DNA of 43,600 bases from an uncultured Muribaculaceae bacterium (GTDB lineage: Bacteria > Bacteroidota > Bacteroidia > Bacteroidales > Muribaculaceae), in contig CAMEPD010000011.1 in NCBI GenBank assembly GCA_945931475.1, positions 1 through 43,600 on the forward strand, read 5' to 3'. The notes under the pieces were generated by a model. That model did no database searches and was not told the DNA's origin. It was given only the letters and a program-made list of their open reading frames with translations. Position 1 is the first letter of the stretch. Each line of letters starts with the position of its first letter. The position numbers and the translations under genes were made by a program. Positions 1 to 43,600 of the stretch are shown here, piece by piece.

Positions 1-555
1 GATTTTGGCGCGGAGCACACGTGAGCCTTCGTCGAACTCGCCGGCGTTCATGCGCCGGAACAGGTCAAGGTTCTCCTCGACCGAACGCTCGCGGAATGGG
101 CTGTTCTGCCCCGGCTGTGTGGGGGTGCCTTTCTGCTCGGCTATCTGAGCTGAGGTCTGGTCGTCGACGTAGGCTCGACCCTCTTTTATCAACCTGATTG
201 CCAGGTCGTAAAGCTGGGGGAAGTAGTCTGATGCATAGCGCTCGTTCTCGCCCCAGTCGAAACCGAGCCAATGTATGTCGTCGCGGATGGCATCGACATA
301 TTCAGTGTCCTCCTTCACGGGGTTAGTGTCGTCGAAACGCAGGAAGCATTTGCCGCCGAAACGTTCGGCGATCCCGAAGTCCATGCAGATGGCTTTGGCG
401 TGTCCTATATGAAGATAGCCGTTGGGCTCAGGTGGGAATCGTGTCTGCACACGGCCACCGTTCTTGCCCTGGGCCAAATCGTCACTTACAATCTGTTCTA
501 CAAAATTCATGCTTTTCTCCTCAACGGGGAGATCTGCCGGCTTGTTTTCCGCCAT
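1..555 (-). CDS. glnS: Glutaminyl-tRNA synthetase (N-terminal part, cut by window edge)
   Basis: This class I aminoacyl-tRNA synthetase charges tRNA-Gln with glutamine in the cytoplasm. Only the first 185 codons lie in the window; the frame is open to base 1. The translation begins [14 protein letters not shown] and soon gives the class I HIGH signature in the GlnRS form [16 protein letters not shown]. It then gives [14 protein letters not shown] and the [10 protein letters not shown] region of the catalytic Rossmann fold. The Asn after PEP and the DDTNP motif favour GlnRS over GluRS. The ATG at 553-555 is chosen because it lies about 67 bases downstream of a canonical promoter; an internal Met 15 codons later is less likely. 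The KMSKS-like motif and anticodon-binding domains would lie outside the window. Confidence 0.93.
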
Positions 556-621
556 AATTTTAGATGAATTGGTATTGATATTGTTTCACCGTATGGCTCA
601 TTGCGAGCCTACGGACTTATT

Positions 622-659
622 TAAAATGCAAAGTTACAATTTTCTGCTCTCTTATCAAA
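622..659 (-). promoter_or_regulatory. Canonical Bacteroidetes promoter for glnS
   Basis: Read on the minus strand, a -33 box TTTG (plus 656-659) is followed by a 19-bp spacer and a -7 box TAACTTTG (plus 629-636). This matches the known Bacteroides consensus TTTG / TAnnTTTG. Transcription would start near 622, giving a leader of about 67 nt before the glnS ATG. The -33 box overlaps the T-run of the neighbouring terminator. Confidence 0.8.
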
Positions 660-704
660 AAATAAAAACCCGGCAAATCCGAATTTATTCAGATTTGCCG
701 GGTT
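652..704 (-). terminator. Rho-independent terminator after rmuC-SDR
   Basis: A perfect 13-bp stem has arms at 667-679 and 692-704 (AACCCGGCAAATC and its complement) and a 12-nt loop. On the minus strand it is followed by a T-rich run (TTTTTATTTTTT). It lies 31 bases downstream of the SDR stop codon and separates that transcript from glnS. Confidence 0.85.
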
Positions 705-735
705 ACTGATGTGAATCGGAGTATATCAGAGGGTT

Positions 736-1500
736 TCAGCCCGCTACGAGTCCGCCGTCGATGAGGTAATGTGAACCGGTGACAAACGACGATGCCGGAG
801 ATGCCAGAAAGTAGACGAGCTCGGCTACTTCGGCCGGCTCCCCTACCCGTCCGCGGGCGTACTGGGCATTCTCCTCGGCCCAGAACTGTTCGGCCGTGCC
901 GCGCCCTTCGCGCTCGTAGCGCTTGAAGAGATTGTCAACCAAAGGAGTGCGTATCGTGCCGGGGCAAACGGCGTTGACTCGGATATTGTCGGGGCCGAGG
1001 TCGATGGCGAGCGAACGGGTAATCTGCCCGAGGGCCCCCTTAGTGAGCCCGTAACCGAAGCTCTGCGGCTTCCCCACGAACCACTGGTCGGAGCAGTTGA
1101 TGACCACGGAGCCGCCGCCGTTTGCGATAAGGTGGGGCACACATTCGCGGATGGTATAGACGGTGCCGAAGATATTGGTGTCAACCATCAGACGCAATTC
1201 TTCGTCGGAGATATTCATCAGTGTGTTCTTGCGATGGATGCCGGCATTGGCGAACACGCTGTCGAGTGTGCCGAAACGGTTCACGGTTGCCTCTACAGCA
1301 CGGTGAATCTCCTCGAGGCTGCGTGTCGAGCCTTCGGTGAACAGTACGGGGGCTTCGGCGCCCAGGCTGTCAATCAGGCCGGTCGCGGCGGGGACGTTGA
1401 TGTCCATGAAACCGACGTTCCACCCTTCGTTGATGAATTTGCGGACGCAGGACTCACCGATGCCGGTAGAGCCACCGGTAATAAATATTGTTCTCTTCAT
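736..1500 (-). CDS. Short-chain dehydrogenase/reductase (SDR) family oxidoreductase
   Basis: This is a 254-residue classical SDR, the usual length for the family, expected to be a soluble NAD(P)H-dependent oxidoreductase. The N-terminus carries the Rossmann cofactor motif TGGSTGIG (residues 8-15). NAG follows in the fourth strand, a Ser in the VINCSDQW strand, and the catalytic YxxxK pair appears as YGLTK. The late motif RVNAVCPGTIRTP and the C-terminal GSHYLIDGG are also typical. An Asp after the second strand (MDINVP) suggests preference for NAD over NADP. The substrate cannot be told from sequence; such enzymes are often annotated as 3-oxoacyl-ACP reductase or sugar dehydrogenase. It starts 11 bases after the rmuC stop, so the two are probably co-transcribed, although no functional link is obvious. 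Confidence 0.9.
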   Translation of the reverse strand: MKRTIFITGGSTGIGESCVRKFINEGWNVGFMDINVPAATGLIDSLGAEAPVLFTEGSTRSLEEIHRAVEATVNRFGTLDSVFANAGIHRKNTLMNISDEELRLMVDTNIFGTVYTIRECVPHLIANGGGSVVINCSDQWFVGKPQSFGYGLTKGALGQITRSLAIDLGPDNIRVNAVCPGTIRTPLVDNLFKRYEREGRGTAEQFWAEENAQYARGRVGEPAEVAELVYFLASPASSFVTGSHYLIDGGLVAG

Positions 1501-1511
1501 AATAAGTCAGA

Positions 1512-2954
1512 TTATTCAGCAAGTTCTTTGGCGTCGGGAGCGTCGTCGGCAACATTGGGTGATTCGATGGCGTCGGGAGCGTCGTCGGCTTCGAAATCCT
1601 CCGGAAGCCGTATCTGTTTCTTGGGTGTCAGGCCCAGTTTCTTCAGTTTCTCGAACTGCGAGATAATGCCACCGCGGCCCGAAAGGCGTGTCTGGGCCAG
1701 TTCAAACGACTTTTGAAGGCGCGTTATGTGTGTTTCGATATCCTTGAACGACTCCATGAATCCGGCCATGCGCGAATAGAGCTCGTTGCCGCGGGCCACA
1801 ATGCGTTCGACGTTCTTCTCCTGGCGGTCGTTCTGCCACAGGTGGTAGACCATACGCAGCATCGTCATTAGGTTTGACGGGGTAATGATGGCCACATGGT
1901 GGGAAAATGCGTACGATACAATGTCGGGCTGGGTGCGCACGGCGGCAAGGAACGACGAATCGGTAGGCATGAACATCATCACGATATCCACGGCGCCCTT
2001 TTCGAGCGACGCATATTCTTTGCGCGCGAGCTCGTCGATATGGCGGCGCACACTCTTGGCGTGATCCTGCAGCAGACGTTCCGATTCCTGCGGGTTGGTG
2101 TCCTGCACGTCGAGGGCCGAGGCGTAGGCGGTGAGCGAGACCTTCGAGTCGATAATCACCGAGCGCTCGTCGGGCAGACTCACCACCACATCGGGCCGGA
2201 ACCGGTTACCTTCGCTATCGGTAGTGCCACTCTGGAGGTAGAACTCATGGTCGCGACGCAGGCCGCTTTCCTCGAGGATATGCTCCAGCACCATTTCGCC
2301 CCAACGTCCCTGAGCGCGGTTATCGCCGCGGAGTGCACGTGTCAGTGTGGCGGCATCCTGGCCGATTCGGTCGGTCTGTTCGCGCATCTGCGCCACAGCC
2401 TGCTCCTGTTGCTGACGGAAGAGCTTCATGGTGCTCTCGAAGGTGTTCTGCAACTCTTTGCGGTTGACCTCCGACGCCGTACGGTTCTCGCCTGCAAGGC
2501 GTTTGAACTCCTCGAACTGACGGCGCACCGGCTCGAGCAACTCATTGATCTGGCGTGAGTTCTGTTCGGCAAGGGCCGTCTGACGCTTGGCGAGCGAATC
2601 AGCTTGCGTGCGTTCAATTTCGCTGCGTAGGGCGGCGAGGCGCTCCTGCCACTGCTTGTCGGCCTGATCGAACTGTCGCTGCATCCGCTCCTCGTCGCTG
2701 CGCCCCTGTGCGAGTACCTCCTCCACACGCGCCTGTGCTGTCGAAAGCTGCTGCGTGAGCCCCGACTTTTCAGCCTCGATGCGAGCCTTCTCGATTTCGA
2801 GTTTCGAGATATTTGAATCAATCTGAGCCTTCGCGTTTTCAAGTTCCGCAACGCGCGGCTGCAGTTGCCGGCGTGCAATCAGCCAGCCGGCTGCAGCTCC
2901 TGAAATCAGGCTTAAAAGAGCAATAAGTGCATATAACATATTTTTAAAAATCAA
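1512..2954 (-). CDS. rmuC: RmuC-family DNA recombination protein
   Basis: RmuC proteins have a membrane anchor, a long coiled coil and a PD-(D/E)XK nuclease-like domain; in E. coli RmuC limits inversion between short inverted repeats. All three parts are visible in this 480-residue protein: an N-terminal membrane segment (about residues 6-26, LYALIALLSLISGAAAGWLI), a coiled coil rich in Glu, Gln, Arg and Ala (about 35-205), and the conserved domain. That domain includes RAQGRWGEMVLEHILEESGL, NRFRPDVVVSLPD and VIIDSKVSL, the last holding the nuclease-type D-x-K element. The C-terminal tail is acidic and contains a duplicated DDAPDA motif encoded by an exact 22-bp repeat at 1529-1550 and 1568-1589. 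The gene precedes the SDR gene by 11 bases. Confidence 0.92.
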   Translation of the reverse strand: MIFKNMLYALIALLSLISGAAAGWLIARRQLQPRVAELENAKAQIDSNISKLEIEKARIEAEKSGLTQQLSTAQARVEEVLAQGRSDEERMQRQFDQADKQWQERLAALRSEIERTQADSLAKRQTALAEQNSRQINELLEPVRRQFEEFKRLAGENRTASEVNRKELQNTFESTMKLFRQQQEQAVAQMREQTDRIGQDAATLTRALRGDNRAQGRWGEMVLEHILEESGLRRDHEFYLQSGTTDSEGNRFRPDVVVSLPDERSVIIDSKVSLTAYASALDVQDTNPQESERLLQDHAKSVRRHIDELARKEYASLEKGAVDIVMMFMPTDSSFLAAVRTQPDIVSYAFSHHVAIITPSNLMTMLRMVYHLWQNDRQEKNVERIVARGNELYSRMAGFMESFKDIETHITRLQKSFELAQTRLSGRGGIISQFEKLKKLGLTPKKQIRLPEDFEADDAPDAIESPNVADDAPDAKELAE

Positions 2955-2957
2955 TAA

Positions 2958-3033
2958 TTAAGAATTAAAAATTAAGAATCGGTCGGTCGGCCATGAGGCC
3001 CAACGATGACAATTCTTAATTTTTAATTCTTAA
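2958..3033. repeat. 22-bp perfect inverted repeat, AT-rich
   Basis: The arms at 2958-2979 (TTAAGAATTAAAAATTAAG then AAT) and 3012-3033 are exact reverse complements across a 32-bp spacer. Each arm is itself built from two ATTAAGAAT-like units. It lies in the 163-bp gap between the Sel1-protein stop (3118) and the rmuC start (2954). It could end the upstream transcript as a hairpin or be a dispersed intergenic repeat. There is no T-run beyond either arm, so simple terminator function is not certain. Confidence 0.75.
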
Positions 3034-3117
3034 GGGGTATCACCCGGTCGGAGGCTCGATGGAGCTGCTGACCGTATTTTTCTTAGTAAGATTTTTATGA
3101 ATCCTGATTTCCGGCAA

Positions 3118-4689
3118 TCAGTCGACCAGTTTCAGGAGAGCGTTTACGGGCGAACTGTAGTCGCCTTTAAGAATCTCCTTGGCGCGGGCCTCGTTCTTAT
3201 CAACACCCCAACCGTTGGTATAGCATTCAGCGAGACGCTTGGCGGCATTGGCGTTGAGGTTGCCCTGCTCCTCTGCGCGGAGGTAGAGAGCGGTGGCGGC
3301 GGCGTAGTCGCGTTCGATAGTGCGGCCTTCGAAGAAGATGTCGCCGAGCGAGCATTCAGCCGGTCCGTAGTTGGCATCGGCAGCCTGATTTAGAAGCTCG
3401 ATAGCCTTGGGCATATCTTTTTCCACGCCTTTGCCGAGTTCGTAGAGAGTGGCGAGCAGATAAGCTGCCTGCGGGTCACCGGCTTTCACACACTCCTGAA
3501 GGAGTTTGGCGCCTTTTTTGGGGTTGTTCTTCTTATAGTTGTTATTGGCGAGGATTGTGCCTTCCATCACTTTGCCGTCGATTACCTTGGCCTTCGAAAC
3601 AGCTTTGAATGATTTGAGCGCGGCTTCAAAATCCTTGGCGTTATACTCCTTCAGACCCTTAAGGTAAACCACGTAGGGAGAATCAGGGATAGAGTCTTTG
3701 ATAAGAGATTTGAACTTGGCCGAGAGTTTGTTTTTGGCGCAAGCCATAGCATAGTAGCGTGTTGCCAGATCGTAGTTGACAGCGACGCCGTCGCCTGTGC
3801 GATAGCATTCACCGAGCTTCCACTGTGCTTCAACCACACCTTTGCCGGCTGCTTTGGCGTACCAGTTGAGTGCCTGCTCCTTATTGGGCATCAGACCGTT
3901 GCCGCTGAAGTAGCAGTTACCGACTTCATACATCGCCTGAGGCATTCCGGCATTGGCGGCTTTGAGCAGGTAGTCGGCACCGGCCTTGGCATCCTTTTTG
4001 ACTCCTCTACCGTCGAGCAGATTCTTGCCGTACCAGTAAGTGCAGGTAATATCGTTCTTGGCAGCTCCTTTGGCGAACCATTTTGAGGCCTCCTTGAAAT
4101 TCTTTTCGTTCTGGTAAATCATGGCCAGGCGGCGCGATGCGTCGACGCTACCCTTTTCGGCTGCTACTGTGTAATACTCTTTGGCGCGATCGAGGCTCTT
4201 TTTGGCGCCCTGGCCGGTTTCGTAGATGAACCCGAGCAGTACGTTGTCGAAAACCACACCCTTCTGGGCGCTCTTTGCCTTATTGGCAAGAAGGCTCTTG
4301 TTGTCCTCCTTAAGCGATTTGATATAGAGTTTGAGAGCGGTGATTGAGTCAGCTTCCACACCGTGGCCCTTCTGGTAACAGAGAGCGAGGTTGCCGATAG
4401 CTTGGGCATTCTCCTGCCTGGCAGCGCGCGAGAACCATTCGGCGGCTTTCTTGTAGTCCTGAGTCTGGCCGTTATCGCCTTTGTAGAACCAGATTCCTAC
4501 TTCGTTCTGTGCAGCCGCGTCACCGGCCTTTGCCTTGTCGGCGATAGCCTGGATGCTGTCGCGTTCGTTGTTGACCGTATTTTCTACGACGGGGGCTTTC
4601 GTCTTCTTTGCCTTGGGGGCCTTGGCTCCGGCGGCTGCGGGGAGCAGAGTTGCAGTGACGATTGCTATGGTGAGAATTGTATTTTTCAT
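3118..4689 (-). CDS. Secreted Sel1-like repeat (SLR) protein, 523 aa
   Basis: An N-terminal signal peptide (MKNTILTIAIVTATLLPAAAGA) sends the protein to the periplasm or outer membrane. Nearly all the rest consists of Sel1-like helical repeats of about 36 residues. They are recognisable by recurring A-x-x-x-LG/G-x-x-Y-x-x-G-x-G-V and A-x-x-W/Y-Y-x-x-A-A elements, for example AMYEVGNCYFSGNGLMPNKEQALNWYAKAAGKG. About ten repeats are visible. SLR proteins are scaffolds that bind other proteins, often in cell-envelope signalling; no catalytic motif is seen. It is the last gene of the minus-strand signalling cluster, 32 bases after the acidic protein gene. A second SLR protein is encoded at 5451-6629, and the kinase carries a related segment at its C-terminus. 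Confidence 0.88.
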   Translation of the reverse strand: MKNTILTIAIVTATLLPAAAGAKAPKAKKTKAPVVENTVNNERDSIQAIADKAKAGDAAAQNEVGIWFYKGDNGQTQDYKKAAEWFSRAARQENAQAIGNLALCYQKGHGVEADSITALKLYIKSLKEDNKSLLANKAKSAQKGVVFDNVLLGFIYETGQGAKKSLDRAKEYYTVAAEKGSVDASRRLAMIYQNEKNFKEASKWFAKGAAKNDITCTYWYGKNLLDGRGVKKDAKAGADYLLKAANAGMPQAMYEVGNCYFSGNGLMPNKEQALNWYAKAAGKGVVEAQWKLGECYRTGDGVAVNYDLATRYYAMACAKNKLSAKFKSLIKDSIPDSPYVVYLKGLKEYNAKDFEAALKSFKAVSKAKVIDGKVMEGTILANNNYKKNNPKKGAKLLQECVKAGDPQAAYLLATLYELGKGVEKDMPKAIELLNQAADANYGPAECSLGDIFFEGRTIERDYAAATALYLRAEEQGNLNANAAKRLAECYTNGWGVDKNEARAKEILKGDYSSPVNALLKLVD

Positions 4690-4721
4690 TGCTGTGTGAT
4701 AATTTCCTGTGAATACTTCGA

Positions 4722-5240
4722 TTAAATGAAATCCATACCTGACACGGGGTCGTCCATTGCCATATCAGAGCCGGCGTCCTCGGCCGGTTCATCGACCGGA
4801 GTATCATCGATAATAATATCACCGGTATCAATTTCGGCTATCAGGTCATCAGTAACTTCGTCAACAGAATTTTCGTTTTCCATCGATGAGATTGGTTCTT
4901 CGTTTTCAACTTCGAGCTCGTCGATTTCAATCTCTACAATATCGTCTTCGATTTCAACTCCGGAATCACCATTTTCGGCGCCCTGTTCGTGGCCCTCATT
5001 ATTGTGGGCGTGACCCTGTGCGTCGGTGTGTGCGGCTGAAGCGTCACCTGCTTCTGCAGTTTCAACTTCGTTCGGGTCATCATCTTCCTTGTTTTCCATA
5101 AAGTGGTCTGCGGCGTATGCTGCACCGGCACCTGTGGCTGCCGAACCGGCCATTGCTGCTACACGGGCAGCTGTGTTACCACCTTTTTTCTTTTTGTCTT
5201 CAGCTTTCTTTGACTGCTGTTCGTTGTTCTTTGTTTCCAT
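4722..5240 (-). CDS. Small acidic protein with Lys-rich N-terminus and Ala/Gly-rich hydrophobic segment
   Basis: I do not recognise a family. The 172-residue protein starts with a charged, Lys-rich stretch (residues 1-21). An Ala/Gly-rich hydrophobic segment follows (about 24-45, AARVAAMAGSAATGAGAAYAA), which may be a membrane or glycine-zipper helix. The remainder is strongly acidic and low in complexity. It resembles the larger acidic protein at 9998-10894 in layout and shares the short motifs EPISS and LIAE. The two are therefore probably diverged paralogues within one cluster. It lies 32 bases upstream of a Sel1-repeat gene and 210 bases after another. No catalytic residues are evident; an adaptor or anchoring role is a guess. 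Confidence 0.75.
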   Translation of the reverse strand: METKNNEQQSKKAEDKKKKGGNTAARVAAMAGSAATGAGAAYAADHFMENKEDDDPNEVETAEAGDASAAHTDAQGHAHNNEGHEQGAENGDSGVEIEDDIVEIEIDELEVENEEPISSMENENSVDEVTDDLIAEIDTGDIIIDDTPVDEPAEDAGSDMAMDDPVSGMDFI

Positions 5241-5450
5241 ATCGTTTTAGTTTTTTGTTTTCTGATTTGAGGTTGTTTACTGTAAAGACGGCGTTTGGAG
5301 CTGAATCTATCACTGCGTTAAAAAAAAATTGAAAAAATTTCATGGTGAAAAGATTTATCATCCAAGGCACGAAGTTATTGAAAAAATTCCTGATTTCCAA
5401 TATATACAGAATATTTTTCATTCAACCGACGCCGTACAGGTGTACAAATA

Positions 5451-6629
5451 TCACGGCATGATGCGGTTGTTGGTCAGCCATTGATAAATTTTCATGGCAT
5501 CGGGGTCACCGAGTGAGGCGGCTTCAGAAACAAGGGCGTCGGCGTGTGCCACATCTATGGCCGTGCCGCGACCGTAACGGTACATCGTGGCGAGTTTGCG
5601 CAGGGCGTCGCATTTTACGTCAACCGGCACTGTGGCCGCATCGTAATTGTCGAGCGTGTACTGATAATTTTCGATGGCTCTCGGGTAATCAATCCGGTCG
5701 CTGTAATAATACGTCGCCAACAGATAGGATGCACGGGGATGTTTTGCGGCCACTCCGGTAAGCAGCCGGGACGCCTTCTCCTTGTCGGGAGTAACGGATT
5801 CGTGTCCTGTCATGAGCCACTGTCCGGCATTGTAAGCCGATGCCTCGTCACCGTAAGCCGCTCCCTTCTCCCAGGAGGCGATTGCAGTCTTGAAATCCGA
5901 GGGTTCATGGATCAGGGCATCCACGAACTGAGCTTTCCCCATAAGGAAGTACAGCCGGCCCATATCGCGGCGCACGGAATCCGGATCGGCAGCGACATTG
6001 CTCCGGGCATCGATGGCCTGTCGGAAGGCGCTGATGGCCCGGCGCGTATCGTCGGCCGACAAAGTGCCCAAAGAGCGTTTCAGATAGCAATTGCCGAGCA
6101 ATTCGTGTTTATCGGCAACGTACTGCTGACGTTCTGTACCCGTAATTGTCTCGGGCTTTGTGGGCTCGAGCAGTTCAATCGCCTTATCGACATTCGCATC
6201 GGCGATTGTTCCCTTCAGGCACATCTCGGCCAGGTGGTACGAGGCCACGAACCGTGTTTCTTCGTCGGTATTTCCGGCGGCCAACGCATTCTCCATATAG
6301 TGCCATCCAAGGAGATTGTCTGTCTCCACTCCCGTGCCCCGGAGGTAGCACTCTCCGACGTATCGGCAGGCCTTCGCCCGTAACGGATTGTCCTGGTTGT
6401 CGGCGGCGAGGCGCATCCAACGGGCCCCTTCGGCCGGATTATCAGAGTAGCCGTTCGCACCTTTCAGATAGTTGAGGGCAAGCACTGTCTGAGCCTCACC
6501 GACGCCTTTCGAAGCGAGTTTCTCGAGTTTCGCGGGTTTCATGCGAGTATAGTCCGTAGCGGCGGATGCCGTCGGAATTGTGAGCGCTATGACCGACAAT
6601 ATCAGTAGATTAAAGAGCAAACGTTTCAT
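5451..6629 (-). CDS. Secreted Sel1-like repeat protein, 392 aa
   Basis: The start chosen is the ATG at 6627-6629, which gives a clean signal peptide (MKRLLFNLLILSVIALTIPTASA). A longer frame opens at 6713, but it would overlap the kinase gene and put 28 non-hydrophobic residues before the signal. The mature part consists of Sel1/TPR-type helical repeats, for example AARWMRLAADNQ, CRYVGECYLRGTGVETDNLLGWHYMENA and YGDEASAYNAGQWLMTG. Such repeats are protein-binding scaffolds. The gene starts 7 bases after the kinase stop, so co-expression with the kinase is very likely. It may interact with the Sel1-like periplasmic end of the kinase; that is inference. Confidence 0.88.
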   Translation of the reverse strand: MKRLLFNLLILSVIALTIPTASAATDYTRMKPAKLEKLASKGVGEAQTVLALNYLKGANGYSDNPAEGARWMRLAADNQDNPLRAKACRYVGECYLRGTGVETDNLLGWHYMENALAAGNTDEETRFVASYHLAEMCLKGTIADANVDKAIELLEPTKPETITGTERQQYVADKHELLGNCYLKRSLGTLSADDTRRAISAFRQAIDARSNVAADPDSVRRDMGRLYFLMGKAQFVDALIHEPSDFKTAIASWEKGAAYGDEASAYNAGQWLMTGHESVTPDKEKASRLLTGVAAKHPRASYLLATYYYSDRIDYPRAIENYQYTLDNYDAATVPVDVKCDALRKLATMYRYGRGTAIDVAHADALVSEAASLGDPDAMKIYQWLTNNRIMP

Positions 6630-6636
6630 GGAATTG

Positions 6637-8289
6637 TCAATTGTCGAAAGGATAACCGCCGTTCTCGCCGTTGTCATAGTAGCCGAGGGTCTTGAGCTGA
6701 TTGGCCACCGCACGGGCTTCGCCTACTCCAACACCGGAGGCTTTCGCTTTACGCACCCAACGGTTGGCTGCGTCACTGTCGTCGCGACTCATACTCATCG
6801 TTGCCAGTTTGGAATATGCCTTGGCATACCCCTTGTTGGCCAGTGCCTCATAATCCTTATATGTGCGCGCTCTGGCGAATTGTGCATCGAGGCTCTCCTC
6901 CTGAGGCTGCTCAGGCTTATTGTCGGCAGCACTCGGTTTCTCGGGCTTGGATTCGTCGGCGGTAGATTTATCAGGTCGGGTCTCTTCCTGTTTTTGGCCA
7001 TTGACTGCGGGAGTTTCTTCACCGGTGGGAGTCGATACGATTACTGAATCAACCTCCTCAGAAACTTCTTTCTCCGGATTGTCAGTCCAGATGGTATCGC
7101 CGTTTTCGTCAATTATGAACGACTGCTCGTCGGGCTGTTGACCCACGGTGGAGTTGCACGACTTTACGGCAAATACACCGATTATACCTGCACAGACCAC
7201 ACCGGCGGCAATAGCTGCCGGAAGGATATAACGCTTCAGATCAATCGGCTTGGCCGGTTGCGGTTCGCGAGGCTTGGCCGGCTTTTTGACATCGATTTTC
7301 TTTGTCTTTTGGTCGTAGGATTTCCTCTTTTTCCCGCCAATGAGAGTGGTTTCATGAGCGTCGTCGCCATCGGCTTCCGAAATATCGATATCCAAGTCAG
7401 CGGCAAGAAGCTCCACCGACTGGGTGCGCTCCTGTTTGTCGCGCTTAAGAGCCTTGATAAGTGCCGACTGAAGGGTTTCGGGCACATCATCGTCAAGTAA
7501 CGACAGTATTTTCTTCGGCGAAATTTCACTCGATTTCGGGGGCCATTTGGCAGTGATAAGGTACAGCATTGTGGCTGCCAGGGCGTAAACATCGGCCTGC
7601 GGCGTGAAGGTCGTAAGACCCTGATACTGCTCGGGCGGAGCGAAGCCGTCGGTACATCCGGCTGCCGTAAGCGTCGAGGTGGCTTTGCCCTTCTTGTCGT
7701 AATGCTTGGCCAGTCCGAAATCTATAATTACCGGACGTACGGCGCCGCTGTCGAGATAGGTCAGGATAATGTTCTCGGGCTTTATGTCGAGGTGCGTTAT
7801 CCGCTTTTCATGCAGGAGTGCCATAGCCTGCAGCAGCGGACGCATCACGCTCTTGGCCTGTTCGGGAGTAAGCGGTTTGTTCTTCTGCCCGCGGATAAAA
7901 TGCAGCAGGTCGTCGCCCTGGATATACTCCATAATATAATAGGCCGTGGAGTTGGTGCGGAACACCTCGTGCACGGTCACGATATTGGGATGCGAAACAT
8001 TCTGGCTGCTCAGGCGCCGGGCCTCGGTGATGAAGTCATCGATACCCGCCTCGATTGTGTCTTTGTTTGTCGGGAAATACGAAATCTGGCAGGTGGCCTC
8101 GCGCAGGCACAGCTCTTTGCGGAAATACTCTTTCATGGCAAAGTGCCGGCCGTCGGAGAGGCGCGTCACCAGGTAGGTTATTCCGAAGCCGCCCTGACCG
8201 AGTACGCTGTCAACCCGGTAGCTGTTGCTTCCGGAGTTGATGACAGCTCCTATAGGGAGCGCTCCAACTATCTTTTTTTCTTCACTCAT
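6637..8289 (-). CDS. Transmembrane Ser/Thr protein kinase (Hanks type) with Sel1-like C-terminal tail
   Basis: The 550-residue protein has a cytoplasmic kinase domain, one membrane helix and an extracytoplasmic tail. Kinase motifs are complete: glycine loop GQGGFG (31-36), Lys53 in FAMKEY, helix-C Glu near 89, HLDIKPEN catalytic loop (166-173), DFG (190-192) and APPE (217-220). The usual HRD arginine is Leu, so this is a non-RD kinase that may not need activation-loop phosphorylation. A Lys/Pro-rich juxtamembrane stretch leads to the membrane helix (about 354-376). The outer part is acidic and Pro/Glu-rich, then ends in a helical segment (ALANKGYAKAYSKLATMS...) resembling one or two Sel1 repeats. 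The ATG at 8287-8289 (MSEEKK) is preferred over an upstream GTG at 8311-8313. A PP2C gene lies just upstream and a Sel1-protein gene 7 bases downstream. Confidence 0.93.
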   Translation of the reverse strand: MSEEKKIVGALPIGAVINSGSNSYRVDSVLGQGGFGITYLVTRLSDGRHFAMKEYFRKELCLREATCQISYFPTNKDTIEAGIDDFITEARRLSSQNVSHPNIVTVHEVFRTNSTAYYIMEYIQGDDLLHFIRGQKNKPLTPEQAKSVMRPLLQAMALLHEKRITHLDIKPENIILTYLDSGAVRPVIIDFGLAKHYDKKGKATSTLTAAGCTDGFAPPEQYQGLTTFTPQADVYALAATMLYLITAKWPPKSSEISPKKILSLLDDDVPETLQSALIKALKRDKQERTQSVELLAADLDIDISEADGDDAHETTLIGGKKRKSYDQKTKKIDVKKPAKPREPQPAKPIDLKRYILPAAIAAGVVCAGIIGVFAVKSCNSTVGQQPDEQSFIIDENGDTIWTDNPEKEVSEEVDSVIVSTPTGEETPAVNGQKQEETRPDKSTADESKPEKPSAADNKPEQPQEESLDAQFARARTYKDYEALANKGYAKAYSKLATMSMSRDDSDAANRWVRKAKASGVGVGEARAVANQLKTLGYYDNGENGGYPFDN

Positions 8290-8343
8290 TATACTGGCAG
8301 GATGATGCCGCACGCCCCCGGAACAGAGGTCTGCGGCATCAGG

Positions 8344-9297
8344 TTAATGGATAAGTCTATGTATCAGATTTGAGATTTTCGAAGATATTTTGCTTACCAC
8401 CGAGACAGCGGGCTCAACTTCGTGTGCTTCGGGCATCGGCTTCTTGAGCGGTTCGGTAGAGCAACTCACGTCACCGTCAGTGTCATCACCCCCGACAGGC
8501 CTGGGAATTATCTGCGGTTCCTCGTCGGTATTGTCGTATTTCACTGAATCTACCGGAATGAGATATGCCGTGTTGTTGTCGGTGCTTTCCTTTGACAGCT
8601 CGGCTATGAGTTGTATCTTCTGCCGGTCGTCGGTCGACGAATCGGAGAGAATCTCCGTGAGGCGTTCGTCGCTGACACAATGCAGTACACCGTCGCTGCA
8701 GAGGAAGAAGAAATCGCCCGGTTCGACATCGTTCAACACCATTACTGTTGCACCGGGGCGCTCTTCGCCCGGCTCCACCCATGTGAGGCAACGCGTGATG
8801 ACGTTGCTCTTCGGATGGTTGATGGCTTCTTCCGGCGTGATGCATCCGGCGTGAACGAGCGCATTCACCAGCGAATGGTCGTCGCTGCGGTAGATAACTC
8901 CTTTGCCGGGACGCACCTGATAGATGCGGCTGTCGCCCATGTGGGCGCAGGTTACGCCACCGGCGTGGAATGTTACAAAGGTCATGGTGGTGGCCATCTC
9001 GCGTGTGTCGTCGTCCATGCGGCGGAACAGTGCGCGATAGGTCTGGTCAAGGAGCAATGCGAATTCCGAATCGAGGAATCTCTCGTTCAGGTCAACGCGC
9101 TCCATATAGCGGCCCATGGCCTCGGCTACGGTCTGACTGGCGACTTCGCCTTTATCCTGGCCGCCCACTCCGTCGCACACTACGAAAGTGCGCTGTGAGG
9201 CTGAGGGCTTGTTCTCGTCGGGGTATCGCGCGTCTTCCTGATTCTTGCGCTTTCCCAACTGGCAGAATGAATATGCTTGTCGAAGAGTGATTTTCAT
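8344..9297 (-). CDS. PP2C-family Ser/Thr protein phosphatase
   Basis: This 317-residue cytoplasmic metal-dependent phosphatase probably reverses the action of the adjacent kinase. The metal-binding and core motifs appear in order: NQED near residue 20, CDGVGG (41-46), the AHMGDSRIY strand (GDSR at 121-124), SDDHS (138-142), CSDG (200-203) and DNNT (240-243). The core ends near residue 250. The remaining 65 residues are acidic and then form a short, possibly amphipathic helix (SVVSKISSKISNLIHRLIH), which could attach the enzyme to a membrane or partner. Its start overlaps the stop of the upstream FHA gene by 4 bases (ATGA-type coupling), and the kinase gene follows after 54 bases. Confidence 0.93.
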   Translation of the reverse strand: MKITLRQAYSFCQLGKRKNQEDARYPDENKPSASQRTFVVCDGVGGQDKGEVASQTVAEAMGRYMERVDLNERFLDSEFALLLDQTYRALFRRMDDDTREMATTMTFVTFHAGGVTCAHMGDSRIYQVRPGKGVIYRSDDHSLVNALVHAGCITPEEAINHPKSNVITRCLTWVEPGEERPGATVMVLNDVEPGDFFFLCSDGVLHCVSDERLTEILSDSSTDDRQKIQLIAELSKESTDNNTAYLIPVDSVKYDNTDEEPQIIPRPVGGDDTDGDVSCSTEPLKKPMPEAHEVEPAVSVVSKISSKISNLIHRLIH

Positions 9298-9995
9298 CCT
9301 AATCTGTCTTTTTCGAAACGGAACCGTGTCTGGCCCAATACAAAGATATCACCGAAATTCATATAAGCTTCGTCTTCTTCGGCCAACACCTGGTCATTGT
9401 ACAGAACCGGATTGGCGGCCTTCTTTACCCGGAACTTGAAGTAGATGCCTTCGTTTTCACTCCGGCCAACCTTAATCTGAACCGACTGACGCGATATCGA
9501 CATATCACCTTTGATTGAGATGTCGGAGGGACGCATGGGGTCGGCGCGGCCTACGGTGTTGACGCCCATGCGAAGCGGGAACTCCTTGTTGAACCAGCCT
9601 TTGCGTATCATCACCACCTTGCCCATATACCTGTTCAAGTCGTAGGTCAGGAGTTTGGTCTTCTCTTTTACCTCGATCTGCATCCGGCCTTTGCACTTAG
9701 GGCAACCGATGATTAGACTGCCTGCTTTCGGCGGGGTGTACATCTTTTCGTACTTTCCGCAGTGAGGGCATTTGATAAGCCCCTCTGATCCGACTATGAA
9801 TTCCTCATCGAGCCTTATGGGTTCCTTCGTCGAATTGTCAGGCATATCGGCAGGGGTGAATTCCACAATGTTCGCTGTGCCGCAGTACGGGCACTTGATG
9901 GGGAACTTGCCCGGCTTGAAGGGGTTTTTTACCTTCAGTTTCCTGCGACACTCCTCATTACAGCAGGTGATGATTTTGCTTTCGGATTCGCTCAT
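9294..9995 (-). CDS. Double zinc-ribbon plus FHA-domain protein
   Basis: The 233-residue protein has two probable zinc ribbons at the N-terminus. The first uses Cys11/12, Cys16 and the CPYC pair at 35/38; the second uses CPHC at 76/79 and CPKC at 98/101. A C-terminal forkhead-associated domain follows (about 140-228), with the strand NTVGRAD (146-152) and the phosphothreonine-contact region SISRQS (166-171). FHA domains bind phosphothreonine peptides, so it is a likely reader of the marks set by the neighbouring kinase and removed by the PP2C enzyme. It overlaps the PP2C gene by 4 bases and starts 2 bases after the acidic-protein gene. The zinc ribbons resemble MJ0042-like ribbons; whether they bind nucleic acid or protein cannot be told. 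Confidence 0.88.
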   Translation of the reverse strand: MSESESKIITCCNEECRRKLKVKNPFKPGKFPIKCPYCGTANIVEFTPADMPDNSTKEPIRLDEEFIVGSEGLIKCPHCGKYEKMYTPPKAGSLIIGCPKCKGRMQIEVKEKTKLLTYDLNRYMGKVVMIRKGWFNKEFPLRMGVNTVGRADPMRPSDISIKGDMSISRQSVQIKVGRSENEGIYFKFRVKKAANPVLYNDQVLAEEDEAYMNFGDIFVLGQTRFRFEKDRLG

Positions 9996-9997
9996 TT

Positions 9998-10894
9998 TCA
10001 GACAAGTTCAGTAAAGTCGTCGCCAAGTGAATCGAAGTCGGTTTCACCTTCGATATGTTCGTCGGCAGCTAAGTATGTGCCGTTGTTTTCAACATCGAGC
10101 TGTGCGTCGTCGACAGTCATTGCCGGAGCCTCGATAAAGCCTTCGTTTGTGGCGATAAGTTCGCCGTCGGCTGTGCCTATTACATCGAACTGCTGGTCGC
10201 CGTCGAGGTCAATCATCGAAGCCTGCTGCCCTTCGGCAGTGGTAAAGGTCGCAACGGTTATCTCCTGACCGTCCTCGGTGAACTGGGTGGTGATGTTGTC
10301 AAAAGTCTGGATCTCGTTGGCATCGATATCGTTGGGGTCGATTTCCACCTCGGCAATCAGAGCCTCGGAGATTTCACCGGGGTCTACGCCGTCGGTGGGA
10401 TTCTCCACGTTGACGGGTTCCTCTTGAGCGGGTTGCTGCGCCACATTCTCCTGACCGTTTGCAGGTTCCTGGCTGTTTGTGGGTTCCTGACTGTTAGTGG
10501 GCTCCTGATTGTTAGTGGGTTCCTGAGCTTCTCCGGGCTGTTCGGGTGTGCTGATAGATGAGATAGGTTCATCATCCTGCGCAGGCTGCTGAGCGGGTTG
10601 CTGTGCAGGCTGCTGCGCAGCGGGTTGCTGTGCTGCCGGCTGGTGCCCGGGCTGACCAGATACAGCTGCCTGGGTGGCTTCCTGTGCTACATCTGCTGAT
10701 TCGCTGACTGCGTCTTCAACCTCGGGCTTCTCGGGAGCTACGGGTTCTTCCGACTGATGCATTGCGAATGCGGTGGCTCCTACTGCGGCCACGCCGGCAA
10801 CACCGGCTGCTACGCCCGCCTTGAGGTTGCTGTTATCTTTTTTTGACTTGTTCATGGGATTATTCGGTGTATTGAAAGGCTTTGTTTCTGACAT
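9998..10894 (-). CDS. Acidic, Q/P-rich repetitive protein with Ala/Gly-rich hydrophobic segment
   Basis: I do not recognise a family. The start at 10892-10894 (MSETKPFNTP) is favoured; the frame also contains an ATG 12 codons later and is open further upstream. The 298-residue product has a Lys/Asn-rich N-terminus and a hydrophobic Ala/Gly/Val helix (about 25-44, AGVAAGVAGVAAVGATAFAM). A low-complexity centre follows with AQQP repeats and four EPTNSQ-like repeats. The C-terminal part is acidic and ordered-looking, and includes DLDGDQQFDVIGTADGELIA. It shares layout and the motifs EPISS and LIAE with the 172-residue protein at 4722-5240. It abuts the FHA gene (2-base gap). It may be a membrane-tethered adaptor or phosphorylation target; Thr and Ser are plentiful. 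Confidence 0.8.
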   Translation of the reverse strand: MSETKPFNTPNNPMNKSKKDNSNLKAGVAAGVAGVAAVGATAFAMHQSEEPVAPEKPEVEDAVSESADVAQEATQAAVSGQPGHQPAAQQPAAQQPAQQPAQQPAQDDEPISSISTPEQPGEAQEPTNNQEPTNSQEPTNSQEPANGQENVAQQPAQEEPVNVENPTDGVDPGEISEALIAEVEIDPNDIDANEIQTFDNITTQFTEDGQEITVATFTTAEGQQASMIDLDGDQQFDVIGTADGELIATNEGFIEAPAMTVDDAQLDVENNGTYLAADEHIEGETDFDSLGDDFTELV

Positions 10895-10988
10895 AGTTGT
10901 AAATATTAAAAGTGAATATGTATGTTTTTTAGTATAATTAAGGTTTACGGGGTTAACTATATGTGCTTTTATATTGGGGTTGGTCAAT

Positions 10989-11726
10989 TTATTTCTTTAC
11001 GGGAGCGGGCCAAGTGGCAATCACAGCTTTTGCCATTGACTTCGAACCCACGAGCTTGGGATGCTGTGTATCGTTGCTGTGGATTTTCACATCTTTGATT
11101 ACATATTTGGCAAGTTCGGCCATGGTAATCTTTTTATCGCCGTTGAAGTCGGCTTTACCGCGGATGCCCTTGATGAGAGCCTGCGTGAAGTACCCTGCGC
11201 CGAGGAAGGGGCTTTCGGCAGAAACCTCCTGAGGAGCGCTGGCCAGAAGGAATGCCATGCCATTCTTGCCGGCGGTTGTGGCCCATGCGTTCCCGGTGGC
11301 GGCGTTTGTCATTGTACCGGCGAAGCAGGCGTCAACGAAAACAATCTTCTCGCCTGCGGCTGATTTGCTCAGCTTTTCCACTACATCCTCGTAAGGGATA
11401 AGGCGGTCGGTTGCGCAAATGTAACCGGGGGCTCCGTGACCTGAGTAGAAAAAGATGATGCGGTCCTTGGCCTGAGCGCGGTTGCAGATTGCCGAGAGTT
11501 TCTCCATTACATTGTCGTAAGTGACGTTCTTGCTGGTGAGGATGGTGATATCCTTGGTCTGGGTGGCCATTACATCGCGGAAGTTTTTGGCGTCCTTGGT
11601 GGTCTGCCCGAGGTCGTTGGCGGCGCCGTAGTAGTTTGATACGCCGGTGATGAGTACGAAAGTGCGGGCTTGAATAGCGCCGACGGCCATCAGGGCCAGC
11701 ATCAACGCAAAAATAATTCTTTTCAT
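10989..11726 (-). CDS. Exported caspase-like (C14 family) cysteine peptidase
   Basis: The protein has a signal peptide (residues 1-20, MKRIIFALMLALMAVGAIQA) and then a caspase-fold domain. The catalytic dyad is visible: His97 in FFYSGHGAPG and Cys134 in VFVDACFAG, each after a hydrophobic strand as in metacaspases. The N-terminal YYGAANDLGQTTKDAKNFRDVM segment is also typical. Residues 193-204 (DFNGDKKITMAE) match an EF-hand calcium loop, with D, N and D at positions 1, 3 and 5 and Glu at 12. Calcium control is therefore possible. At 245 residues it is essentially a p20-p10 unit without extra domains. It sits between two FHA genes in the phospho-signalling cluster. The signal peptide puts it outside the cytoplasm, so its substrates would be envelope proteins. 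Confidence 0.88.
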   Translation of the reverse strand: MKRIIFALMLALMAVGAIQARTFVLITGVSNYYGAANDLGQTTKDAKNFRDVMATQTKDITILTSKNVTYDNVMEKLSAICNRAQAKDRIIFFYSGHGAPGYICATDRLIPYEDVVEKLSKSAAGEKIVFVDACFAGTMTNAATGNAWATTAGKNGMAFLLASAPQEVSAESPFLGAGYFTQALIKGIRGKADFNGDKKITMAELAKYVIKDVKIHSNDTQHPKLVGSKSMAKAVIATWPAPVKK

Positions 11727-11769
11727 GATTGATATTGCTTTTTATTGATTTCAGCTAAACGGGTTTGAA

Positions 11770-12411
11770 TCAGTGGGCTTTGCAACGCGAGCACTGCTTA
11801 TGGGTTACATCGAACTCCGAGAGCGGACGGTCACATTTGGGGCAGACTATAACCTTTTCGCGGCGTTTGCGGATAGCCTTCAGGCGCGGCATATCATTCT
11901 TGAAGATGAAGCCTACAAGCACCGGTGCCACGGCGATAAGGATATATCGGGTTGTGGGGTCGATACCGCCGCCCAGAAGCATACATGGGAGTACCAGCAG
12001 TAATCCGGAGCATTTGGCAATCCAGCCGTTGCGTTCAATCACCTTTTCCTTCTCGTGCTCGGCTTCAAGCTGTAGCTCCATGGCTTTGCTGAGCTGTCGG
12101 AATTCATACTCGTACGATTCCGGGGAATCGGCAATCACGTGATGCGCCATGAATGTAAACCCGAAGGTATCGCCTGTGCCGAGGCGGATAGTGGTGTCGG
12201 GCGTAATCTGCAGGCGGGAGACGCGCCGGAAGTCGCCGTTGTTGTTTCGTATAAATGTGCCGTTGGCCGATTTCAGATCCTCAAGAATCCAGGTGCCGTC
12301 GGGGTTTATCGTTATTTTGGCGTGGTTGTGGCTTACTGACTTTTTACCTTCGGGAATTACAACCATCCCTTCAGCGCCACGACCTATGATGAATTCTTTA
12401 ACTTCTTCCAT
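11770..12411 (-). CDS. FHA domain - two transmembrane helices - zinc ribbon protein
   Basis: The ATG at 12409-12411 is chosen because the FHA fold begins at once (EFIIGRGAEG); upstream residues in the open frame look like leader DNA. The 213-residue protein has an FHA domain (about 5-90) with the hallmark residues Gly-Arg at 10-11, SVSHNHAK at 25-32 and the NGT loop at 50-52. A charged coiled-coil-like linker follows (98-127). Two membrane helices (about 134-149 and 155-171) come next. The C-terminus is a zinc ribbon using CPKC (190/193) and CSRC (207/210). FHA domain and ribbon would both face the cytoplasm. It is the first gene of the signalling cluster, directly behind a -7-type promoter, and precedes the caspase-like gene by 43 bases. 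Confidence 0.88.
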   Translation of the reverse strand: MEEVKEFIIGRGAEGMVVIPEGKKSVSHNHAKITINPDGTWILEDLKSANGTFIRNNNGDFRRVSRLQITPDTTIRLGTGDTFGFTFMAHHVIADSPESYEYEFRQLSKAMELQLEAEHEKEKVIERNGWIAKCSGLLLVLPCMLLGGGIDPTTRYILIAVAPVLVGFIFKNDMPRLKAIRKRREKVIVCPKCDRPLSEFDVTHKQCSRCKAH

Positions 12412-12439
12412 TTTGTTGTTAATTGCTGTGTTGTATTTA

Positions 12440-12447
12440 CAAAGATA
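12440..12447 (-). promoter_or_regulatory. -7 promoter box for the signalling cluster
   Basis: The minus strand reads TATCTTTG, a full match to TAnnTTTG, about 28 bases before the FHA-TM gene start. No good -33 TTTG is present 19-21 bases upstream, so the promoter may be weak or need an activator. Confidence 0.5.
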
Positions 12448-12480
12448 GTATATTTCCTGAAAACTATCACCAGCAGACGT

Positions 12481-12514
12481 TATTTTTTTCAAAATGATGT
12501 ATTTTTTTCAAAAT
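12481..12514. repeat. Two exact 15-bp direct repeats between divergent promoters
   Basis: TATTTTTTTCAAAAT occurs at 12481-12495 and again at 12500-12514, a 19-bp period. The pair sits between the minus-strand -7 box (12440-12447) and the plus-strand -7 box (12520-12527), next to the latter. The position would suit a shared operator or an A/T-rich upstream element. Confidence 0.6.
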
Positions 12515-12519
12515 TGTAC

Positions 12520-12527
12520 TAACTTTG
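12520..12527 (+). promoter_or_regulatory. -7 promoter box for the M6 metalloprotease gene
   Basis: TAACTTTG matches TAnnTTTG exactly. The -33 region is T-rich but has no TTTG. The expected start point near 12533 leaves a leader of almost 100 nt, in which I see no known riboswitch. Confidence 0.5.
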
Positions 12528-12629
12528 CGATGTTAAACATAGCACTTCACCTTTTGTCGGATAATAGGCTGAATCCGTAGCATAAATATTCGCCGGGGTG
12601 TAAGGCGTTGAAGAGAATGTTCCCAAAAT

Positions 12630-15398
12630 ATGAAAATCTTACGCATTTCGTTATTAGCCACTATTGCGGCAATGTGCTGCCAGAATGCTTTGGCAGTACC
12701 TGCCAAGCCCGGTCTGATGAAGTACACGCAGCCCGGCGGCTCGGTAGTCGAACTCCGCTTATGCGGAGATGAAAATTTCCACTACTATGTTTCGGCCGAC
12801 GGGCAGAAACTTCTCATGCAGAAAGACGGCCGGTTTGTCAACGCACGGCTGGCCTCCGACGGACGCCTTGTGGAATCGGCTGTGGCTGTCAGTCCGGCCA
12901 CATTAAGAGATTTCAAGCCACAGAAGGTACGCGGCGTCTCGCATAAGGTGAAACCTGCGGCCACCGCCGGGCAGCTGAAGTCATTTAGCGGTCTATTCCC
13001 CGACGCATCGTTCCCGGCAAAGGGCACACAGAAGGTGCTGGTAATCATCGTACAATATAAAGATGTGAAATTCAACATCGACAATCCGCTCGATTACTTC
13101 AACCGCATGCTCAACGAAGAGGGATTCAGCGATTACCTTGGCACAGGTTCGTGCCGCGACTACTTCATTGCATCGTCGAACGGCTTGTTCACCCCCGAGT
13201 TCGATGTTTACGGCCCTATCACCCTGGCGAACAATATGTCGTATTACGGCGGCAATGACTGGTACGGCAACGACAGTAATCCTCAAAAAATGGTAATTGA
13301 AGCCTGCCAGCAACTCAACGATGATGTCGACTTCTCGCAGTACGACCGCGACGGCGACGGTTACATCGACAATGTATATGTATTTTATGCCGGCCGCGGC
13401 GAGGCATCCGGCGGTTCGGCCGATTCCGTCTGGCCGCACTCATGGAATGTCACCGCCGGCGAGTACCAGTCATACATATTCGACGGCGTTCAGCTTGACC
13501 GCTATGCCTGCTCCAACGAATGGGATATGTCGTCAGAAGGTCTCGGCTACCGCCCGGCAGGTGTCGGAACATTCTGCCATGAGTTCTCGCACGTGATGGG
13601 GCTTCCGGACCTTTACGCTACCAGCTATACTTCAAGTTTCACCCCCGGAGAATGGTCAGTGATGGATTACGGGCCGTATAACCATGATGGCTGCACTCCA
13701 CCACTATATTCGGCTTTCGAACGTGCGGCACTCGGTTACATCAATCCTACCGAGATTACGGGCAAAGCCAACATAACACTCAGGACAATAGATACCGGCG
13801 ACGCGTGCGTAATCAAGACCACCAAGGCCAACGAATATTTCCTCTTCGAGAACCGTCAGCAGCAGGGTTGGGACACATACATTCCCGGTCACGGCATGCT
13901 CGTATGGCACATCGACTACAACGGCTCAGTCTGGGAGAAAAATACGGTCAACAATACGCCGTCACACCAGTATGTCGACCTCATCGAAGCGGATGGAACG
14001 CAGTCGAAATATTCACGCGACGGTGATTCATTCCCCGGTGCTTCGAACATCAATTCGTACACTTACGCCGGTACCCCGTCGTTCCGTCCATGGAACGGCA
14101 CAAATCTCGGCCTCGACATTACCGACATCACCGAGACCGACGGCAAAATAATGTTCCGCGTCAACGGCGGTTTCTCGGCAGCTACAGCCCCGGTTGCACT
14201 GGAAGCAACCGATGTCAAGGCAGGTAGTTTTGTCGCCAACTGGGATGCTCAGGATAACGTTCAGAGCTACACATTAATACTTTATGGCAAACTCGGGCGC
14301 CCGGGAAGCGAGGGTGCCGAGGAGTTCTCGGAACTCCGCCGCTTCAATGCCGGTCTCGAAACCTCATTCCAGGTCACCAATCTCACCCCCGAAACTGAAT
14401 ACCGCTACACTGTCAAAGCCGAGGACGGTTTCCAGGGAAGCCCCGAATCAAATGTAATCTCCGTTACAACCACTGCCCCGACCTTCGATTATTTCGCACC
14501 GGTTGCAACCGAGGCCGAAGCTGTGACCGCAGAATCGTTCACAGCCACTTGGGAGGCAATGGAAGGCGCCACAGAGTACTTCCTCGATGTCAATACCGTA
14601 GTCGAGGGAGAAAGTGTAGAAGAGACAATTGACTTCACCGACGGCATGGAAAATCTGCCCAAGGGCTGGAGCTCATCGTCGCAGGGCACCTATGGCATGT
14701 CAAGCTACGCCGGCAACGCCGTTCCGTCGCTACGTATGGCCGCCGACAACGATATACTCACATCGCCCAAACAGCCCAACGGCATCAATAACGTAAAATT
14801 CTGGCACCGCGGCAACGCTACGACAGCCGACGAAAAGATTGTGCTGTCGGGCAATATCGACGGCGCATGGAAGGAGCTCGCAACCTTCGACATTATCACA
14901 GACAAGGGCGGTTCCACAATCGACTACGCTATCGAGCAGAAAGGAGTGACACAGGTGCGCCTGACCTTCAAACGCCCGACAAAGGGTGCCGTCGCCATCG
15001 ACGACGTATGTATCTCTGTCCGCGGCGACGAGGTCGAGACCCCGCTGTTGCCCACCGTTTCGGCCGGTTCAGCAATCAGCTATCTGGTCGACGGCCTCGC
15101 TCCCGAGACCCTTTACAGCTACTCGCTGACGGCAACCGACGGCAACTACACATCGCTCCGTTCGAATGTAATTAAGGTTGTCACCGACAAGAAGGAATCG
15201 GCTGCCGGCGAAGTTGTAGCCGACCGTCTGGTATTCGCCCTGGCAGGCCGCAAAGTGGTGGCCGACCGCAATATCACTGTTTATGACATTACCGGCCGTC
15301 GCATTGCCGGAAATGCCCGTACGGCCGAGCTCCCCATGGCAGGTATGTATATCATCACCGCCGAAGGGGCCAAAGCTGTAAAAATCGTAGTAAAATAA
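12630..15398 (+). CDS. Secreted M6-family metalloprotease with FnIII and C-terminal sorting-like domain
   Basis: The 922-residue protein starts with a signal peptide (about 1-22). The protease domain (about 100-510) contains the zinc motif HEFSH at 317-321, followed by VMGLPDLY and later EWSVMDYG. This is the arrangement of M6 (immune inhibitor A-like) peptidases: HExxH, a downstream aspartate and a Met-turn. After the protease come fibronectin type III-like repeats, an interrupted jelly-roll segment (about 650-800, starting near DFTDGMENLPKGW) and a second FnIII stretch. The C-terminus has ITVYDITGRRI and ends AVKIVVK, like a type IX secretion type A sorting domain. It is probably released or held at the cell surface to cut host or dietary proteins. 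A terminator follows directly. Confidence 0.9.
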   Translation: MKILRISLLATIAAMCCQNALAVPAKPGLMKYTQPGGSVVELRLCGDENFHYYVSADGQKLLMQKDGRFVNARLASDGRLVESAVAVSPATLRDFKPQKVRGVSHKVKPAATAGQLKSFSGLFPDASFPAKGTQKVLVIIVQYKDVKFNIDNPLDYFNRMLNEEGFSDYLGTGSCRDYFIASSNGLFTPEFDVYGPITLANNMSYYGGNDWYGNDSNPQKMVIEACQQLNDDVDFSQYDRDGDGYIDNVYVFYAGRGEASGGSADSVWPHSWNVTAGEYQSYIFDGVQLDRYACSNEWDMSSEGLGYRPAGVGTFCHEFSHVMGLPDLYATSYTSSFTPGEWSVMDYGPYNHDGCTPPLYSAFERAALGYINPTEITGKANITLRTIDTGDACVIKTTKANEYFLFENRQQQGWDTYIPGHGMLVWHIDYNGSVWEKNTVNNTPSHQYVDLIEADGTQSKYSRDGDSFPGASNINSYTYAGTPSFRPWNGTNLGLDITDITETDGKIMFRVNGGFSAATAPVALEATDVKAGSFVANWDAQDNVQSYTLILYGKLGRPGSEGAEEFSELRRFNAGLETSFQVTNLTPETEYRYTVKAEDGFQGSPESNVISVTTTAPTFDYFAPVATEAEAVTAESFTATWEAMEGATEYFLDVNTVVEGESVEETIDFTDGMENLPKGWSSSSQGTYGMSSYAGNAVPSLRMAADNDILTSPKQPNGINNVKFWHRGNATTADEKIVLSGNIDGAWKELATFDIITDKGGSTIDYAIEQKGVTQVRLTFKRPTKGAVAIDDVCISVRGDEVETPLLPTVSAGSAISYLVDGLAPETLYSYSLTATDGNYTSLRSNVIKVVTDKKESAAGEVVADRLVFALAGRKVVADRNITVYDITGRRIAGNARTAELPMAGMYIITAEGAKAVKIVVK

Positions 15399-15415
15399 CT
15401 GTTTATAATAAAGCG

Positions 15416-15455
15416 ACGGAAGCCGGTATACCATATATCCGGCTTCCGTATTTTC
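15416..15455 (+). terminator. Rho-independent terminator after the M6 protease gene
   Basis: An 11-bp perfect stem has arms at 15416-15426 (ACGGAAGCCGG) and 15439-15449, a 12-nt loop, and is followed by ATTTTC. It separates the two secreted-protein genes, although its T-run is short and some readthrough is possible. Confidence 0.75.
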
Positions 15456-15466
15456 AATTATTCAAC

Positions 15467-18400
15467 ATGAAAAAAACTTTACCAATTTATCGCGGGTGCG
15501 TGCTTGCAGCAATAGCTGTTATGTGCTCGAGTGTCAGTCTTTCGGCCGAGGATGCTCTGTACTACTCCTCCGATTTCGCGTGCGCCAATCTCTCGGATAT
15601 CGGCTTTACGACAATCGACGGTAATGCCGACGGCAAGACATGGACGCCGCGCCAATCAACATTGAATTACTATTACATCGACGGTGTGAAGTACAGTGAT
15701 CCCACCCAGTACACGCCCACGATGATTGAAAGCAAATCAAACGACGACTGGCTCATCACCCCGGGAATAGCCCTGGAAGCGGGCAAAACCTACCGTGTGA
15801 AATTCTCTATGTGCAAGAATTGGTTCGTTGCCGAGCAGAACGTGTTCGAAATCTGCCTCGGCACAGCCAAGAATGCCGCCTCCATGACCCGGACGCTGAT
15901 ACCGGTTTCGACCCTTCCCCAGGGCCCGGGCAACAACATCTTCAATTTCGAGACTACCATTCAGGTTGACAGCGACGCCGACTATTACATCGGCATTCAC
16001 GCCACCGGCCCTTCGACCAACGGTTTCGGCATAGCCCGCCTCGAACTTCAGAAAGGTGTGGCAATCAGCAACCCCCTCCCGGTCGACAACCTTACCATCA
16101 CTCCCGACGCCTCCGGTGTCAAAAAGGCGGTACTCTCCTTCAACGCCCCTCTCAAGGCCAAGGATGGCAGCGACCTTGCAGCCCTTACACAAATCGAAAT
16201 TCGTCGCAACGGCGAATACGAGGGACGTATTGACAATCCCACTCCCGGGGCCGCGCTCACATACACGAGTCAGGTTGCCGTCAATGGTATCTATACCTAT
16301 ACCGTAATTCCTTACTCAGCCTCAGGCGCCGGCGATGCTGCTTCTGTAACGACCTTCATCGGCATCAATACCCCCACTGCGGCTACCGATGTGGTTGTAG
16401 TCAGCACCGGAAACACCGCCTCCCATATCACCTGGACAGCCCCCACCCTCGATAAGGACGGTTATCCGGTAATAGCGTCAACGTTGAAATACGACCTTTA
16501 CCGCCGCGATATCTACTCCTACGATTGGGAAAATGTTGCCTCCGACCTCACGGCGAATTCATTTGACGACAATGTAACGCGCGAAGATGACGCCCAGGCC
16601 TTCTACACTTATGGCGTCGTTGCAAAGACCAACGAAGGCGAGGCCAAGCGCGCAGAATCGAATCCGCTGCCGATGGGCACACCCTACCCTATGCCCTTCA
16701 AGGAATCGTTCGTCGGCGGCCGCGCTTCAACCATCGCCACTTCCACCGAAATCGGCGGTCATACTCAGTGGTATCAGACTATCGATTTCGAGACCGTGAA
16801 AGCAGCCGACGGCGACAACGGTATGATTTACCTCAACGGTGCCCTCAATGGCGCTGCAGACCTGCACCTCGGTCTTGTTGACATCACCTCGCAGTCGCCC
16901 GTGCTCACCTATTATACCTACAACATCACCGACCCCGCGCCGGCAAGCACGCTCAAGGTTATCGTCACTGCCACCGACGGCACACAGAAAGTATTCGACG
17001 AATACACACCCGGCAACCTCTGGCACAAATCGATTCTCCGACTCGATGAATTCGTGGGCAAAACCGTGATGCTCGACTTCATAGGCAAGCGCCTGAGCAT
17101 GAACGATATGCTGCTCGATGACATCAATATCTCCGAAATTTTCCGTCAGGACCTCAAGGTCAACGGCATTACCGTACCCGACGAGGCCCGCAGCGGCGAA
17201 GATTTCCAGGTTACCGTTGATGTCCTCAACTTCGGCTCCGACCTGTCGGGCGACTATTCGGTCGACCTGTATTGCGACGGCCAGAAAGTCGACAGCCGCT
17301 CGGCATCGGGCCTCGGCGTCGGCGATCACAATATGATAACATTCACCTGCAATCACGGCATATTCTCCCCTGACAAGGTCAGCTACTCGGCTGCTATAGT
17401 ATATGATGCCGACGAATATGCCGACAACAATACCTCAGAATCTGTCGAAATCCCCGTGCTTAAGAACTCCTACCCCGTAGTAGACGACCTCTCGGGTACG
17501 CTCTCGGGTAACACCGTCACACTGACATGGAGCGAGCCCGATACCTCGAAGGCTCAGCCCTACCCCGTCAAGGAAAACTTCGACAGCTACACGTCTTGGG
17601 CCAACTCCGGCATCGGAGAGTGGGTTCTTGTTGACCGCGACCAGGCACAGATTGCCGGCTTCAGCGATGGCGATATGCCCGGTATTCCCGACTACTCACA
17701 GCAGTCGTGGTGGATTTTCGATAACTCCGACCCGCAGTTCAACAACGGTTCGATGGCAACGCTCTCGGGTCACAAATTCCTGGCATCGATGGTTTCAGGC
17801 ATCAAGGGTGAAGGCTATGTGCAGAACGACGATTGGGCCATCTCGCCCGAACTTTATGGAGGTCCGCAGACCATAACAATCAACGCCCGAAGCTACAGCC
17901 TCTCGGATTTCGAAACCTTCGAGGTGCTCTACTCTACCGGTTCTGTCAATCCCGATGACTTCGTGAACGTTGAGGAATTCCCTGAAATTCCGGCCCAATA
18001 CACCGCATACGAGGTTGAACTCCCCGACGGAGCCAAACGTTTCGCCATCCGCAACATTTCGCTCGGTAAATACCTTCTCATGGTCGACGACATCACCTAC
18101 ATCCCCGTGGGTGAACCCGGAGCATTCTCAATCAACGGTTACAATATCTACCGCGACGGTGTGAAGCTTAACTCCGCACCCGTTGAAGAGAACGAGTTCA
18201 CCGACTCCGATTGCACCGACCCCAATCACAACTACCATGTGACTGTACTCTATTCAGCCGGCGAATCGCGTGCCTCCAATACCTATTCTCCCTCCGGAGC
18301 CGCTGTCACCGAAACCGAAACTTCCACTTTCCGTGCATTCGGTGCTGACGGCACCATCCTGCTGCGCGATGCCACCGAGGCCGTAACCGTTTACACAGTC

Positions 18401-18511
18401 GACGGACGCACCGCAGCTCAGCTCCCTGCCGGTTCTGACTACTATGCCACCGCTCCCGGTCTGTACATTGTAGTTTCCGGAACAACCGCCGTGAAGGTTC
18501 TTGTAAAATAA
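15467..18511 (+). CDS. Large secreted multidomain protein (choice-of-anchor-J-like, FnIII, CARDB-like)
   Basis: The 1014-residue protein has an N-terminal signal peptide (about 1-28). A jelly-roll domain of the choice-of-anchor J type follows (about 30-190, with NDDWLITPGIALEAGKTYRV). FnIII-like repeats come next (about 200-400), then a further jelly-roll segment. A CARDB-like domain starts near residue 560 (LKVNGITVPDEARSGEDFQVTV). A second anchor-J-like domain lies near 700-870 (QNDDWAISPEL). The C-terminus reads VTVYTVDGRTAAQL and ends AVKVLVK, matching the end of the upstream protease. No catalytic residues are recognisable, so adhesion or binding is more likely than enzymatic activity. 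It follows the protease gene by 68 bases on the same strand. Confidence 0.82.
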   Translation: MKKTLPIYRGCVLAAIAVMCSSVSLSAEDALYYSSDFACANLSDIGFTTIDGNADGKTWTPRQSTLNYYYIDGVKYSDPTQYTPTMIESKSNDDWLITPGIALEAGKTYRVKFSMCKNWFVAEQNVFEICLGTAKNAASMTRTLIPVSTLPQGPGNNIFNFETTIQVDSDADYYIGIHATGPSTNGFGIARLELQKGVAISNPLPVDNLTITPDASGVKKAVLSFNAPLKAKDGSDLAALTQIEIRRNGEYEGRIDNPTPGAALTYTSQVAVNGIYTYTVIPYSASGAGDAASVTTFIGINTPTAATDVVVVSTGNTASHITWTAPTLDKDGYPVIASTLKYDLYRRDIYSYDWENVASDLTANSFDDNVTREDDAQAFYTYGVVAKTNEGEAKRAESNPLPMGTPYPMPFKESFVGGRASTIATSTEIGGHTQWYQTIDFETVKAADGDNGMIYLNGALNGAADLHLGLVDITSQSPVLTYYTYNITDPAPASTLKVIVTATDGTQKVFDEYTPGNLWHKSILRLDEFVGKTVMLDFIGKRLSMNDMLLDDINISEIFRQDLKVNGITVPDEARSGEDFQVTVDVLNFGSDLSGDYSVDLYCDGQKVDSRSASGLGVGDHNMITFTCNHGIFSPDKVSYSAAIVYDADEYADNNTSESVEIPVLKNSYPVVDDLSGTLSGNTVTLTWSEPDTSKAQPYPVKENFDSYTSWANSGIGEWVLVDRDQAQIAGFSDGDMPGIPDYSQQSWWIFDNSDPQFNNGSMATLSGHKFLASMVSGIKGEGYVQNDDWAISPELYGGPQTITINARSYSLSDFETFEVLYSTGSVNPDDFVNVEEFPEIPAQYTAYEVELPDGAKRFAIRNISLGKYLLMVDDITYIPVGEPGAFSINGYNIYRDGVKLNSAPVEENEFTDSDCTDPNHNYHVTVLYSAGESRASNTYSPSGAAVTETETSTFRAFGADGTILLRDATEAVTVYTVDGRTAAQLPAGSDYYATAPGLYIVVSGTTAVKVLVK

Positions 18512-18608
18512 CCCTCCGACATCTAAGCGACTCAAATCATCTCCTCACAAAGGACGCACCCGACTAAGGGCGCTGAATAAGACCTTCCGTAGGATTTAGA
18601 CCAAATTC

Positions 18609-18650
18609 AATCGGCATATATCAAGTCTAACACTTGCATATGTGCCGATT
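18609..18650 (+). terminator. Hairpin after the 1014-aa protein gene, possible terminator
   Basis: Arms AATCGGCA (18609-18616) and TGCCGATT (18643-18650) extend inward with CAAGT/ACTTG pairing and a few mismatches. It is followed by GTTTGT rather than a clean T-run. The preceding 18512-18608 holds nothing recognisable. Confidence 0.45.
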
Positions 18651-18744
18651 GTTTGTAACTCCGGGTTGCTTTTTCGTACTGTCCAACCGTGGAAGCCATC
18701 AGTTCATTTGACGGTATCCGTCCGAAAAGAGCCGACTTGATTTT

Positions 18745-18942
18745 GTGTATCCGTCCGAAATCGGCCAACCTGTAAGTTATTACGAAATAATCTGCCCCAC
18801 AACATCTCCCTGATAAAGAGTCTGAAAGACTCCATTCGTGTAGCCGGGGGTTGAGCGAACAAAGTGAGCGATACCCCCGGATAATTCGTGTAGTATCAAA
18901 GAGTCTGTAAGACTCGGTGTTACCGTGGAACGCAGTCCCCGA
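18745..18942 (+). repeat. Left copy of a ~200-bp inverted, hairpin-rich repeat
   Basis: This unit is repeated in inverted orientation at 19073-19272 with high identity over its whole length. Within it are three hairpins in a row: GAGTCT-GAA-AGACTC (18819-18833), a stem with CCGGGGG/CCCCCGG ends (about 18844-18880), and GAGTCT-GTA-AGACTC (18901-18915). Short open frames across it look like by-products of the repeat. The layout suggests a modular palindromic repeat of the REP/BIME sort or the remnant of a mobile element. The roughly 130 bases between the copies are not recognised. Confidence 0.8.
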
Positions 18943-19072
18943 CTCACTAACCAAGAATCTGATTTTGATGGCGAAAGATTTGTTTTGGCAGAGGGTGTTA
19001 TCAAGAATCAAAAAAAACGGAGGGCCGGAACGTCAATTCATTCGGCAGGTTGCCGTTTCGCGACAATTATAC

Positions 19073-19272
19073 GCCGGGGCCTGCGTCCCACGGGAACAAG
19101 GAGTCTTACAGACTCTCATAGAGGGGATGGCCATAACCGGGGGTATCGCTCACTTTGTTCGCTCAACCCCCGGCTACACGAGTGGAGTCTTTCAGACTCT
19201 TTATCTAGGAGATGTAAGTGGCAGATTATTTTCATAGTAACTTAAAGGTGGGTTGATTTCGGACGGAGACAT
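19073..19272 (-). repeat. Right copy of the inverted hairpin-rich repeat
   Basis: This is the reverse complement of the 18745-18942 unit with scattered mismatches. The core of about 80 bp around the GAGTCTGAAAGACTC hairpin and the CCGGGGG stem is almost identical; the outer parts are more diverged. The two copies together could form a large cruciform. It ends about 100 bases before the IS element; the sequence 19273-19357 between them shows nothing I recognise. Confidence 0.8.
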
Positions 19273-19373
19273 TCGACGTCGAGATAGCGAAAATCGCCCG
19301 CCCGACCTCTTCTGCTACCCTGAAATAGCCCTATACCACAACTTGACTACAAAAAAGAGACCCCGGCGCAATG

Positions 19374-21132
19374 GAGGGCACTGAAAAAGTAACAACATTT
19401 TATCTCCCTCCCTCCCATAGCCCAGAAATTGAACTCGCCAAGTCCGATTTGTCGGATTTGGCGAGTTTGCTATAATATAGCTGATACGTGACTTCAATGG
19501 GCGTAATTTACGAGTATGAGGGTCTCAATGACACCCGATGCTTCACAGAAAAGGGCCATTTCAGCCCAGACGTAGAATTCTCTTGATATTGGCGGCAAAA
19601 ATCGCTATTGCACCTTGCATGCGCATACAGTCTATGCCATACGAGTCGGCCCGACCGTATCCGAATACATTTTTAAGTTCGGCGTTCTTTGCCTCTATCT
19701 TATATCTTACCTTTGCCTTCTCCTTGAACCGTTCCGTTTTTTCAAAATCTGCATGCTGCTGATACTGCTCCGATTTTATCTGTACAGAATAGGTCTTGCT
19801 TTTTGAACCATCTTTATAACATCCCTTTCGCCGGGAACAAGTCTTGCATTTCTCTGTGTCGAAGAAAAACACCAGCGACTGGTTCTGACCTTGGCCCTTT
19901 TTACCTTGTCTGGCTTTCCTTATCGCCATATATCCAGCCGGACATACGAACATGCCGGCATCCTTATTGTAATCAAACTTATCCTCGTCCCTGCGCGCTC
20001 CGTTGCTGATGGTCGGATTAAGTCGCGCCACCAGCTCGAACCCATCTTCTTTGTTATTTGAAAGTGTGATATTGTCTTTCCCAGAATATGCGGTATCGCC
20101 TACAACCGTGTCAACTTCCATGCCGTTTCTACGACTTTGCTCCACCAGTTCCTGCAATTGAGGCCCGTCACCCTTCTCGCCCGAGGTGACTGTTGCCGCA
20201 GTTATAATCCGTTCATCACTCATCGCAATATGTGTCTTGTAGCCAATGAATGAATCGTCCTCGCTCTTATGGCCGATTCTTGCGTCCTCATCCCTGGATG
20301 TGACATAATGGTCTTCTATATCAGAAAGCACCTCTTTCAACATGTTGAGGCGTTCCTTGATTTTGGGTATCTCGGTAAGCGTCGGATTGGAGCCTACGAC
20401 ATCAAGCAACTCCTTGGTATAGTCAAGTTCATGCCCCAGTTCATCATCCGTATTCTTTGCGGGCAGCTTCGTCCGGACTGACTCATCCGACTCATAAAGA
20501 CTCTTGCGCAGTTGTTTTGAGCGAAGGCGCAGAATCTCAATCGGAGAGTCTGGATCGCTTCTCGAACCGGTATGTGTGGCGTCTACTATTATAGTACGGG
20601 ACTTGATTATGCCTTTCTCTATGGCTATCTCCACTGTCTTGCCAATCAGCAGATTCAGCAAATCCTTGTCCTTGAGCCTAAGCTTGCGGAACTTGCACAA
20701 GGAACTGGGATTTATGATGTCGGTATTCTCAGGCGTCATTCCAAGGAAATACTTGAACGACATATCATACCGCGACCGCTCTACAACATCAACATCTGAA
20801 ATATCATAGATTGTTTTCAACAACAGATATTTGAACATCACAACTGGACTTTCTGCCATCCGACCGTTGTCCTGGCAGTATTTATCCATAAGTTCTTTTT
20901 GGATGAATGAAAAGTCCACGAGGTCATTAATCCGGCGCAGCAGATTATCCTGTGGAATTATCAGGGCGTAAAAATCAATGTAGTCGCTGAACTGTATTGT
21001 CTGTTGAAGAGGTAGCATATCGGTCTGATTTCTACCTATAAAGTTACGAAAAATCTGCACATACACAAGCATTTGGCCTGATATGTGCAGATAGATTTTA
21101 GGATTTCGACCAGCAGAGGACTTTTTCAGTGC
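19374..21132 (-). mobile_element. IS1182-family insertion sequence, complete
   Basis: A 15-bp terminal inverted repeat, GGGCACTGAAAAAGT, lies at 19376-19390 with its complement at 21120-21134. A 13-bp direct repeat, CCCCGGCGCAATG, flanks the element at 19361-19373 and 21133-21145 and is the probable target duplication; the exact ends are uncertain by two to four bases. The element is about 1.76 kb and holds one full-length transposase gene, so it may still be mobile. Inside the left end a 16-bp hairpin (arms 19432-19447 and 19452-19467, one wobble pair) may shield or end transcription. Confidence 0.9.
19561..21018 (-). CDS. IS1182-family DDE transposase
   Basis: The 485-residue transposase begins at the ATG at 21016-21018 (MLPLQQTIQFSDYID); an upstream in-frame ATG at 21070-21072 would lengthen it by 18 residues. 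The N-terminal DUF772-like DNA-binding domain spans about residues 1-120. The RNase H-like catalytic domain follows, with likely acidic residues in TIIVDATHTGS, DTVVGDTAYSG and a Glu in YRIEAKNAELKNVFG. A cysteine cluster (CKTCSRRKGC) lies before the last catalytic region, as is common in this family. The frame is intact, with no stops or frameshift, so activity is possible. It is oriented with rpoD, so readthrough from rpoD could express it. Confidence 0.93.
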   Translation of the reverse strand: MLPLQQTIQFSDYIDFYALIIPQDNLLRRINDLVDFSFIQKELMDKYCQDNGRMAESPVVMFKYLLLKTIYDISDVDVVERSRYDMSFKYFLGMTPENTDIINPSSLCKFRKLRLKDKDLLNLLIGKTVEIAIEKGIIKSRTIIVDATHTGSRSDPDSPIEILRLRSKQLRKSLYESDESVRTKLPAKNTDDELGHELDYTKELLDVVGSNPTLTEIPKIKERLNMLKEVLSDIEDHYVTSRDEDARIGHKSEDDSFIGYKTHIAMSDERIITAATVTSGEKGDGPQLQELVEQSRRNGMEVDTVVGDTAYSGKDNITLSNNKEDGFELVARLNPTISNGARRDEDKFDYNKDAGMFVCPAGYMAIRKARQGKKGQGQNQSLVFFFDTEKCKTCSRRKGCYKDGSKSKTYSVQIKSEQYQQHADFEKTERFKEKAKVRYKIEAKNAELKNVFGYGRADSYGIDCMRMQGAIAIFAANIKRILRLG

Positions 21133-21154
21133 CCCCGGCGCAATGTCGGGGTCT
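21133..21154 (-). terminator. rpoD terminator, proximal half, split by the IS
   Basis: If the IS and one copy of the 13-bp duplication are removed, 19351-19373 joins 21146 onward. The join makes an 8-bp perfect hairpin (AGACCCCG at 19358-19365 with CGGGGTCT at 21147-21154) and a 9-nt loop. On the minus strand the hairpin is followed by CTTTTTTG. That is a classic terminator about 30 bases after the rpoD stop. In the present DNA the two arms are about 1.8 kb apart. Confidence 0.8.
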
Positions 21155-21183
21155 GTATTTTAGTGGGCGGATATGGCGGGGGA

Positions 21184-22044
21184 TTACTGGCCGAGGTAGG
21201 TTTTGAGGAGGCGCGATTTCTGGCCTTTCAGCCGACGGATAGCTTTCTCCTTTATCTGGCGGACGCGTTCGCGGGTGAGGTCGAACTTGGCTCCAATCTC
21301 TTCGAGGGTCATCTCTTGACAACCGATACCGAAGAACATTTTCAGTATCTCGCGTTCGCGTTCGTGGAGCTGACGCAGTGCGCGGTCAACCTCTTTCGAC
21401 AGCGATTCCTGAGTAAGTGTGGCGTCGGCCATTGGCGAATCATCGTTGGTGAGTACATCGAGAAGCGAATTGTCTTCACCTTCAACGAATGGGGCGTCGA
21501 CCGATATATGGCGACCTGAAACCTTGAGTGTATCGGCAATTTTCTCTACGGGAACATCAAGTGTTTCGGCAAGCTCTTCGGGCGACGGACGACGCTCATT
21601 CTCCTGTTCGAATTTAGAGAGTGCTTTCGAAATCTTATTGAGCGAGCCTACCTGATTCAATGGAAGACGTACTATACGCGACTGCTCGGCCAGAGCCTGA
21701 AGGATTGACTGACGAATCCACCAGACGGCATACGAGATGAATTTGAAGCCTCGCGTTTCATCAAACTTCTGAGCGGCCTTAATCAAACCGAGGTTACCCT
21801 CGTTAATCAGGTCGGGAAGCGAGAGGCCCTGATTCTGATACTGCTTGGCTACAGAAACCACGAAACGTAGATTTGCACGCGTGAGTTTTTCAAGTGCCTG
21901 CTGGTCGCCCTCACGAATGCGCTGGGCTAACTCAACTTCCTGGTCAACAGTGATAAGTTCCTCACGGCCAATCTCCTGCAGGTATTTGTCGAGTGATGCG
22001 CTCTCGCGATTGGTAATGGATTTTGAAATTTTAAGCTGTCTCAT
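21184..22044 (-). CDS. rpoD: Primary sigma factor RpoD (sigma-70 family, Bacteroidetes type)
   Basis: The 286-residue protein is the short primary sigma of Bacteroidetes, which lacks the long region 1.1 of E. coli RpoD. Region 1.2 starts at [18 protein letters not shown]. Region 2 holds [38 protein letters not shown] and the promoter-melting helix [17 protein letters not shown]. Region 3 follows ([16 protein letters not shown]). Region 4 ends the protein, with helix-turn-helix [29 protein letters not shown]. It directs RNA polymerase to TTTG/TAnnTTTG promoters, several of which occur in this window. Its own leader has a TAACTTTG box. The native terminator has been interrupted by an insertion sequence. 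Confidence 0.95.
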
Positions 22045-22069
22045 TTCTTAGGCGATATATATCAAGATG

Positions 22070-22077
22070 CAAAGTTA
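22070..22077 (-). promoter_or_regulatory. -7 promoter box for rpoD
   Basis: The minus strand reads TAACTTTG about 25 bases before the rpoD ATG, matching TAnnTTTG. A -33 TTTG at the right distance is not evident. Confidence 0.55.
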
Positions 22078-22119
22078 CAAAATATTCAGGTTATGAGAGA
22101 TAATGCATTCGTTAAAATT

Positions 22120-22169
22120 ACATAATTTAACTCACATAATTTAACTCGTTTAACTCGTCACTTTAACTC
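22120..22169. repeat. Short direct repeats (TTAACTC) upstream of rpoD
   Basis: ACATAATTTAACTC is repeated exactly in tandem at 22120-22133 and 22134-22147. The core TTAACTC occurs four times, starting at 22127, 22141, 22150 and 22163. The cluster lies between the universal stress gene stop and the rpoD promoter. It may be a regulatory site or simple slippage-derived DNA. Confidence 0.6.
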
Positions 22170-22202
22170 ATCATTCTCTCTACATTCCACTCTCTACATT
22201 TA

Positions 22203-23333
22203 TCACACCGGAATCACCATCATGGGGATGTCGGCACGGAAGAGTATTTTGTGCGGCAGCGACGGGTTGAAGAAACGCGCGAACACGCTCCGCTTCTTGT
22301 TGGGCATGCACACAAGGTCGAATGGCCTGGCAGCCTCCAGTTCGCTGATTTCCTTCTCGAATATGTCGAGGCTGATATCCTTTATCCGAAATCTGTAATC
22401 GGGAAAATGATTCTTGCAGTAGCTGAGCAGCCGGTCGATGCTGTGCGCCGGGTCGTACGCCACGGCGAACCGGCGCCGCGACGGAATGTGAAGCAGCGTT
22501 ACTTCAATATTGTTCTTGTCAACCGGGAACATACGGTAGAGCGTATCCAGCGCCAATATGTCCTGTTGGTCGAGGTTGCAGAAAAATCCTACCGATTTCA
22601 GATTACTGAAGAAATCGGGCGATACATTTTCAGGTACAGTGAACGCCGGAGTGCGGCAAGAATCGAGTACCTCAGCCGTGACGCTCCCTATCAGTTCGGC
22701 CTGTTTCTTGCCCGCTCCGCGGGTCCCCATCACAATCAGCGACGGTTTCTGCTCGCGTTCGCAAGCAAGAATGGCGTCCTCGGGAATACCCTCGGTAACT
22801 ATCGAATCAAATTTCACCGCAGGAATCTCTCCGGCCTTTATGGCCAGGCGTAACCGCTCCTCCAGTCGGCTCATCAGCACCTTGGAATCATGTTCGATTT
22901 TATGGCTTATCTCGATATCCTCGATGTCGGCATCGTAATCGTAGGTGTCGCTTAGCTGTAGGTCGGCGGTTGAGCCGGGCGGTATAAACGAGTAAAGCAG
23001 CCTTATGCGTCCGCGTAGTGAATTGGCAAGGGTGAACGCCAACCGAACAGCTTTTTCCGAACACTCCGAGAAATCTGTCGGTACCAGCACCATGCCGCCC
23101 GGGCGCTCTTCGCCGTCGGGATATGCGAATATCTCGAAGTTTTCTACGAGTCTAAGGGCTAACGGCAAATCCTTCTCGGGGATGCGAACGCGCACACCGG
23201 CAAACACGTCGGGCGTTTCGAGGTTTACATTGTTGAGTTCCACATAAATCCCCTCGCGCTCGAGCAGGGCCTTTACCGGCAAAGCTTTCTCGTAGGTATG
23301 TATGGCCAGGGTAAGCAGTTTTTCGTTTGTCAT
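22203..23333 (-). CDS. Tandem universal stress protein with N-terminal DUF2007-like domain
   Basis: The start at 23331-23333 (MTNEKLLTLAIHTYEKA) is preferred because the conserved fold begins there; the frame opens 13 codons earlier. The 376-residue protein first has a short domain (about 1-75) resembling DUF2007, a small putative signal-transducing module. The first Usp domain follows (about 80-235), with VLVPTDFSECSEKA and the nucleotide-binding motif GTRGAGKKQAELIGSVT (G-2x-G-9x-G-S/T type). The second Usp domain (about 245-376) is degenerate and lacks that motif. Universal stress proteins are cytoplasmic ATP-binding or AMP-binding stress factors of varied role. It is the next gene downstream of the window's small HTH gene, separated by about 215 bases, and reads toward rpoD's upstream region. 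Confidence 0.87.
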   Translation of the reverse strand: MTNEKLLTLAIHTYEKALPVKALLEREGIYVELNNVNLETPDVFAGVRVRIPEKDLPLALRLVENFEIFAYPDGEERPGGMVLVPTDFSECSEKAVRLAFTLANSLRGRIRLLYSFIPPGSTADLQLSDTYDYDADIEDIEISHKIEHDSKVLMSRLEERLRLAIKAGEIPAVKFDSIVTEGIPEDAILACEREQKPSLIVMGTRGAGKKQAELIGSVTAEVLDSCRTPAFTVPENVSPDFFSNLKSVGFFCNLDQQDILALDTLYRMFPVDKNNIEVTLLHIPSRRRFAVAYDPAHSIDRLLSYCKNHFPDYRFRIKDISLDIFEKEISELEAARPFDLVCMPNKKRSVFARFFNPSLPHKILFRADIPMMVIPV

Positions 23334-23422
23334 TTCAGGATAGTCAGATTTTGGGTACCTCAGTGAGCCCATTAATAATAACGTACGACGCGTGTAAAAT
23401 GTTATAGCCGTCGGCTAAGCGG

Positions 23423-23468
23423 CCTCGGGGATAAGGCTATAGAAACCTCGGGGATAAGGCTATAGAAA
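23423..23468. repeat. Exact 23-bp tandem duplication
   Basis: CCTCGGGGATAAGGCTATAG plus AAA occurs twice in direct succession (23423-23445 and 23446-23468). It lies upstream of the universal stress gene. A nearby TTATAGCC (23402-23409) could pair with GGCTATA in either copy, giving alternative hairpins. Confidence 0.7.
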
Positions 23469-23547
23469 AATGAGCACCCTGCACTATCACAGCGGCGCTC
23501 ATAGTTCGTTATGATAACGGGCTGACGGTATCTGCCCGAGGATGTTG

Positions 23548-23814
23548 TCATTTTTCGGCCTTTGCCTCTTCCTCCTGAAGAATCTCTACAGCGAGGTCGT
23601 AGATTGTGGTGTCATCAAGAACAACAATACCACCGTCGGGACCCGGTTCGATATGGAGGCCGCAGTTCTTACCGAACTCGTAGTTTGAGCCGCCAAAATA
23701 GTTGCGAATGGTCTGGGGGGTGGTATTGAGTTTGTCAGCTATGCGTCGTACAGCGCCATCGGGTAGTGCGTCTTTCAGGCGACGCAGCTCGTTGAAGGTG
23801 ATCGTTTTAGTCAT
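23548..23814 (-). CDS. Small conserved-looking protein with possible HTH
   Basis: The 88-residue protein begins MTKTITFNELRRLKDALPDG. Residues 21-40 (AVRRIADKLNTTPQTIRNYF) have the pattern of a helix-turn-helix: a helix, a turn after Asn, and a recognition-like helix with Thr-Pro-Gln-Thr. The second half forms predicted strands and an acidic C-terminal helix (IYDLAVEILQEEEAKAEK). I do not recognise a named family; it looks like a small DNA-binding protein of Bacteroidales. A TAAATTTG box about 65 bases upstream supports a real, separately transcribed gene. Confidence 0.75.
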   Translation of the reverse strand: MTKTITFNELRRLKDALPDGAVRRIADKLNTTPQTIRNYFGGSNYEFGKNCGLHIEPGPDGGIVVLDDTTIYDLAVEILQEEEAKAEK

Positions 23815-23878
23815 GACTTTAAAAATTTAAAGGTGAATATTATTTTGCCTCTAATTTAGGAATCTTTTTTAAGATAAA

Positions 23879-23886
23879 CAAATTTA
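23879..23886 (-). promoter_or_regulatory. -7 promoter box for the small HTH-like gene
   Basis: The minus strand reads TAAATTTG, matching TAnnTTTG, with a predicted leader of nearly 60 nt. No clear -33 TTTG. The surrounding 23815-24000 is very A/T-rich and holds no gene. Confidence 0.5.
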
Positions 23887-24000
23887 TTTTTCATGTTTTA
23901 TAACATATATTGTACATCCGCTCATCTAATGTATCAAAACTCAAAGGTTTATGCCGGTTAAAATTTTTATCTTACTGATGAAATTTTTTATTATTTATAA

Positions 24001-24035
24001 CAAAAAAAAGGAAGGCGCTTACCTTCCCTTTTTGC
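24001..24035 (-). terminator. Terminator of the bat operon
   Basis: GGAAGG (24010-24015) pairs with CCTTCC (24022-24027) across a 6-nt loop. A-runs and T-runs flank both sides, so it can act in both directions. It lies 26 bases beyond the batE stop on the minus strand and is followed by a run of eight T's there. A second small hairpin (CCGG-CGAAAA-CCGG) precedes it. Confidence 0.8.
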
Positions 24036-24060
24036 TGTCCGGCGAAAACCGGTTGAAAAA

Positions 24061-24888
24061 TCATATTCGCTGAAGTTCGGAAGCCTTTATCCAGGCCCTG
24101 TCGCGGGCTCCGACTTTCACTTCGTACCACTTACCTTCGGCCGATGAGCTGATTGAATCGACTATCAGCACTTTTGTGCCTTCATGCAAGAGAAAAGCCT
24201 GCTCCGACTGGGTGCGTGCTTCGCGCGGTGAGGTTGAAAGTTGCGCTGCCGGCGGCATTATGATGGCGTAGTCGTTTGATTCTGTGCGGTTGGCCGCGGC
24301 AAACGAAATCAGCACGGTTATCAGCGTGATGATAAAGATTAACGAGCCCCCGAAGAAGCTGATTTTGCGGGTTATAACTACATTTGAGAAGAGGTAAACG
24401 GCCATGCAGCCGATAAAAACTGCAAAAAGTACTACCGCTATCACTGCCCAGGTGTCAGCGGTAAACCACTCCACTATCTGATTCTTCAGCGAAAGCATGA
24501 ACGAGCCGTTGTCAATCTGTTTGTCGGTGAGTTTGCCCTGCACGAATTCCAGGTTATCGCGGGTGTCCTGATCGGTGGGATCGAGCTTCAGCGAACGCTC
24601 GTAGTTGAGCACGGCTTTGCCGAGGTTGCCCTGACGGTAACAGGCGTTGCCGATGTTATAGAACAGTTGTGCCGACGAACCGTCTTTCTTCAGCGCCTCG
24701 AGGTAGAGCTTTTCAGCAAGTATGTAATTACCTTTGGCGTAGGCTGAATCACCCTGCTCGGCCAAAGGCATGTTGGACTGTGGCGTGGCGCCCTGACGCG
24801 GCTGTACGGGTTGCTGAGCCTGGTCGGCTGCCGATATATTCATCGTCAGTGCAACCAGAAGAACAAGCAGAATATATATCTTTTTCAT
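24061..24888 (-). CDS. batE: BatE: TPR protein with membrane helices and SH3-like domain
   Basis: The start at 24886-24888 gives a signal peptide (MKKIYILLVLLVALTMNISA). The 275-residue protein then has TPR repeats (about 45-125), with GDSAYAKGNYILAEKLYLEAL and QLFYNIGNACYRQGNLGKAVLNYERSLKLDP. Two membrane helices follow near residues 140-190 (WAVIAVVLFAVFIGCMAVYLF and ISFFGGSLIFIITLITVLISF). The C-terminus is an SH3-like domain (KVLIVDSISSSAEGKWYEVKVGARDRAWI). This matches BatE of the Bacteroides aerotolerance operon. Its exact job is unknown; the Bat proteins are thought to form an envelope complex. It follows batD by 19 bases and is last in the operon. Confidence 0.88.
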   Translation of the reverse strand: MKKIYILLVLLVALTMNISAADQAQQPVQPRQGATPQSNMPLAEQGDSAYAKGNYILAEKLYLEALKKDGSSAQLFYNIGNACYRQGNLGKAVLNYERSLKLDPTDQDTRDNLEFVQGKLTDKQIDNGSFMLSLKNQIVEWFTADTWAVIAVVLFAVFIGCMAVYLFSNVVITRKISFFGGSLIFIITLITVLISFAAANRTESNDYAIIMPPAAQLSTSPREARTQSEQAFLLHEGTKVLIVDSISSSAEGKWYEVKVGARDRAWIKASELQRI

Positions 24889-24907
24889 AATGCTGGCGGA
24901 TTGATGG

Positions 24908-26758
24908 TTAGGCTTTGTGAAGGAGTTTGGTGCGTTCGAGGGTATCGATGGCCTTGGCTCCCTGCTCGTAAACGTGGCTGATAGCCTGCGACTCGCCCGA
25001 CCCGGGGGTATATCGGGCCATCTCGCAGTTGTCGAGTACGGCAATAACAGAGTCGATTACCTGAGGGTCGGCGCCACGTTCCTCGAGGGTTGTGGCAATG
25101 TTCTCGCGGTTGAGCTGCGATACAGGCATCGAGAGCTTGTCGCTGAGATAACCCCAAATGGCACGTAGCATTTCGGCGTAGAAGTCTTCGCTCTTGCCCT
25201 CGTCCATAAGGCGCCGGGCTGCGCGCAGACGTTTTTGTGCCACTTTGCCGGCACGGGCGTTGCGTCTGCCGGCCACATCAGCCATCATGGCGGCATGACG
25301 TCCGCTGAGCCATAAGGCAACAAGCAGACCGATTATCAGCACACCGTAAATCGACCAGTACCATAATTCGCGTACTATGCTGCCGTGATTGTGGCTGAGC
25401 TCCTTCTCCCCTAATTTGATGTGAAGGATGTCGGTATTTTTTTTCTTGATGTCGCTCTGTTCGCCCGTGGGATTGCCGGTGCCCTTCTCTACCTTAAGTA
25501 TATATTCGGGGGTGGTGATGGTGACGTATTTGGCGGTCGACGGGTCGAAGTACACGAAGGTCTGGCCCGGAATCTTGAACTCGCCGACGCTCTGCGGCAC
25601 GAATGTGTAATCTATGCGGTTCGTTCCGGTAATATTCGTTCCCTCCACGCGGGTGTTGACGTTCGGTTTCGGGGTGTACTGCTCAAACTCCGATGGAAGC
25701 TCCGGTTTGGGCATATCGAGGTATTTGATGTTGCCTGTTCCGGTAGCGATATAGCTCAGGGTGATGGGTTCGCCGGTACGGAAAGTCTCGGTGCTGAGTT
25801 GGCTTTCGAACTGGAACTTGCCTACGGCGTTGGTGAATCCGGCGGGTCTTGGTTCGGGCAGCGGCGAGATGTTTATGGTCGAGGTGAAGGCCTGAAGCTT
25901 CACCTTCTTCTCTACGGGGCGTGCCGTGTAGAACCATCCGTTGGTCATCTTCTCAATCTGCTGCACGACCAGGTCGTATGTACCTGTACTAACTGTAAGT
26001 TTTCCTGATTTCTGCGGGAAAAGTATACACCGTTTCAGTACGGCCGTAAGGTATTGCTGGCCGTTGTAGGTCTCCACGGTGTTGAGCTGCCCCTGTACGT
26101 CGAGGTCGTCGATAAGGAAGCCGTCGAAAGTGGCGGGCGATACGGCGGCGAACGATACGATGCTCTGATATTTGGTATAGAGCTTGAGGGTGCACTCTAC
26201 GGCCTCCTGCTCATACACATGTTGCTTGTTGGGGATTATGCGAACGAAGATGTCGCTGCCGGAGATGGGCTTGACGTCGGACTGGGTGGCCACATGGTCT
26301 ATATAGTCCGATGAGGCAGTGGGGTCGTCGTCCCATCCGAGCATCGAACCGGCCGACTGTCGGCGCGTGTTCCGGTCCATTGCCATGACGCTGAACCGGG
26401 TGGCCTGAGTAGTGTAATTCTTGCCGTCGATATTCAGCGATACGGCCGGGATGGTGAAAGTACCCTCTTTTTCAGCACGGTACATGAATGTATATTCAAC
26501 TGCCGTCGACGACGAACTGTGGCCGTTGATATTGCTGTAACTCTGTATGGTGCTACGGCCCGGCCGGGGGCTGAGCAGTTTACAGCCGCTGATATTAGGG
26601 GCGCTCGGGGCACCCGATTCGCCGTTGGTTACTCGGAATTTTACATAGAATTTGTCGCCGGCAACCACCCCTTGCGGAGGGATGACCTTGAAGGAGGTCT
26701 GTGCGACCATCGTCACGGCCGACAACAATACTGTAAACAATATAATCAGCTTCTTCAT
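24908..26758 (-). CDS. batD: BatD: large periplasmic protein with C-terminal membrane anchor
   Basis: The ATG at 26756-26758 starts a signal peptide (MKKLIILFTVLLSAVTMVAQ). The 616-residue protein consists mostly of periplasmic beta-domains of the BatD family: DKFYVKFRVTNG at the start, VEYTFMYRAEKEGTFTIPAVS, and later GRIDYTFVPQSVGEFKIPGQTFVYFDP-type repeats. A membrane helix lies near 450-470 (ELWYWSIYGVLIIGLLVALWLSG). A cytoplasmic helical tail (NARAGKVAQKRLRAARRLM...) ends the protein. BatD is required with BatA-C for the aerotolerance phenotype described in Bacteroides fragilis. It is separated from batC by 84 bases. Confidence 0.9.
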   Translation of the reverse strand: MKKLIILFTVLLSAVTMVAQTSFKVIPPQGVVAGDKFYVKFRVTNGESGAPSAPNISGCKLLSPRPGRSTIQSYSNINGHSSSSTAVEYTFMYRAEKEGTFTIPAVSLNIDGKNYTTQATRFSVMAMDRNTRRQSAGSMLGWDDDPTASSDYIDHVATQSDVKPISGSDIFVRIIPNKQHVYEQEAVECTLKLYTKYQSIVSFAAVSPATFDGFLIDDLDVQGQLNTVETYNGQQYLTAVLKRCILFPQKSGKLTVSTGTYDLVVQQIEKMTNGWFYTARPVEKKVKLQAFTSTINISPLPEPRPAGFTNAVGKFQFESQLSTETFRTGEPITLSYIATGTGNIKYLDMPKPELPSEFEQYTPKPNVNTRVEGTNITGTNRIDYTFVPQSVGEFKIPGQTFVYFDPSTAKYVTITTPEYILKVEKGTGNPTGEQSDIKKKNTDILHIKLGEKELSHNHGSIVRELWYWSIYGVLIIGLLVALWLSGRHAAMMADVAGRRNARAGKVAQKRLRAARRLMDEGKSEDFYAEMLRAIWGYLSDKLSMPVSQLNRENIATTLEERGADPQVIDSVIAVLDNCEMARYTPGSGESQAISHVYEQGAKAIDTLERTKLLHKA

Positions 26759-26842
26759 GTTGCTGTATGTTTTCAAATCCGAGGGGTGAGCCACCCCTCT
26801 TATCGTTTTTTAGCTGTTGATGAATGATTGGAGCGAAGAGCG

Positions 26843-27676
26843 TTACCAGGGCTTTTCAGGCTGGGACTTCGCACCGCGGGCTGGCTGACCCTGCTGCATC
26901 TTTTCGAGCTTGCGTCGGGTGGCGTTCTCCTTATCCTCCATGGCTTTGAGAATCTGCTGGGCATTGGAGTCGCTCAGTCCGCCCTTCTGCTGCTGAGGCG
27001 GTTGCTGGTCCTTCTTGTCCTGCTGTCCTCCGGAGTTCTGGTCCTGTTTTTTGTCCTTGTCCTGGTCCTGATTCTGCTGCTGTTGCTGCTGTTGCTGCTG
27101 TTGCTGCTGCTGTTGCTGCTGTTGCTGCTGTTGCTGCTGTTGCTGCTGATTGTTCTGATTCTTCTGCTGCTCTTTCAGTTTGAGCTGGGCCAGACGCAGA
27201 TTCTGGCGGGCCTGATTGTCCGACGGGTCGCGGCGCAACGCATTCTTATACATTTCAACAGCCTGTTCGTACGATTCGCTCTTGTAGGCGAGGTTACCCT
27301 GATCGTAGAACGACGCTTGGGATACCTCTACATCCTGAGTCTGCGATAGTTCGGCAAGCATACGCGATGCCTGCGCCATAAGCGAGTCGCCCTGATTTTT
27401 CTGGTCTTCTCCGCGTTGCTTGATGAACGAGGATGCGAGGTTGAACTGCGCCACCTTGTTGTCGGGATTCTCCTGAAGGGCCTTCTTGTAGCTTACTTCC
27501 GATTCGGCATAGCGCTGTTCGTTGTAGAGCTTGTTGCCCTCCTTTATATAATTGCGTTCCTTCTTGGTCGAAGGAATTTCGGGTGTTTCGGTACTATCCT
27601 TGTGCGAGCATGACACAGCCAACAGCAGAAGTGCCGGCACCCCTATTCTGTACGTTATATTTTTGAGGCTGTTCAT
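26843..27676 (-). CDS. batC: BatC: TPR lipoprotein with a polyglutamine tract
   Basis: The 277-residue protein has a lipoprotein-like signal (LLLLAVSCSHKD, Cys23), TPR repeats at about 45-165 (GNKLYNEQRYAESEVSYKKAL, GNLAYKSESYEQAVEMYKNALRRDP), then a low-complexity tail. The tail holds 25 consecutive glutamines (residues 177-201) followed by Q/D/K-rich sequence. Its ATG overlaps the batB stop by one base (TAATG), which implies translational coupling. In the Bat system BatC is a periplasmic TPR partner of the membrane VWA proteins. The glutamine tract is an unusually long homopolymer for a bacterial protein and is encoded by slippage-prone CAG/CAA repeats. Confidence 0.9.
   Translation of the reverse strand: MNSLKNITYRIGVPALLLLAVSCSHKDSTETPEIPSTKKERNYIKEGNKLYNEQRYAESEVSYKKALQENPDNKVAQFNLASSFIKQRGEDQKNQGDSLMAQASRMLAELSQTQDVEVSQASFYDQGNLAYKSESYEQAVEMYKNALRRDPSDNQARQNLRLAQLKLKEQQKNQNNQQQQQQQQQQQQQQQQQQQQQQQQQNQDQDKDKKQDQNSGGQQDKKDQQPPQQQKGGLSDSNAQQILKAMEDKENATRRKLEKMQQGQPARGAKSQPEKPW
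27074..27148 (-). repeat. CAG/CAA trinucleotide repeat encoding 25 glutamines in batC
   Basis: Twenty-five in-frame glutamine codons run without a break. The coding-strand pattern is mostly CAG-CAG-CAA, a 9-bp period, with one or two irregular steps. Length changes by whole codons would keep the reading frame. Confidence 0.95.
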
Positions 27677-28713
27677 TATTTTTTAGTAAAGAAATTGTAC
27701 TTGGTAAGCCAGCCGATTTTGCGCGGAAGCACAAACAGGTCAATCACAAGCAACCCAAGTGCTATCCAGATGAACAGCGGGAACTGTTCGGCGCTGGCCT
27801 TGTATTTGATGTGGCTTATATCTGATTTCTTGATTTTGTCGAGGTTGTCAACCAGTTCGCTCACGGCCTTCGAGCCGGAACCGTTGATATATACGCCACC
27901 GCCGGCCTTGGCAATCTTTTGGGCCTCCTCGGTGTTGAGTCGGGTTACGACGGTATTCCCCTCTCGGTCCTTGAGGAAGAGGCCGCTTTCGTCGAGCGGT
28001 ATCTGTGCGCCCTTTTCGGTGCCCACACCTATTACATCCACCTCGATACCGAGGCTTTTGGCGTATTTGGCCATCTCGATAGCGTCGCCCTCGTGATTCT
28101 CACCGTCGGTAATCACTACGATAGCCTTGTTGATATCCTCATCTTCAGAAAATGAGTTGATGGCCATATTGATAGCCGTTCCGATAGCCGTACCCTGGGT
28201 GGGGACCATGTCGGTGGAGATTTCGTCGAGGTACATACGCGCCGAAATGAAATCGGTGGTTATGGGGAGCTGCGTGTACGATTCTCCGGCGAACACTATA
28301 AGGCCGAGCTTGTCGTTGGAGAGCTTGTCAATCATGCGGTTCAGCAGGAATTTTGCTCTGTCGATTCGCGACACACCGTTGGCGTCGTCGGTCGATGACG
28401 CCAGCATCGAGCGTGAAACGTCGAAGCAAATCATCACTTCGATACCCTGCGTGTTCTCCGACTCCTCCCTCTCGCCGTGGCGTGGACGGGCTACCGCCAC
28501 AATGAGCATGCTCAGGGCGAGAAGCTCAAGAGTGATTTTCACAGCCGGCATATATTTCGATGCCTCGGGCATCAGAGGGTCGATGCTGGCGGCTCGGCCG
28601 AACTTACGGAGTTTGCGCCTGCGTGCCATGCGCGCCAGCAGCCACAGCCCGAATATCACCGGTATGAGGAAGAGAAGATATAATAGTTTTGGATAAGCGA
28701 ATGTCATAATCAA
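27676..28713 (-). CDS. batB: BatB: membrane-anchored von Willebrand factor A protein
   Basis: The 345-residue protein has membrane helices at the N-terminus (about 10-28 and 57-75) and a C-terminal one (about 311-330, FPLFIWIALGLLVIDLFVL). Between them is a VWA domain (about 91-290) with an intact metal-ion site: DVSRS at 98-102, Thr in PTQGTAIG and Asp in VITDGENHEGD. VWA domains bind partners through a divalent metal. Order and layout match BatB of Bacteroides. The start could also be the second Met (28705-28707). It follows batA by 44 bases and is coupled to batC. Confidence 0.92.
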   Translation of the reverse strand: MIMTFAYPKLLYLLFLIPVIFGLWLLARMARRRKLRKFGRAASIDPLMPEASKYMPAVKITLELLALSMLIVAVARPRHGEREESENTQGIEVMICFDVSRSMLASSTDDANGVSRIDRAKFLLNRMIDKLSNDKLGLIVFAGESYTQLPITTDFISARMYLDEISTDMVPTQGTAIGTAINMAINSFSEDEDINKAIVVITDGENHEGDAIEMAKYAKSLGIEVDVIGVGTEKGAQIPLDESGLFLKDREGNTVVTRLNTEEAQKIAKAGGGVYINGSGSKAVSELVDNLDKIKKSDISHIKYKASAEQFPLFIWIALGLLVIDLFVLPRKIGWLTKYNFFTKK

Positions 28714-28757
28714 CAGTATATCTGTATCGTTTCAAACGAATATCATTCAAACGGGTA

Positions 28758-29750
28758 TCATGGTGTGGTCCTGAGCCAGGTCTGGCGCAGAATCAACTCG
28801 AGCAGAAGCAGCCCGAGAGCCGCAAGCGCCCAGGGCATATAATGGTCGTCGGTGTGCGAGAAGTGGCGTACATCGATTTCCGACTTTTCGAGCCGGTCGA
28901 TTTCGGCGAATATATTCTGAAGCACCTTGTTGCCGGTAGCCCGGTAATACTTGCCGCCGGTAATATCGGAGATTTTCTTCAGGGTAGTTTCATCGATGAC
29001 CACCTCCTGCGGAGCAAACTCGATACGCCCGGCATAATCGAGCTGGGGGTAGAGAGCCGTACCGTTGGTGCCCACACCGATTGTATAGACTTTAATGCCC
29101 TCCTTATGAGCGATTTCGGCAGCCATCAACGGCGATACGATACCGGTGTTGTTTGAACCGTCGGTAAGGAGGATGATGCTTTTTGACTTGGCTTTTCCGT
29201 CCTTTATGCGGTTGATTGAGGTTGCGAGGCCGTCGCCTATTGCCGTACCGTCCTCGAGCATACCGCGGTTGAGCGATTCCACATAGGTTACCAGGGCCGT
29301 GCGGTCGGTAGTCATCGGCACAGCAGTGAAGGCTTCTCCGGCGAAAACTACCAGGCCCATATTGTCGTTCTCACGTCCGGTAATGAATTTCGCTGCGATT
29401 TTTTTTGCGGCTTCGAGACGGTCGGGCTTGAAGTCACGGGCGAGCATCGACGAGGAGATGTCGAGAGCAATCACCATATCGGTACCCTCGGTCTTGGAAG
29501 TGGACCAGGCACCGGAGCTCTGCGGGCGCGCCAATGCCACAATCAGGCAGCCGAGAGCCGCCAGACGCAGCACGAAGATGCCGTGAAGGGCATATTGCTT
29601 GAAGGGACGACCCATCTTTGTGAAGGGTGATGAGGCTGTGGAAACCCCGAGCGACGGGTATGCTCCCCTATGCTTGAATACATACCATACGATGATTGGT
29701 ATGAAAATCAGGAAGAGCCATAAATACGACGGATGGGCGAGCTGGATCAT
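28758..29750 (-). CDS. batA: BatA: membrane-anchored von Willebrand factor A protein
   Basis: The 330-residue protein is closely related in plan to BatB. It has an N-terminal membrane helix (about 8-26), a second at 55-75, a VWA domain (about 90-290) and a last helix near the C-terminus (YMPWALAALGLLLLELIL). The metal site is complete: DISSS at 97-101, the DGTAIGDG threonine and LLTDGSNNTG. Its start codon overlaps the stop of the preceding gene by 4 bases. BatA is a core component of the aerotolerance system in the envelope. Confidence 0.92.
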   Translation of the reverse strand: MIQLAHPSYLWLFLIFIPIIVWYVFKHRGAYPSLGVSTASSPFTKMGRPFKQYALHGIFVLRLAALGCLIVALARPQSSGAWSTSKTEGTDMVIALDISSSMLARDFKPDRLEAAKKIAAKFITGRENDNMGLVVFAGEAFTAVPMTTDRTALVTYVESLNRGMLEDGTAIGDGLATSINRIKDGKAKSKSIILLTDGSNNTGIVSPLMAAEIAHKEGIKVYTIGVGTNGTALYPQLDYAGRIEFAPQEVVIDETTLKKISDITGGKYYRATGNKVLQNIFAEIDRLEKSEIDVRHFSHTDDHYMPWALAALGLLLLELILRQTWLRTTP

Positions 29751-30784
29751 TTGGAGCCTCCTTTCTTCAGATTAATGGTCGCCTGAGGTTTACCGGACTT
29801 GGGCACAGCACCGGATTGCCCGGGTTTGGAGGGGTCGGTCTTGTCGTCGACCGGCACCGGTTTTGTTTCTTCGACAAACTCCAGGGCGTTGTTGAACGAG
29901 CGCACATTGTCATCGGGGATAGGTCTCATTCGTGCGTATTTCACAAAGTCGGCCACTTCGAGGATTGCCTGCATGTGGCGGTTTGAGTCGCGTGTTTCGT
30001 CATTGCTGCTGAGGGCGTTCACAATCTGCGTGGAGGTCATCTCCATGGCGTTGATGCCGAAGCGGCCCTGCAGGTAGTCGCGCAGGATATCAATAAGCAG
30101 AGTGTAATATTCGCGTTCGCGGCCATCTTCGCACAGCCCTTTGGCCTTAAGTGCCTGCAAACGTTTGATAGCCAAATCGTAAGGTGGAATCATACGTTTC
30201 TGCGGCAGGATGTTGACATTCACCTTGTGTGTGGCAATAAGAATGACGAACACAACGGCGGCAATCAGCAGGGCCGCGCCGAGAATCCACATCCAGTAAT
30301 CGGTGAGCCAGTCGGGAAGGAAATCATACCATTTCCGGGTGAAGTCGAGGGTCGGCGCGATAGGGTTTATATCCTTCATCTGACTGACGTCCACCGGTTG
30401 CACCTTGAGTGTCAGCTGATTGGATTTAACGGTGTCGTTGCCCGAAACGAGGCAGAACGGCGGGAGAGTATATACCCCCGAGTCAAACGACTGGATAATC
30501 AGCGAACGCTTGATTTCCACCAAACCGTTGCCGAGCGATGTAGTATCGCCATCGGCCCAATCGACCCGTTCGACCTGCGGCGGAAACAGATTTTCGTCGA
30601 CAACGAGTTTAGATGGGGACGCCTCACTGTCAACGATATCAAGATGCACGGCCGTAACATTACCCATAACGATTTGCGACGAATCAAGCGAGGCTTTAAT
30701 GGAGGTCTTTGCCGATAACGCCGGTATCGCCATGCACAGGACGGCGAATAATGCAACAATATGTCGTTCAGAGAACAATTTCAT
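29747..30784 (-). CDS. Bat-operon membrane protein with periplasmic BatD-like N-terminus
   Basis: The start at 30782-30784 gives a signal peptide (MKLFSERHIVALFAVLCMAIPALSA). The 345-residue protein has a periplasmic beta-rich region (about 26-175), a membrane helix (about 180-202, WMWILGAALLIAAVVFVILIA), and a cytoplasmic helical domain (about 220-315). The last 35 residues are rich in Pro, Lys and Gly. A gene of this kind lies between DUF58 and batA in many Bacteroidetes operons, and DUF4381-like proteins have a similar plan. No enzyme motif is seen. It overlaps batA by 4 bases and follows the DUF58 gene by 42. Confidence 0.8.
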   Translation of the reverse strand: MKLFSERHIVALFAVLCMAIPALSAKTSIKASLDSSQIVMGNVTAVHLDIVDSEASPSKLVVDENLFPPQVERVDWADGDTTSLGNGLVEIKRSLIIQSFDSGVYTLPPFCLVSGNDTVKSNQLTLKVQPVDVSQMKDINPIAPTLDFTRKWYDFLPDWLTDYWMWILGAALLIAAVVFVILIATHKVNVNILPQKRMIPPYDLAIKRLQALKAKGLCEDGREREYYTLLIDILRDYLQGRFGINAMEMTSTQIVNALSSNDETRDSNRHMQAILEVADFVKYARMRPIPDDNVRSFNNALEFVEETKPVPVDDKTDPSKPGQSGAVPKSGKPQATINLKKGGSK

Positions 30785-30826
30785 ACATTGAATATATAAG
30801 GAAACAGGTGAATGGTTCACCTGTAA

Positions 30827-31696
30827 TCATATACGGTTCTTGAAAAGCCCCATCAGGGCACTCACATAATCCTCGTCGGTAGCGACCGAACAACTGTTGA
30901 CGCGGCAGCGCTTGAAGTTCTCGTTCATCTGCAGCTGGCGTGTATACCACCATTTCGAGAAGGTGTCGCGCACGCGCTTTGATGAGGTATCTACCCAACG
31001 GAGTTCGCCGGTTTCGAGGTCGCGAAGCCGAATCAGGCCGATGTTGACCAGCTGTGAATCGCGTTTATCGTAGACCTGGATGCCGTAGACATCGTGTTTA
31101 TTTGAGGCGATGGAGAGCGCTTTGTAGTAGTCGTGTGAGTCGATGAAGTCGGAAATCAGGAAAGTGGTGCACCTTTTCTTAAGGGCGTCGGAGAAATAGC
31201 GGAGCGCCGAACCGATGTCGGTGCCGCTGCTCTCCGGCGTGAAGTCGAGCACTTCGCGGATGATGAACAGGATATGCTTCCTGCCCTTCTTCAGCGGGAT
31301 GAATTTCTCGATTTTGTCGGAGAAGAAGATTACGCCAATCTTATCGTTATTCTGAATTGCCGAGAATGCCAGGGTCGCGGCAATTTCAGCAATCATTTCG
31401 CGTTTAGGCTCGCCGGCGGCTCCGAACAGACGCGAGCCGCTGACGTCGACAAGGAGCATAACAGTGAGCTCGCGCTCCTCTTCGTAAACCTTTACGTAGG
31501 GATGATTGTGGCGCGCGGTCACATTCCAGTCAATATCGCGGATGTCATCGCCGTACTGGTACTCACGCACTTCCGAGAAGGTCATACCGCGGCCTTTGAA
31601 CGCCGAATGGTATTCGCCCGCGAATATGTTCTGCGACAATCCGCGGGTCTTGATTTCGATTTTCCTTACTTTTTTTAGAAGTTCGTTAGCGTCCAT
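30827..31696 (-). CDS. DUF58-domain protein
   Basis: The 289-residue cytoplasmic protein has the DUF58 signature (YQYGDDIRDIDWNVTARHNHPYVKVYEEERE) followed by a VWA-like fold with LLVDVSGSRLFG, and later SGTDIGSALRYFS and FLISDFID. DUF58 proteins are almost always encoded beside MoxR ATPases and act with them, probably as adaptors for chaperone-like assembly or metal insertion. That partnership fits here: moxR is 38 bases upstream and the bat genes follow. Confidence 0.92.
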   Translation of the reverse strand: MDANELLKKVRKIEIKTRGLSQNIFAGEYHSAFKGRGMTFSEVREYQYGDDIRDIDWNVTARHNHPYVKVYEEERELTVMLLVDVSGSRLFGAAGEPKREMIAEIAATLAFSAIQNNDKIGVIFFSDKIEKFIPLKKGRKHILFIIREVLDFTPESSGTDIGSALRYFSDALKKRCTTFLISDFIDSHDYYKALSIASNKHDVYGIQVYDKRDSQLVNIGLIRLRDLETGELRWVDTSSKRVRDTFSKWWYTRQLQMNENFKRCRVNSCSVATDEDYVSALMGLFKNRI

Positions 31697-31734
31697 TTCT
31701 CAGTATTAAAAGGAAACGCAAGGCTGGAGGGGCA

Positions 31735-32730
31735 TCAGGGCACTACTACCTTGTCGAGAATCTCGGAGATGATTTCATCGGCCGAGATATTGTTGGCTTC
31801 GGCTTCATAGGTGAGACCGATACGGTGGCGGAGAACGTCGTGGCAGACGGCACGCACATCCTCGGGAATCACGTAGCCGCGCTGACGCAGGAATGCATAA
31901 GCCTTGGCGGCGCGGGCAAGTGAAATCGATGCACGGGGCGATGCTCCGAACGAGATGATGCTCTGGAGGTCCTGCAGCCCGTAGTCGGCGGGGAAACGGG
32001 TCGCGAACACGATGTCGACGATATAGCGTTCAATTTTTTCGTCGATGTAAATCTGCTCCACGACCTTCTGGGCGTCGATAATCTCCTCGGGTCGAAGAAG
32101 CGGCTTTATTGCCGGCCGGTCGTTCGAGAGGTTCTGACGGATAATGAGTTTCTCCTCCTCGCGAGTAGGATACCCGATAACGACTTTCAGCAGGAAACGG
32201 TCAACCTGTGCTTCAGGCAGCGGGTAGGTACCTTCCTGTTCGATAGGGTTCTGGGTAGCCATTACCAGGAAGGGGTCGTCGAGACGGAAGGTGTTGTCGC
32301 CGATGGTTACCTGACGCTCCTGCATTGCTTCGAGGAGAGCCGACTGCACCTTGGCCGGTGCTCGGTTGATTTCATCGGCAAGAACGAAATTGGCGAAAAT
32401 CGGACCCTTCTTAACCTGGAACTGCTCCGATTTGACCGAGTAGACCATTGTACCGATAACATCGGCAGGGAGAAGGTCGGGTGTAAACTGGATTCGGCTG
32501 TATTTAGCATCGATAAGTTGAGCCAGTGTTTTGATTGCAAGCGTCTTTGCCAGACCGGGCACACCTTCGAGGAGTACATGGCCGTTGGAAAGAAGGGCGA
32601 TAAGCAGCGATTCAATAAGATGCTTCTGGCCGACGATAGTCTGGTCCATGCCCTTTGTGATGAGGTTCACAAAATTGTTTTTGCTCGCAACGAGATCATT
32701 CAGATCTCTGATATTTACCGAGTCACTCAT
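31735..32730 (-). CDS. moxR: MoxR-family AAA+ ATPase
   Basis: The 331-residue cytoplasmic AAA+ protein has the Walker A motif GVPGLAKT (56-63), Walker B LADE (117-120) followed by INRAPAKVQSALLEAM, and a sensor 1 Asn in MATQNPIEQEGTYPLPEAQ. An Arg finger lies in the DRFLLK region, with sensor 2 in the C-terminal helical lid (GASPRASISLARAAKAYA). MoxR ATPases act as chaperones that mature or assemble partner complexes, here presumably DUF58 and the VWA proteins BatA and BatB. It is the first gene of the operon, behind a TACTTTTG promoter box. Confidence 0.95.
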   Translation of the reverse strand: MSDSVNIRDLNDLVASKNNFVNLITKGMDQTIVGQKHLIESLLIALLSNGHVLLEGVPGLAKTLAIKTLAQLIDAKYSRIQFTPDLLPADVIGTMVYSVKSEQFQVKKGPIFANFVLADEINRAPAKVQSALLEAMQERQVTIGDNTFRLDDPFLVMATQNPIEQEGTYPLPEAQVDRFLLKVVIGYPTREEEKLIIRQNLSNDRPAIKPLLRPEEIIDAQKVVEQIYIDEKIERYIVDIVFATRFPADYGLQDLQSIISFGASPRASISLARAAKAYAFLRQRGYVIPEDVRAVCHDVLRHRIGLTYEAEANNISADEIISEILDKVVVP

Positions 32731-32814
32731 AATGATTTACTTTATCTTTAAAGCTTTTAGTGCTGTTATATCAATCATTTACGCCGGAGTGCATACCCCG
32801 GGCCATTTTTCTTG

Positions 32815-32822
32815 CAAAAGTA
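32815..32822 (-). promoter_or_regulatory. -7 promoter box of the moxR-bat operon
   Basis: The minus strand reads TACTTTTG, matching TAnnTTTG, about 85 bases before the moxR ATG. A TTTTC lies near the expected -33 position instead of TTTG. Confidence 0.55.
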
Positions 32823-32931
32823 TGAAATTCGGACGCCAAATGTGAAAATCAAATGTTAATTTTATCTATCAATCCTAAACCACTATTAATTATTAATAAT
32901 TTTTAGGACTGACCGCAAAATCGTTTTTAAT

Positions 32932-34230
32932 TCAGTTGCCCTCCGGTTGGCTTTGGCGTATGATTTCGGCGGATTTCTGTTCGGCGCGCCGTATGCTCTC
33001 CTTGTCGTTGGGGTCGATGCCGTATTTCTCGGCAGGCGGCACAGTTACAACAGTCCCCGGACGAATATTGTTGGGGTTGGAAATCACATTTCTATTCTCT
33101 TCGTATATGTAGACCCAGAAAATGTCGCGGCCGTAATGTCGGCGTGCGATGCGCGACAGGTAGTTGCTGCCGTCGACTACCTCGGTGACAACCTGCGGGG
33201 CTGCCGGTTCGGCAACTTCAGCAGATTCGGCTTCGGGCTCGACGGTTGTGTCGGCTTCGGGAGCTTCCGACACGGTGTCGGCAGAAGCTACCGTGTCGGA
33301 AGGCATATCGGTCACCTTGACTTTGGAATCATTGCGGGGGGTAACGCTTACATTATCAGCTTCAATCCGTACATTTTTCACCTTGTTGAGATTAATCCAC
33401 GGGAAGCCGAAATACCCGACAATCAGACCTATAATCAGAGCCAGCACTGACACGAGAATCCAAACTGTAGTGTGTGAAGAACGGTTTCTGCGTTCATCGC
33501 CTTCGGACTCAGTAGGCGAAGGCATAATTATCTGCACCGGAGGCTGTGGCGGCGTAACCGGTGGCTGAGGGGGTGTAACCGGAGGCTGAGGGGGTGTTAT
33601 CGGCTGCTGTGGGGGGGTAACGGGTGGTTGAGGAGACGTTACCGGTCTTTGCGGCCGTGCGGGCGTGACGGGTGGAACGGGCGGCGGTGTCTGGCGTAAC
33701 CGCTCGGGGGTTTCGTGTACTGCCGGCTGTGTACCAGGCGATGCCGCCTTAACTGCCGGTTTCGGTTCCAGGGGCTCGGATTTCGGTTGAGGTGCCGCAG
33801 GTTCGGTCTCAGGTTGTGGCTCGGGGTCTTCGGATTCCTCATGAGGCTCGGGCGAGTCCATCTCTTCGGCTACCTCAAGTATTTCAGTCTCAGAAACTGG
33901 CGTCTCCCCTACCCGGCTGTCTACTGCAGCGCGTGAAAGCTCCTCATCGGTGATATTGTCATCGAGTTCTACAGCTTCGAAAAGAGCAAACGGTGCATTG
34001 ACATTTTCGCTGAGCGAATCAGCCGCCAAGAATGCGATTCGGTTACCGTCGGACTCCTCTATGATTTTGAAAGTGCCGATGTTTTTCAGTTTCACAGACC
34101 CTTCTTCAGCAAGTCCCTCGGCGATAGTCTGAGCGAGCGCGTGAAGAAACTCCGCCGCCGTATCGGAAGGGGTGTTACACAACTCGGCGAGTTCGGTGAT
34201 TATGTCAGGAAGTGAAATCGTTCGAGCCAT
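32932..34230 (-). CDS. HU-like domain - transmembrane helix - LysM protein
   Basis: The 432-residue protein joins parts seldom seen together. Residues 1-95 form an HU/IHF-like domain (SLPDIITELAELCNTPSDTA..., with VKLKNIGTFKI in the place of the HU core strand). An acidic region (95-150) and a Pro-rich tract with repeated PPQPPVT units (about 182-235) follow. A membrane helix spans 254-277. The outer part is acidic, then a LysM domain (about 352-399) has YLSRIARRHYG, NVISNPNNIRPG and TVVTVPP. LysM binds peptidoglycan, so the protein could connect a cytoplasmic HU-like domain to the cell wall. It follows the HU gene by 4 bases. HU-CCDC81-type bacterial proteins with wall-binding domains are known, so this is a variant of that theme. 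Confidence 0.85.
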   Translation of the reverse strand: MARTISLPDIITELAELCNTPSDTAAEFLHALAQTIAEGLAEEGSVKLKNIGTFKIIEESDGNRIAFLAADSLSENVNAPFALFEAVELDDNITDEELSRAAVDSRVGETPVSETEILEVAEEMDSPEPHEESEDPEPQPETEPAAPQPKSEPLEPKPAVKAASPGTQPAVHETPERLRQTPPPVPPVTPARPQRPVTSPQPPVTPPQQPITPPQPPVTPPQPPVTPPQPPVQIIMPSPTESEGDERRNRSSHTTVWILVSVLALIIGLIVGYFGFPWINLNKVKNVRIEADNVSVTPRNDSKVKVTDMPSDTVASADTVSEAPEADTTVEPEAESAEVAEPAAPQVVTEVVDGSNYLSRIARRHYGRDIFWVYIYEENRNVISNPNNIRPGTVVTVPPAEKYGIDPNDKESIRRAEQKSAEIIRQSQPEGN

Positions 34231-34234
34231 TGTT

Positions 34235-34510
34235 TCAATTGTTTACACGTTTATTGAGCATGGCGCTCGGTTTGAATTTCACCTCGATGCATGGCGGAAA
34301 GAGCATACGTTTTCCGGTAGCGAGATTGCGGCGAATCTCCTCATCGCGTTTTATACCCTCGAATGAACCGAATCCGGGGATTGCAACACGGTTCTGTTCG
34401 GCGCATTCCCGACGCAGAATGGCGGCAAAGCCGTCGGTGAGGCGGTTAACATCGTCGGCGCTGCATCCAAGTTTAGTCGCCATCGCGTGTATGTATGCTT
34501 TGTTGTCCAT
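34235..34510 (-). CDS. HU-family DNA-binding protein
   Basis: At 91 residues this has the usual HU size. The N-terminal helices (MDNKAYIHAMATKLGCSADDVNRLTDGFAAILRREC) are followed by the HU core VAIPGFGSFEGIKRDEEIRRNLATGKRMLFPPCIEVKFKPSAML. In canonical HU this reads GFGTF...R.GRNP.TG..., and the arm tip proline-containing loop is altered here to RRNLATGKRM. It should bind and bend DNA. It is probably co-transcribed with the HU-TM-LysM gene 4 bases downstream, and the two may form heterodimers. That is inference. Confidence 0.9.
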   Translation of the reverse strand: MDNKAYIHAMATKLGCSADDVNRLTDGFAAILRRECAEQNRVAIPGFGSFEGIKRDEEIRRNLATGKRMLFPPCIEVKFKPSAMLNKRVNN

Positions 34511-34580
34511 ATTCTGTCAAATACAGCTTATCTTGCTGATATTCCTATTATTATTTGTTTTAAAATCATGCCGGCAGCGG

Positions 34581-36200
34581 TTAGTTGAGGCCCGTCATGA
34601 TTTTGGAGGAAGCGGAGCCCCAACGGGCGATAAAGCAACCGCAGCCAAGGGCGCCGAGGTCGGCTTCAGTGCATTCGTCGACACTCATCACTAACCGGCC
34701 GCTGAGGTCGTAAACGCGTAGAGTGGCGGGTGCACCGCTACGCGTGAGCCGTCCGCTGTGATACTGTATATCGGAGCCGTCGACACACAGCGATTCGAGG
34801 GCCGTATTGGGATTATCCTTTTTGGTCTTGAAGAGATATTTGCCCAAGAATACGCCGGGTGAGTAGACGTAAATATATGCGCCGTCGGGCTCGGTCTCCG
34901 CTGCCGGTTCATCGGAGCCTTCCCCCTCGGAACCCTCTCCTTCGGCGCGTCGGGCTGCCTGAGTCGATGTTTCGTAGTACGGCTCGGAAATCATGAGTTG
35001 CCGGTAAGCGCAGGCAAGTGGAGTTTGGTCGCCAAAGGAACCACTGATAGAGTATGTGGCCTCCGGGAATTTGATAAGGACTTTTTCTGCATTATCATCG
35101 CCGACCGTGTACAGCGACATGGGGAAACCTGACGCAATCGGCGAATTCAGCAAACATTTAGTGCCTGCAATATTCACCGATTCGTTCCAGAAATTCTTAT
35201 CAAGTGGCTGGTATTCCGTATATTTATAACTTGCGAACAAACCGTCATCATCAAGATTGCCATCCGACTCCGAAGCGTTGCCAAGTTTCATCTGATTAAC
35301 CTCAAAGGCTTTAGTCGAGCTGTTTATTCGGCTCAGAGTCATAGAGATGCTACCGTCGGCGAGCACTTCGGCCACTGTGGAATTCACGCGGTTAGTTACA
35401 GTGTTGCGCTTTTCAAAAGTAACATCGCGGACGTTAAAATACGCCTTTCCGGTATTCCTCTGTTCGAAATGGAGCAGGCGGTCAACCGGCTTGGATGTGG
35501 ATGCCCGAAAATATATCTGTGAAAAACTCAGGTTATTATCCTTGAAACTGCCCTTTACACCGAATGGGGGCATAAAGTCATTCATTAGAGTCTGATTTTC
35601 GGGGAAAGCCAATATTTTAGTAGTGCGGTAAGTTGTCTCTGTAAATACGTCGTTTTCAACGGAGTATTTATAAATTGTAGCGGTGATTTGCGTTTTGTAT
35701 GAATCCGGAGTACGGTCAAATACCTCATTGACGCAGAACGGCTGATTGTCTTCATCGACCATAAAGAATGTCCGCACTACGCGCTCATTATTACCATTTG
35801 AGTCTTCGTATGCTTTTGTAACAGGTTGCAGTTCGCCGGGGAACTCGCGTGTGCTGCAGCTGACAAGCGCACCGGTGTTGGCATCCAGTTCAATAATTCT
35901 GAAGGATGTGGCGGTTTTGTATGACTCGGCCAACGACAAAATGTAGAGCCGTTCACCGTCGCGCCACATTATGTGTCCGTAATCATTAATATAGGAATTG
36001 GATACGCTCCCCTCGAACATTGTCGATACCGTCATTTCCTTTCCGCCGATAGTTACCGTTTTGTCAAATGTCGTAGGTTCGTTTGTTGCGGTAAAAAAAT
36101 CATCTGTTTTTGCAGCGTTGCCCGAAACGGCAGTGTGGAGCATCAGTAAAGCTGATGCTATGTGAATGAATGGCCGGCCGGTAATTCGCAACCTTATCAT
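34581..36200 (-). CDS. Secreted protein of unknown function with C-terminal sorting-like domain
   Basis: The 539-residue protein has a signal-like N-terminus (MIRLRITGRPFIHIASALLMLHTAVSGNA). Its central part contains many short beta segments (YINDYGHIMWRDGERLYILSLAES, SFRIIELDANTGALVSCSTREFPG) that suggest a beta-propeller-like repeat fold. A low-complexity patch (AARRAEGEGSEGEGSDEPAAETEPDG) precedes the end. The C-terminus LRVYDLSGRLVMSVDE resembles type IX sorting domains seen in the two secreted proteins at 12630-18511. I do not recognise a family. HU starts 70 bases downstream on the same strand. Confidence 0.75.
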   Translation of the reverse strand: MIRLRITGRPFIHIASALLMLHTAVSGNAAKTDDFFTATNEPTTFDKTVTIGGKEMTVSTMFEGSVSNSYINDYGHIMWRDGERLYILSLAESYKTATSFRIIELDANTGALVSCSTREFPGELQPVTKAYEDSNGNNERVVRTFFMVDEDNQPFCVNEVFDRTPDSYKTQITATIYKYSVENDVFTETTYRTTKILAFPENQTLMNDFMPPFGVKGSFKDNNLSFSQIYFRASTSKPVDRLLHFEQRNTGKAYFNVRDVTFEKRNTVTNRVNSTVAEVLADGSISMTLSRINSSTKAFEVNQMKLGNASESDGNLDDDGLFASYKYTEYQPLDKNFWNESVNIAGTKCLLNSPIASGFPMSLYTVGDDNAEKVLIKFPEATYSISGSFGDQTPLACAYRQLMISEPYYETSTQAARRAEGEGSEGEGSDEPAAETEPDGAYIYVYSPGVFLGKYLFKTKKDNPNTALESLCVDGSDIQYHSGRLTRSGAPATLRVYDLSGRLVMSVDECTEADLGALGCGCFIARWGSASSKIMTGLN

Positions 36201-36429
36201 GATTAAATGTGATTAAGTTAGTTGTTAATAAAGTTTTGGCGGGAAGTCTGAATCTCACGCCATTGGAGCGTATTGTTCCAAATAATTTGTAAAATTAAGC
36301 AAAATTCCCGACACCTCGTTTACCCCTGATATTTTATGCCTTCAATTTGCGTTAATAATTGTTAATCCATTATTTTCATCCCCTTTCCTCAATATTCTTT
36401 GTACTGTAAACCGGAGGCTTTGAAATATA

Positions 36430-36474
36430 AAACGGAGGCGTATCTGCATCTGTTGACGCGATACGCCTCCGTTT
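36430..36474. terminator. Bidirectional terminator hairpin after the amylase gene
   Basis: A 15-bp perfect stem has arms AAACGGAGGCGTATC at 36430-36444 and 36460-36474 with a 15-nt loop. On the minus strand it is followed by TTTATATTTC. It lies about 75 bases past the amylase stop. The rest of 36201-36429 holds no gene and no clear promoter for the 34581-36200 gene. Confidence 0.8.
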
Positions 36475-36516
36475 AAATTCATTTACCGGAATTTGCAAGG
36501 AAGGCTCACATTCCGG

Positions 36517-36566
36517 ATAACTATTTACTTTTCAAGGATATATAACTATTTACTTTTCAAGGATAT
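36517..36566. repeat. Exact 25-bp tandem duplication across the amylase stop codon
   Basis: Two 25-bp copies lie at 36517-36541 and 36542-36566. The right copy contains the last codons (Ile-Leu-Glu-Lys) and stop of the amylase gene, so the left copy is a duplicate of the gene's end, now downstream. Confidence 0.85.
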
Positions 36567-37977
36567 ATGTGCGGTGCGGAGCGGCCGCGCCGGTAAGGCG
36601 GCCATTCTTTACCTTGAATTCAAATCCGTAAACCTTGTCCTTGTACGTGCCGTTGGGAAGGCCTGTAGCTACATCCACTTTATTCGCGAGGTTGCCGAGG
36701 TTGATGATGGCAGCGCCCTTCTTGCCGCGGTTTACTACGAGCACCTGACCGTCTGAGCACTTCTGTATATCCTCCTTCTGGCCCTTCATGTCGGCGCGGA
36801 ATTTATTGACAGCTTTTACTTCGGGATGGAAGAATTCATCGTTACCGCGTGCGCCGAGCACATTATCGCCCCAGTAGTTCTGACGTGTGGAGTTGGCCGG
36901 ACGCGAGAAAAACAGAGGCACACCGTTCTGACGGGCGGTAAGGAACACCCAGCCGGTACGAATCTGGTCGTCTGTGAGCGATGCGCTTTCATTGGCGTTG
37001 CAGTATGTATCGTGGCTTTCGACCCATGTTGTAAGGTACTCGGGAGCTGCCTCGTGATACCAGTTCTTGAGGTCGATGCTGTCGGCGCTCTGCTTTGCAA
37101 TGGCTTCGCGAAGCACGTGTCCGTAGCTGGAAGCGGTCTGTCCCATGTAGTCGGCATACTCCTTCTCCGGAATGTTTTTGTCCTGAAGGATTTCGCCGTA
37201 GATGAAGAGTGAATCTTCCGGAAGAACCATCTTGACGCCTTTCACGGCTTTGCGGCCGGTAGCTACGTCCCAGAAGTCATTCTCCTTCACACCCGAAGCT
37301 TTGTCAACGGGGTCGGAGTGCACGCCGATGTGTTTGGCTGTGTCGTAGCGGAAACCGCGTACGCCCATATTGAGCAGTTCGTTGACGAACTGCATGTAAT
37401 ATTTCTGGAAGTCAGGATTCTCGGTGTTGACATCGGGGAGACCGCCGGTGCCTTCGAGCGTGCACTGGATGCGGTCGCTATAGTCGCGGATGGCGGCGAG
37501 GCCGTTGGAGTGGAACATCTTGTCACGGCCACCGACGGCTTTATAGAATTCGTTGCTTACCTGGTCGATATCGAATGCCGTATGGTTGGGGAGCACATCC
37601 ACAATTACACGTACATTGTACTTGGCTGCCGAGTCGAGCATCTCTTTCATCTGCTCTTTGGTACCGAGAATCTGGTTGCCGATTTTCCAGTCGGTTGGCT
37701 GATAATAGTAGTACCAGTTGCCTTCGGTCTTATCGAATATCTTCTTTGAACCGCCCTTGGGGTTGTAGCAGTGCTGAACCGGTGATGTCTGCACCATGGT
37801 ATAGCCGGCGTCGGCGATGAGCTTCATGTTTTTGGCTATTTCAGGGAAATTCCAGCTCCAGGCGTGCATTATAATGTCTTCGTTGGTGGCATCGGGATTA
37901 TGCGTCATGCGATCCTTGGCCTGGGTTGTTGATGCAGCCAGCATACACAACAAGGCTGCGGATATTAGTTTCTTCAT
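36550..37977 (-). CDS. Secreted GH13 alpha-amylase-family glycoside hydrolase
   Basis: The 475-residue enzyme has a signal peptide (MKKLISAALLCMLAASTTQA) and a (beta/alpha)8 barrel that cleaves alpha-1,4 glucans. GH13 conserved regions are all present: DVLPNH (127-132), GFRYDTAKHIG with nucleophile Asp212, FIYGEIL with acid/base Glu262, and VESHDTY with Asp323. ADAGYTMVQTSPVQ at the N-terminus is the usual first-strand motif. A short C-terminal beta-domain ends the protein. No starch-binding domain or Sus partners are nearby, so it seems to stand alone. Its promoter is canonical and carries an imperfect dyad over the start point. The two-component pair rprXY lies just upstream; a regulatory link is possible but not shown. 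Confidence 0.93.
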   Translation of the reverse strand: MKKLISAALLCMLAASTTQAKDRMTHNPDATNEDIIMHAWSWNFPEIAKNMKLIADAGYTMVQTSPVQHCYNPKGGSKKIFDKTEGNWYYYYQPTDWKIGNQILGTKEQMKEMLDSAAKYNVRVIVDVLPNHTAFDIDQVSNEFYKAVGGRDKMFHSNGLAAIRDYSDRIQCTLEGTGGLPDVNTENPDFQKYYMQFVNELLNMGVRGFRYDTAKHIGVHSDPVDKASGVKENDFWDVATGRKAVKGVKMVLPEDSLFIYGEILQDKNIPEKEYADYMGQTASSYGHVLREAIAKQSADSIDLKNWYHEAAPEYLTTWVESHDTYCNANESASLTDDQIRTGWVFLTARQNGVPLFFSRPANSTRQNYWGDNVLGARGNDEFFHPEVKAVNKFRADMKGQKEDIQKCSDGQVLVVNRGKKGAAIINLGNLANKVDVATGLPNGTYKDKVYGFEFKVKNGRLTGAAAPHRTYILEK

Positions 37978-38012
37978 GATTTGGATATTTTAGAAGTAAG
38001 TAAGTGCAATCT

Positions 38013-38050
38013 GCGGAGGCAATGCCCGGGTCTCCGGGCTTTGTCTCCGC
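38013..38050. promoter_or_regulatory. Imperfect dyad over the amylase transcription start
   Basis: Two 17-base arms with 15 matching positions (GCGGAG...GCCCGG type) surround a 4-base centre. The element begins at the edge of the -7 box and covers the predicted start point. It could be an operator or, if transcribed, an early hairpin. No T-run follows. Confidence 0.5.
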
Positions 38051-38081
38051 AAATTTACATCAATTTTTGGTGATGCACAAA
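38044..38081 (-). promoter_or_regulatory. Canonical Bacteroidetes promoter for the amylase gene
   Basis: Minus-strand -33 TTTG (plus 38078-38081), a 20-bp spacer, and -7 TAAATTTG (plus 38050-38057) match the consensus exactly. The start point is expected near 38044, about 65 nt before the ATG. A second TAAATTTG overlaps the -33 box (38078-38085). Confidence 0.82.
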
Positions 38082-38130
38082 TTTATGCATGCTTATAATT
38101 CATTTATAATCGGAAGCCGCGCGATATAAA

Positions 38131-38835
38131 TCATTCAGGAACAGCGTCCGGGGCAATGAGTTTGTAGCCTTTGCCGTGGATATTGATAATCTCGATGGTG
38201 GGATCGTCTTTCAGATGCTTGCGCAGCTTGGTGATGTAGACATCCATCGAACGGGCGTTGAAATAATTGTCGTCAATCCAGATGGTCTTGAGGGCGTAGT
38301 TGCGTTCAAGAATTTCGTTGACATGGGCGCACAGCAGTGTAAGCAGTTCCGACTCTTTGGTGGTGAGTTTCGTAACTTTATCGCCGATGATAAGTACCTG
38401 TTTCTGTGTATCGAAAGTGAATTTGCCGATTTTATACATGGTAACTTCCTTCCCCTTCTTGCCCTTTACTCGGCGAAGGATAGCTTCGATACGGAACACG
38501 AGTTCCTCCATCGAGAAGGGTTTGGTGATATAGTCGTCGGCGCCGATTTTGAAGCCTTCAAGGATGTCTTCCTTGATGGTTTTGGCGGTTAGGAAGATGA
38601 TGGGCACTTCGTAGTTCACGGCTCTGATTTCCTGAGCCAGAGTGAATCCGTCTTTTTTAGGCATCATCACGTCGAGGACACATATATCGTATTTACCTTT
38701 GAGGAAAGCTTTGTATCCGGCTTCGCCGTCGGCATACAGGTCGGTATTGAATCCTTTGGCCTGAAGATATTCCCTCAGAAGCATTCCAAGATTTTCATCA
38801 TCCTCACAAAGGAGAATTCTCATACGGTCATCCAT
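38131..38835 (-). CDS. rprY: OmpR-family response regulator, RprY-like
   Basis: The 234-residue regulator has a receiver domain (about 6-120) with the acidic pair EDD (11-13), phosphorylation site Asp55 in CVLDVMMP, Thr in IFLTAKT and the Lys after it. A winged-helix DNA-binding domain of the OmpR/PhoB type spans about 132-230, with TKLTTKESELLTLLCAHVNEILER and SMDVYITKLRKHLKDDPTIEIINIHGKGYKL. Length and order next to the kinase match RprY of Bacteroides fragilis. The second Met (38821-38823, MRILLCEDD) is an equally good start. It follows rprX by 98 bases. Confidence 0.9.
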   Translation of the reverse strand: MDDRMRILLCEDDENLGMLLREYLQAKGFNTDLYADGEAGYKAFLKGKYDICVLDVMMPKKDGFTLAQEIRAVNYEVPIIFLTAKTIKEDILEGFKIGADDYITKPFSMEELVFRIEAILRRVKGKKGKEVTMYKIGKFTFDTQKQVLIIGDKVTKLTTKESELLTLLCAHVNEILERNYALKTIWIDDNYFNARSMDVYITKLRKHLKDDPTIEIINIHGKGYKLIAPDAVPE

Positions 38836-38906
38836 AGTTGTTAGTTATTTGTATATTGTTATAATTCTTAAATTATATGAATTGTTCACACCGGTTTAAC
38901 ATTTTG

Positions 38907-38931
38907 ACGGCATTTTTGGTTAAAAAGCCGT
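38907..38931. other. Hairpin in the rprX-rprY gap
   Basis: ACGGC/GCCGT arms plus an inner TTTTT/AAAAA stem lie two bases after the rprX stop. It may protect the rprX 3' end or reduce transcription into rprY. On the minus strand no T-run follows the stem. Confidence 0.45.
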
Positions 38932-38933
38932 TT

Positions 38934-40577
38934 TTACCGCCTTTCATTGCCGGTGCCGGACGCTCCATCTGTATCATTGTAGCGGCTGTCGGTGTCGGAT
39001 GTGTCGGTTTCACCGGATTCGGTGTTGTCGAACTCATCCTCATCGTCCGACAGCAATGGCAGAGTAATGGAGAATCTGGTGCCACGGCCCGGTTCACTCT
39101 CTACTTTGATGGTACCCCCCATTAGAGTGGTCATTTTGTTTACGTATGCCAGCCCGAGGCCGAAACCTTTCACATCGTGGCGGTTTCCTGTCGACACGCG
39201 GTAGAATTTCTCGAAGATTTTCTTCTGGTCTTCGCGCTTTATGCCTATGCCGTTGTCGGCTATGTCGATCTGAAGGTGACCGGCGGGATGATTGCTCGTG
39301 GATATGGTGATATTGAGCGGTTCATCCTCCTTGCGGTATTTCACGGCGTTGTCGAGCAGGTTGAATATCACATTGGTGAAGTGCATCTCGTCGACATTCA
39401 CTATGGCATTAGCGGCGTCGATGTCGGTTTTCAGATGGCCGCCGTATTTCTCCACTTTCAGACGGAATGTGTTGGCTACATTGTTTATTAATGTGTTGGC
39501 ATCGACATCCTGAAGTCTCAGCGTGGCTTTCTTCTTCTCGAACATCGACATCTGAAGCACTTTCTCAACCTGGAAACGCAGACGCTTGGTTTCGTCGTTG
39601 ATTACCCCCGAGATGTGCTGCATCATCGCCGGCGACTTGCGCACCGACGGGTCGTTGAGCATCTGGGCTGCGAGCGAAATCGTGGAAATAGGGGTCTTGA
39701 ACTCGTGTGTCATGTTATTGATGAAGTCGTTCTTCATCTCGGTAAGTTTCTTCTGACGGAACGACAACACGATGGTGTATATGAACACTATTACCAGGAT
39801 AAACGTGAACACGAAAGACGGTATCAGGAATTTCACCGACGATAGGATATATTTGGTCTTCGAGGGGAAATATACCTTGAGGTAATTCTTACTCTGCTGC
39901 GGGTCGTTGCGGAAGAGCGACTGCACAAACATCGAATTGTCGAGATTGCTGGCGTCGACGTTGGCGAAGCCGGGGGTCTGATAGAATGCATGACCGTTGC
40001 GGTTCACCACGGCGAACTCGAATGGGAGTTCCAGGCCATTGTTCTCCAGCTCTTTGCTGAGGTATTGGCGTACGGCCGTCGAATCGGCACGTTCCTGAAT
40101 TGGACGGTCGGCGGCCTTGTTCATGATGTTGATAATCACATCGTCGATTACACCCTTTTGGTACAGATACTGGTCGTTGAGGTTCTCCCTCATGTTATTG
40201 TAGCTCGAGGCCACAGCGCCGTCCTGGTCGCGCTGCAGATTGTAGATTTTATCGGGATCGGCCCGGACTGTCACATTGCCCACCAGTCCGCTGTGGGTGG
40301 TAAAGGTATAACGCATACCTCCTAAGCGGGGAGTCCCGCCGTATTGTGAGTATATGGAAGCAGATTCTACTTTGGCTACATCCTCTTCGAGGTAGTATTT
40401 GGTTTCATCCTGTTCGAGCAGCGACGACACCGCATATAATGAGCGGCGCACACCTTCGGCAAACTGATCATCACGCATCCGTATCATGCTCTCCATATAC
40501 ATAATCTGTATATACAGAAGGCAGAGCAGGGTTAGCGCCATCAGTACAGCAAGAAGCCAGATTGTTGATTTTTTCAT
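38934..40577 (-). CDS. rprX: Membrane sensor histidine kinase, RprX-like
   Basis: The 547-residue kinase has two membrane helices (about 6-28 and 248-272) enclosing a periplasmic sensor region of about 220 residues. The HisKA domain carries the phospho-acceptor His291 in NNMTHEFKTPISTI. The HATPase domain follows with the N box VIFNLLDNAVKYR, G1 box IADNGIGI, F box KKIFEKFYRV and G2 box GFGLGLAYV. The C-terminus is acidic and Ser/Thr/Asp-rich. Size and arrangement fit RprX of Bacteroides. It should phosphorylate the regulator encoded just downstream. Confidence 0.92.
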   Translation of the reverse strand: MKKSTIWLLAVLMALTLLCLLYIQIMYMESMIRMRDDQFAEGVRRSLYAVSSLLEQDETKYYLEEDVAKVESASIYSQYGGTPRLGGMRYTFTTHSGLVGNVTVRADPDKIYNLQRDQDGAVASSYNNMRENLNDQYLYQKGVIDDVIINIMNKAADRPIQERADSTAVRQYLSKELENNGLELPFEFAVVNRNGHAFYQTPGFANVDASNLDNSMFVQSLFRNDPQQSKNYLKVYFPSKTKYILSSVKFLIPSFVFTFILVIVFIYTIVLSFRQKKLTEMKNDFINNMTHEFKTPISTISLAAQMLNDPSVRKSPAMMQHISGVINDETKRLRFQVEKVLQMSMFEKKKATLRLQDVDANTLINNVANTFRLKVEKYGGHLKTDIDAANAIVNVDEMHFTNVIFNLLDNAVKYRKEDEPLNITISTSNHPAGHLQIDIADNGIGIKREDQKKIFEKFYRVSTGNRHDVKGFGLGLAYVNKMTTLMGGTIKVESEPGRGTRFSITLPLLSDDEDEFDNTESGETDTSDTDSRYNDTDGASGTGNERR

Positions 40578-40888
40578 TCTATTTCCGGAATTTCGAGAGA
40601 GGGATCAATTAGTTTCAGAGCAATTCGAACGCTCCTGTTTTAATTATTATTAACAATTTTTCTGCAAAGATGTTTAATCACTTGCACTTTTTTGATGGAG
40701 TAAAGACAAACTCTTCGGCTCAAAATTAACATTTCAGCTCGAAATTAACAAATAAAATCCGAACTTTTTATATTTTGGTTGCATTTTGACAGTAATATGC
40801 CGAATCATTCAATGTCGCTCCGATTGCCCGCTTGCAATATGTTTCATCGGGAGGCGGTAAATATATCCCCTACCCCGGCATTTTATAA
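40578..40888. other. Divergent intergenic region between rprX and the chromate-transporter genes
   Basis: These bases hold no gene. A CATCTTTG (minus strand, 40665-40672) is one base off the -7 consensus and might serve rprX. GCTCAAAATTAACA and GCTCGAAATTAACA at about 40720-40750 form a near-exact direct pair. No RNA gene is recognised. Confidence 0.5.
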
Positions 40889-40920
40889 TTTGTTTATAGT
40901 GGATGAATGACGTAAATTTG
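40889..40920 (+). promoter_or_regulatory. Canonical promoter for the chromate-transporter operon
   Basis: -33 TTTG (40889-40892), a 20-bp spacer and -7 TAAATTTG (40913-40920) match the consensus exactly. The start point would be at about 40925-40928, so the ATG at 40930 follows almost at once. An in-frame ATG at 40903 lies inside the promoter and is therefore unlikely to be used. Confidence 0.75.
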
Positions 40921-40929
40921 TACCCTGAA

Positions 40930-41595
40930 ATGGAAGATAGCAAAAAATCTGTTAAAACATCTGCGGAGAGAATAACCGCAAACTCCGGCGCCGGGCGTGG
41001 TATTCTTCGCAAACTGTTCATATCGTTCCTGCGCATCGGAGCGTTCACCTTCGGCGGAGGATGGGCCATGATTACCCTGATTGAACGTGAAGTGGTCGAA
41101 TCTCGCCGATGGATTTCGCGCGAAGAGTTTCTCGATCTGCTTGCTGTGGCACAGTCGCTTCCCGGCATTCTTGCCGTGAATATCTCGGTAGCCGTTGGCG
41201 ACAGACTCCGGGGTATGCGCGGCGCGGTGGCAGCAGCATCCGGTACAATTCTACCGAGTTTTACCATCATACTGCTTATCGCGGTATTCCTCACCCCTGA
41301 CCTCATACAGAATAACCGGGTGGTAGCCTCGATATTCGCCGGGATACGTCCGGCGGTGACGGCACTGATTGTTGCCCCGGTACTCACCTCGGCACGTTCG
41401 GCTAAAATCGGTTGGAAAACAGTGTGGATTCCAGTGGTGGTGGCGGCCCTTATATGGTCGGACATCCCCTATGTCTCCAACCCTATTTTATTCGTGGTTT
41501 TGGGCGCATTCGGCGGCTGGTTGTGGTTGCACCGTAAGGAAAAGCATCTGAGGAACAAACAATTGGAAAAAGAAGATAAGGAGGCCGACGTATGA
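40930..41595 (+). CDS. Chromate transporter family protein, first half-size subunit
   Basis: The 221-residue membrane protein is a short-chain (single CHR domain) member of the chromate ion transporter family. It has the conserved FGGGWAMITLIEREVVESRRWISREEFLDLLAVAQSLPGILAVNISVAVGDRLRG segment followed by several hydrophobic helices. Short-chain CHR proteins usually work as pairs encoded side by side, as here. The physiological substrate may be sulfate or another anion rather than chromate. The start at 40930 is chosen because of the promoter position. The C-terminal tail is basic and acidic (HRKEKHLRNKQLEKEDKEADV). Its stop overlaps the next start by 4 bases. Confidence 0.88.
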   Translation: MEDSKKSVKTSAERITANSGAGRGILRKLFISFLRIGAFTFGGGWAMITLIEREVVESRRWISREEFLDLLAVAQSLPGILAVNISVAVGDRLRGMRGAVAAASGTILPSFTIILLIAVFLTPDLIQNNRVVASIFAGIRPAVTALIVAPVLTSARSAKIGWKTVWIPVVVAALIWSDIPYVSNPILFVVLGAFGGWLWLHRKEKHLRNKQLEKEDKEADV

Positions 41596-42161
41596 TTTAC
41601 CTGCAATTAATCTGGAGCTACATCAAGATTGGTCTCTTCGGTTTCGGGGGCGGTTATGCCATGTTGTCGCTTATTGAGCGCGAAATAGTGTCGCCCGGTT
41701 GGATTACCGAAAAGATGTTTACCGACATTGTGGCAATCTCGCAGATGACGCCCGGCCCAATAGGCATTAACTCGGCTACATACATCGGTTATGTGGCCCC
41801 TATGCAGGCTGGATTTGATGCCCCGTTGTGGGGTCTGCTCGGCTCACTTATATGCACTGTCGTAGTGGTTCTGCCATCGTTCCTTCTGGTGGCGTTCACC
41901 AGCCACCTTATTCACCGTCACCGCGACAGCCTACTAATTCGAGGTATCTTCACAGGACTGCGGCCCGTGGTAATCGGTCTGATTGCTTCTGCCGCTCTGC
42001 TGCTCATGAACGGTGAGAATTTCGGTACCGAAACCAATCACATCATTATCTCGGTGATTATTGCAGTCTGTTCGCTCGCTATGGTTTTGTTTACCAAAAT
42101 CCACCCGATTTTTGTTATCATCGCTTCAGGTATCGCCGGGTTCTTCATCTACTATTTTTAA
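41592..42161 (+). CDS. Chromate transporter family protein, second half-size subunit
   Basis: The 189-residue membrane protein is the partner of the preceding one. It has the CHR motif FGFGGGYAMLSLIEREIVSPGWITEKMFTDIVAISQMTPGPIGINSATYIGY, then four or five hydrophobic helices ending IIASGIAGFFIYYF. The two subunits carry the motif variants SLPGILAVN and QMTPGPIGIN that distinguish the two halves of such pairs. It overlaps the upstream gene (ATGA) and is 15 bases before folC. Confidence 0.9.
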   Translation: MIYLQLIWSYIKIGLFGFGGGYAMLSLIEREIVSPGWITEKMFTDIVAISQMTPGPIGINSATYIGYVAPMQAGFDAPLWGLLGSLICTVVVVLPSFLLVAFTSHLIHRHRDSLLIRGIFTGLRPVVIGLIASAALLLMNGENFGTETNHIIISVIIAVCSLAMVLFTKIHPIFVIIASGIAGFFIYYF

Positions 42162-42176
42162 ACAAGCTGTTTTAAA

Positions 42177-43466
42177 ATGGATTATTCGCAGACTATCGAT
42201 TTCCTCTTCGCTCAGACGCCCCAGTTCCAGCAGATCGGGGCTGCCGCATACAAGCCCGGACTTGATTCGGTGCGCCGTTTAGCCGCCGAGTTCGGCAACC
42301 CCGAGAAGCGCCTGAGGTGCATCCATGTCGCCGGCACAAACGGCAAAGGTTCCACATCCCATTCCATCGCTTCGGTGCTTCAGGCCGCAGGTTACAAGGT
42401 GGGATTGTTCACATCGCCGCATCTGATCGATTTCCGCGAGCGCATAAAGATTAACGGACAGATGATTCCGCAGGGCCGTGTAGTGGAATTCGTCGATAAG
42501 TGTCGTCGAGAGGGTTTGTTTGACAGTGTGAAACCGTCGTTTTTCGAACTGACTACGGTCATGGCTTTCAAATGGTTTGCCGACTCGGATGTCGATTACG
42601 CAGTTATTGAGGTTGGACTTGGCGGACGCCTCGACTCCACCAATATAATCACACCGCTGCTCTCGGTGATTACGAATATTTCGTTAGACCACACAGCGCA
42701 ACTGGGCGATACGCTTGGTAAAATCGCGACAGAGAAAGCCGGAATCATAAAGTATGGCGTGCCGGTTGTGATCGGCGAAGGCGGCGAAGTGCGCGAAATA
42801 TTCTCAGCTAAAGCTGCCGCAGAGGACGCACCTATTTGTTTCGCAGAGGATTTCCTCCCCGGTTTCGAGGAGAAATGTACTGTCACGTCCGACGGGGTGC
42901 AGTGCGCCGAAACGCCCTTCGGTCAGGTTCATCTCGATTTGGCCGGTGACTATCAGCTTAAGAATCTGCGAACTGTCATCACGGTACTCTGCCGGCTGCA
43001 GCGAAGCGTGGAATTCAGCGACGACGATGTGCGCCATGGCCTCTCGCAAGTAGTGAAATCCACCGGGCTGCTTGGCCGATGGATGCGCCTGAACGATTCG
43101 CCGCTGACCATCTGCGACACCGGCCACAATATCGGAGGCTGGCAGTACTTGGGTCCGCGGCTGAGTGCGTTCGGAGCGCACCTTATAGTAATAATCGGGT
43201 TCGTAAATGACAAAGACATCAGTCACATTCTGCCGCTAATGCCTAAGGAGGCTCATTTCATCTTCACCCGCGCATCGGTTCCCCGCGCACTTTCTGCAAG
43301 GAAATTAGCCGAGACAGCCTCGACTTTCGGCCTTATGGGCGAAGTCATTGAGGAGGGAGTCGGCGCTGCTATCAGCCGGGCACACGAAATTGCCGACGGT
43401 ATCGCCGACCCGGTTATTTTCATAGGTGGTAGTACCTTTGTGGTTGCCGATGCACTTTCGGTATGA
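42177..43466 (+). CDS. folC: Bifunctional folylpolyglutamate synthase / dihydrofolate synthase
   Basis: This 429-residue cytoplasmic ATP-dependent ligase adds glutamate to dihydropteroate and to folates. It has the Mur-ligase-type P-loop HVAGTNGKGSTSH (GTNGKGST at 53-60), SPHLIDFRERIKING (folate site), EVGLGGRLDSTNI, the SLDHTAQLGDTLGKIATEKAGIIK motif, and the C-terminal Mur ligase domain with DTGHNIGGW and a Rossmann-like sheet. All family landmarks are present and the length is normal. It lies 15 bases after the transporter pair on the same strand, so it is probably on the same mRNA despite the unrelated function. Confidence 0.94.
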   Translation: MDYSQTIDFLFAQTPQFQQIGAAAYKPGLDSVRRLAAEFGNPEKRLRCIHVAGTNGKGSTSHSIASVLQAAGYKVGLFTSPHLIDFRERIKINGQMIPQGRVVEFVDKCRREGLFDSVKPSFFELTTVMAFKWFADSDVDYAVIEVGLGGRLDSTNIITPLLSVITNISLDHTAQLGDTLGKIATEKAGIIKYGVPVVIGEGGEVREIFSAKAAAEDAPICFAEDFLPGFEEKCTVTSDGVQCAETPFGQVHLDLAGDYQLKNLRTVITVLCRLQRSVEFSDDDVRHGLSQVVKSTGLLGRWMRLNDSPLTICDTGHNIGGWQYLGPRLSAFGAHLIVIIGFVNDKDISHILPLMPKEAHFIFTRASVPRALSARKLAETASTFGLMGEVIEEGVGAAISRAHEIADGIADPVIFIGGSTFVVADALSV

Positions 43467-43600
43467 TTCAGCGTTTTTCTTGGAAGACAATGCATTAGAG
43501 GCTGTTTAAAAATAAATGTTAAACGTTCCGGCCGAAAATTTGAGACGGATTCAGAGTTAGAACGATGGAGCATAGCGGGCTATGTGACTGAGTGATAACT
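43467..43600. other. Intergenic tail after folC, possible dispersed repeat
   Basis: No gene is visible. From about 43490 the sequence AGGCTGTTTAAAAATAAATG begins a stretch ending with a small hairpin CATAG-CGGG-CTATG (43572-43585). It resembles the edge of a dispersed or insertion-type repeat, but the window ends before it can be judged. No convincing folC terminator is seen. Confidence 0.35.

Follow-up and report, generated by a model that had tools for sequence, protein, structure and literature searches.

Among the closest described relatives of the locus examined here is the threonine phosphorylation pathway of type VI secretion, PpkA-PppA-Fha, which comprises a membrane Thr kinase, a phosphatase, an FHA reader, and a co-encoded periplasmic regulator of the kinase (PMC6082577). 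In the LytTR regulatory systems HdrRM and BrsRM, a stand-alone LytTR gene is followed by a gene for a membrane protein (PMC6193735). Caspases are found in conflict systems of the VMAP/iSTAND ternary and EACC1-caspase types, where caspase or trypsin can serve as alternative proteases (PMC7159879). For the KKP module, the opening of the abstract names kinases and a phosphatase and contains no caspase or LytTR (PMC11341870). The role of many bacterial caspase homologues is not known; in one survey, 70 of 217 operons containing such a gene had no assignable function (PMC3501461).

The stretch of DNA analysed here, called the window, is 43,600 nucleotides from an uncultured Muribaculaceae bacterium. 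A first-pass annotation had claimed nine minus-strand genes with a tightly packed core in it. All nine frames are present between 3118 and 12411, with Pfam support for Sel1, Pkinase, PP2C_2, Peptidase_C14, and, in FHA2, FHA. The spacings also hold: FHA1 and PP2C overlap by 4 bp, and gaps of 2 bp and 7 bp separate ACID from FHA1 and KIN from Sel1. In the order of reading, the features are:

12412..12629, minus strand: intergenic region where relatives carry LytTR; LytTR gene absent
11770..12411, minus strand: FHA2, an FHA domain (Pfam FHA, 2.6e-12), two hydrophobic, probably membrane, segments (by eye), and a C-terminal zinc ribbon CPKC..CxxC
10989..11726, minus strand: CASP, a caspase/metacaspase-like peptidase (Peptidase_C14, 5.3e-18), predicted to be exported (signal peptide)
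9998..10894, minus strand: ACID, with a K/R-rich N-terminus, a Gly/Ala-rich hydrophobic segment, and a long acidic tail; no Pfam family above cut-off
9294..9995, minus strand: FHA1, N-terminal zinc-ribbon-like motifs and a C-terminal FHA-like domain (15-protein alignment)
8344..9297, minus strand: PP2C phosphatase (Pfam PP2C_2, 7e-13)
6637..8289, minus strand: KIN, a Ser/Thr kinase (Pfam Pkinase, 7.2e-38) with a C-terminal ectodomain
5451..6629, minus strand: Sel1-repeat protein B, predicted secreted (Sel1, 2.9e-17; start by eye)
4722..5240, minus strand: second acidic protein, laid out like ACID (K-rich, Gly-Ala, acidic); no Pfam family
3118..4689, minus strand: Sel1-repeat protein A, predicted secreted (Sel1, 1.4e-58)

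The start of FHA2 was placed at the ATG at 12411 in preference to the TTG at 12492, and that of KIN was taken, by eye, as the ATG at 8289. The element TATCTTTG at 12440-12447 resembles a Bacteroidota -7 box.

It is about an even chance (roughly 0.5) that the locus belongs to a conserved Bacteroidota phosphothreonine cassette acting across the inner membrane, in which envelope signalling borrows the logic of type VI threonine phosphorylation and has an exported metacaspase-like protein as effector. Literature searches turned up no description of the cassette.

The conservation of the cassette was assessed through its caspase. A profile search of named genomes recovered 326 relatives, and 80 of them were retained. 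An FHA gene lies within 9 kb of 74 of these 80, a count to be read with its ascertainment in mind, since the loci behind the profile had first been located by way of FHA1. All 453 of 453 cassette-family matches share the strand of the caspase, and the order LytTR-FHA2-caspase-acidic-FHA1-PP2C-kinase recurs. Where both members of a pair occur, they are adjacent in 43/46 loci for LytTR-FHA2, 46/47 for ACID-FHA1, 45/49 for FHA1-PP2C, 43/49 for CASP-ACID, and 46/63 for FHA2-CASP. In 41 loci including the window, the pairwise sequence distances of five components correlate (r 0.71-0.86, 0/500 permutations; species relatedness uncorrected). Among the matches listed for 149 genomes of the family, 34 of 41 caspases of the cassette type have an FHA gene within 10 kb, as against 0 of 78 others; the remaining seven cassette-type caspases, some of them near contig ends, have no FHA match at that distance. 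None of 20 control caspase neighbourhoods, of 6.8-20 kb each, has a kinase, PP2C, FHA, or LytTR match. Scattering of the genes in relatives, which the first-pass annotation had named as the mark of chance proximity, is thus not what is seen: the kinase/PP2C/FHA cassette recurs with the exported caspase and the acidic protein. Cassette loci are present in the named strains Phocaeicola coprophilus An818 (L093) and Leyella stercorea An906 (L082), and also in Muribaculum caecicola NM86_A22, where the contig (L060) stops after PP2C. The order-level searches sample families evenly, and therefore give no measure of cassette frequency. The reference L033:678-2187, likely out of frame, was left out.

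The nine genes are not the unit, however. The core is LytTR-FHA2-caspase-acidic-FHA1-PP2C-kinase, with the Sel1 genes and the caspase optional. Of 40 loci with good flanks, only 23 have a kinase, a PP2C, and an FHA gene all within 9 kb of the caspase, and PP2C and kinase are adjacent in only 19 of 43, so the gene set is variable. Four genomes of another family (L226-L229) have the remaining set without the caspase, which makes the phospho-switch the more constant part. One locus (L232) carries the LytTR-FHA2 pair alone.

The four zinc-ribbon cysteines of FHA2 are invariant in 12 proteins. For FHA1 the Pfam FHA model gives no call, and the only match is to Yop-YscD_cpl, at 20.2 bits against a cut-off of 33.2; alignment of 15 proteins reveals, C-terminal to Cys-rich motifs, the residues of an FHA pattern (GR, S, N, G). 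The acidic metal-site residues of PP2C, D42, D122, D202, and D240, are invariant in 16 proteins. By eye, KIN has one hydrophobic, probably membrane, segment near residues 358-378. The Sel1-like tail attributed to it is faint (best domain 8.4 bits, no Pfam Sel1 match), and of the kinase frames longer than 450 aa 3/86 have a Sel1 match; the suggestion that the signal is sensed through Sel1 contacts accordingly draws little from the sequence.

CASP has a predicted caspase fold with a His97/Cys134 dyad, as expected of the metacaspase-like C14B family, and an EF-hand-like loop at 193-204. The dyad is invariant among aligned relatives. D45 is likewise invariant and D132 is found in 13 of 16 alignment rows; by analogy, these are predicted to be the two S1 aspartates, which would go with cleavage after Arg/Lys. 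Because 73 of 80 relatives have a signal-peptide-like start, the caspase would act outside the cytoplasm.

The tail of ACID is nearly free of K and R and carries a DxDGDxxxD motif, and in 43 sequences the last 200 residues of the acidic tails hold 70 K/R among 8566 residues. Such scarcity would initially agree with a protease specific for Arg/Lys. However, the listed sequence of the short acidic protein at L226, a locus with no caspase, also contains neither K nor R. The scarcity thus does not require the caspase, and the notion that the tails are protease-resistant decoys was rejected. A conserved phosphothreonine in ACID was also rejected, since many relatives have D, N, or S in place of the T of a TVxDAE-like stretch. 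The predicted structure of the acidic C-terminal domain (pLDDT 61.6) has no Foldseek match at E 0.001 or better. Both Sel1 proteins have signal-peptide-like starts by eye. Protein B has a relative at 6342-7514 of L033, and protein A is the best window match of several proteins of about 520 aa in related loci. Sel1 genes occur near 42 of the 80 caspases, and are thus common but optional.

A component missing from the first-pass annotation is the usual first gene of the cassette in relatives, which encodes a stand-alone LytTR DNA-binding protein (Pfam 29 bits against a cut-off of 22.6 in one relative). LytTR is absent at the window locus and has no match in the window's own genome, so output in this strain must take another route. 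No shared operator or direct repeat was found upstream of LytTR; in 48 upstream regions, with gene starts guessed, 9-bp direct repeats spaced 11-13 bp apart are not enriched over shuffles.

What follows about interactions, directions, and outputs, including the signal and the substrate, is what we infer. Signals from outside may tune the membrane kinase by way of its ectodomain and of the secreted repeat proteins encoded with it, here Sel1 proteins. The kinase would phosphorylate cytoplasmic targets, possibly the acidic protein; soluble FHA1 and membrane-bound FHA2 would bind the phosphorylated form, and PP2C would reset the switch. FHA2 directly follows the LytTR gene in most relatives carrying the two, and transcription driven by LytTR is therefore the probable usual output, FHA2 serving to hold or release the regulator. 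The extracytoplasmic arm would be the exported metacaspase-like protease, present in many but not all versions; its likely role is to trim a partner in the envelope, for example the repeat proteins or the ectodomain of the kinase.

A bolder form of this reading, which we consider speculative and rather unlikely, is that the phosphothreonine circuit in the cytoplasm and a Ca2+-dependent, Arg/Lys-specific metacaspase in the periplasm exert mutual control across the inner membrane. By clipping the kinase ectodomain or a Sel1 partner, the caspase would start or terminate the signal, and LytTR would be released by FHA2 acting as a phospho-gated membrane anchor. If true, this would be a signalling class in which Ser/Thr phosphorylation and LytTR transcription are joined with regulated proteolysis outside the cytoplasm.

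It seems similarly doubtful that the system is mainly one of extracytoplasmic proteolysis, in which the caspase processes the secreted Sel1 and acidic proteins and the phospho-genes only set expression. In its favour, the caspase and, by eye, both Sel1 proteins have signal-peptide-like starts, and in four loci (L104, L106, L121, L128) caspase, FHA1, and Sel1 remain where neither kinase nor PP2C has a match nearby. Against this, the kinase/PP2C/FHA part persists where the caspase is missing, and the five components are co-inherited in the 41 loci.

Cell suicide or phage defence, with a kinase/FHA switch that detects infection and unleashes the caspase, is a poorer prospect still. In its favour, the distribution is patchy: both markers occur in 27 of 149 family genomes, and the system in 5 of 10 same-genus genomes, window included. 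A related set carries a trypsin-like protease, and in published conflict systems trypsin and caspase can stand in for one another (PMC7159879); a related FHA-FHA-PP2C-caspase row lies on a Runella plasmid. The kinase matches many defence models, but these look like generic kinase-domain matches, and model searches of the nine genes found no known toxin or nuclease. The signal-peptide-like start of the caspase points away from the cytoplasm, a caspase-less cassette exists, and the plasmid collection yielded only distant caspases (7 records, best 28.6% identity). One match in the phage collection (H8) is an unannotated 5-kb faecal clone.

Remote control of a type VI system encoded elsewhere, to which the kinase-PP2C-FHA trio (PMC6082577), a TagH match in FHA2 (VI_FHA, 6.3e-7), and two genomes with both TssC and cassette matches (G012, G056) might point, is highly improbable and for the window genome largely refuted: the marker PF05943 is found in 0/149 family genomes, the Bacteroidota TssC PF17541 in 4/149 (and 0/14 control genomes), and FHA2 scores 29.5 bits against a cut-off of 120.25, outside TagH/Fha. 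The window genome matches neither marker, in keeping with the separation from type VI drawn in the first-pass annotation.

The caspase of the cassette, and the FHA-FHA-trypsin fusion of the parallel set L240, recall the conflict systems described above, but MoxR and vWA, which the VMAP/iSTAND ternary would require, have no match among the nine genes, and CASP falls outside the EACC1-caspase type (NF047832, 74.9 bits against a cut-off of 140). MoxR/vWA-like frames, named by eye, do occur in the window at 27676-32730, more than 15 kb from the cassette, and a VWA gene adjoins the FHA gene of the distant relative on the Runella plasmid. The KKP module likewise places kinase and phosphatase genes together; judged from the opening of its abstract, the caspase and LytTR set the cassette apart. 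Within family C14B, CASP differs from metacaspases and orthocaspases in being exported, in having no prodomain, and in being encoded within a phospho-signalling cassette. Through conserved gene order, one caspase subfamily in gut Bacteroidales is linked to a circuit of kinase, phosphatase, and reader, and how a bacterial caspase is regulated thereby becomes open to direct test.

As in HdrRM and BrsRM, relatives pair LytTR with a downstream membrane protein gene (43/46 loci); here, however, that protein combines FHA, membrane segments, and a zinc ribbon, and the window genome, with no LytTR match, lacks the pair. The type VI pathway offers a further parallel: a membrane Ser/Thr kinase (membrane segment by eye), a PP2C, an FHA protein, and a putative periplasmic partner of the kinase are all encoded at the locus. 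The cassette differs from it in its two zinc-ribbon FHA proteins, acidic protein, and caspase, and, in relatives, LytTR. The link of the caspase to such a circuit suggests that the phosphorylation logic known from type VI forms a general module whose outputs can be exchanged.

Reading of the window sequence bore out the nine minus-strand frames, and the spacings between them, that the first-pass annotation had assigned to a candidate envelope phospho-signalling system. Pfam assigns Sel1, Pkinase, PP2C, Peptidase_C14, and one FHA domain among these frames; neither acidic protein belongs to a Pfam family above cut-off. One of the two FHA proteins that had been claimed is recognized by Pfam; the other, FHA1 (9294–9995), is missed by the Pfam FHA model but is clear in the relatives' alignment. 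The starts preferred by eye are 6629 (Sel1 B), 8289 (kinase), 10894 (acidic protein), and 12411 (FHA2), and an open frame runs from ATG at all four.

Linkage was examined in 149 Muribaculaceae genomes, the window's own included. FHA1 is matched in 27 of the 149, and the neighbourhoods fetched around these matches contain alike neighbours in alike order. Caspase and FHA2 profiles made from the FHA1-found loci and run on the same genomes gave a caspase match of any kind in 83/149, 38 of these 83 having the cassette-type caspase (E 1e-40 or better; 41 places), and an FHA2 match at E 0.001 in 54/149. FHA1 or FHA2 lies within 10 kb of 34 of the 41 cassette-type caspases, versus 0 of the 78 other, lower-ranked caspases among the matches listed. 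In 20 fetched surroundings of other caspases there was no match to kinase, PP2C, FHA, or LytTR, and Sel1 was matched in one. With FHA2 held to E 1.7e-12 or better, the cassette-type caspase and FHA2 occur together in 27 of the 149 genomes, that caspase alone in 11, and FHA2 alone in 2.

A caspase profile run against the genome collection found 326 relatives, of which the best 80 were retained. Their hosts are Muribaculaceae, Prevotella-type bacteria, Phocaeicola, other Bacteroidales, Runella, Larkinella, one Flavobacteriales MAG, and a few others. On the same strand and within 9 kb of these 80 caspases, many of them on short contigs, are FHA1 (66), FHA2 (63; either FHA, 74), kinase (56), LytTR (50), PP2C (49), acidic protein (48), and Sel1 (42). 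Gene content varies among the loci, and Sel1 is optional. In the 40 loci whose flanks reach at least 4 kb before the caspase and at least 6 kb after it, the counts are FHA1 36, FHA2 32, kinase 29, LytTR 26, PP2C 26, acidic 21, and Sel1 21, with kinase, PP2C, and an FHA jointly present in 23. All 453 cassette-family matches around the best 80 agree in strand with the caspase. Where both members are present in this set, LytTR–FHA2 (43/46), ACID–FHA1 (46/47), FHA1–PP2C (45/49), CASP–ACID (43/49), and FHA2–CASP (46/63) are adjacent, PP2C–kinase in only 19/43. Over 41 loci, the pairwise distances of five of the components are correlated with one another (0.71–0.86, uncorrected for species relatedness), and none of 500 permutations was as high; such correlation shows that the components are inherited together but does not by itself establish function.

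The cassette usually opens with a LytTR protein of ~125 aa; the one relative's protein tested scores 29 bits with Pfam LytTR. The gene is missing at the window locus, and the window genome (96.7% complete) contains no match. In 48 upstream regions, delimited by guessed gene starts, the repeats typical of LytTR regulatory systems showed no enrichment over shuffled sequence. By eye, short GC-rich inverted repeats, then T runs, lie immediately 5' of LytTR in the relatives' loci L101, L107, and L112, and perhaps others; the repeats may be terminator- or attenuator-like.

Some acidic proteins of relatives' loci have in common a stretch like SFxxAFAxARxExGxGGxFxxxGxxYxTxxxxEW, borne by the following:

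L050, 9020–9961: acidic protein
L052, 7131–8075: acidic protein
L233, 8943–9443: acidic protein
L233, 11705–12643: acidic protein

None of the three tested (that of L052 and both of L233) has a Pfam family above cut-off.

An order-level search found FHA2 relatives in genomes without a match to the cassette-type caspase. Four genomes of another family (L226–L229) have the row LytTR-FHA2-FHA1-PP2C-kinase, with no caspase match in the fetched stretches. In two of them, L226 and L227, FHA2 and FHA1 flank an acidic protein of 80–96 aa, and the kinase is followed by a secreted protein that has, by eye, a beta-barrel-like C-terminus; L226 additionally has a kelch-repeat protein. In L232 the LytTR–FHA2 pair stands alone. 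L240, from Muribaculaceae, carries a different, sister gene set (7867–9432 and neighbours) in which an FHA-FHA-trypsin fusion is accompanied by additional FHA, PP2C, and kinase genes; one of the kinases has an RHS-repeat tail. The phospho-switch is therefore more constant than the protease, which is exchangeable or absent: the caspase is lacking in L226–L229, the pair is solitary in L232, and trypsin appears in L240.

Rows similar to that of L240 occur in L241 and L242, the trypsin fusion having been read in L240 alone. A Runella rosea plasmid (L266, 1044–6775) has the annotated row VWA, FHA, hypothetical, FHA, PP2C, caspase, adjoining WG-repeat and OmpA genes. Elsewhere in the window, two large divergent secreted genes (12630–18511) encode an M6-type peptidase with fn3 and a CARDB/cleaved-adhesin protein; both C-termini resemble type IX sorting tails by eye. 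Nested, imperfect inverted repeats at 18700–19270 (arms of 82 nt, 95% complementary, 250 nt apart) adjoin a transposase gene (19561–21072).

In type VI control, a kinase–phosphatase–FHA trio operates, and the kinase can be under the regulation of a periplasmic protein encoded with it (PMC6082577); the cassette's trio has the same logic. The type VI marker PF05943 is found in 0/149 family genomes and PF17541, the Bacteroidota TssC, in 4/149, two of which also have cassette matches; the window genome is negative for both. Type VI markers are nearly absent from these 149 genomes. The layout of a LytTR gene with a membrane protein gene downstream is reminiscent of LytTR regulatory systems (PMC6193735). 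From the type VI-like trio, the near absence of type VI markers, and the LytTR–membrane protein pairing we infer a membrane-spanning phosphothreonine switch, as we infer every interaction among the cassette proteins. Its output would be transcription in most hosts, and in many it would carry an exported protease arm.

A literature search limited to open-licence papers found no published description of this gene set. Caspase systems do appear in PMC7159879 and PMC8195603, where the partners of the caspase differ from those in the cassette.
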